36,168 bases of DNA from contig CADEDN010000035.1 in assembly GCA_902826095.1 (NCBI GenBank), positions 1-36,168 on the forward strand, written 5' to 3'. Below are positions 1-36,168 of the stretch, one piece after another (the first letter of the stretch is position 1; the number at the start of each line of letters is the position of its first letter). The position numbers and the translations under genes were made by a program. The notes under the pieces were generated by a model that was not told where the DNA came from, did not search any database, and saw only the letters and a program-made list of their open reading frames with translations. This DNA is from an uncultured Alphaproteobacteria bacterium (GTDB lineage: Bacteria; Pseudomonadota; Alphaproteobacteria; Caulobacterales; Parvularculaceae).

Positions 1-60
1 CGCCGTCAGGCGGCGTCTCGAAGGACGCGCTGCAGCGCGTCCGGGATGACAGGGTGAGTT
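1..60. repeat. Dispersed hairpin repeat (partial copy) at left edge
   Basis: This non-coding stretch begins with CGCCG-TCA-GGCGGCG followed by TCTCGAAGG, and then a perfect 20-bp palindrome at 23-42 (GGACGCGCTG and its reverse complement). The first half matches the core of the repeat copies at 10200-10243 and 10270-10309, so it looks like a truncated or edge-cut member of the same dispersed family. Such intergenic hairpins with CCTGAGGAGC...CGAAGG flanks are common in alphaproteobacterial genomes. The remaining bases up to 108 show nothing further. Confidence 0.5.
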
Positions 61-108
61 GAAGGGGCGGCGGCGATCGAGGGTCATCGATCGCGCGCCG
101 CCGAAATC

Positions 109-735
109 TCAATCGACGCTGACGTCGCCGCCGGATGATGTGTCCTTGCTGACGTTTTTCGGGCTGCCGCTGACGTCGATCGAGCCGCCGGATGAAGCTT
201 CGCCATTTACGCTTTCCGACGCATAGAGATCGGCGCTGCCGCCGGACGACGCGGAGGCGTTCGCCGTCCGGCAGAGCAGCGCGTCGGCGTCAATATCGCC
301 GCCGGACGAAACGTCGACATTGAGCGCGTCGCAGCGACCCGAGACGTCGAGGCTGCCGCCCGATGAGGCGTCGAGATCGAGCGCGGCGGCGTCGAGGCCG
401 GTCGCGTCAAGCGACGCGCCGGAGGAAACATCAAGACCTGACACCGACGGCATCGTCACGCGCACGCGCACGTCTTCGCCGCGGCCCCAGCTCATTCCCT
501 TGTGCTTGCGGCCGATCTGAAGCTCGTCGCCGACAAGTTCGACGCGCAGCCGCTCAAGGCCTTTGGCGGTCGAGTCGGCGACGATCGCATAATCGCCGCC
601 GACGGAGACGGTGACGCTTGTGCCCGCCGCGGCGGAAACGCGGGTGAAGCCCTTGAATTCGTAGGTTCTGGTTTCTGCGAGAGCCGGCGTCGCGAGCAGC
701 GTCGCGGTCGCGGCGGTCAGAAGAAGTCTTTTCAT
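109..735 (-). CDS. Secreted GIN-domain (DUF2807) beta-helix protein
   Basis: The 208-residue product starts with a typical Sec signal peptide (MKRLLLTAATATLLATPALA, cleavage near residue 20), so it should be exported to the periplasm or outer surface. The mature part fits the putative auto-transporter-adhesin-head GIN domain (DUF2807): a beta-rich front half with the phrase MPSVSGLDVSSGA, then about six turns of a roughly 20-residue repeat each carrying SSGG or SSGA, as expected of a parallel beta-helix. Two Cys in the repeat region could form a disulfide. The start has an AAAGG ribosome site about 9 bases upstream. It lies downstream of recQ on the same strand with a 122-bp gap, so co-transcription is possible. 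The function of the family is not established. Confidence 0.8.
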   Translation of the reverse strand: MKRLLLTAATATLLATPALAETRTYEFKGFTRVSAAAGTSVTVSVGGDYAIVADSTAKGLERLRVELVGDELQIGRKHKGMSWGRGEDVRVRVTMPSVSGLDVSSGASLDATGLDAAALDLDASSGGSLDVSGRCDALNVDVSSGGDIDADALLCRTANASASSGGSADLYASESVNGEASSGGSIDVSGSPKNVSKDTSSGGDVSVD

Positions 736-857
736 GGATGCGCCCTTTCAGTCCCAATTCGGCGCCGCGACCATGACCGACAGCGCCGCGGCGGACAAGT
801 TCCCTGCGACGGGGCGATTGCGGCGCGCGACGGCGGGGTGCGGCGGCGGCCGATCCG

Positions 858-2657
<1,800 letters not shown>

Positions 2658-2695
2658 CGGAATTTGTTACGTGCGCCCATGGGCCGAGGCAACGG

Positions 2696-2731
2696 GCGCT
2701 ATACCACAAAAAATGGTTTGTGGTATAGCGC
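2696..2731. promoter_or_regulatory. 36-bp perfect inverted repeat between icd and recQ
   Basis: Two perfect 15-bp arms (GCGCTATACCACAAA and its reverse complement) flank a 6-base loop. The arms are AT-richer than the surroundings. The element lies 77 bases past the icd stop and 39 bases ahead of the recQ start, both genes reading leftward. It could be the icd transcription terminator, although no T-run follows the stem on either strand, or an operator ahead of recQ. The sequence cannot decide between these. Confidence 0.5.
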
Positions 2732-2807
2732 GCCCGCCAATGAGACTTCACGCCTCAGCGCGCCGCCGGCCAATCCGGCGAGCGCTCAGACATGGCGAAT
2801 GCGCATC

Positions 2808-4019
2808 CTACCCCATCGCCTTCGCAAAATTCTCATCGATCTTGTCGAGGAATTTCTCCGTCGTCAGCCATTTTTGTTCGGCGCCGATGAGGATCGAGAG
2901 GTCCTTCGTCATCCAGCCCTGTTCGACGGTTTTGATGATCGTCGCTTCCAGCGTGTCGGCGAAGCGGATGAGGTCGGGCGTTGCGTCGAGCTTGCCGCGA
3001 TGGGCGAGGCCGCGCGTCCAGGCGAAGATCGAGGCGATCGGGTTCGTTGAGGTTTCCTCGCCGCGCTGATGCTGGCGATAATGGCGCGTCACCGTGCCGT
3101 GCGCGGCTTCGGCCTCCATCGTCTTGCCGTCGGGCGTCAGCAGAACCGACGTCATGAGGCCGAGCGAGCCGAAGCCTTGCGCGACCGTGTCCGACTGCAC
3201 GTCGCCGTCATAGTTCTTGCACGCCCAGACATAAGCGCCCGACCACTTCAATGACGACGCCACCATGTCGTCGATCAGGCGATGCTCGTAGGTTCCCTTG
3301 AAGGCGGCGAATTTGTCCTTGAATTCCGCGTCCCAGATTTCCTGGAAGATGTCCTTGAAGCGCCCGTCATATTTCTTGAGGATCGTGTTCTTGGTCGACA
3401 GGTAGACCGGATATTTCCGCGCGAGCGCGTAGTTGAACGAGGCTCTGGCGAAATCGCGGATCGACTCGTCGAGATTGTACATCCCCATATAGACGCCGGC
3501 CGACGGCGCGTCGAAGACTTGCCTTTCGATGACCTCGCCGTTCGCGCCCTCCCACTTCATCGAGAGCTTGCCTTTGCTCGGGAAAGTGAAGTCGGTCGCG
3601 CGGTACTGGTCGCCATAGGCGTGGCGGCCGATGATGATCGGCTGCGTCCAGCCGGGAACGAGTCGCGGCACATTCTGGATGACGATCGGCTCACGGAAGA
3701 TGACGCCGCCGAGGATGTTGCGGATCGTGCCGTTCGGCGACTTCCACATTTCCTTGAGATTGAATTCCTTGACCCGCGCCTCGTCGGGCGTGATCGTCGC
3801 GCATTTGACGGCGACGCCGTATTTCTTCGTCGCCTCGGCGGACTCAATTGTCACTTTGTCGTTCGTCGCGTCGCGGTGCTCGATCCCGAGGTCGAAATAT
3901 TTGAGGTCGATGTCGAGATAGGGATGGATGAATTTGTCCTTGATCATCGTCCAGATGATCCGCGTCATCTCATCCCCGTCCATCTCGACAATCGGGTTTG
4001 CGACCTTGATTTTCTTCAT
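2808..4019 (-). CDS. icd: NADP-dependent isocitrate dehydrogenase
   Basis: This enzyme oxidatively decarboxylates isocitrate to 2-oxoglutarate in the TCA cycle, making NADPH. The 403-residue protein belongs to the homodimeric, eukaryote-like class common in Alphaproteobacteria rather than the E. coli type. It opens with [16 protein letters not shown], carries the substrate loop SPNGTIRN at 94-101, the RHAYGDQYR stretch at 132-140 with the catalytic Tyr, [16 protein letters not shown], and the metal-binding region around [17 protein letters not shown] in the C-terminal third is the NADP-binding segment. The start is supported by AGGA 8 bases upstream. The gene is monocistronic and divergent from the FkbM gene. 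Confidence 0.97.
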
Positions 4020-4168
4020 GAATTTTTCCTGAGCTGGCGACGGATGGGCTTTGCGGCGCGGCGCGGCGAGCCTATAGCATCTCGGTCCGAACCCGAAAAG
4101 GCGGCAATCGCGCGGGTCGTTCTTCCCGCTTCGAAGGGGTTCGGCCGGATTTGGATTGGAGACGGCAA

Positions 4169-5110
4169 ATGGTCGCCGCCCTTTACGCAGCCAGTCGGCA
4201 TCCGGGCCCCGAAGCGGTCTCCAGATCGCCTATTCTGTTTCAATTGGCCCGCTACCTCATTCGACTGGGCGTTCCAGGCGGATGGCGCTTGTGGAGTCGC
4301 CTCTACGAAAAAGGCGCGCTCGACATTGTCGTCGAATATCCGCTCCGGGGCGCCGTGCGCTCGGCGCCGCTGCGCGTGCCGCTTTATCGCAAGGAGTCGA
4401 GCTGGTCAGAGCCGGAAATCGCATCCTACAGCCGCAACATCGTGCAGCGAACGCTGCGCCGCGTCGCGCAATTCGGCATTCCCGCCGTGCTTATCGACTG
4501 CGGCGCCGACATCGGCATGGTGACGTCGTCCTTCATACGGGATTGCGCGCAGCTCATTGAGGTGATCGCGTATGAACCGAACAATAACGCGTTCAGATTT
4601 CTTGCCGCTTCGGCGACCGGCTGGACGATGCCGTCGCGCATTGTCAACGCCGCAGTCAGCGACCATGCCGGCCGCGGCCGTCTCGCCGCGCCGAAAGGCG
4701 AAGCGGACGAGCACGCGATGTTCCTCATCGATGATCCCGACGGGCCGATTGAAGTCCGCAAGGTTGATTCCGAAGCGGTGCCGAAAGATTCGCTCCTCGT
4801 CCTGAAGATCGACGTTGAAGGCGCGGAACTCGACGTCGTGCGGGGCGCCGCGGAATCGCTTCGAAAAGCGCCTGCGTTCGTCGTCATCCTTGAAGCGCAT
4901 CCCAAAGTCGCGGCGAGGACCGGGATAGACCCTTGCGAGGCGATGCGCTTCCTCGGCGCGATTTGCCCGATCGACATTGAGATTGTGGAGCTTCCGGACG
5001 TCATGATCGATCCCGCCCTGCCGTTTTTCGATCAGCTTGGCGGCCGACGCGATACGATCTGCAACGTCATCTGCGCCAGCAAGCCGACGCAAGGCGTCGT
5101 CGCTGCTTGA
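4169..5110 (+). CDS. FkbM family SAM-dependent methyltransferase
   Basis: The 313-residue product has the class I methyltransferase fold of the FkbM family, which O-methylates sugars, polyketides or other small substrates; the substrate cannot be read here. The SAM-binding glycine motif is [14 protein letters not shown] at about 108-120, and the FkbM signature LKIDVEGAE lies at 212-220, followed by [17 protein letters not shown]. The ATG at 4169 is chosen over an in-frame TTG six codons upstream because neither has a better ribosome site and the extra residues add no family similarity. The stop codon overlaps the TTG start of trmJ, suggesting translational coupling. No glycosyltransferases are nearby to hint at a glycan target. 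Confidence 0.82.
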
Positions 5111-5892
5111 AACCGACGGGGAACGCGAAAATCGGCGGCAGGCGGGGCGGCAAGCCCCCGCAGCGGCCCGGCCCGGCGATGATCCTGATCGAGCCGCAGC
5201 TTGGCGAGAATATCGGCGCGGTCGCGCGCGCCATGCTGAATTTCGGCCTTGCGGAAATGGCGATCGTCAATCCGCGCGACGGCTGGCCGAACGAGAAAGC
5301 GATCGCGATGGCGTCGGGCGCGACCGTCGTTCTTGATCGGGCGCGATTGGCCGCGACGACGACGCAGGCGCTCGCCGGCTTCAACTACGTCCTTGCAATG
5401 ACGGCGCGCCCGCGCGAATCGCTGTTGCCGGTGTTCGACCCGCGCGCGGCGGCGGCGGAAACGAAAGAGCGCATCGATCGGGGCGAACGCTGCGCGGTCA
5501 TGCTCGGCGCGGAGCGCGCCGGTCTTTCCAATGAGGACGTCGCATGCGCCGACGGCGTCATTTCAATCCCCGTCAATCCCGCCTTCGCCTCGCTCAACAT
5601 CGCGCAGGCGGCCGTCGTCTTCGCCTATGAATGGGCGATCGCCGACGGGCGCGCGCCGGCGCCGGCCGATCTCGCTGTCGCGCCGCAGGCGACGAAGGAG
5701 CAGTTCGAGGGCTTCATCGGCCAGCTTTTCGACGCGCTCGACGCCGCGCGCTATTTTTATCCGCCCGAAAAACGCGAAACGATGCAGCGAAAACTTCGAA
5801 CCGCCTTCGCCCGCGCCGGGCTCACCGAAGGCGAGGTCCGGACGCTCCGGGGCGTCGTCAAGGCGCTCGGCGCGAAGCAGGCGAGGGACTGA
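5107..5892 (+). CDS. trmJ: tRNA/rRNA 2'-O-methyltransferase, TrmJ-like (SpoU/TrmH, SPOUT)
   Basis: TrmJ methylates the 2'-hydroxyl of residue 32 in the tRNA anticodon loop. The SPOUT knot domain shows MILIEPQLGENIGAVARAM with the catalytic Asn-Ile-Gly-x-x-Ala-Arg segment, then NPRDGWPNEKA, the second motif VMLGAERAGLSNEDV, and the third ISIPVNPAFASLNIAQAAVVFAYEW. A short helical C-terminal tail follows, as in TrmJ (261 residues). The start is a TTG within TTGA overlapping the previous stop; an internal ATG at 5179 would remove the basic leader (GGRRGGKPPQRPGPA) that alphaproteobacterial homologues normally carry, so the TTG is preferred. Exact target specificity is inferred. Confidence 0.85.
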   Translation: MKPTGNAKIGGRRGGKPPQRPGPAMILIEPQLGENIGAVARAMLNFGLAEMAIVNPRDGWPNEKAIAMASGATVVLDRARLAATTTQALAGFNYVLAMTARPRESLLPVFDPRAAAAETKERIDRGERCAVMLGAERAGLSNEDVACADGVISIPVNPAFASLNIAQAAVVFAYEWAIADGRAPAPADLAVAPQATKEQFEGFIGQLFDALDAARYFYPPEKRETMQRKLRTAFARAGLTEGEVRTLRGVVKALGAKQARD

Positions 5893-5949
5893 CCTTTCGC
5901 CGCAAAGAGGGCTAGTGTCGTCTCTGGGGCCCTCGGGAGAGTGATTCTC

Positions 5950-7635
5950 ATGATTGGAAGAATAATCGCGGCAGCCGCTGCGATGGCGCTTGCCGCCTGC
6001 GGCGCGCCAAAGACTTATGACGCGATCATCAAAGGCGGCACGGTTTACGACGGAACCGGCGCGCCGGGCGTCGTCGCCGATGTCGCCATCGACGGCGACC
6101 GCATCGCGGCGATCGGCGATCTCGGCAAGGCGAAAGCTGACAAGACAATCGACGCGGGCGGCATGGCGGTCGCGCCCGGTTTCATCAACATGCTCTCCTG
6201 GGCGGTCGACGATCTCATTCAAGACGGGCGCTCGATGGGCGACATCCGCCAGGGCGTGACGCTTGAGGTCTTCGGCGAGGGCGTATCGTGGGGCCCCCTC
6301 AACGACGCGATGAAAGCCGAATTCAAGGCGCGCCAGAGCAATGTCAAATACGACATCGAATGGACGACGCTCGGCGAATATCTCGACTACCTCGAAAGGC
6401 GCGGCGTTTCGCCGAACGTCGCCTCCTTCATCGGCGCGACGAGCGTGCGCATTCATGAGGTCGGCGAAGACAACCGCGCGGCGACGCCGGAAGAGCTTTC
6501 GCGCATGAAGGAGCTTGTCCGCGCCGCCATGCGCGAAGGGGCGATGGGGGTCGGTTCGTCGCTTATCTATGCGCCGGCGAATTTCGCTTCGACCGAGGAG
6601 CTGACGGCGCTCGTCGCGGCGGCGGCTGAATTTGACGGCATGTATATTTCGCATATCCGCAACGAGTCCGGCCAGCTGCTGGAAGCGGTCGACGAATTGA
6701 TCGGGATCGCCCGCGCGACCGGAGCGCCGGCGGAAATCTATCATCTGAAAGCGAGCGGCCGCGACAATTGGGACAAGATGGACGCGGTCATCGCCAAGGT
6801 CGGCGCGGCGAGGAAAGAAGGCCTCGCGATCACCGCCGACATGTATGCCTATCCGGCAAGTTCGACCGGCCTCGATGCGGCGATGCCGCTCTGGGTGCAG
6901 GAAGGCGGGCACGACGCCTGGGTCGCCCGCCTCAAGGATCCCGAAACCAGGAAACGCGTCGCCGAGGAAATCCGCAACCCGCAAGGCGGCGAGGCCGGCT
7001 TTCACAATGCCGGCGGCGCAGAGGGCGTGCTCCTCATCGGGTTCAAGAACCCGGCGCTTCGCAAATATACCGGCAAGACGCTCGCCGCGGTCGCCGCCGA
7101 GCGCGGAACAAGTCCTGAAGACGCGGCGATCGATCTCGTGATCGAAGACGACAGCCGCGTCGACGTCGTCTATTTCACGATGTCAGAGGACAATTTGCGC
7201 AAGGAAATCGTCGAGCCGTGGGTCAGCTTTGGCTCCGACGGCGGCTCGATGGCGCCGGAAGGCGTCTTCCTTGAAAAGAGCACGCATCCGCGCGCCTACG
7301 GCAATTTCGCGCGCGTTCTTGCGAAATATGTGCGCGAGGAAAAAGCGCTGACGATCGAGGAAGCGGTGCGCAAGCTGACGGCGCTGCCGGCCGCCAATCT
7401 AAAACTGCGCGATCGCGGCAAACTTGAAGAGGGCTATTTCGCGGATATCGTCGTCTTCGATCCGGCGACCATTCAGGACCACGCGACCTTCGACAAGCCG
7501 CACCAGCTTGCGACCGGCGTCAAGCACGTCTTCGTCAATGGCGCGTTGACGATCGAGAATGAGGAGCACACCGGCGCGAAAGCGGGCCGCGTCGTTCGCG
7601 GTCCGGGCTGGACCGGCTGGGAAAAGGCCGAATAG
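5950..7635 (+). CDS. D-aminoacylase-like amidohydrolase lipoprotein
   Basis: The 561-residue protein begins with a lipoprotein signal ending in the lipobox LAAC (Cys17), so it should be anchored in a cell-envelope membrane. The rest is an amidohydrolase of the N-acyl-D-amino-acid deacylase group: a beta-sandwich front (YDAIIKGGTVYDGTG), AVAPGFIN at 74-81, GVTLEVFGEG, metal-ligand histidines H235 (SHIRNE) and H265 (EIYHLKASG), and the catalytic Asp430 (FGSDGG). The usual His-x-His after APGFID is replaced by NMLSW, and the NCG metal-Cys loop is replaced by GEG. I recall this replacement in a subfamily of related lipoproteins. ATG 5950 is preferred to GTG 5941. Substrate is unknown; an N-acylated D-amino acid or peptide is likely. 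Confidence 0.82.
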   Translation: MIGRIIAAAAAMALAACGAPKTYDAIIKGGTVYDGTGAPGVVADVAIDGDRIAAIGDLGKAKADKTIDAGGMAVAPGFINMLSWAVDDLIQDGRSMGDIRQGVTLEVFGEGVSWGPLNDAMKAEFKARQSNVKYDIEWTTLGEYLDYLERRGVSPNVASFIGATSVRIHEVGEDNRAATPEELSRMKELVRAAMREGAMGVGSSLIYAPANFASTEELTALVAAAAEFDGMYISHIRNESGQLLEAVDELIGIARATGAPAEIYHLKASGRDNWDKMDAVIAKVGAARKEGLAITADMYAYPASSTGLDAAMPLWVQEGGHDAWVARLKDPETRKRVAEEIRNPQGGEAGFHNAGGAEGVLLIGFKNPALRKYTGKTLAAVAAERGTSPEDAAIDLVIEDDSRVDVVYFTMSEDNLRKEIVEPWVSFGSDGGSMAPEGVFLEKSTHPRAYGNFARVLAKYVREEKALTIEEAVRKLTALPAANLKLRDRGKLEEGYFADIVVFDPATIQDHATFDKPHQLATGVKHVFVNGALTIENEEHTGAKAGRVVRGPGWTGWEKAE

Positions 7636-7651
7636 GACTCATCTGGAATTC

Positions 7652-8389
7652 ATGGCGATCATCGAAAAGATCGATCACGCGGATGCGCTCTCAGGGCGCC
7701 GCTTCCGCTATTACGAGTTCGTGATGGCGGCGAGCTGCGTCATCCTCGTCTGCTCGAACATCATCGGCGCCGGAAAAGTCGCGAGCGTCGGCGGATTTTC
7801 CTTCGGCGCCGGCGTTCTCTTCTTTCCGCTTTCCTACATCGCCGGCGACGTCCTCACCGAAGTCTACGGCTATGCGCGCGCGCGGCGCGTCTTTTGGGCG
7901 AGCGTCTCGGCGGCGGCGTTCGCGGCGGCGATGGCGGCGTTCATCACCGCCGTCCCGCCTTCGCCCGACTGGAACGTCGATGTCGGCGGCCTATCGCGCC
8001 AGGACGCGTTCGCGCTCAATTTCGCGCAGGCGCCGCGCATCGTCGCCGCGTCCTGCCTTGCGATCTGGGCCGGCGAATTCGTCAACGCCTATGTCCTCGC
8101 CAAGATGAAGATCGCGACCGCCGGCAAAAATCTCTGGATGCGGATGATCGGCTCGACGGCGGCCGGGCAGGCGGTCGACAAGATCATTTTCTACCCGCTC
8201 GCCTTCGGCGGCGTCTGGGAGACTTCGCTCGTCTTGAAGGTGATGGCCACGAACTACGCGCTGCAGGTCGCCTGGGAGGCGCTCTTGACGCCTGCCACCT
8301 ATCGCATCGTCGGCTTCATGAAACGGGCCGAAGGCGTCGATGTTTACGACCGGGAAACGGACTTCACGCCGTTCTCGGTGAAATTTTGA
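7652..8389 (+). CDS. yhhQ: Queuosine precursor transporter (VUT family)
   Basis: YhhQ-type proteins import the queuosine precursors preQ0 and preQ1 through the inner membrane. The 245-residue product has about six hydrophobic segments and the family phrases FPLSYIAGDVLTEVYGY, AGEFVNAYVLAKMKI and the helix around RMIGSTAAGQAVDKIIFY. The ATG at 7652 is preferred over one 93 bases upstream that would sit inside the preceding gene. It follows the amidohydrolase stop by 16 bases and precedes the DUF885 gene by 11, so the three genes may form one transcript, although no common function is evident. Confidence 0.88.
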   Translation: MAIIEKIDHADALSGRRFRYYEFVMAASCVILVCSNIIGAGKVASVGGFSFGAGVLFFPLSYIAGDVLTEVYGYARARRVFWASVSAAAFAAAMAAFITAVPPSPDWNVDVGGLSRQDAFALNFAQAPRIVAASCLAIWAGEFVNAYVLAKMKIATAGKNLWMRMIGSTAAGQAVDKIIFYPLAFGGVWETSLVLKVMATNYALQVAWEALLTPATYRIVGFMKRAEGVDVYDRETDFTPFSVKF

Positions 8390-8400
8390 GGGAGTAACGC

Positions 8401-10155
8401 ATGAAAAAAATTCTGATCGCGTCCTGCGCCGCGCTTGCGCTTTCATCCTGCGGCGGGCGAGGAGGCAAGGGCGCGCAGGCGGACGCGCCGGCGGCGCTGA
8501 AGGCGATCGCCGACGACTATCTTGAGGCGGCGCTCGACGTCTATCCGTTCCTGGTCGTTTACGCCGGCATGAGCGACGTCGTTAAGGAAGACTACGCCGC
8601 GATGGAGGACAATTCGCCGGCGGCCCAAGCGCGTCTTCAGCAGATCGAGGATCAGCTTTACGGACGGCTGATGAAACTCGCGGACGCGAAATTCGCCGGC
8701 GCCGACTGGGTGCTGTTCGAAACGCTGAAAGAGGGGCTTGAGGCGAGCAGGGGCGTGCGCGTCTGCAACCAGCCGCTCTGGAACGTCAATCACATGGCGG
8801 GCTGGCAGAATTCGTTCCCACAAGTCGCCGATGCGCAGCCGGTCGACACGCCGGCCAAGCGCGGATTTGCGCTGGCGCGCTGGCGCCAGTTTCCTGCGTT
8901 TCTTGAGCAGGACAAGAGCAATCTGCGCGCAGGTCTCGCCGCGGGATATTCGGCGCCAAAGCGCGTCGTCGCGCGCGTCATCGCGCAAATTGATGCGATC
9001 ATCGCGCGGCCCGCGACGCAATCGCCTTTCCTTTCTTTCGCCGAGAACGGCGCGGACGACGCGACTTTCGCGGCGGCGATCAAAAAACTCGCCGAGGAAG
9101 AGATCGCGCCGGCGATCCTTTCCTATCGCGACTTCCTTCGCGACGAATATGTGCCGAAGGCGCGTGATGATCTGTCGATCCGGGCGATCCCGGAGGGCGA
9201 GGCGTGCTATGAGGCGCTGCTTCGGCAATACCACACGGCCGCGATCGGCGGCAAAGCGACGTTCGAGCGGGGGAAGGCGGCCGTCGCGGCGAACCAGACG
9301 GCCGTCATTGCGCGCGGCGAAGCGATGTTCGGCGAGAGCGGCTTTGCGGCGATCCTGCAGCGCGTCAAGGATGCGCCGGGCAACCGGTTTTCCAGCGAGG
9401 CGGAAGTCATCGAGACGACGCGCGCCTTTGTGCCGGTGACGCGCGAGAAGGTCGCGCCGTTCTTTTCAAAGCTCCCGGCGCAGGAAATGGTTGTCGAGCC
9501 GTTTCCCGAATTTCTGAAAGGGACGGGTCAATCATCCCGGTACGAACCAAAATCGGCGGCGGAAGGCGCTGCGACCTATCGCATCAACACCGACGAATGG
9601 GCGACGCAGACGAAAGGCGAAGCCGAGATCGTCGCCGTGCATGAAGGCTGGCCGGGCCATCATTTGCAGATCGCGTCCGCCTATTCGGTCGAAGGGCTCC
9701 ACCCGATCACGCGCCTTCTCGGCTCGACCGCCTATATCGAGGGCTGGGCGCGCTACGCCGAAAGCCTTGCGGAGGAGGCGGGGCTCTACGCGAACGGGTA
9801 TGGCGAAATTTCGCGGCGCGCCTGGCCAGCGCGCGGCATGGTGATGGATCCGGGCCTTCATCTTTACGGCTGGACCAATGAACAGGTGAAGGCGTTCGCG
9901 ATCGAGTCAGGCCGCTTTGACGAGACCAGCGCCGAGGTCATGCTCGATCGCATCGCCGTGATCCCGGGCCAACTCACGGCTTATGACACGGGCGGTCTTG
10001 AAATCGCGGCGCTTCGGGACGAAGCGATCCGCCGCCTTGGCCCGAAATTCGACATCGCCGCTTTTCATGACCGCGTACTTGAAAACGGCGCCGCGCCATT
10101 GGGCGCGCTGCGAAATCATGTCGAAGCATGGATCGCCGCCGAGGAGGCGAGATAG
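8401..10155 (+). CDS. DUF885 family lipoprotein, putative metallopeptidase
   Basis: The 584-residue product has a lipoprotein signal with Cys17 after LALSS. The body is DUF885, an M3-like gluzincin-related family: the zinc-binding HEGWPGHH lies at 414-421, followed by the glutamate-containing helix YIEGWARYAESLAEEAG, the usual third-ligand region. A conserved C-terminal segment, VIPGQLTAYDTGGLEI, is also typical. GAGGGAG lies ahead of the ATG. The protein is likely a cell-envelope peptidase; no substrate can be named. It closes the possible three-gene transcript with the amidohydrolase and the queuosine transporter, and is followed by dispersed repeats. Confidence 0.87.
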   Translation: MKKILIASCAALALSSCGGRGGKGAQADAPAALKAIADDYLEAALDVYPFLVVYAGMSDVVKEDYAAMEDNSPAAQARLQQIEDQLYGRLMKLADAKFAGADWVLFETLKEGLEASRGVRVCNQPLWNVNHMAGWQNSFPQVADAQPVDTPAKRGFALARWRQFPAFLEQDKSNLRAGLAAGYSAPKRVVARVIAQIDAIIARPATQSPFLSFAENGADDATFAAAIKKLAEEEIAPAILSYRDFLRDEYVPKARDDLSIRAIPEGEACYEALLRQYHTAAIGGKATFERGKAAVAANQTAVIARGEAMFGESGFAAILQRVKDAPGNRFSSEAEVIETTRAFVPVTREKVAPFFSKLPAQEMVVEPFPEFLKGTGQSSRYEPKSAAEGAATYRINTDEWATQTKGEAEIVAVHEGWPGHHLQIASAYSVEGLHPITRLLGSTAYIEGWARYAESLAEEAGLYANGYGEISRRAWPARGMVMDPGLHLYGWTNEQVKAFAIESGRFDETSAEVMLDRIAVIPGQLTAYDTGGLEIAALRDEAIRRLGPKFDIAAFHDRVLENGAAPLGALRNHVEAWIAAEEAR

Positions 10156-10199
10156 AGCCCAAACGACGCGCCGTCCGGTCCTTGGCCGGCGCGCGTGGC

Positions 10200-10243
10200 C
10201 ATCCTTCGCGACGCGCGCGTTCCGCGCGCTCCTCAGGATGAGG
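10200..10243 (-). repeat. Dispersed hairpin repeat, copy with GCGCG/CGCGC stem
   Basis: Read on the minus strand it is CCTCATCCTGAGGAGC, then GCGCG-GAA-CGCGC, then CGTCGCGAAGGATG. It is an inverted companion of the copy at 10270-10309: the flanks are shared, while the inner stem and the outer CATCCT/AGGATG pairs differ but still pair. The pair of copies fills most of the 206-bp gap after the DUF885 gene, and could also act as a terminator. Confidence 0.7.
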
Positions 10244-10269
10244 TCGGTATCTCAATCAATTCAAGTTCG

Positions 10270-10309
10270 CCTCACCCTGAGGAGCCGCCGAAGGCGGCGT
10301 CACGAAGGG
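10270..10309 (+). repeat. Dispersed hairpin repeat, copy with CCGCC/GGCGG stem
   Basis: The copy reads CCTCACCCTGAGGAGC, then CCGCC-GAA-GGCGG, then CGTCACGAAGGG. It faces the copy at 10200-10243 and resembles the element at the left edge of the window. Stem bases differ between copies yet pairing is preserved. Confidence 0.7.
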
Positions 10310-10361
10310 CGGCGCCTCTGATTCCAGATTGACGCTTTTCGCGCCGCCGCGATGATCGAGT

Positions 10362-11402
10362 CTATTCGACTCCGGCGACCCAGCCGATGCAGGAGGCGAC
10401 GTCGTTCAGCGCATGTTCGCCGAGGCAGAATGCTTCCTCGTAGGGCGCGCGCGTCGCCGCAATGCATTGCTTCAGCGTCAGCTGGGCGAAGGACAGACAG
10501 GAATTCGACCGGTCGTTCTTGGCGTATACGGAGACGGTCTTGTCATTGACGCCGCTGACCGCATAGCGCGCCGCCAGATTCATCACCCGGTTCATGATCA
10601 CTTGCGCGTTGGGCTCGCTCATATTGCCGGCGCCGGCGCTCTTGCCCCATTCCGGGTTCCATGCGCCGTCGCCGCTGGTGAGACTTGGCGCGGTTACGCC
10701 TTTCTCGGTCGTCGAAGCCAGCGACGGCGCCGTCGCCGACGGACGGGCGCGGGCGTAGGATTCGGCGTCGCTAAGACGCGACGAACTCGGCGGTATCTTG
10801 GCGACGCCCCACTTGGTTTTCTGCATGGCGTAGGCTTGTTCCTTGAACGCCTCGCCAAGCGTCGTGAAGCGCGCCGTGTCCTGCATGGTCATGGCGAGGA
10901 CGCGCGACATCGCTTCGTCAGCGCCCTCAAGCTGGCGCGGATAGGCGGGGTCTGCGGCGAGCTTGGCGAAGAATGCGTCCGCCCCGGCAAGGCCGTTCTT
11001 TTTCTTCTTGCTGGCGACTTCCTCTTCAAGCGCCTCGCGAAAGGCGGGCGTGTCGGCGGCGACCAGCGCCGCATAGGCGACCCAGCCGGCGGACAAATTC
11101 TGCGCGGAATGCGCGGACAGGCGGCGGTGCGCTTCCCTGGTCGTCTCGGCGCTATTGAAGGGTGTCGCCTCAATCGTCGCGATGTCTTCGCGGAACCGCA
11201 CATAATCCGCGGCGGCCCGTTCGAGCGCCGCGTCGCGGGGCTGGGCGAGCGATTCGGCTGAAACCCCGCTCATCGCGGCGAAGGCGAGGACAGACGCCGC
11301 CGACGCCATGGCGCCGCCGATCCGGCGTGCGGGTCTCGTGGCTTGAAGACTGAATTTCCGGACATTTCCGCGACGTTCGGCCGCCGAAAAGCAACGCAAC
11401 AT
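10362..11402 (-). CDS. Secreted protein of unknown function
   Basis: I do not recognise this 346-residue protein. The chosen ATG (11402) gives a basic N-terminus followed by a hydrophobic stretch (SAASVLAFAAMSGVSAESLA) that looks like a signal peptide with cleavage near residue 52, long for a Sec signal. The mature part is helical and alanine-rich, with a lysine cluster (VASKKKKNG), a Ser/Thr-rich low-complexity middle, and a C-terminal domain with four Cys (NSCLSF, LKQCIAA, AFCLGEH, ASCIGW) that may form two disulfides. An upstream in-frame ATG at 11489 would extend the leader by 29 residues without a better signal. It is divergent from the histidine kinase, and its function is open. Confidence 0.72.
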   Translation of the reverse strand: MLRCFSAAERRGNVRKFSLQATRPARRIGGAMASAASVLAFAAMSGVSAESLAQPRDAALERAAADYVRFREDIATIEATPFNSAETTREAHRRLSAHSAQNLSAGWVAYAALVAADTPAFREALEEEVASKKKKNGLAGADAFFAKLAADPAYPRQLEGADEAMSRVLAMTMQDTARFTTLGEAFKEQAYAMQKTKWGVAKIPPSSSRLSDAESYARARPSATAPSLASTTEKGVTAPSLTSGDGAWNPEWGKSAGAGNMSEPNAQVIMNRVMNLAARYAVSGVNDKTVSVYAKNDRSNSCLSFAQLTLKQCIAATRAPYEEAFCLGEHALNDVASCIGWVAGVE

Positions 11403-11734
11403 AATCCGCTCCCGAAATGTTAGGGGCCCCATCCGAGCCGTCCCGACCAGGCGCTTCCGCCAACAATGGCCGGCGCTTGCCCGACCCAATCTACCCCTCG
11501 CCCATTAACCGGGGTTTCGGGATACTAGCGACATTCGAGCCAAATTCGAGGCGTTTATGATGAGGGAAGGGTTGAAAATTCCACAGGGCGGGCGGCGGCC
11601 GAATCATGGCGCCGTAACGCCGCCGAAAGGATGATTGGTTTCAGTATTTGTTAACCGCATCGCGCCAGAAACGTCAGGAATCGTTAACCGGACTTTCCCG
11701 GACCTTGCCGCGCCTGCCGGGCGGGCCCGGGAGA
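11403..11734. other. 332-bp divergent intergenic region ahead of the histidine kinase
   Basis: The region separates the secreted orphan (leftward) and the histidine kinase (rightward). It contains three TTAACC half-sites at 11505-11510, 11651-11656 and 11684-11689, the last directly preceded by a GANTC site (GAATC, 11678-11682); another GAATC lies near 11600. TTAACC resembles the half-site of the cell-cycle regulator CtrA and GANTC is the CcrM methylation site in Alphaproteobacteria. A full TTAA-N7-TTAA site is not present. No other gene or RNA is visible. Confidence 0.4.
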
Positions 11735-12991
11735 ATGGCCTGCAGGATGCTGATGCGCCTTTCGACCATTCTGAACAGCCTGAAAATGCGGGCCTGCGAC
11801 TGGCTCGGCGGCGCACGCTATTCGGGCGGCGCAACGGCCGCGGTCGCGCTTTTGGAGGCAGACGGCCGCATCATTCGCCTGTCGGACCCGGGCGCGCGCC
11901 TGTTCGCCGAGGCGGACCGCGCCAAGCGGCTGGCGGAGCTGTTCATTGCGGGCGAGCGCGATTTTGTCGAGCGCGCGGTCCGATCCAAGGCGGCGAACAG
12001 GATCGAGGCGCGGGCGCGGCGACCGGGCGGCGTCGCCGCGGATTTCGAGATTTCATTTGAGCGTCGGCCGGACGGCCGATCCGTCGCGCTGATCGTCGAT
12101 CGCAGCGCGGAAAAGCGGGAAGCGCGCCGCCTTCGGCGGGACATCGACCGGGCCGAGGCGGAAGCGGCGGAAGGCGCGGCGATGCTCGCCGATCTCTCCC
12201 ACGAGATGCGCACGCCGCTGAACGCGGTGATCGGGTTCGCCGAAACGATCGAGCGCGAGACCTTTGGTCCAGTCGGCCACGACAATTATACGCAGTATGC
12301 GGAGCATATCCGCATGGCCGGCCGGCACCTCCTCGACCTCGTCAACGTCGTGCTGGACCTTTCGAGGATCGAGGCGGACCGCTTCGCGCTGCAGCGCGTC
12401 GCCGCCGATCCGGCGGCGATCGCCCGCGAATGCGCCGCGATCATGCGACATACCGCGGAGACCGCGCGGCTTCGCCTCACAGCCGATATCGACGCCGATC
12501 TTCCGGAGTGTTTTCTCGATCCGCGCGCGCTGCGGCAAATTCTTCTGAACCTGCTGTCGAATGCGGTGAAGTTCACGTCGGACGGCGAGGTGCGGCTCAT
12601 GGCGCGACGCGACGGCGACGCGCTCGTTTTCACCGTCAAGGACGACGGCGTCGGTATGAGCGCCGAGGCGCTCGCGAAAATCGGCGCCCGGTTCACCAGC
12701 GCGCAGGGCGCGGGCGTTCGCGGTCAGGGCGGCGCGGGCCTCGGCTTGTCGCTCGCGATGTCCCTCGCCGAACTCCATGGCGGGCGCATCGATCTGCAAT
12801 CCGCGCCGGGCGAGGGCCTTACCGCCGTCGTGCGCCTTCCGGTCGTCGCCGCGCCGGAGAGAGACAGCGTCCGCGCGGTTCTCAATCTCAGCAGGGACGA
12901 CGTCCTCGCCGAGCCTCACGCGAAGGCGGCGACCGAACTTGACCGCATCATGGCGGCGCGACGCGCCCGCCTTAACGCCGACGCGGCGTGA
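11735..12991 (+). CDS. Soluble sensor histidine kinase (PleC/DivJ-like core)
   Basis: The 418-residue protein has no clear membrane segment. Residues about 30-115 look PAS-like (VALLEADGRIIRLSDPGARLF), a short coiled coil of Arg/Glu/Ala follows, then a HisKA domain with H156 in DLSHEMRTPLNAVIGFAE. The HATPase domain has N276 in the N-box (LLNLLSNAVKF), DDGVGMS, and a GGAGLGLSLA G2 box. The phrase FGPVGHDNYTQYAEHI after the H-box is typical of alphaproteobacterial kinases related to DivJ and PleC. ATG 11735 is preferred to TTG 11648. There is no cognate response regulator nearby, so it is an orphan kinase. The TTAACC/GANTC motifs upstream hint at cell-cycle control. Confidence 0.87.
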   Translation: MACRMLMRLSTILNSLKMRACDWLGGARYSGGATAAVALLEADGRIIRLSDPGARLFAEADRAKRLAELFIAGERDFVERAVRSKAANRIEARARRPGGVAADFEISFERRPDGRSVALIVDRSAEKREARRLRRDIDRAEAEAAEGAAMLADLSHEMRTPLNAVIGFAETIERETFGPVGHDNYTQYAEHIRMAGRHLLDLVNVVLDLSRIEADRFALQRVAADPAAIARECAAIMRHTAETARLRLTADIDADLPECFLDPRALRQILLNLLSNAVKFTSDGEVRLMARRDGDALVFTVKDDGVGMSAEALAKIGARFTSAQGAGVRGQGGAGLGLSLAMSLAELHGGRIDLQSAPGEGLTAVVRLPVVAAPERDSVRAVLNLSRDDVLAEPHAKAATELDRIMAARRARLNADAA

Positions 12992-13034
12992 CGATCGCGG
13001 TCAAAGGCGCGGCGCGCGCCAGCGGCCCTTCGGC

Positions 13035-13667
13035 CTAATTCCGCTGATCGCTAGCGATTTGCCCGTCAAGCGCCGACAGCCGAAGCGCAAGCGCTAAACG
13101 GTGCGCCGCGGCCGTCAACTGAAACGCGCGCGCCAAGGCGGCGTTCGAAGCGTCAACATCAGCCGACCGTTCGGCCGCGTCGCTCAGGATGATTTCGCCA
13201 AGCGCTTCGAAGGCGCGCTCCAAGGGATCAAGCGATGGACGCCGCGCGCGGCGAGATCCAAGCGCCTCGCGCGCCGTTTGCGCCGCTTGCCGCCAATCGC
13301 CCGCCGGCAGACAGTTGGCCGCGTCGCCGATCGCCGATGCGATGCTCTCCGATTGCGCGGGACGAATTCGATCGAGCGTCTCGGCGAGCGCGATAAATTC
13401 GTCGAGCTGGCGCAGCCCTGGCGCAGCGCGCCCCGAGAGATCGGAAGCGCCGAGCGCGCGACGCGCGGCGATCAGGCGTTGCAGCCGGTCGCCGAAGAGG
13501 GCGGACGTGTCGCCGGCAAAACCCATCGGCAAATTCTTCTTGTGCAATTTGCAATAGAAAAACGCGCCGCGCATGGCGCCATGCGTGTCGCACGCCTTGC
13601 GGCTGCAAACGCGACATTTGCCGTGGGGCGCGTTCTTGCACCCTTCTACAAAGCAACCGCCGGACAT
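13035..13667 (-). CDS. Uncharacterised protein with N-terminal AN1-like zinc cluster
   Basis: The 210-residue product is not a family I can name. Residues 5-42 contain eight potential zinc ligands spaced C-x4-C-x7-C-x2-C-x4-C-x2-H-x9-C-x2-H (C5, C10, C18, C21, C26, H29, C39, H42). The middle C-x2-C-x4-C-x2-H is the spacing seen in AN1-type and related cross-brace zinc fingers, which are mostly eukaryotic. The rest (about 60-210) is predicted helical, rich in Ala, Arg and Leu, without motifs. It diverges from the DUF1491 gene across 121 bp. It may be a small binding or adaptor protein, and nothing in the context gives a partner. Confidence 0.7.
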   Translation of the reverse strand: MSGGCFVEGCKNAPHGKCRVCSRKACDTHGAMRGAFFYCKLHKKNLPMGFAGDTSALFGDRLQRLIAARRALGASDLSGRAAPGLRQLDEFIALAETLDRIRPAQSESIASAIGDAANCLPAGDWRQAAQTAREALGSRRARRPSLDPLERAFEALGEIILSDAAERSADVDASNAALARAFQLTAAAHRLALALRLSALDGQIASDQRN

Positions 13668-13788
13668 GGCCCCTCCAAGGCGAGTTTAGACGCAAAAGCG
13701 CGGCGTTCCCAAGGCGGCTCGCCGCGCATTCGGCGCCGTCCGGCGCGCAGGCTTGATCACCGGCCTCGGCGCCGCCCATGCTGTCTGG

Positions 13789-14112
13789 ATGATCGAGCCC
13801 CGTCTCAAGTCGGAAATCCGCGTCGCCGCGCTTTTGCGGCGGGCGCAAGGGGCGGGCGCGTTCGCCGTCGTCGCCCGTCGCGGCGATCCTGACGCCGGCG
13901 CCATCGCCGTCAAGGCCTATCTTGGATCGTCGAAAGCGCGGCTTTTCGTTGAATCGCGCGACGAGAGCGGCAAGGCGGTCTGGCGGGAGCCGTTCGACGG
14001 CGTCGCCGAAGAAGCGACGGTCGATCAATATCTCGATAAGGAAAGGCGTTTTGATTCCGATCTCTGGATTGTCGAGATCGAGGACAAGGAGGGACGCGGG
14101 TTCCTCGACTGA
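13789..14112 (+). CDS. DUF1491 family protein
   Basis: The 107-residue protein matches the alphaproteobacterial DUF1491 family from memory: an opening IEPRLKSEIRVAALLRRAQ, a central RRGDPDAGAIAVKAY, and an ending RRFDSDLWIVEIEDKEGRG. The family is short, cytosolic and without known function; a role in nucleic-acid or peptidoglycan metabolism has no support here. The ATG at 13789 is chosen over a TTG 12 codons upstream because family members begin close to the EPRLKSEI motif. Its stop is 10 bases from the converging lactonase gene. Confidence 0.82.
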   Translation: MIEPRLKSEIRVAALLRRAQGAGAFAVVARRGDPDAGAIAVKAYLGSSKARLFVESRDESGKAVWREPFDGVAEEATVDQYLDKERRFDSDLWIVEIEDKEGRGFLD

Positions 14113-14122
14113 CGGCGCCCCG

Positions 14123-15001
14123 TCAGTCGAGATAGGCGGGCGCTCTCGGCAGATTTTCAAAGTCGGCGTCTTCATGCTGGATGATGACGCGGGCGCCGCT
14201 CGCCTTCGCAAGCTCCTCAAATTTGGTCATCGACGCCAGGGTCTCGCCCGCGTCGGAATTGAAGGACGGAACCGTCCGCCGCTCGCGCGCTTCGGCGAGA
14301 TGATAGAGATCGCCCGAAAGCAGCACCGGCCCGCTATGCTCAAGGTTGATCAGAAGAACCGAATGGCCGGGCGTGTGGCCCGGCATCGAGACGATGATCA
14401 CCGCGCCGTCGCCAAACACGTCATAACTGTCGGTGAAGGTCGATTTTTTCGCCGCCTCAAGGTCGGCGTAATTGGCGAATGTCTGCGCATCCTTCCGGGC
14501 TTCGTCCCGAAACATGTGCGCGAGTTCCTTCGCATTGACGATGAAGGTCGAGTCCTTGAACAGATTGCCGTTGCCAAGATGGTCGAAATGCGAATGCGAT
14601 ATGGAGAAATATTCAATCGCTTCCGGCGGCACGCCGATCCGCTCAAGCTGGCCTTTCAGCGTTTTTGGAACTTTGAGGGTGAACGGCGCCTCCCTGACGC
14701 CGTCCGGCGCGTCATGAATCGCATCGGGAAGGCCGGCGTCCCAAAGCAGATCCCCCTTGGGATGGCGCGCCAGGTAACAGGTGTCGACGAATTTGTCGGC
14801 GCGGCCGTCATAGGCGCCGCCCCGGTCGAAAATCGAAAGGTCGGCGATGTCGATATGGCCGCAATCGAGCACATAAAGCCGCAGCGCGTCGACTTTCGGC
14901 TCAATCGGCTTGGCCTTTTCCTCTTTCGGCGCCTCGACCGGCGCTTTTGAGCACCCGGCGAACAGGACGCAGGCGAGCGCGAGCAGCACATTGGAACGCA
15001 T
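14123..15001 (-). CDS. Metallo-beta-lactamase-fold lipoprotein, AHL-lactonase-like
   Basis: The 292-residue protein starts with a lipoprotein signal (lipobox FAGC, Cys17). The zinc motif HSHFDH occupies 136-141, with H209 (MPGHTPGHS), D231 (LLSGDLYH) and H276 (IQHEDADF) completing a binuclear site. SMPGHTPGHSVLLI and the Gln-His-Glu-Asp C-terminal motif are typical of the N-acyl-homoserine lactonase (AttM/AiiA) branch, so hydrolysis of a lactone ring outside the cytoplasm is the best guess. Alternative roles as a general esterase are possible. ATG 15001 is preferred because the upstream in-frame codons would bury the lipoprotein signal. It converges on the DUF1491 gene. Confidence 0.84.
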   Translation of the reverse strand: MRSNVLLALACVLFAGCSKAPVEAPKEEKAKPIEPKVDALRLYVLDCGHIDIADLSIFDRGGAYDGRADKFVDTCYLARHPKGDLLWDAGLPDAIHDAPDGVREAPFTLKVPKTLKGQLERIGVPPEAIEYFSISHSHFDHLGNGNLFKDSTFIVNAKELAHMFRDEARKDAQTFANYADLEAAKKSTFTDSYDVFGDGAVIIVSMPGHTPGHSVLLINLEHSGPVLLSGDLYHLAEARERRTVPSFNSDAGETLASMTKFEELAKASGARVIIQHEDADFENLPRAPAYLD

Positions 15002-15114
15002 TGATTGAGGTCTTTCGCCGGTTGTTTTTCGGAAAATCAAGCATAGCAATCAACGCCCCCAGCGCAACCGCGGCGGCGGCAGATCAAGCCCGTCGAAATC
15101 GGCAAAAGCGGGCC

Positions 15115-15143
15115 TTGCGCCCTGGACCCGCCGCCGCTATATC
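15115..15143 (+). promoter_or_regulatory. Putative sigma-70 promoter of the initiator tRNA
   Basis: TTGCGC (15115-15120) and TATATC (15138-15143) are separated by 17 bases, close to the housekeeping consensus and about 65 bases ahead of the tRNA. The following GC-rich stretch fits a stable-RNA leader. Confidence 0.5.
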
Positions 15144-15207
15144 GCCGCTTCCTTCCCGGCGGCGGCGCGTCTTCGCTCCGCGTTTCGCCCGGACGGATCA
15201 TTGTTGG

Positions 15208-15284
<77 letters not shown>

Positions 15285-15532
15285 ACTTTTCAATGACTTA
15301 GCTGATCGGCTTCAGGTCGCGCCCGCGATTGGGAAGCATATTGGAAGCAGTAGGGCGGACAATCTTGTCCGACCAACGCGCAAGCCGACCGCCGGACAAT
15401 TTTCGATTTCGTTAAAAAAACGAATCCGCCCGCGTGATCGCGTGGGAGCCGAAATGGTTGTCACTCGCCGGGAACGCTCTCAAGAATAGAAATCAGGAAT
15501 CACGCATTCGAACGAAATAGGCGGCGGCGAGT
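15285..15532. other. Intergenic region between the tRNA and the DUF262 gene
   Basis: These 248 bases hold two small inverted repeats, CGGACAA-TC-TTGTCCG near 15356-15371 and TTCGTT-AAAAA-AACGAA near 15408-15424, but no gene and no integrase fragment. I did not find a second copy of the tRNA 3' end within the window that would mark an attachment site. The composition is less GC-rich than the chromosome to the left. Confidence 0.4.
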
Positions 15533-17266
15533 ATGGCGCAGCAGGATATTCCGATAAAAGAGTTGGTCGCGAAAATTGAGCGGGGAGAAATTCGATTACC
15601 GGAAATGCAACGCCAATATGTCTGGCGCTCGACCCGCGTCCGCGACCTGCTCGACTCCCTTTATCGAGGCTATCCCTCTGGCACGATCCTGACATGGGAG
15701 ACCGATGAGACCGTCGCGGTCCGGGACTTCGCCGTAAGTCAAGCAGGGGCCAGCAATGGCCGGTTTCAGCTCCTACTTGACGGGCAACAGCGCCTTACCT
15801 CGCTTTCCGCGATCCTTCGCGGGGAGCCCGTTAAGGTCCGAGGTCGCCGGCGGCCGATCGATATCCTCTTCAACCTTGAGCACCCCGAGGACCTCCAAGT
15901 CGTCACCGAGGTCAACGAGGGGGACGCCGTTGACGAAGTGGATGAGCGTGACGACGACGATAACGACGATGACGGCGACGAAGCAGCCGACGCGACGGAA
16001 GGCGAGTTTCAGCAACGTATCGACAAGATGGCGTTCGTCGTGTCTGCGAAGGAACTCGCCACAAGACCGAATTGGGTATCTGTCTCAAAGGTCTTCAAAG
16101 AAAGCAGCGACGCGCCTTTCCTGAAAGCGGCGGGCGTCACGTCGATGGACGATCCGCGATATGACAAATACACTTCACGCCTGAAACAGCTTCGTGGGAT
16201 TGAAGCATACAATTATCGCGTCCACGTTCTTGAGCGCGACAAATCCTATGAGGAAGTCACGGAAATTTTCGTGCGGGTCAATTCGCTGGGCGCGAAGCTG
16301 AGAAGCTCCGACCTCGCGCTTGCGCAAATTACGGCGAAGTGGCGCGACTCGCTCAAAGTGTTTCAGGAATTTGAGGAAGAGAGCGCCGAGGCGGGCTTCC
16401 CGCTCGAGCTCTCCATGCATTTGCGAAACCTCGTTGCCTTCGCTTCCGGCCAATCGCGCTTTCGTGCGGTCGGCGGACTGTCATTGGACCGCATGGAGGC
16501 CGCTTGGAACGAAGCCAAAGAGGGGATGCGTTTTGCGCTGAATTTCCTGCATTCGAACGCCGGCATCGACAGCCCCGCGCTCTTGTCCTCGCCCTTTGTG
16601 GTCATCTTGCTCGCCCAATATGGGCACAAGAAGGACTTCCATCTAACGCCGGACGAAGCCATGCAACTGCGATATTGGACGCTCGCAGCCAACGCCAAAG
16701 GTCGCTACTCGCGCGGGTCATCTGAAACGTTTCTGGATCAGGACCTTGCCGCTCTGCGACGCGGCGGCGATGTGCCCGCCCTCATTCAGCTCCTTAAGAC
16801 GCAAGTCGGTCGTCTTGAGGTATTGCCGAGCGACCTTGAGAACCGAAATAGCCGCAGCGCCTATTTCAAAACGATGTTTCTTGCGTTTCGAGAGGACGGC
16901 GCGACGGATTGGCGCGACCAACTCAAGATTTCCCTGAAGCACAAGGGCGCAAAACACTCCCTGCAATTCCACCATTTATTTCCGCGAGCGGTCTTGCGGC
17001 GCGCAGGCGTTGACCGAATGCGCATCAACGATATCTGCAACCTGTCATTCGTGAGCGGCCGAACAAATCGCAAAATCAGCGACAAGGAACCGCGCGTCTA
17101 TCTCCCGGGCGTCGTGGAAAAACAGGGCGAGCAGGCATTGGCCCGGCAATGCATTCCCGTTTCTGACGATCTTTGGAACGTCGAAAGCTACGCTGACTTT
17201 CTGACGGCGCGCCGGCGGCTTGTCGCCGAAAAGCTCAATCAATTTCTTGGCGAGGCTCCCGAATGA
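15533..17266 (+). CDS. DUF262 plus HNH (GmrSD-like) defence-type nuclease protein
   Basis: The 577-residue protein combines an N-terminal DUF262 domain with a C-terminal HNH-type domain. The DUF262 part shows LPEMQRQYVWRSTRVRDLLDS and the nucleotide-binding DGQQR motif at 83-87. A very acidic linker (mostly Asp/Glu, about 125-157) follows. The C-terminal segment has HHLFP with H480-H481, then N503 in INDICNLSF and N512 in GRTNRKI, the arrangement of DUF1524-like HNH nucleases. The same two domains form the type IV enzyme GmrSD, BrxU and SspE, which use nucleotide hydrolysis to cut modified or foreign DNA. Its stop overlaps the start of an HsdM gene (ATGA), so it was probably part of a restriction locus. 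Which DNA it acts on is unknown. Confidence 0.83.
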   Translation: MAQQDIPIKELVAKIERGEIRLPEMQRQYVWRSTRVRDLLDSLYRGYPSGTILTWETDETVAVRDFAVSQAGASNGRFQLLLDGQQRLTSLSAILRGEPVKVRGRRRPIDILFNLEHPEDLQVVTEVNEGDAVDEVDERDDDDNDDDGDEAADATEGEFQQRIDKMAFVVSAKELATRPNWVSVSKVFKESSDAPFLKAAGVTSMDDPRYDKYTSRLKQLRGIEAYNYRVHVLERDKSYEEVTEIFVRVNSLGAKLRSSDLALAQITAKWRDSLKVFQEFEEESAEAGFPLELSMHLRNLVAFASGQSRFRAVGGLSLDRMEAAWNEAKEGMRFALNFLHSNAGIDSPALLSSPFVVILLAQYGHKKDFHLTPDEAMQLRYWTLAANAKGRYSRGSSETFLDQDLAALRRGGDVPALIQLLKTQVGRLEVLPSDLENRNSRSAYFKTMFLAFREDGATDWRDQLKISLKHKGAKHSLQFHHLFPRAVLRRAGVDRMRINDICNLSFVSGRTNRKISDKEPRVYLPGVVEKQGEQALARQCIPVSDDLWNVESYADFLTARRRLVAEKLNQFLGEAPE

Positions 17267-17847
17267 CAAATGACAAGCCGTATCCGGACGGCGCGGCGCA
17301 GCTTACCGAAAAAGAACTTGGGATTGATCCTGAGACCTTGCGGCAGACTGCCGACAAGCTTCGCGGATCAATTGATGCTGCGGAATATAAGCACGTCGTT
17401 CTTGGTCTCATATTCCTGAAGTACATTTCCGATGCATTCGAAACGCGGCGCGAAGCGCTGAAGGCGGAACTTTCCGCGGATGGGATTAAAGGCGCTGAAG
17501 CGGAGGGGCTTCTTGAGAGCCGTGATGAATACGCAGCGGAAAACGTGTTCTTGGTTCCGCAAGAGGCGCGATGGCCGACCATTCAGGCGAAGGCAGTCGA
17601 TCCGAACATCGCCAAGCTGATCGACGATGCGATGTATGCGATCGAAAAGGAAAATACAAAACTCAAGAACAAGCTTCCGCGTGACTTGGCGCGTCGGGGC
17701 ACTTCGTCAACTGGGGCTCTAAGGCTGTCGGGGATCTTTGAACCGCTCGCGATTTTCGGGGCGAACTGCAAATCCATTCGGTTTGCGAATGAGATCAGCG
17801 CTACGCCGGCAATCCTCGCAATCGGATGGCGAAGCGTGCGACCCTAG
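17263..17847 (+). pseudogene. hsdM: Type I restriction-modification HsdM, N-terminal fragment
   Basis: The reading frame of 194 codons starts in ATGA overlap with the DUF262 gene. Residues about 20-145 match the HsdM N-terminal helical domain: LRGSIDAAEYKHVVLGLIFLKYISDAF, then ENVFLVPQEARW and IAKLIDDAMYAIEKEN, ending at KNKLPRDLAR. Intact HsdM proteins of about 500 residues continue with a SAM-binding DPxxGSGG motif and a catalytic NPPF motif; both are absent here. From about base 17698 the frame continues for some 50 codons with sequence unrelated to HsdM, and its stop overlaps the stop of the converging Rieske gene. No HsdS or HsdR gene is present. The locus is therefore broken and should have no methyltransferase activity. 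Confidence 0.83.
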
Positions 17848-19214
17848 CTTTTGCGCCCACTTGCGATCAACCGATCGATTTCACGGTGAAAATGGCGCAG
17901 CCGGTCTTCCTGTTCGCCCCATAGCGGGCCGCGAAAGCCGCGCGATCTGACTCCGCGCTGGACGGCGGCGACAAGTTCGACATCCTGATCGAGCACCTCG
18001 CCGAGATTGGGTCTTATTCCCGCTGGCACGTGTTCGATCTCCGGGCGGACGGCCCCTGTGACATCGATGTCCTTTGGCAGACCCATCCAGCCGGGTGTCG
18101 TATAGCCGGGGTCGTCGACAAAGCGGAACATCGTCATGTTGTCGTAATAGAAGCGCTCCGGGTCGGTCGGATGCGGCTGGAACCGCATGATGAAGACGCC
18201 TTCCGGATGCATGCCGATCTGCACATTCGGGAAATATCCAGTCGCCCAGCTGTCCGTAAGCTGACCATCGGTGAGACGGTCGTAGTAGTCGAGGCCGAAC
18301 TGCTTGCCGCGCGCACGCTTGCTCTTCTGGATCGCCGTGCGGACATCTTCGGCGGAGCCGTCGAAGGTTTCAGGATCGATACCCGCTTCCATCATCATGA
18401 ATTTCTGATACGGGTCGACCGTGGCGCGGTCGGCGATACGGTGCGACTTGACGCCGATCGGGACGATCATCCTCGAAAATCCGTTGGGATAAAGATCGAT
18501 CTGGCTGTAATCCTCCATCACGCCCTGCGTCTGCGGATGGATATGCGGCAGATGATAGGTCTCGTAGAAGGCGTCGATGCCGGTCTTCCAGTTCGCCATC
18601 CATTCGCTGCGCACATGGCGGACGACATTCATATTCTCGATTTCATAATTCTCGATATACCCGGGCGGCAGGCCGATCCACTCGCGTAGAGGCGGCGCCT
18701 TGCCATCCATATTGATGAAGATAAGGCCGCCGATCACGCCGCAGCGGACCTCTGTCAGTCCTGGACGATGCTTCAGGAGGGCCGGGTCAAAAGTTTTTTC
18801 CTCAGTAACGGTCTCAAGCTTGCCGTCGCAGCCGAATTTCCAGCCATGGAACGGGCAGGAGAAATTCGCAACGCTGCCCTGCTCAACGAGGCAGACGCGG
18901 TTTCCGCGATGCGGACACACATTATAGAAAGCCTTGATCGAGCCGTCCTGCTGACGGGCGATGATGAATTCCTCATGCCCATGCGAAAAGAGCGTGAAGT
19001 CGCCGGGCTCCTTGATGTCTGGCGTGACGCCGGCGAGAAGCCACACGCGCGGCCAGACATGTTTCCACTCAAGCTCCATGAACTCGCGGGAATAGTAACG
19101 CGAGGGGGAGGGCACATCGAGCCCGATGTCTTTCGGTCTCGATTGTTTTGCTTCAAGGGAGGTTTTGGGTGCGCCGAGGTCCATCGGCCACTCTGCGCGA
19201 AATCCTTCAGCCAT
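17844..19214 (-). CDS. Rieske non-haem iron oxygenase, alpha subunit (first copy)
   Basis: Ring-hydroxylating oxygenases of this type insert oxygen into aromatic or alicyclic substrates using electrons from a reductase and often a ferredoxin. The 456-residue protein has the Rieske [2Fe-2S] ligands C100-x-H102 and C120-x2-H123 (CPHRG, CPFHGW), and the mononuclear iron site in DAFYETYHLPHIH (H221, H226, bridging D214) with D411 near the C-terminus. GGGAGGACC ahead of the ATG is a good ribosome site. It is the third gene after tetR and gst on this strand but has its own operator (19287-19304) 73 bases upstream. No beta subunit gene adjoins, so an alpha-only enzyme is likely. The substrate is unknown. 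Confidence 0.92.
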   Translation of the reverse strand: MAEGFRAEWPMDLGAPKTSLEAKQSRPKDIGLDVPSPSRYYSREFMELEWKHVWPRVWLLAGVTPDIKEPGDFTLFSHGHEEFIIARQQDGSIKAFYNVCPHRGNRVCLVEQGSVANFSCPFHGWKFGCDGKLETVTEEKTFDPALLKHRPGLTEVRCGVIGGLIFINMDGKAPPLREWIGLPPGYIENYEIENMNVVRHVRSEWMANWKTGIDAFYETYHLPHIHPQTQGVMEDYSQIDLYPNGFSRMIVPIGVKSHRIADRATVDPYQKFMMMEAGIDPETFDGSAEDVRTAIQKSKRARGKQFGLDYYDRLTDGQLTDSWATGYFPNVQIGMHPEGVFIMRFQPHPTDPERFYYDNMTMFRFVDDPGYTTPGWMGLPKDIDVTGAVRPEIEHVPAGIRPNLGEVLDQDVELVAAVQRGVRSRGFRGPLWGEQEDRLRHFHREIDRLIASGRKS

Positions 19215-19286
19215 TTCGGTCCTCCCAATTCGCGGGTCAAAAGACGGGACGCCGCGCGGTCGAGCCTAGCACAGGAGGCTAAAAAC

Positions 19287-19304
19287 AAACAATCGTGATT
19301 GTTT
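19287..19304 (-). promoter_or_regulatory. TetR-type operator A, ahead of the first Rieske gene
   Basis: AAACAATC-GT-GATTGTTT is a perfect inverted repeat with 8-bp arms in the GST-Rieske gap. Similar 18-mers occur at 20980, 21870, 31809 and 31931. On the minus strand its right arm provides TTGTTT followed after 18 bases by TAGGCT, a possible -35/-10 pair, so a bound repressor would block the polymerase. Confidence 0.75.
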
Positions 19305-20222
19305 TTATGGCGCGGCGGGTTCGAGCCGGAACCCGATTCGCGGGAAGTGCACGTGAACGAGCCCGGCGCGAGGGTCGCGACGCGCAATAACAATCTCGCG
19401 GTCGCTCGCGAGGACGAGGTCGCCTGCGACAGGGTCTTTGCCGTGGTCTGCGGCGGCGACAATAACCGGATCGCCAGGCGTTGCGCCTGATTCGTCCTTC
19501 AAGCTAGCGCCGACTGGTCCGGGTGCGCTGGCGTGCGCAATGTCGATCGCGTCCGTGGCGGAAATCTCGGTGCGCGCGCCTTCGCCGAGCGCGTCCATGC
19601 GGTCACGCCAGGCGAGAAGAAATGGCATATCGGCTAAAAGCCGCGCCGAGGAGGGAAAATTCGCGCGGGCCATCCAGATGTTAAAATAGGCGCCAATATC
19701 GGCCCAAACCGGCGTCGGTCCTGTCAGATATGGGCGTCCGTCGCCGAGTTGGATCTCGATCAGGCGCGCATGCGCGCGGACCTGGCTCCTGAAATGCGGC
19801 GCGTCTGTTTCAAAGCGATCGAAATCAAGAAAGGAGAAATAATCGCGCCGGTCATTCATTAATGCATCAGGGATGTGCTCGCGATTCTCATATAGCGAGA
19901 GCCCTGCGCCCGGCGGAAAAAAGACTGCGTCGCTCCAGTGCTGCAAGCCAAGCATGACAAGCGGTTCGGCGCCGATGACCGGTGGAGATGGGTGCAACCT
20001 TTCCACCGTCTCAACAATGAGGCGCGTGTCGCAGAAGATATCTGCGCCGATCTGCAGCACCGGCGTTTTCCGATATCCTCCTGTCAGCGCGTAAAGATCC
20101 GGCTTTGGCGTGACGATCGGGATTTGCACGCTTTTCCAGGCGAGCGACTTTACGCCGAAAAGTTTCCGGACTTTTTCTGCGAACGGGGAAATGTCAAAAT
20201 GATGGAGAACTAGGCCGGTCAT
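19305..20222 (-). CDS. Glutathione S-transferase family protein with C-terminal extension
   Basis: The 305-residue protein has a thioredoxin-like N-terminal GST domain (LVLHHFDISPFAEKVRKLFGVK; KTPVLQIGADIFCDTRLIVE about 53-72) and a helical C-terminal GST domain to about residue 215. A further 90 residues form a likely beta-rich extension with GDPVIVAAADHGKDPVAG and VHVHFPRIGF, a tail I have seen in alphaproteobacterial relatives. It could bind glutathione to open an epoxide, remove a halogen or isomerise a ring-cleavage product. The start overlaps the tetR stop (ATGA), so the two are translated together, which suggests that the enzyme supports the catabolic pathway or detoxifies its intermediate. 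The reaction is not readable from sequence. Confidence 0.82.
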   Translation of the reverse strand: MTGLVLHHFDISPFAEKVRKLFGVKSLAWKSVQIPIVTPKPDLYALTGGYRKTPVLQIGADIFCDTRLIVETVERLHPSPPVIGAEPLVMLGLQHWSDAVFFPPGAGLSLYENREHIPDALMNDRRDYFSFLDFDRFETDAPHFRSQVRAHARLIEIQLGDGRPYLTGPTPVWADIGAYFNIWMARANFPSSARLLADMPFLLAWRDRMDALGEGARTEISATDAIDIAHASAPGPVGASLKDESGATPGDPVIVAAADHGKDPVAGDLVLASDREIVIARRDPRAGLVHVHFPRIGFRLEPAAP

Positions 20223-20959
20223 GTGCGGGATGCAGCGGCGCCTTTCGCAGGACCTTTCGGTTTTTCACGCGAATAGCGCTTGGAATTCTTCATTTCCATC
20301 GGCATCAGATCGCGGAGCCTCTCTTCAAGATATTTGAACAGCTGCGCTTCCGCTTTGGGATCTGGCGTCGCCGAAAGCCGGCTTACCGCCATGCCCTCCA
20401 GCGTCACCTGAACTAAATTGAGCGCAAGATCGAAACTTTCGCGATCGCTTTGCCATTCCGGAAACAAGTCTACCGCGAGATCATACCAGGCGCGATAGAA
20501 TGCCGCCTGAGCCGGCCTCAGGATGCGTTCAAGGTCCCTGTCCGTGCGCGCCGCTACGGCGAGTTCGTGAAATGCGACAAACAGGGGATGACTAACATGA
20601 CGCCAATAGGCTTCGAGCGCGTCATGTAGATGGGGTTGATCTTCAGGTAGCGTCGAGACGGCGCGCTTGAAGGCGCGCAGTCGCTTGGCGTGCAAATGTT
20701 CGATTGCCGCCTGAATCACAGTCAGCCGGTTTGAGAAATGATGCATCATTGCGCCGCGCGAGAGGCCGGCTTCAACAGCGATGCGCGGCGTTGTCGTTTG
20801 CGAGTAGCCGTATTTGATGAGACATTGCAGCGCCGCTTCGACAATCAGCTTGCGCGTTGACGCGCTCTTTTGCGCTTGTCGGCCGATTTCGGCCAATGGC
20901 CTTGCGGCTGGCGCCTTGTTTCCCCGTTGACGCGCCGATGTCGCCGCTCGTTCCGTCAT
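20219..20959 (-). CDS. TetR family transcriptional regulator
   Basis: The 246-residue protein carries a TetR DNA-binding domain: KLIVEAALQCLIKYGYSQTTTPRIAVEAG then LSRGAMMHHFSNRLTVIQAAI, with the helix-turn-helix at about 54-78. The Lys/Arg-rich N-terminal tail (1-35) and the C-terminal ligand-binding helices are variable, as usual. ATG 20959 is chosen: an in-frame GTG ten codons further upstream would place the start inside operator C (20980-20997). It is the only regulator in the cluster and is followed by a GST with overlapping codons. It is probably a repressor released by the substrate or a CoA-ester, and autoregulated. Confidence 0.9.
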   Translation of the reverse strand: MTERAATSARQRGNKAPAARPLAEIGRQAQKSASTRKLIVEAALQCLIKYGYSQTTTPRIAVEAGLSRGAMMHHFSNRLTVIQAAIEHLHAKRLRAFKRAVSTLPEDQPHLHDALEAYWRHVSHPLFVAFHELAVAARTDRDLERILRPAQAAFYRAWYDLAVDLFPEWQSDRESFDLALNLVQVTLEGMAVSRLSATPDPKAEAQLFKYLEERLRDLMPMEMKNSKRYSREKPKGPAKGAAASRT

Positions 20960-20979
20960 GCCTGAATTCCGATCCAAAA

Positions 20980-20997
20980 AAACATTCACGTCTGTCT
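20980..20997. promoter_or_regulatory. TetR-type operator C, tetR/SDR divergent region
   Basis: AAACATTCACGTCTGTCT is a more degenerate copy of the 18-mer. It shares the core TCACGTCTGT with the minus-strand reading of the copy at 31809-31826. It lies 21 bases ahead of tetR and 88 ahead of the divergent SDR gene, so it could serve both and give autoregulation. Confidence 0.55.
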
Positions 20998-21084
20998 GTA
21001 TTTTACGCTATTCGTCTGGAAATACACCTGCGAAAATGCTGCGCCGCAACATCCAAGGGCGCTTGTGTCGAAGGAGATGAATCT

Positions 21085-21849
21085 ATGGGTCGCGTTGCGG
21101 GAAAAGTCGCCGTCATCACTGGCGCCGCCTCGGGTCTGGGGCTGGAAGACGCGCGTGCGCTCGCCCGCGAGGGCGCCAAAGTCGTTCTTACCGATATTAA
21201 TGCGGAAAAGGGGCGCGAAGCGGCGCGATCGATCGGCGAAGGGGCGCTGTTCATTCAGCATGATGTTTCGAAGGAGGACGACTGGCGCCGCGTCATCGCT
21301 GAAGCCGAGCGCGCCTTTGGCGGGGTCGATATTCTCGTTAACAACGCCGGTGTCGTTGTGTTGTCGTCGCCGGAAGATTGTACGCTGGAGCAGTTCAAAT
21401 TCGCCAACGCTGTAATGTCCGAGGGGGTGTTTCTCGGATGTAAACACGCTCTGCCGGCGATGAAAACGAGCAAGAGCGCCTCGATTATCAACATGTCGTC
21501 GACGGCGTCGCATGTCGGCTATCCGATCTTCTTCGCCTATTCCGCAGCGAAAGGCGCCGTCCGTGCAATGACAAAATCAATCGCGATACACTGCCAGGCG
21601 GAGGGCTATCCGATCCGCTGCAATTCAGTCCACGCCGGCGCCATCGAAACCCCGATGGTGCAGTTCGCGCAGGGCCGCGCCGCGGAAAAGGCGCTCGATA
21701 TTCCTTCGGGCGTGCTGCCGCCGGGCGCGCTTGGCGCGCCGGCTGATGTCGCCAATCTGGTGCTCTTTCTCGCGTCAGACGAATCCCGGTTCATCACGGG
21801 GGCTGAGCTTGTTATTGATAATGGGCTGACGGCGCGACCGGCCCCCTGA
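21085..21849 (+). CDS. Short-chain dehydrogenase/reductase (SDR) 1
   Basis: The 254-residue classical SDR has the NAD(P)-binding TGAASGLG at 12-19, the acidic residue after the second strand (VVLTDIN) suggesting NAD preference, NNAG in LVNNAGVVV, and the catalytic Ser with Tyr-x3-Lys in the YSAAK motif. The C-terminal ITGAELVIDNG is standard. ATG 21085 is supported by AAGGAG nine bases upstream; longer forms starting in the tetR gene are not credible. It should oxidise a secondary alcohol or dihydrodiol made by the oxygenases. It diverges from tetR across operator C and is followed by operator B, so it is probably its own transcription unit. Confidence 0.9.
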   Translation: MGRVAGKVAVITGAASGLGLEDARALAREGAKVVLTDINAEKGREAARSIGEGALFIQHDVSKEDDWRRVIAEAERAFGGVDILVNNAGVVVLSSPEDCTLEQFKFANAVMSEGVFLGCKHALPAMKTSKSASIINMSSTASHVGYPIFFAYSAAKGAVRAMTKSIAIHCQAEGYPIRCNSVHAGAIETPMVQFAQGRAAEKALDIPSGVLPPGALGAPADVANLVLFLASDESRFITGAELVIDNGLTARPAP

Positions 21850-21869
21850 GGCGCTTGACGCCAAGAAAA

Positions 21870-21887
21870 AAACAATCATGATTGTCT
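21870..21887 (+). promoter_or_regulatory. TetR-type operator B, ahead of the main catabolic operon
   Basis: AAACAATC-AT-GATTGTCT is almost the same as operator A (16 of 18 positions), with a perfect 14-bp palindrome ACAATCATGATTGT inside. It lies 37 bases before the start of the seven-gene operon beginning at 21925. TTGTCT in the right arm could be a -35 element, but no convincing -10 follows at the right distance. Confidence 0.75.
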
Positions 21888-21924
21888 TTAATTTGGCCTG
21901 ATTGGCCCGCGAAAAAGGCGAAAA

Positions 21925-22689
21925 ATGGACCTCGGATTAATTGGCAAGAACGTCCTCATCACTGGCGCCACGCAAGGTATCGGCCGGCAGATCGCCAACC
22001 TGTTTGCTGAGGAGGGCGCCAATGTCGCGATCTGTTCGAGGTCGCCAGATGGCGTCAAAAAGGCGGTGAAGGAACTCGCGCTACTCGCGGATGGCAAGAT
22101 TGTCGGCGCACCCTGCAACATTAAGAACAAGGAAGAATACGAGGCCTGGGTCGCCGCTATGGCGGAAGAGCTTGGCGGCGTCGACATTTTCATCCCCAAC
22201 GTCTCGGCGGGAGGCGGCGCCGACAGCGAAAAGAACTGGTGGAAGAATTTCGAGATTGACGTCCTTGGGGCCGTCCGCGGCGTCGAGGCGGTTTTGCCTT
22301 TGATGGCAAAACGAGGCGGCGGCGCGGTAACCATGATCTCAACAACGGCGGCGGTTGAAACCTTCATGGCTCCGCAGGCCTACAACGCGATGAAAGCCGC
22401 GCTCATCACCTACGCCAAGCAGCTCAGCCAGGCGCATGGCGATAAGGGCGTGCGCGTCAATTCGGTGTCGCCAGGGCCGATCTATTTTGACGGCGGCGCG
22501 TGGGACATGATCAAAACCTCGAACGAGAAATTCTATGAACGGACCGAGAAGACCCATGCGCTCGGACGGCTTGGCGAGCCTGAGGAGGTTGCGCGCTGCG
22601 TCGTGTTCCTTTCCAGCCCGGCGGCAAGCTGGGTCACCGGCGTCAATCTCGTTGTCGATGGCGGCTACACCAAACGAGTGCAGTTCTAA
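21925..22689 (+). CDS. Short-chain dehydrogenase/reductase (SDR) 2
   Basis: The 254-residue SDR has TGATQGIG at 13-20, an Arg after the second strand (CSRSPD) pointing to NADP or dual use, and PNVSAGGG where classical members have NNAG. The catalytic region is MISTTAAVETFMAPQAYNAMKAAL (Tyr-x3-Lys). The C-terminal WVTGVNLVVDGGYTK is typical. The first gene of the operon, it follows operator B and precedes the second Rieske gene by 4 bases. It is a likely partner oxidising or reducing the product of that oxygenase; the altered NNAG motif may reflect a different loop. Substrate unknown. Confidence 0.9.
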   Translation: MDLGLIGKNVLITGATQGIGRQIANLFAEEGANVAICSRSPDGVKKAVKELALLADGKIVGAPCNIKNKEEYEAWVAAMAEELGGVDIFIPNVSAGGGADSEKNWWKNFEIDVLGAVRGVEAVLPLMAKRGGGAVTMISTTAAVETFMAPQAYNAMKAALITYAKQLSQAHGDKGVRVNSVSPGPIYFDGGAWDMIKTSNEKFYERTEKTHALGRLGEPEEVARCVVFLSSPAASWVTGVNLVVDGGYTKRVQF

Positions 22690-22693
22690 GCGT

Positions 22694-24037
22694 ATGAAGG
22701 TTCGGCGCGAACAGAAAATCAGCCGCGTCGCCAAGCCCAAGGGTGCGCGCGGGACGCCAGTCAAAGCTGAGCCGAAACCAAAGCTCGGAGCAGACGTCAT
22801 TCCCGCCGAGCGCTACACGTCCGCCGACTATGCGGCGCTTGAATGGTCGAGGATGTGGACCAAAGTCTGGCTTCTCGGCTGCCGAGAAGACGATATTCCC
22901 AATCCGGGCGATCACATCGTCACCGAGATCGGCAAGGAATCGATCCTGATCGTCCGACAGCAGAATGGCGGCGTCAAAGCGTTTCACAATGTCTGCCAAC
23001 ATCGCGGCAACAAAGTGGTGCACGCCGTCCACCGGCCGCAGGAAGCGGCGAAATCCTTTCGCTGCCGCTATCACAATTGGGAATATCGGCTCGACGGACG
23101 CTTTGCTGATATCCCCGATCTTGAAACCTTTCCGCAGGGTGCGCCGTCCTGCGGCGGTCTGATTTCGCTCCCCTGCGATCGTTGGGGATCGTTTGTCTGG
23201 TTCAGCCTTGACCGCCGCGCTTCGAGTCTTCGGGACTACCTCGGAATCATCCCGCAGCATCTCGACCCCTATCATTTCGAGCGCATGGTGTTGACCGAGT
23301 GGAAGTCGGTCGAATGGAATACGAACTGGAAAGCTTCGGTCGACGCCTTCAATGAGAGCTATCATGTGCAGGGGACGCATCCGCAGCTTCTCTATTATCT
23401 CGATGATCTCGACATCCAGATCGACTGTTACGAGCGCCATAGCCGTTACCTGATCGCCTTTGGCGTCCTCAGCCCGCGCGTCGTTTCGCCGTCCGAAATT
23501 CCGCCGCCGATCAAGGTCGCCATGCGCGACGCCGGTATGGATCCCGCTTCTTACGAAGGCTCGGTCTATGAGGCGCGCCGCGCGATCCAGAAGCACAAGC
23601 GCGACAACGCCGTCGCGCAGGGCAAAGACTATTCCGATCTCAATGACGATCAGCTGACAGATGATTACAATTACTTGATCTTCCCAAACATCACGCTGAA
23701 CATCCATGCGGACGACCTGATGCTTTTTCGTCACCGGCCGCATCCGACTGATCCGGGCAAGATGTATTTTGATTATTTCATGTTCCAGCTGCCGGGGAAC
23801 GAGTTCGACAAGGAAGACTACAAGCCCCCGATTCACAAAAGCTACAAGCATGGCGAAACATCACTCGGCCTCGTCATCAATCAAGACGCCTACAACCTGC
23901 CGCATGTGCAAGACGGCATGAAGAGCGAGGGATTTCAGGGCCTTTGGATTGGCGATCAGGAAATCCGCATAAGGCACTTCCACAAGACGATGGACGACTA
24001 TTGCGAGAGCGCGAAACCGAAAGGAAGGGCTGGATGA
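22694..24037 (+). CDS. Rieske non-haem iron oxygenase, alpha subunit (second copy)
   Basis: The 447-residue enzyme is a diverged paralogue of the first Rieske gene. Ligands are C101-x-H103 and C124-x2-H127 (CQHRGN, CRYHNW) for the cluster, and H224, H229 with bridging D217 in DAFNESYHVQGTHPQ plus D398 in VINQDAYN for the mononuclear iron. A basic N-terminal extension of about 30 residues (KVRREQKISRVAKPKG) is unusual. The ATG at 22694 is preferred; earlier in-frame starts lie in the SDR gene. Its stop overlaps the E1alpha start (ATGA), indicating strong coupling to the next step. There is no beta subunit, ferredoxin or reductase gene in the operon. Confidence 0.92.
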   Translation: MKVRREQKISRVAKPKGARGTPVKAEPKPKLGADVIPAERYTSADYAALEWSRMWTKVWLLGCREDDIPNPGDHIVTEIGKESILIVRQQNGGVKAFHNVCQHRGNKVVHAVHRPQEAAKSFRCRYHNWEYRLDGRFADIPDLETFPQGAPSCGGLISLPCDRWGSFVWFSLDRRASSLRDYLGIIPQHLDPYHFERMVLTEWKSVEWNTNWKASVDAFNESYHVQGTHPQLLYYLDDLDIQIDCYERHSRYLIAFGVLSPRVVSPSEIPPPIKVAMRDAGMDPASYEGSVYEARRAIQKHKRDNAVAQGKDYSDLNDDQLTDDYNYLIFPNITLNIHADDLMLFRHRPHPTDPGKMYFDYFMFQLPGNEFDKEDYKPPIHKSYKHGETSLGLVINQDAYNLPHVQDGMKSEGFQGLWIGDQEIRIRHFHKTMDDYCESAKPKGRAG

Positions 24038-25011
24038 CCTCTCAGCAAAGCCGCGATCAGCTTCTTGGCGCCTATCGCCAGATGAAGATGATCCGGGAGT
24101 TCGAAGAGCGACTCCACAAGGAGATCATGACCGGAGAAATCGCCGGCTTCACCCATCTCTATTCCGGGCAGGAGGCGGTGGCGGTCGGGGTTTGCGCTCA
24201 TCTTGAGGCGGATGACCTTATCGTCTCGACGCACCGCGGCCATGGGCATTGCATCGCAAAGGGCTGCGATGTCAAAGGCATGATGGCGGAGATTTACGGG
24301 CGCTCGACCGGCCTTGGCAAAGGCAAGGGCGGCTCGATGCATATCGCCGATTTTCAGAAAGGCATGCTTGGCGCGAACGGCATTGTCGGAGCCGGGGGTC
24401 CGCTGGCTGTGGGCGCGGCGCTGTCCGCCAAGCTCGACGGCAAGGGCTGCGTCGCTGTCAGCTTCGGCGGCGACGGATCCGTTAATCAGGGCGCCGTCTT
24501 CGAGGCGATGAACATGGCGGTCGTGCTGAAACTGCCGGCGATCTTTGTGATCGAGAATAATGGCTATTCCGAACATACGGGCGCCGATTACGCGGTCGGA
24601 TCGAAAGACATCGCAGGGCGTTCTGCGGCTTTCGGCATGAAGTCGATCAAGGCGGACGGCTCTGATTACTTCGCCGTCTATGATGCGATGGGTGAACTTC
24701 TCGATCATGCTCGCGCGGGCAAAGGTCCCTGCGTGGCGGAATTCGAGACGACCCGGTTCTTCGGGCATTTCGAAGGCGACCCGCAGAAATACCGGGCGAA
24801 AGACGAAGTGAAGCGTCATCGCGAAGAAATGGACAGCCTGAAGATTTTCCGCGCGCATGTTCTCAACGACCGGTTGCTTGATGAGACTGCGCTTGATGCG
24901 ATCGACGCGGATGTCCTGTCGCTGATCGAAGAGGCGGTGAGCGAGGCCAGGGCCGCGCCGCCGCCGCAGCTCAGCGAGATCACCACCGATGTTTATGTCA
25001 GCTATCCTTGA
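24034..25011 (+). CDS. Thiamine-diphosphate dehydrogenase E1 alpha subunit (AcoA-like)
   Basis: The 325-residue subunit binds thiamine diphosphate and Mg: the TPP motif runs from GDGSVNQG (146-153) to ENN (174-176), 26 residues apart as usual. STHRGHGHCIAKGCDV and the ADYAVGSKDIAGR loop are typical of acetoin and 2-oxoacid dehydrogenase E1 alpha chains. With the E1 beta and E2 genes that follow it forms a complex that decarboxylates a 2-oxoacid or cleaves an acyloin or diketone, passing an acyl group to lipoate and then CoA. Start and previous stop overlap. The position directly after a Rieske oxygenase gene suggests a ring-derived oxo compound as substrate; this is inference. Confidence 0.92.
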   Translation: MTSQQSRDQLLGAYRQMKMIREFEERLHKEIMTGEIAGFTHLYSGQEAVAVGVCAHLEADDLIVSTHRGHGHCIAKGCDVKGMMAEIYGRSTGLGKGKGGSMHIADFQKGMLGANGIVGAGGPLAVGAALSAKLDGKGCVAVSFGGDGSVNQGAVFEAMNMAVVLKLPAIFVIENNGYSEHTGADYAVGSKDIAGRSAAFGMKSIKADGSDYFAVYDAMGELLDHARAGKGPCVAEFETTRFFGHFEGDPQKYRAKDEVKRHREEMDSLKIFRAHVLNDRLLDETALDAIDADVLSLIEEAVSEARAAPPPQLSEITTDVYVSYP

Positions 25012-25022
25012 GGAGGGAACCG

Positions 25023-26036
25023 ATGGCGATTAAATCCTATCGTGACGCCCTCAATGAGGCGATGCATCGTGAGATGGAGCGCGATGCGCGCGTCTTTGTC
25101 TGCGGCGAGGACGTATCGGGCGGCGCCGGCGGCACTTCAGGCGAGCGCGAGGCCTCGGGCGGGATTTTTGGCGTGACTGCGGGCCTCCTGCCGCGCTTTG
25201 GCGAGGGGCGCGTAATCGACACGCCGATTTCGGAAAACGCGATCGTCGGCCTTGCGGTCGGCGCGTCGCTCGCCGGCAAGCGCGGCATTGCGGAAATCAT
25301 GTTTGCGGATTTCCTCGGGCTCGCGCTTGACCAGACGATGAACCAGGCGGCGAAATTCCGCTACATGTCAGGGGGCAAGGCGACGTGTCCGGTTGTCATA
25401 CGCGCGCCTTATGGCGCAGGCATGAACATGGCGGCGCAACACAGCCAGACAATGTATCAGATCATCACCTCGGTGCCTGGGCTGAAAGTCGCAATGCCGT
25501 CGAACCCGGCTGACGCCAAAGGGCTGCTTGCTACCGCCATCCGGGACGATGATCCGGTCGTCTTTTTCGAACACAAGGCGCTTTACGGCCGCAAAGGCGA
25601 GGTGCCGGACGGCGATTATCTGGTGCCATTCGGCAAGGCGGCGATACTCAATGCAGGCGATGACGCAACAATCATCTCCATGGGGCGGATGGTGGTGTTC
25701 GCGGAGAAAGCGCTGGAAGGGTTGAAAGCCTCCGGCGTCAATTGCGATCTCATCGACATCAGAACGTCGAGCCCGCTCGATGAAGACGCCATTCTCGACA
25801 GTGTAGAGAAGACTGGCCGTGTCGTCATTGTCGATGAATGCCCGCCGCGTTGCTCGGTCGCCGCCGATATCGGTGCGTTCATCGCCTCGAAGGGTTTTTC
25901 ATCGCTGCGGGCGCCGCTTGAACTTGTAACCGCGCCGCATGCGCCGACGCCCTTCGCTAAGGAGCTTGAGCGCGCCTATGTGCCAAGCCCCGCCCAGATT
26001 GACGCGGCCGTGCGTCGCGTCGTCAGTTACAGATAG
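25023..26036 (+). CDS. Thiamine-diphosphate dehydrogenase E1 beta subunit (AcoB-like)
   Basis: The 337-residue subunit completes the E1 heterotetramer. It has the pyrimidine-binding N-terminal part (CGEDVSGGAGG, DTPISENAIVGLAVGASLAG) and a transketolase C-terminal domain (IDIRTSSPLDEDAILDSVEKTGRVVIVDE). The DVSGGAGG and MNMAAQHSQ region matches the acetoin-dehydrogenase branch better than the pyruvate branch. ATG 25023 follows GGAGGGAACC, clearly the ribosome site; a TTG 15 bases earlier is not needed. It lies 11 bases after E1alpha and 8 before E2, in one operon. Confidence 0.93.
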   Translation: MAIKSYRDALNEAMHREMERDARVFVCGEDVSGGAGGTSGEREASGGIFGVTAGLLPRFGEGRVIDTPISENAIVGLAVGASLAGKRGIAEIMFADFLGLALDQTMNQAAKFRYMSGGKATCPVVIRAPYGAGMNMAAQHSQTMYQIITSVPGLKVAMPSNPADAKGLLATAIRDDDPVVFFEHKALYGRKGEVPDGDYLVPFGKAAILNAGDDATIISMGRMVVFAEKALEGLKASGVNCDLIDIRTSSPLDEDAILDSVEKTGRVVIVDECPPRCSVAADIGAFIASKGFSSLRAPLELVTAPHAPTPFAKELERAYVPSPAQIDAAVRRVVSYR

Positions 26037-26044
26037 AGAGCGTG

Positions 26045-27250
26045 ATGCCCAAGCAGATTCAGCCTTTCACCATGCCGAAATGGGGCATAGAAATGGAAGA
26101 GGGCGTCGTTCGTGAATGGCTTGCGAAAGAAGGCGACGCCCTGAAGATTGGCGATCTCTTCGTTGTCATCGAAACGGATAAGATCACGAATGATGTCGAA
26201 CTCGAATTCAACGGAGTGTTGCGCCGGCGCATCGGCGAGGAGGGTTCAGCCTACAAAGTCGGCGCGCTGATCGCCGTCTTCGCAGATCAAGCGGTAACTG
26301 ATCCGGAAATCGACGCGTTCATTGCAAAATTCAGACCGGCGGACGCCAGTTTTCTCGGCGATGCGGTATCCAAAGCGCCGTTGGCGCCCGCCGCGAGCCG
26401 GGAAACGGTCATTCCCGCCGGGTTGTCGCTCTCGCCGAAGGCTTCCGAACTCGCCGCATCACTCGGCGTGGATCTATCCGCTTTCGCCGGGCAGACAGGA
26501 CGCATCTCGCTGCAGGATGTCGAACAGGCGGCGAAAGAGCAGGGGCTACGCGCAACACCGGCAAGGACGGCGCCGCCCGCCGAAAATCCGTTCAAGGTCG
26601 TCAAGCTGTCGGCGATGCGTCGCACGATCGCAAAGCGCCTGACTGAATCGGTGCAGACGGTTCCGCATTTCAGTTTGCGGCGAAGAGTCTCAATGGAGTC
26701 GATTTTGGCGCTGCGCGCGCGCATCAGATCTGCGAACGGCGCCGCGCCGTCGGTGAATGATTTTCTGATCGCCGCCTCGGCGCGCGCGCTGAAGAATACG
26801 CCGGAGACAAATGTGCATTTCATGGGCGATGTCATCCATCAATTCGCGCATGCGGATATCGCGGTCGCCGTCGCGCTTGAAGGCGGGCTCGTGACGCCCA
26901 TCATCCGCTGTGCGGAGTCGAAATCAGTCGATGAAATCTCACGCGAGATGAACGACCTAGTCGAGCGGGCGCGGTCGGAAAGACTCACGCAGGTCGATTA
27001 TCGCGGCGGCACATTCAGCCTTTCCAATCTCGGTATGTTCGGGATTGAGAGTTTCGACGCCGTCATCAACCCCCCAATGGCGGCGATCCTTGCTGCAGGC
27101 GCGGTCGAACGCGCACCGCTGGAAAGCGGCGGTTTCGGGTCAGTCATGTCGGTGACGCTTTCCTGCGACCACCGCGCGATCGACGGCGCGCTTGGCGCGC
27201 GCTTTCTTGCTGCATTCAAGGACGCGATTGAAACGCCGCATCTATTGTGA
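26045..27250 (+). CDS. Dihydrolipoamide acyltransferase E2 (AcoC-like)
   Basis: The 401-residue E2 has a lipoyl domain with the attachment Lys46 in IETDKITND (preceded by PKWGIEMEEG), a peripheral subunit-binding domain at about 125-160 (LSPKASELAASLGVDLSAF), and the catalytic domain. The active site is H376-x3-D380-G (CDHRAIDG), complete. It transfers an acyl group from lipoate to CoA. ATG 26045 directly follows an in-frame GTG at 26042. There is no E3 lipoamide dehydrogenase in the window, so the E3 of another complex must reoxidise the lipoate. The acyl group chemistry is not predictable here. Confidence 0.92.
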   Translation: MPKQIQPFTMPKWGIEMEEGVVREWLAKEGDALKIGDLFVVIETDKITNDVELEFNGVLRRRIGEEGSAYKVGALIAVFADQAVTDPEIDAFIAKFRPADASFLGDAVSKAPLAPAASRETVIPAGLSLSPKASELAASLGVDLSAFAGQTGRISLQDVEQAAKEQGLRATPARTAPPAENPFKVVKLSAMRRTIAKRLTESVQTVPHFSLRRRVSMESILALRARIRSANGAAPSVNDFLIAASARALKNTPETNVHFMGDVIHQFAHADIAVAVALEGGLVTPIIRCAESKSVDEISREMNDLVERARSERLTQVDYRGGTFSLSNLGMFGIESFDAVINPPMAAILAAGAVERAPLESGGFGSVMSVTLSCDHRAIDGALGARFLAAFKDAIETPHLL

Positions 27251-27261
27251 AAGGAAACGCC

Positions 27262-27804
27262 ATGAGGCTGCATCCGATGATGAATCACAGGGTTTTGCAG
27301 CTTGCCTATGTCGTCAACGACATCCACGCGGCGGCGGATCGATGGATTAAGACGTTTGGCGTCGGCCCTTTCTACATTCTCGATCGACCGCAAGTCGGCA
27401 ATCCGCTCTACCGGGGCAAGCCGCAGAGAGTCGAGTTTTCGGCCGGCCTCGCGCAGGCCGGCGACGTTCATATCGAACTCATCCAGCAGCATTGTGATTC
27501 GCCCTCCTGCTATCGCGACACGATCCCGAAAGGGAAGGAGGGGTTTCACCACGTTGCTGTCATCGTTGACGATTATGAGAAAGATGTCGCTCGCTACAAC
27601 GAAATGGGCTTCTCTGTTTCCTCAAGCGGGGAATTCGGACCGCTGAAATTCTGTTATGTCGACACGTCGCCCGCAATGGGCTGCATGGTCGAGGTGCTCG
27701 AGAACCTACCCTTCATCCACAATTATTTCGCAAGCATCCGAAAAGCCGCGGAGGGGTGGGACGGGAGTCGGCCGATCCGCGACGCCAATGAATTAGCGAG
27801 CTGA
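27262..27804 (+). CDS. VOC (glyoxalase-fold) family protein 1
   Basis: The 180-residue protein has two vicinal-oxygen-chelate half-domains: VLQLAYVVNDIHAAADRWIKTFGVGPF at the start and GFHHVAVIVDDYEKDVARYNEMGF in the second half, with potential metal ligands His (FHHVAVIV) and Glu (GCMVEVLE). Such enzymes act as isomerases, lyases or ring-cleaving dioxygenases. A GTG at 27247 overlaps the E2 stop (GTGA), but the ATG at 27262 with AAAGGA ahead is better. It shares its C-terminal phrase AEGWDG with the next gene. Its role in the pathway is unknown; a hydrolase or isomerase acting on the ring-opened intermediate is possible. Confidence 0.84.
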   Translation: MRLHPMMNHRVLQLAYVVNDIHAAADRWIKTFGVGPFYILDRPQVGNPLYRGKPQRVEFSAGLAQAGDVHIELIQQHCDSPSCYRDTIPKGKEGFHHVAVIVDDYEKDVARYNEMGFSVSSSGEFGPLKFCYVDTSPAMGCMVEVLENLPFIHNYFASIRKAAEGWDGSRPIRDANELAS

Positions 27805-28356
27805 ATGTCGGCGGGGCTCGCCATTGATCTGTCGATCGGCGCTGAATTTGGCCGCATCGTCCAGCTCGCAGTGCACGCGCCTTCCATTCTTGATCTGGCG
27901 CGGCGCTTCACCGATGAGATGCGCGCCGGACCCTTTTATGTCATGGAGCACATTCCGCTGCAATGCGCTCTCTATCGCGGAAAGCCTGCTTCCTTTGATC
28001 ACAGCTCAGCCTATGGCCAACTCGGCGAGGTGATGATCGAGCTTATTCATCAGCATGGGGATGAGCCTTCGGCAGTGCGCGATATGTATGCGGCGGGCGA
28101 AGTGGGATTTCACCATGCGGCGATTTTCGTCGACGATCTCGATGTTGCTATTCGCCGCGCGCAAGAGGCCGCGATGACGATTGCGCTTGATGCGCTGACA
28201 ATGGATGGCGTCCGCTTTGTCATGGCTGACGCGCGCCATTCTTTTGGCTGCATGCTGGAATTTTACGAGCCATCGCCGGTGCTGCAAAAATTTTACGGCT
28301 TCATTCGCCGAAAGGCGGAGGGCTGGGACGGAAAAGAGCCGCTGCGCCGGCTTTAA
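27805..28356 (+). CDS. VOC (glyoxalase-fold) family protein 2
   Basis: The 183-residue product is a diverged relative of the preceding VOC protein: GRIVQLAVHAPSILDLARRF, GPFYVMEHIPLQCALYRGKPASF, GFHHAAIFVDDLDVAIRRAQE and a tail FYGFIRRKAEGWDGKEPLRRL. It starts one base after the upstream stop, so translation is coupled. It ends the operon; its stop shares the palindrome TTAA with the stop of the converging SDR3 gene. The pair may form a heterodimer or act on successive intermediates. The metal ligands are plausible (His in FHHAA, Glu in MLEFYE). Confidence 0.83.
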   Translation: MSAGLAIDLSIGAEFGRIVQLAVHAPSILDLARRFTDEMRAGPFYVMEHIPLQCALYRGKPASFDHSSAYGQLGEVMIELIHQHGDEPSAVRDMYAAGEVGFHHAAIFVDDLDVAIRRAQEAAMTIALDALTMDGVRFVMADARHSFGCMLEFYEPSPVLQKFYGFIRRKAEGWDGKEPLRRL

Positions 28357-29144
28357 GGGTTCGCCGCCGCTGCGATCGAAGCGTTGATTTCCGCCTGGGT
28401 CGGATTGCGCCGCAGGGTCAGCCCGCCGTTCACCTGCAGATTCTGGCCAGTCATGAAGCAATCGTCACGGGCGAGAAAGATCGCGGCCGTTGCGACATCG
28501 TCGGACGTGCCGATGCGGCCGAGCGGATATTCCTTGACGAAAGCGTCCTCCAGTCCGGGCGTCGCCGCCGCTTCAGCGGTCATGGGCGTTTTCGTGAAGC
28601 CTGGCGAAATCGAATTCGCCCGGACGCCATAACGGCCATATTCGTAAGCGACGCAGCGCACGACATGATCTGCGCCCGCTTTCGCGCCCATATAAGCGGC
28701 GTGATGATTGAGCATGACGGTCGCCGTCGCCGAGGAGATCTGGATGATCGAGCCGCCTCGCTCCTTCATCGCTTCCGCCGTCGCCTGCAGGAAAAAAAAC
28801 GGCCCTTTGAATTGTAGCGCCAGCATGCGGTCGAGGTCGTCTTCAGTCGTTTTCTCGAATCTTTTGACCAGGCCCCAGCCGGTCGCATTGACCGCAACCG
28901 ACAATCCGCCGAAGCGCTCGATCGCTTTCCGGACCATGGCGTCGACATCGGCGCGCTGGGTAATGTCGCAGAGCGCGAAATCGCCGCCAATCTTCGTCGC
29001 AAAGTTTGTCAGCTCTTCTTCGTGGCGGCCAGCGACGAGCACCTTCGCGCCCGCTCCCGCAAATCTCTTTGCGATCGTCTGGCCCATATTCCCGGCGCCA
29101 GCGGCGCCCAGCACGATGGCGATTTTTCCTTTCAGCTCATTCAT
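28353..29144 (-). CDS. Short-chain dehydrogenase/reductase (SDR) 3
   Basis: The 263-residue SDR has GAAGAGNMGQTIA in place of the usual TGxxxGIG, an Arg-His pair after the second strand (VAGRHEEE) suggesting NADP, NATGW for NNAG, and ISSATATVMLNHHAAYMGAK with Ser and Tyr-x3-Lys. The NMG turn resembles that of enoyl-ACP-reductase-like and 2,4-dienoyl-CoA-reductase-like members, so reduction of an enoyl or dienoyl ester is conceivable. It is the last gene of the leftward operon after the broken SnoaL gene; its stop overlaps that of VOC protein 2. Start ATG 29144 is followed by a normal family N-terminus (MNELKGKIAIV). Confidence 0.9.
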   Translation of the reverse strand: MNELKGKIAIVLGAAGAGNMGQTIAKRFAGAGAKVLVAGRHEEELTNFATKIGGDFALCDITQRADVDAMVRKAIERFGGLSVAVNATGWGLVKRFEKTTEDDLDRMLALQFKGPFFFLQATAEAMKERGGSIIQISSATATVMLNHHAAYMGAKAGADHVVRCVAYEYGRYGVRANSISPGFTKTPMTAEAAATPGLEDAFVKEYPLGRIGTSDDVATAAIFLARDDCFMTGQNLQVNGGLTLRRNPTQAEINASIAAAANP

Positions 29145-29162
29145 CGCGCATTTCTCCGGTTG

Positions 29163-29435
29163 TCAAAGGCGGTTCTGAAACGCCAGATCGCCATGACCGC
29201 GCTCGCCGCGCAGCGTCAACGTCTGAAGCGCGCCCTCGTCCCGGATGGCCGAAGAAATTTCGTAATGGCTCCATTCCACCATGAACTGCCGATTCGCGAT
29301 CTTCCACTCCTGGCCGCGCTTTTCGGGCCGTTCGACATCGGAGCGATCAAGCGCCTGGCAAACGTGAGTCTGCGCATCATAGATACGATTGCGATCCATC
29401 AGCTCTTGCAGTCCCTAATCGTCATAATCGGGCAT
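29163..29435 (-). pseudogene. SnoaL/NTF2-like gene remnant (stop codon and internal deletion)
   Basis: Reading from ATG 29435 gives MPDYDD, then a TAG, then GLQELMDRNRIYDAQTHVCQALDRSDVE. This is the N-terminal helix pattern of SnoaL-like proteins (compare LEDREEIRALAARYTFAVDN in the intact gene at 35370). The frame then jumps directly to RPEKRGQEWKIANRQFMVEW, which fits the C-terminal strands of the same fold, so about 70-90 central residues are missing. The stop and the deletion together indicate a decayed gene between the second ABM gene and SDR3. Whether the fragment after the TAG (from ATG 29399, 78 residues) is still translated is unknown. Confidence 0.62.
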
Positions 29436-29462
29436 GGCCCAGGCATTCCCTTCGAGGCGGGG

Positions 29463-29771
29463 TTATTTCCCGCGCCTTGGCTCGCCGACAATGTCGTAGA
29501 ATTGCAGGTCCATCTTCTCGGCGAGGCAGTCGAGGATCGGCGGCACGAGGCGGTCGTGAAAATCGATCGCCATATGGTGATTGAACGCCTCTTCGCTCGT
29601 GAAAGTCGCAATGCACAGGAAGGTGTTCTCGTCATTACGCGAGCGGATCAGCTCATATACGGGCGCTTCCGATTCATGCCGGTGAACGAGCGAGCGCATC
29701 TCCGTCTGCAGCCGCTCAAATTCGGCTCGCTTTTCCGGTTTGACGACAAGCCTAGCGACAAAAGCGGTCAT
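29463..29771 (-). CDS. ABM-fold (antibiotic biosynthesis monooxygenase-like) protein 2
   Basis: The 102-residue protein fits the ABM / dimeric alpha-beta barrel family: FVARLVVKPEKRAEFERLQTEM, then YELIRSRNDENTFLCIATFTSEEAFNHHM and a C-terminal helix. Family members are cofactor-free monooxygenases of quinols, or small stress proteins. ATG 29771 has AAGGA ten bases upstream; a start at 29801 would overlap the ligase gene more deeply. It is coupled to the preceding acyl-CoA ligase gene (16-base gap). With the first ABM protein it flanks the ligase, suggesting a shared role in handling an aromatic intermediate. Confidence 0.8.
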   Translation of the reverse strand: MTAFVARLVVKPEKRAEFERLQTEMRSLVHRHESEAPVYELIRSRNDENTFLCIATFTSEEAFNHHMAIDFHDRLVPPILDCLAEKMDLQFYDIVGEPRRGK

Positions 29772-29787
29772 GGAGAGTCGTTCCTTC

Positions 29788-31434
29788 CTATTTTCGGTCA
29801 AGCTCCTGCGCGATATGCGCCTTCAGCTTGAATTTCTGAATCTTGCTCGTGGACATTGGCCATTCGTCGACGAAACGGACATAGCGAGGGATCTTGAAGC
29901 GCGCGAGCTTGCCGGTGCAATGCTCAATTAGCTCGGACTCAGTCGCGGCGGCGCCGGCTTTCAGCTTGACAAAAGCGGCGGCGACTTCTTCATACCGCGC
30001 ATCGGGCGCGCCGACGACCTGCGCAAGCTCGACCGCGGGATGCGTGTTGAGGACGGCCTCGATTTCAACCGCGGCGACATTCTCTCCGCCGACCTTCAAC
30101 ATATCCTTGGTGCGGCCGTGAAACATGATTTGGCCATTCGCGTCGAAAGAGCCAAGATCGCCGGTGTGCAGCCAGCCCTCATTGTCGATCGAGGCGGCGG
30201 TCTTTTCCGCGTCCTTGTAATAGCCTTTCAGCATGCCGGGGCCGCGAATGCAGATATCGCCCTGTTCGTCGACGCCGCATTCTTCGCCGGTCTCGATATT
30301 GAGGATTTTCACTTCCCAGCCGCGCAGCGGCACGCCGAGCCGAGTGGTGCGCGTCACCTCATCATCGCTGAGCCGGCTGGTGCAGACCGTTCCGGCCGCT
30401 TCCGTCAGCCCGTAGGTGCCGACCTGGATCGTATGAGGCATTGCTTTCACGATCGCCTGCCGGATCGCGTCCGGCTGCACGCCGAGATTGGAATTCATCA
30501 GTCGGATGCGCGACAAGTCGGTCTTGCTGAAGTTCGGATGATTGATAAGATCCTGCATGATCGTCACAAACGATGGATAGGTCATCGTCGCGCATTCTCT
30601 TTCCAGCATCGACAGCGCTAGCCCGGCCTCGAAATGCGGGATCGTCAGATAAGCGCCATGTACGTCGAAGACGGCGACCATCGGCAGGATGCCGGCGATG
30701 TGGAAAATCGGGAGCGGCGACCAGAAGCGGTCCGCGTCGGTCATCTCATAGCGATAGCGCCCAAGCGCGCGGCTGTTAGAGACAATGGCGCTGTGCGGGA
30801 TGAGGCAGCCCTTTGGATTGGCCGTCGTGCCGGATGTGTAAAGAATGAGACTGATATCGTCTGGCCTGACGCCGACGATTCGTTCGTCGAGTTGCCCGTC
30901 GCTGACCCCGCTGGCCAACGCGTCGATTTGATTGCCGTGCAGATAGCCGGGCGCATTCCCGCCACAGAGCACGATGGCGCCAAGCTTGGGCGCGGAGCTG
31001 ATCCGGAGATTCCGGGGTTCGTTGTTTTGCTTGATGTCTGGAAAGGCCTTGTCCAGACGGGAGACAAAATCGACCGCGTCGGCGATCTTTGCGGTTGTCA
31101 CGAGCGTAACGATGTCTGCATTCTCAATGATATAAGCGAGTTCCGCCGGCGCATAGCGCGCGTTGATCGGCACTGTAGCCGCGCCGGCGAGCGCGGCGCC
31201 AAACATTGCCTCGACGAATTGCGGCTGTGTTGTCATCAGCAGGCCGATATGGTCCCTCGGCTTAACGCCGAGTGCGATAAACGCTTTCGCCCATCGCCTG
31301 GCATTGGAAAGCAGCTCGGCGTAACTTTGCCTATGGTCCGGAAAGACGAGCGCGTCGGCTTGCGGCCGGGCGCGCGCCGCGGCGGTCAGAAGCTCGCTAA
31401 GAGTCAGAATTTCATCTGGAGCAGCGCTGGACAT
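29788..31434 (-). CDS. AMP-dependent acyl-CoA synthetase / ligase
   Basis: The 548-residue adenylate-forming enzyme activates a carboxylic acid with ATP and CoA. The P-loop is LYTSGTTANPKG at 198-209, then YGLTEAAGTVC, GWLHTGDLGSFD, GRTKDMLKVGGENV, and the C-terminal catalytic Lys531 in STSKIQKF. The substrate cannot be read: homologues include crotonobetaine/carnitine-, fatty-acid- and aromatic-acid-CoA ligases. It is the second gene of the leftward operon, 10 bases after the first ABM gene. A CoA-ester product fits the CoA-dependent E2 and the later beta-oxidation-like SDR steps. The ATG is at 31434. Confidence 0.93.
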   Translation of the reverse strand: MSSAAPDEILTLSELLTAAARARPQADALVFPDHRQSYAELLSNARRWAKAFIALGVKPRDHIGLLMTTQPQFVEAMFGAALAGAATVPINARYAPAELAYIIENADIVTLVTTAKIADAVDFVSRLDKAFPDIKQNNEPRNLRISSAPKLGAIVLCGGNAPGYLHGNQIDALASGVSDGQLDERIVGVRPDDISLILYTSGTTANPKGCLIPHSAIVSNSRALGRYRYEMTDADRFWSPLPIFHIAGILPMVAVFDVHGAYLTIPHFEAGLALSMLERECATMTYPSFVTIMQDLINHPNFSKTDLSRIRLMNSNLGVQPDAIRQAIVKAMPHTIQVGTYGLTEAAGTVCTSRLSDDEVTRTTRLGVPLRGWEVKILNIETGEECGVDEQGDICIRGPGMLKGYYKDAEKTAASIDNEGWLHTGDLGSFDANGQIMFHGRTKDMLKVGGENVAAVEIEAVLNTHPAVELAQVVGAPDARYEEVAAAFVKLKAGAAATESELIEHCTGKLARFKIPRYVRFVDEWPMSTSKIQKFKLKAHIAQELDRK

Positions 31435-31444
31435 CTATGGCCAA

Positions 31445-31735
31445 TTATTTCAGCGGGTCGAGATACTCGCGAGTCCAGCCGCCATTAATGCATTCGATCA
31501 TGCCTGGAGCGATCTCTTTGAAATGGTCGCTCGCCTGATGCGCGGCGTCGGCGGCCTCATCGGTGAAGCTCTCTATGACGGCGAAGGTGTTCGGCTCGCG
31601 CAGCCGGTAAAACTTGTATATGAGCGCCGTTTTTTCGTGCGCGCCGACGGCTTTCTCCATCGCTTCGCAGGCGGCGACAAACTGCGCCTCTTTATGCGGA
31701 TGGACTTTCATTCGGGCGATAAAGGTATGGGCCAA
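31445..31735 (-). CDS. ABM-fold (antibiotic biosynthesis monooxygenase-like) protein 1
   Basis: The 96-residue protein starts at TTG 31735 with AGGAGG seven bases upstream, a strong site that decides the unusual start codon. The fold matches the ABM family: HTFIARMKVHPHKEAQFVAACEAM, YKFYRLREPNTFAVIESF and a terminal helix. It is the first gene of the leftward operon behind operator D, with 10 bases to the ligase gene. Candidate roles are monooxygenation of a quinol or hydroxylated ring, or scavenging a reactive product. It is not a close copy of protein 2. Confidence 0.8.
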   Translation of the reverse strand: MAHTFIARMKVHPHKEAQFVAACEAMEKAVGAHEKTALIYKFYRLREPNTFAVIESFTDEAADAAHQASDHFKEIAPGMIECINGGWTREYLDPLK

Positions 31736-31799
31736 AGCGTGTCCTCCTGCGCGCGGCGGCGGCGCTTGCGCCCCGTCCTTTTCCTAGATCGGCCGCGCG

Positions 31800-31835
31800 C
31801 ACAAAAACAAACAGACGTGACGGTTTGTTTTTGTG
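31800..31835 (-). promoter_or_regulatory. Operator D within a 13-bp perfect inverted repeat
   Basis: CACAAAAACAAAC and GTTTGTTTTTGTG are perfect reverse complements separated by AGACGTGACG. The inner 18-mer AAACAGACGTGACGGTTT (31809-31826) is a weaker copy of operators A and B. On the minus strand, TTGTTT and TAGGAA spaced by 18 bases resemble the possible promoter at operator A. The repeat lies 65 bases ahead of the TTG start of ABM protein 1. Confidence 0.6.
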
Positions 31836-31930
31836 CGACGCAACATGGCAGGCCGAGTGTGTGTCTCTTTCACAATAGCTCGGAGAATCCCGGATTCAAG
31901 CTGCTTTTTGGAGCCTTGCGCTTACAAAAA

Positions 31931-31948
31931 AAACAAACATAATTGTTT
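31931..31948 (+). promoter_or_regulatory. TetR-type operator E, ahead of the TonB receptor
   Basis: AAACAAACATAATTGTTT agrees with the A/B consensus AAACAATCATGATTGTTT at 16 of 18 positions and sits in a perfect ACAAACA-TAAT-TGTTTGT palindrome (31933-31950). It lies about 95 bases ahead of the receptor start. Confidence 0.65.
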
Positions 31949-32043
31949 GTGTTTTCGATTCTCGGCTCGCCTCTTGGGGGATTGGTTTACTTCCCATCCG
32001 CCGGAATCGAAATCGGGAGGCAACAAGCAGGGAAGGGTGCGCA

Positions 32044-34470
32044 ATGGCCGCGCGATTTTCAATGAATTCGATGAGGAATGGCGTCTCTAGGACGGCGGTC
32101 CGCGCTGCAGTAGCGGGCATTGCGGTCGCTAGCACCGTCTTGTCGGACGCCGCGATGGCGCAGACCGATGAAATTACCGTGACCGCGACGCGGCGAGAAA
32201 CGAGCCTGCAGCAAACGCCGGTCGCCGTTACGGCCTTGAACGAGGATTTGGTCGAGTCGATCGTTCCGCGTGATTTGGGCGATATTGCTCAATTGGTGCC
32301 GAACTTTTCAGCGTCCAAGGTCACCGGTTTCAATGCCGCCTCCTTCGCCATTCGGGGTGCGGCGCAGACTGACATCATCGTCTATTCCGAGCCGCAAGTT
32401 GGCGTAACGCTGGACGACTTCGTCGTGCCGCATGTTCAGACCCAGCTTCTCGATCTGTTTGATATCCAGCAAGTCGAAGTGCTGCGCGGCCCGCAAGGCA
32501 CGTTGTTCGGGAAAAATACGACTGCTGGCATTGTCAACGTTACGACAAAGCGGCCAGAGCTTGGCGAGGTCGAGGGCGAAGGCAGGTTCCAGGCGGGATC
32601 TTTCGGGCGAATCGAGACTCGCCTTGCGCTCAATCTGCCGCTTGGCGACCAATTCGCGTTCCGTTTTGCCGGTCAATACCAAAAGTCGGACGGGTATTAC
32701 CGGAACGGCGCCGATTACGGACCGGTATTTAATCCGGCGACTGGTCTGACGTCTTCCGGAGTGGGAGACGACAGGCGGCTTGGCGGAGAAGACGTGATCA
32801 ACCTTCGCGCGAAGCTTATGTGGCAGCCTTCGGACTCAATGCGCGCGATATTCCAGTATGAATTGGTTCGCGATGATTCCGACACAGTCCCGGCGATCAA
32901 TGAAACGCCGTCTACGGTTGACTGGGTGTTTCCGTCCCTCGGATTCTCGCAGGACCCGGGTGATCCGCTCGATAATGCCGGCGTCACTGACCGCGCGGCA
33001 ATAGGGGTCAACATCGGAAACAACCATCAGGTTGATGTTGACGGGTATTATTTGAACATCGACTGGGACGTCAGCGAAGCGTTGACGGTGAAATCGATTA
33101 CAGGTCTCCGCAAGCAGGAGTCTCGTTTGTGGAACAATTATGTTGGCGAAACCGGGCCGATTTCCCAATTCGACGCCAATCGAGCTGACGACCGCGAGAC
33201 CTTCCAGCAGGAAGTGCGATTGATCTGGGATTTGACAGACCAGCTTGATCTTGTGGCCGGCGGATTCTACCAGACAAATGACACGACGTTCTGCGTTACG
33301 CAGACGCTGGGTTTTCTAGATCTTTTCGGCATAGCGTTGCCGTTCGGAACGTTTAACGACAATCCGCAAGTTCTCTGCAATGCGCAGGATGCGACGGCAT
33401 ATGCGCTTTACGGCGACGTCACGTTTGAAATGACGGATCGTCTGACGCTCGCAGGCGGCGTTCGTTACACATGGGAAGACAAGGACTGGATAGGTCGCAA
33501 TCAGGTGTTCTTCCAGACTCTCGGTGGCGGATTCGATCCTAATCTGTCGTTTGCGACATTGGGTCCGCTCGGCGCCGCCGACTTCAACCGCTTCGCGACG
33601 GGCGTCCTTTCAAGCTCGGCGGATTTTAGCGAGCCGAGCTGGCGCGGCGTAATTTCCTACGAATTTACCGAGGACTTTTTCGGATATGCGAGCGCCTCGT
33701 CGAGCTTCCGCTCGGGCGCTTTCAACGATCAGTCCGGCACCACTGGAAACGAGCTGACGCCCGCCGGCGTTGCGGCGACGCAGCCGGAAACGGTGACGTC
33801 GTATGAGGCTGGCCTGCGCATGGATCTCGCAGGAGGAACGCTTCGGTTCAATCCGACTTTCTTCTACGCGAAGTACAAGGATGCGCAGCGCCAGATCGCT
33901 GCAACGCTTACGAACAGCCTCGGTCAACAGTTCCAGGAAACGCGCTTTTTTAACGCTGCGGAGCTGGAGATTTACGGCATAGAGCTTGAGAGCCAATGGT
34001 CGACGCCGATTGAAGGGCTTCTGATTGGCGGCAACTTCTCCTGGCAGGAAGGCGAGTTCAAGCGGTTTGAGGCGGACACAGATTTCGACGGAATTATCGA
34101 CGTCGATTTCTCTGGTCGGCCGCTGACCAGGACTCCGGAAAAAACATGGACAGTCTACGGACGTTTTGAGACGCCGATGGGCGACAACAAAGTGCTGCGC
34201 CTTGGAATGACGGCCGCCCACGAGGACGAGCAGATATTCAATTACTCGGATCTCGGCGCTCAATATGACACAACGCTAAATGCGAGGACGCTCTTGGGCG
34301 CGACCGCCGAATTGGCGCAGGTCGACAGCCACTGGTCGCTGCGTCTCTTCGGCCGAAATCTGACGGACGAACGTTATCGCGTATCGTCCCAGCCGGTAGC
34401 GAATCTGTGGACGTTCAGTCAGTATGGCGAGCCTCGCGCCTTTGGCGTTGAAATAGCGTTCAAACGCTGA
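32044..34470 (+). CDS. TonB-dependent outer-membrane receptor
   Basis: The 808-residue protein has a signal peptide ending near residue 39 (DAAMA), a TonB-box-like DEITVTATRRE, a plug domain from about 50 to 165 (PVAVTALNEDLV; VEVLRGPQGTLFGKNTTAGIVNV), and a long 22-strand barrel ending with the typical RNLTDERYRVSS and a terminal beta-strand. Receptors of this kind import substrates that cannot pass porins, using TonB-ExbBD energy. The location behind operator E, divergent from the catabolic ligase operon, indicates uptake of the pathway's substrate. The ligand is not readable. A terminator-like hairpin lies at 34509-34543. The composition is lower in GC than the left part of the window. Confidence 0.94.
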   Translation: MAARFSMNSMRNGVSRTAVRAAVAGIAVASTVLSDAAMAQTDEITVTATRRETSLQQTPVAVTALNEDLVESIVPRDLGDIAQLVPNFSASKVTGFNAASFAIRGAAQTDIIVYSEPQVGVTLDDFVVPHVQTQLLDLFDIQQVEVLRGPQGTLFGKNTTAGIVNVTTKRPELGEVEGEGRFQAGSFGRIETRLALNLPLGDQFAFRFAGQYQKSDGYYRNGADYGPVFNPATGLTSSGVGDDRRLGGEDVINLRAKLMWQPSDSMRAIFQYELVRDDSDTVPAINETPSTVDWVFPSLGFSQDPGDPLDNAGVTDRAAIGVNIGNNHQVDVDGYYLNIDWDVSEALTVKSITGLRKQESRLWNNYVGETGPISQFDANRADDRETFQQEVRLIWDLTDQLDLVAGGFYQTNDTTFCVTQTLGFLDLFGIALPFGTFNDNPQVLCNAQDATAYALYGDVTFEMTDRLTLAGGVRYTWEDKDWIGRNQVFFQTLGGGFDPNLSFATLGPLGAADFNRFATGVLSSSADFSEPSWRGVISYEFTEDFFGYASASSSFRSGAFNDQSGTTGNELTPAGVAATQPETVTSYEAGLRMDLAGGTLRFNPTFFYAKYKDAQRQIAATLTNSLGQQFQETRFFNAAELEIYGIELESQWSTPIEGLLIGGNFSWQEGEFKRFEADTDFDGIIDVDFSGRPLTRTPEKTWTVYGRFETPMGDNKVLRLGMTAAHEDEQIFNYSDLGAQYDTTLNARTLLGATAELAQVDSHWSLRLFGRNLTDERYRVSSQPVANLWTFSQYGEPRAFGVEIAFKR

Positions 34471-34508
34471 AGCGAGACCTGATTGGCAGTTTTTTGCGGA
34501 TTCGTTGG

Positions 34509-34543
34509 AATGGCCGGCTCCTCCCTGCCGGCCATTTCATTTT
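34509..34543 (+). terminator. Terminator-like hairpin after the TonB receptor
   Basis: AATGGCCGGC and GCCGGCCATT form a perfect 10-bp stem with an 8-base loop, followed by TCATTTT. This fits a factor-independent terminator for the receptor transcript, though the T-run is imperfect. It separates the receptor from the SDR4-SnoaL pair. Confidence 0.6.
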
Positions 34544-34575
34544 CCGGAAGCGGGACCCAAGAATGAAGCTGAGGG

Positions 34576-35361
34576 ATGCGCCTTAAAATTGATGGGAAGT
34601 CCGGCATGAGGAATTCAAATGGCAGGCTAAACGGCAAGCGTGCGATCGTAACAGGAGCCGCAAGCGGCATCGGCGAGGCGATAGCGCGGTCGTATCTCCA
34701 AGAGAGCGCATCGGTCCTTGCGGTCGACTTGCCCGGGCGGAACCTGGAAAGCAAATTCGGCGGAACGGGCGGGGCGACTCTACTTGAACTCGACATCACG
34801 GGAAAAAATGCTGCTGCCGAAATTATTGCAAAAGCTGTTGATGCGATGGGAGGCATTGACATTCTGGTCAATAATGCAGGCATCGCTGTTGGAAGCTCTG
34901 TCGAGACGACAAGCGACGACCTTTGGGACAAGGTCATGGGAGTGAATGTGACCGCGATGTTCCGGTTGTCGCGTGAAGCGGCGCCGCATCTGAAAAAGAG
35001 CGGGGCGGGACGGATCATAAATCTCGGTTCGATCATGTCCGATTTGGCGGGTCCCAATCTCTTCGTATACGGCACTTCCAAACATGCCGTCGCGGGGCTC
35101 ACAAAGTCACTGGCTGTCGATCTTGGAGAATTTGGCGTCACCGCGAATTACCTTCAGCCGGGAGCTATCATAACGGCGCTGTCGGCGCCTTTTTTCGAAG
35201 ACGACGCCTTTCGCTCGTACTGGGAAGAAAAGGCGCCCGTCGGCAGGCTCGGGCGCCCGCAAGATGTCGCTTCCGCGGCGGTCTTTCTGGCGAGCGATGA
35301 CGCGCAATTCGTTTCGGGCGTCGGCCTGAATGTTGATGGCGGCGCCATCGTAAAATTTTAG
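34576..35361 (+). CDS. Short-chain dehydrogenase/reductase (SDR) 4
   Basis: The 261-residue SDR has TGAASGIG near 26-33, an Asp after the second strand (AVDLPG) indicating NAD, NNAGIAV, and the NLGSIM...YGTSK catalytic region. The C-terminal FVSGVGLNVDGGAIVKF is standard. An alternative start at ATG 34606, ten codons on, is equally possible because neither has a strong ribosome site. It lies 105 bases after the TonB receptor with a terminator between, and is followed within 9 bases by the SnoaL-like gene. It probably oxidises a hydroxy intermediate. Confidence 0.89.
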   Translation: MRLKIDGKSGMRNSNGRLNGKRAIVTGAASGIGEAIARSYLQESASVLAVDLPGRNLESKFGGTGGATLLELDITGKNAAAEIIAKAVDAMGGIDILVNNAGIAVGSSVETTSDDLWDKVMGVNVTAMFRLSREAAPHLKKSGAGRIINLGSIMSDLAGPNLFVYGTSKHAVAGLTKSLAVDLGEFGVTANYLQPGAIITALSAPFFEDDAFRSYWEEKAPVGRLGRPQDVASAAVFLASDDAQFVSGVGLNVDGGAIVKF

Positions 35362-35369
35362 TCCAGTTT

Positions 35370-35915
35370 ATGAAAGAGGACGTGATCTCGCGCCTGCGCC
35401 GCCTTGAGGACCGCGAGGAGATTCGGGCGCTCGCTGCGCGCTACACTTTCGCGGTAGACAACCGCGATCTCGAGTCGATTGAGTCGCTGTTTCACGCCGA
35501 GGCCAGCTTCCGATCGATCGACGGGGTCATGAACGCCGTCGGACGGCCCGCGATCATGGAGCAATTCAAGCGCCGTTTCGCCGTACTTGGTCATGGCGCG
35601 CATTACAGTCATGACCATCACATCTGGTTTGAAGCGGGCGAAGATGTCGCCTTCGCGCTTCTCTCCGCGCACGCCGAACTCATTCGCAATGGCGCCCCGA
35701 TGGTTGCGGCGCTGCGCTATCAAGACCGCTATGTCCGGGACGCAGGGCGGTGGGTCTTCGCTGACCGACTCCTGTCATTTCTCTATTATCTGCGAGCGGA
35801 TGAATATGTCGGCGGTTTTGGCGATCGTTTGCGAGTCCGCGCCTATGATACTCCGAAGGAGGCGGACTTTCCGGAAATGCTTCCGACATGGCGCGATTAT
35901 TATTCGATTGACTAG
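35370..35915 (+). CDS. SnoaL-like / NTF2-fold protein
   Basis: The 181-residue protein has the alpha-plus-beta NTF2 fold typical of SnoaL-like enzymes: RLRRLEDREEIRALAARYTFAVDNRDLESIESLF, a central HYSHDHHIWFEAG, and RYVRDAGRWVFADRLLSFLYY. Family members include cyclases, isomerases, hydratases and the beta subunits of ring-hydroxylating oxygenases, which share the fold. Here the sequence fits the SnoaL branch more than an oxygenase beta subunit. Candidate catalytic residues are the His/Asp cluster SHDHH. It is the second gene of a pair with SDR4. The decayed gene at 29163-29435 is a relative. Role unproved. Confidence 0.8.
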   Translation: MKEDVISRLRRLEDREEIRALAARYTFAVDNRDLESIESLFHAEASFRSIDGVMNAVGRPAIMEQFKRRFAVLGHGAHYSHDHHIWFEAGEDVAFALLSAHAELIRNGAPMVAALRYQDRYVRDAGRWVFADRLLSFLYYLRADEYVGGFGDRLRVRAYDTPKEADFPEMLPTWRDYYSID

Positions 35916-35920
35916 TTCAG

Positions 35921-35946
35921 CGGGCACGATTCAGAAATCGCGCCCG
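35921..35946 (+). terminator. Hairpin after the SnoaL-like gene
   Basis: CGGGCACGATT and AATCGCGCCCG pair over 11 positions with one mismatch and a CAGA loop, six bases past the stop codon. There is no T-run, so it may be a Rho-independent terminator only in part, or it may serve the convergent transcript from the right edge as well. Confidence 0.4.
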
Positions 35947-36014
35947 ATGTTCGAGGCGGTTGAGTTAGCGCGAATTTGCGCGCGAAAGCGGTTCCTGCTT
36001 TTGCGTCTGGCGCG

Positions 36015-36168
36015 TTAGGCGGCCGGATTCGCGAATACGCAATAGGGTTCTTTCTCGACGAGATCGAGAACGAAGGCGAGCTTCGCCATCCCGCCGATCA
36101 CGGCCAAGACGACGCCTAGAGCTTCGGGCGATTGAAGCGAATCAAAAGTTGTTTGCTGTGATGTCGAA
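36015..36168 (-). CDS. C-terminal end of an unidentified protein (partial)
   Basis: A leftward open frame runs from the right edge to a TAA at 36015-36017, giving about 50 codons. Its end contains PEALGVVLAVIGGMAKLAFV, a probable hydrophobic or amphipathic helix, followed by DLVEKEPYCVFANPAA. The start is outside the window and I recognise no family. It converges on the SnoaL-like gene with about 100 bases between. Coding is likely from the helix pattern but not proved. Confidence 0.45.
   Translation of the reverse strand, partial: STSQQTTFDSLQSPEALGVVLAVIGGMAKLAFVLDLVEKEPYCVFANPAA

What the first reader, a model, noticed from the sequence alone, without database searches (positions are those of the whole stretch)
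19287..31948. One 18-bp operator family marks all five inferred promoters of the catabolic cluster
Copies: 19287-19304 AAACAATCGTGATTGTTT, 20980-20997 AAACATTCACGTCTGTCT, 21870-21887 AAACAATCATGATTGTCT, 31809-31826 AAACAGACGTGACGGTTT, 31931-31948 AAACAAACATAATTGTTT. Each lies between divergent genes or directly ahead of a transcription unit (first Rieske gene; tetR-gst and SDR1; the SDR2-to-VOC operon; the ABM-ligase operon; the TonB receptor). I saw no copy in the rest of the window. The single TetR gene is the natural reader, with site C ahead of its own gene giving autoregulation. This groups about 16 genes into one regulon and predicts a pathway-specific inducer.
Basis: partly seen in the sequence, partly recalled or inferred. 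Interest (0 to 1): 0.8.

Follow-up and report, generated by a model that had tools for sequence, protein, structure and literature searches.

The report
One TetR switch controlling catabolic cluster
Five near-identical DNA palindromes in this stretch are very probably docking sites for one TetR-type regulator that keeps a set of about 25 genes for using an unidentified compound switched off until it is needed; the same regulator and docking site occur together in distantly related bacteria, but the kind of switch is ordinary.

Summary
Observation confirmed: all five 18-bp copies are where stated and stand far above the rest of the window (20-30 bits, next 6). The genome holds two more strong copies, both on contig C13, which by synteny with three relatives continues the same cluster. 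Of 62 family genomes, only the four carrying this tetR have exact operator matches. A matrix from those four finds a site upstream of tetR in 57 of 77 held-out alpha- and gammaproteobacterial loci, against 0 of 77 for the reversed matrix and 1 of 14 paralogous TetRs. The operator overlaps inferred promoter elements, so repression relieved by a pathway compound is likeliest; binding, direction and inducer are untested. The operator is a 28-30 bp A-tract-flanked palindrome with a 2-bp spacer; its half-site matches CymR's operator but the spacing differs. A new regulator-operator pair of a known kind; substrate unknown.

The parts
19287..19304 (.). operator A, ahead of the first Rieske oxygenase gene (starts at 19214, minus strand)
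   Evidence: orthologous site in three relatives with conserved TGTGnTA downstream
20980..20997 (.). operator B, between tetR (ATG at 20959, minus) and SDR1 (ATG at 21085, plus): inferred autoregulation
21870..21887 (.). operator C, ahead of the SDR2-Rieske-E1-E2-VOC operon
   Evidence: TTGACG, identical in four genomes, 16 nt upstream of CATGAT inside the operator
31809..31826 (.). operator D, ahead of the ABM-ligase operon (minus); centre of a 30-bp inverted repeat with 10-bp outer arms
31931..31948 (.). operator E, ahead of the TonB-dependent receptor
   Evidence: D and E lie 120-122 bp apart in all four genomes compared
20219..20959 (-). TetR-family regulator, 246 aa (P0001), inferred reader of the operators
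   Evidence: Pfam TetR_N 1.2e-11; AlphaFold2 mean pLDDT 88.8, all-helical; TetR-type neighbours in PDB
19305..20222 (-). glutathione S-transferase-like protein; overlaps the end of tetR by 4 bp (tetR-gst unit)
   Evidence: Pfam GST_N_3 4.4e-14, ORF list
17844..19214 (-). Rieske oxygenase alpha subunit 1
   Evidence: Pfam
21085..21849 (+). SDR1 short-chain dehydrogenase
   Evidence: Pfam on the longer frame 20857-21849, start
21925..22689 (+). SDR2 short-chain dehydrogenase
   Evidence: Pfam
22685..24037 (+). Rieske oxygenase alpha subunit 2 (start codon not settled)
   Evidence: Pfam, PDB relatives
23944..27250 (+). 2-oxoacid dehydrogenase E1 alpha, E1 beta and E2 genes
   Evidence: Pfam
27247..28356 (+). 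two VOC/glyoxalase-family genes
   Evidence: Pfam
28353..29144 (-). SDR3, end of the ABM-ligase unit
   Evidence: Pfam
29788..31735 (-). ABM-domain protein (31445-31735) and acyl-CoA ligase (29788-31434)
   Evidence: Pfam
32044..34470 (+). TonB-dependent receptor
   Evidence: Pfam
34576..35915 (+). SDR4 and SnoaL-like genes downstream of the receptor; the cluster continues on contig C13 (L001)
   Evidence: Pfam, synteny

Best explanation
The sites are operators of the TetR-family protein encoded at 20219-20959. A TetR dimer binds a roughly 28-30 bp palindrome (A-tract, AAACAnnC, 2-bp spacer, GnnTGTTT, T-tract) at its own promoter and at the other promoters of one catabolic cluster, overlapping promoter elements and so repressing them. 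A substrate- or pathway-derived ligand, perhaps an acyl-CoA or polycyclic acid, releases it and turns on uptake (TonB receptor), activation (CoA ligase, CoA-transferase), three Rieske oxygenases with a ferredoxin, dehydrogenases and thiolytic steps together. Shown: the sites, their positions, their conservation and their link to this tetR. Inferred: binding, repression, ligand.
For: Seven strong sites in the genome, all in one cluster that is split over two contigs. 30 sites of score >=12 in the cluster regions of four genomes (7, 7, 8, 8), at mostly orthologous positions and in the best-conserved blocks of otherwise diverged intergenic DNA. Of 62 family genomes only the 4 with a tetR ortholog have exact matches. 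A matrix trained on 25 sites of those four scores >=10 in the 400 bp upstream of tetR in 57 of 77 held-out loci with 35-71% identical TetRs, against 0 of 77 for the reversed matrix, 32 of 1253 random windows of the same loci and 1 of 14 paralogous TetRs. SRGAMMHHF, the recognition-helix region, is invariant in 45 aligned TetRs. Spacing is nearly fixed: 47 matches at 2 bp, 12 at 6, 1 at 8, 1 at 10, none at the other spacings from 0 to 12. At site C a TTGACG identical in four genomes lies 16 nt ahead of CATGAT inside the operator, as expected for a blocking repressor.
Against: No binding or expression data. Eight of 77 held-out loci have no site even at score 6 upstream of tetR (L062, L077, L085, L099, L100, L102, L105, L123); six of them have a site of score >=11 elsewhere in the locus (L077 only 12.3), L099 and L123 none. 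The held-out loci were chosen by peptides that include the recognition helix (GAMMHHF), are capped at 80 of 101 and are partly redundant within genera. The closest paralog, L006, also has a weak upstream site (13.3). Operator B, the autoregulatory one, is among the weakest (20.4). No ferredoxin reductase or E3 was seen in the cluster.
Confidence: 0.9

Rival explanations
1. The palindromes are read by a different regulator encoded elsewhere, and the TetR gene is merely one of its targets.
For: No binding data exist; the first look gave 24 loose candidates for this TetR in the genome, so other TetR-like proteins are probably present.
Against: Exact sites and tetR ortholog are absent together in 58 of 62 family genomes, and a site lies next to tetR in distant alpha- and gammaproteobacteria whose neighbouring genes differ. 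No other DNA-binding regulator domain was seen among the cluster proteins scanned, though some small ORFs had no Pfam match.
Confidence: 0.06
2. The TetR reads the sites but activates transcription rather than, or as well as, repressing it (overlaps in part with the best explanation, which gives repression about 0.9).
For: At some promoters (site A, the C13 acyl-CoA dehydrogenase site) the operator lies at or upstream of the inferred -35 rather than over the -10.
Against: At site C the operator covers the inferred spacer and -10. As general knowledge, most TetR-family proteins repress.
Confidence: 0.1
3. The repeated palindromes are chance or composition artefacts, for example A/T tracts common to intergenic DNA.
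For: The loose pattern alone has many chance matches (mean 11.4 in shuffles), and 19 of the 58 family genomes without the tetR ortholog have one or a few one-mismatch matches.
Against: Exact matches are absent from those 58 genomes, the matrix gap is 20 against 6 bits, and sites recur at orthologous positions in four genomes.
Confidence: 0.01

Closest known systems
CymR / CuO (p-cymene and p-cumate catabolism)
   Same: A repressor of catabolic operons whose two operator sequences printed in PMC1654148 contain the half-sites AAACAGAC and AAACAAAC, both seen here (passages read). That CymR is TetR-type and from Pseudomonas putida is recalled.
   Different: By my reading of the printed sequences the CuO half-sites are 6 bp apart; here mostly 2 bp. 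The CymR protein was not compared, and the gene content of cym/cmt as recalled differs.
TetR repressors of fatty-acid or steroid catabolism (FadR, KstR type)
   Same: Local TetR with a multi-operon regulon, autoregulation and, by analogy only, an acyl-CoA-like inducer. Foldseek neighbours include Bacillus FadR, mycobacterial EthR2 and FasR.
   Different: Identity in the 50 Foldseek rows shown is 13-24%; no NCBIfam cut-off is reached by the 12 families listed. The KstR operator as recalled is different.
PheR of Sphingobium sp. SHPJ-2
   Same: One repressor links aromatic catabolism with TonB-dependent uptake functions (PMC13273656, abstract and passages).
   Different: PheR is an IclR-family protein with a different recognition sequence.

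Membership tests
TetR family of transcriptional regulators | N-terminal TetR_N helix-turn-helix domain | tested here: met
   PF00440 1.2e-11, 44.7 bits against cut-off 24
TetR family of transcriptional regulators | all-helical fold with a C-terminal ligand/dimer domain | tested here: met
   AlphaFold2 monomer model, mean pLDDT 88.8, helices only; the Foldseek rows shown are transcriptional regulators, mostly titled or recalled as TetR-type, best E 1.1e-5. Dimerisation not modelled
TetR family of transcriptional regulators | palindromic site at its own promoter (common, not universal) | tested here: met
   site B begins about 20 bp from the tetR start codon; upstream site of score >=10 in 57 of 77 held-out loci
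TetR family of transcriptional regulators | ligand-relieved DNA binding | not testable with these tools
   needs purified protein and candidate ligands
CymR/CuO system | operator half-sites 6 bp apart | tested here: not met
   47 matches at 2 bp against 12 at 6 bp; the two 6-bp cases in the window come from nested AAAC repeats
CymR/CuO system | regulator homologous to CymR | not tested
   a plasmid search with one CuO sequence, meant to find a cymR gene, gave two weak hits

The most novel reading that the evidence does not exclude
This is an undescribed, old and widely spread TetR regulon (Parvularculaceae, Hyphomonadaceae, Novosphingobium/Croceicoccus, SAR92/Porticoccaceae, Halieaceae) that controls an unrecognised oxygenase-rich pathway for a common marine or plant polycyclic lipid, with an operator that stays recognisable at about 35% regulator identity.
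Probability: 0.4. Interest if true: 0.55.

Novelty: new member of a known kind. Interest (0 to 1): 0.4.

Why it matters
A local TetR regulon is a familiar arrangement, but this regulator-operator pair defines, from sequence alone, which genes belong to one uncharacterised pathway in many alpha- and gammaproteobacteria. Here it ties two contigs into one cluster, adds a ferredoxin and several CoA enzymes to it, and gives a direct handle (a reporter driven by operator C) for finding the substrate.

Tried and rejected
Considered and rejected: chance palindromes; another regulator in the cluster (Pfam scans show none; a histidine kinase at 11648-12991, lies outside the cluster); membership in the CymR system by spacing. 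PheR was checked as a possible equivalent and is IclR-type.

Led nowhere: literature searches for a described equivalent. Searches returned no paper. Searches returned papers (one search listed 8 of 17); I saw no such TetR, but apart from passages of PMC1654148 and PMC13273656 I saw only search listings. A plasmid search with one CuO sequence gave two weak hits. PDB relatives of two of the three Rieske oxygenases and NCBIfam scans did not identify the substrate. C35 and C13 share no end overlap, so their adjacency rests on synteny only.

Caveats: the matrix was trained on 25 sites that include the window's own and the two on C13. Only loci outside the four training genomes count as held out (77 of the 80 kept; the search found 101 relatives). 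The 30-site count comes from stretches of 40 kb (three relatives), the window and C13:1-36000, not whole genomes. In one search I gave SDR1 a start one base off and masked its stops with X, so the SDR1 column of that table is meaningless and was not used. L018 dropped out of the paralog control (14 of 15 used) because tblastn did not locate its TetR. Operon membership is inferred from gene order.
Full report
Observation. The five 18-bp copies are present exactly as listed. A matrix gives them 20.4-29.8 bits; the next position in the 36-kb window scores 6.0. In the whole genome (3.79 Mb, 58 contigs) a consensus at up to two mismatches finds nine places: these five, two on contig C13 (5423-5440 and 7764-7781) and two weak others; the reversed control pattern gives 2+2.

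The cluster is larger than the window. C13 therefore very probably continues contig C35, although the ends share no sequence. The C13 part holds a CMD-domain gene, SDR, thiolase, HMG-CoA-synthase-like protein with an OB domain, third Rieske oxygenase, CoA-transferase III, acyl-CoA dehydrogenase and, directly after the latter, a Rieske-type ferredoxin at C13:9022-9354. No ferredoxin reductase or E3 gene was seen in the cluster; the rest of the genome was not searched for them. Counting both contigs, about 25 genes lie behind seven operators (my count, operons inferred from gene order).

Who reads the sites. Of 62 genomes of the family, 17 have a TetR match at E <= 1e-15, but besides the window's own only G020, G040 and G047 have a clear ortholog (82, 79 and 78% identity; the others are at most 34%). 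The same four genomes are the only ones with exact matches to the operator pattern. At up to one mismatch they have 5-7 forward-strand matches each; the other 58 have at most 2, none exact, and 19 of these 58 have at least one match on either strand. A Fisher test on 4/4 against 0/58 gives 1.8e-6, but the genomes are related and the sites travel with the cluster, so this overstates independence. With the matrix (score >=12) the cluster regions of the four genomes hold 7, 7, 8 and 8 sites.

Held-out test. A scan of named genomes gave 80 loci of TetR relatives (of 101 found; candidates picked by the peptides GAMMHHF or EIGRQAQK). Leaving out the three that are training genomes, 77 remain, from Eilatimonas and Hyphomonadaceae through Novosphingobium, Croceicoccus and Sphingobium to gammaproteobacteria such as SAR92, Porticoccaceae and Halieaceae. 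In the 400 bp upstream of tetR a score of at least 10 is reached in 57 of 77 and at least 6 in 69 of 77. The reversed matrix reaches 10 in 0 of 77 (6 in 2 of 77); random windows of the same loci about 1.5 kb or more away reach 10 in 32 of 1253, probably in part further sites of the regulon; paralogous TetR genes in 1 of 14, the closest paralog. Of the eight loci below 6, six have a site of at least 11 elsewhere in the locus and two (L099, L123) have none. 37 of 77 held-out loci have two or more sites of score >=14. Neighbouring genes vary among these loci, so the site follows tetR, not one enzyme gene. Redundancy within genera (for example three Croceicoccus loci with almost the same sites) lowers the effective number.

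Anatomy of the operator. Across 30 sites the conserved block extends by A-tracts on both sides, giving about 28-30 bp, roughly AAAAAM-AAACAATCATGATTGTTT-KTTTTT. The half-sites AAACAnnC are mostly 2 bp apart: over 85 sequences searched, 47 matches at 2 bp, 12 at 6 bp, 1 at 8, 1 at 10 and none at the other spacings from 0 to 12; the 6- and 10-bp cases in the window come from nested AAAC repeats. In aligned orthologous intergenic regions the operators lie in the best-conserved blocks. At operator C a TTGACG identical in four genomes lies 16 nt ahead of CATGAT inside the operator, which I read as -35 and -10 elements; at operator A the right half offers a -35-like TTGTTT with TGTGnTA downstream. 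Operators D and E are 120-122 bp apart in all four genomes. These promoter readings are inference.

Mechanism. Most likely the TetR dimer represses its own promoter and the others by covering promoter elements, and a pathway compound releases it; uptake, activation and oxidation are then induced together. SRGAMMHHF, in the recognition-helix region, is invariant in 45 aligned TetRs of the subfamily, in keeping with a conserved operator, though part of it was a selection criterion. The predicted structure (mean pLDDT 88.8) has only general TetR relatives in the PDB (best Foldseek E 1.1e-5, EthR2, 21% identity), so the ligand cannot be read from it. The gene content (three Rieske oxygenases, CoA ligase, CoA-transferase, thiolase, OB-domain protein, 2-oxoacid dehydrogenase, TonB receptor) and a related plasmid cluster in Croceicoccus marinus (with P450, MaoC and enoyl-CoA hydratase genes nearby) suggest a polycyclic lipid or terpenoid substrate; this is a guess.

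Known comparison. The closest operator I could find is CuO of CymR: the two CuO sequences in PMC1654148 contain the half-sites AAACAGAC and AAACAAAC (passages), but by my reading 6 bp apart. By spacing this is not a CymR operator; whether the proteins are related was not tested. I found no description of this TetR-operator pair in searches of the open library, which lacks most subscription journals and of which I mostly saw listings.

Verdict. Observation confirmed, and interpretation supported as far as sequence can take it. It is a new regulator-operator pair of a well-known kind, with a well-conserved operator and a useful definition of an unidentified pathway.

Noticed in passing
L001 (contig C13) 5435-6523: An interrupted second GST-like gene lies between the two C13 operators: tblastn gives 32% identity to residues 37-301 of the window's GST at 5714-6502, but the ORF list splits it into 5435-5791 and 6128-6523 in one frame.
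   Followed up: partly
window 29172-29438, minus strand: A SnoaL-like gene that is intact in two relatives (G040, G047) between ligase and SDR3 is only a remnant here; about its middle half (residues 43-146 of 203) gives no match.
   Followed up: partly
window 15533-17847: A GmrSD_N-domain gene and an HsdM N-terminal-domain gene sit right beside the catabolic cluster; they may mark a defence or mobile-element boundary.
   Followed up: no
L049 about 15290 (G047) and L046 6676 (G040): Two relatives have an eighth operator at the start of a PQQ-cytochrome c gene; no matching strong site was found beside the homologous gene on C13.
   Followed up: partly
L131: In Croceicoccus marinus a related cluster lies on a 762-kb plasmid with an IS5-family transposase gene among its genes, so the regulon may travel.
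   Followed up: no
L079-L130: Many gammaproteobacterial loci show a shifted operator form (AAGCAAGCnnGATTGTTT and similar), a natural set for studying regulator-operator co-evolution.
   Followed up: no
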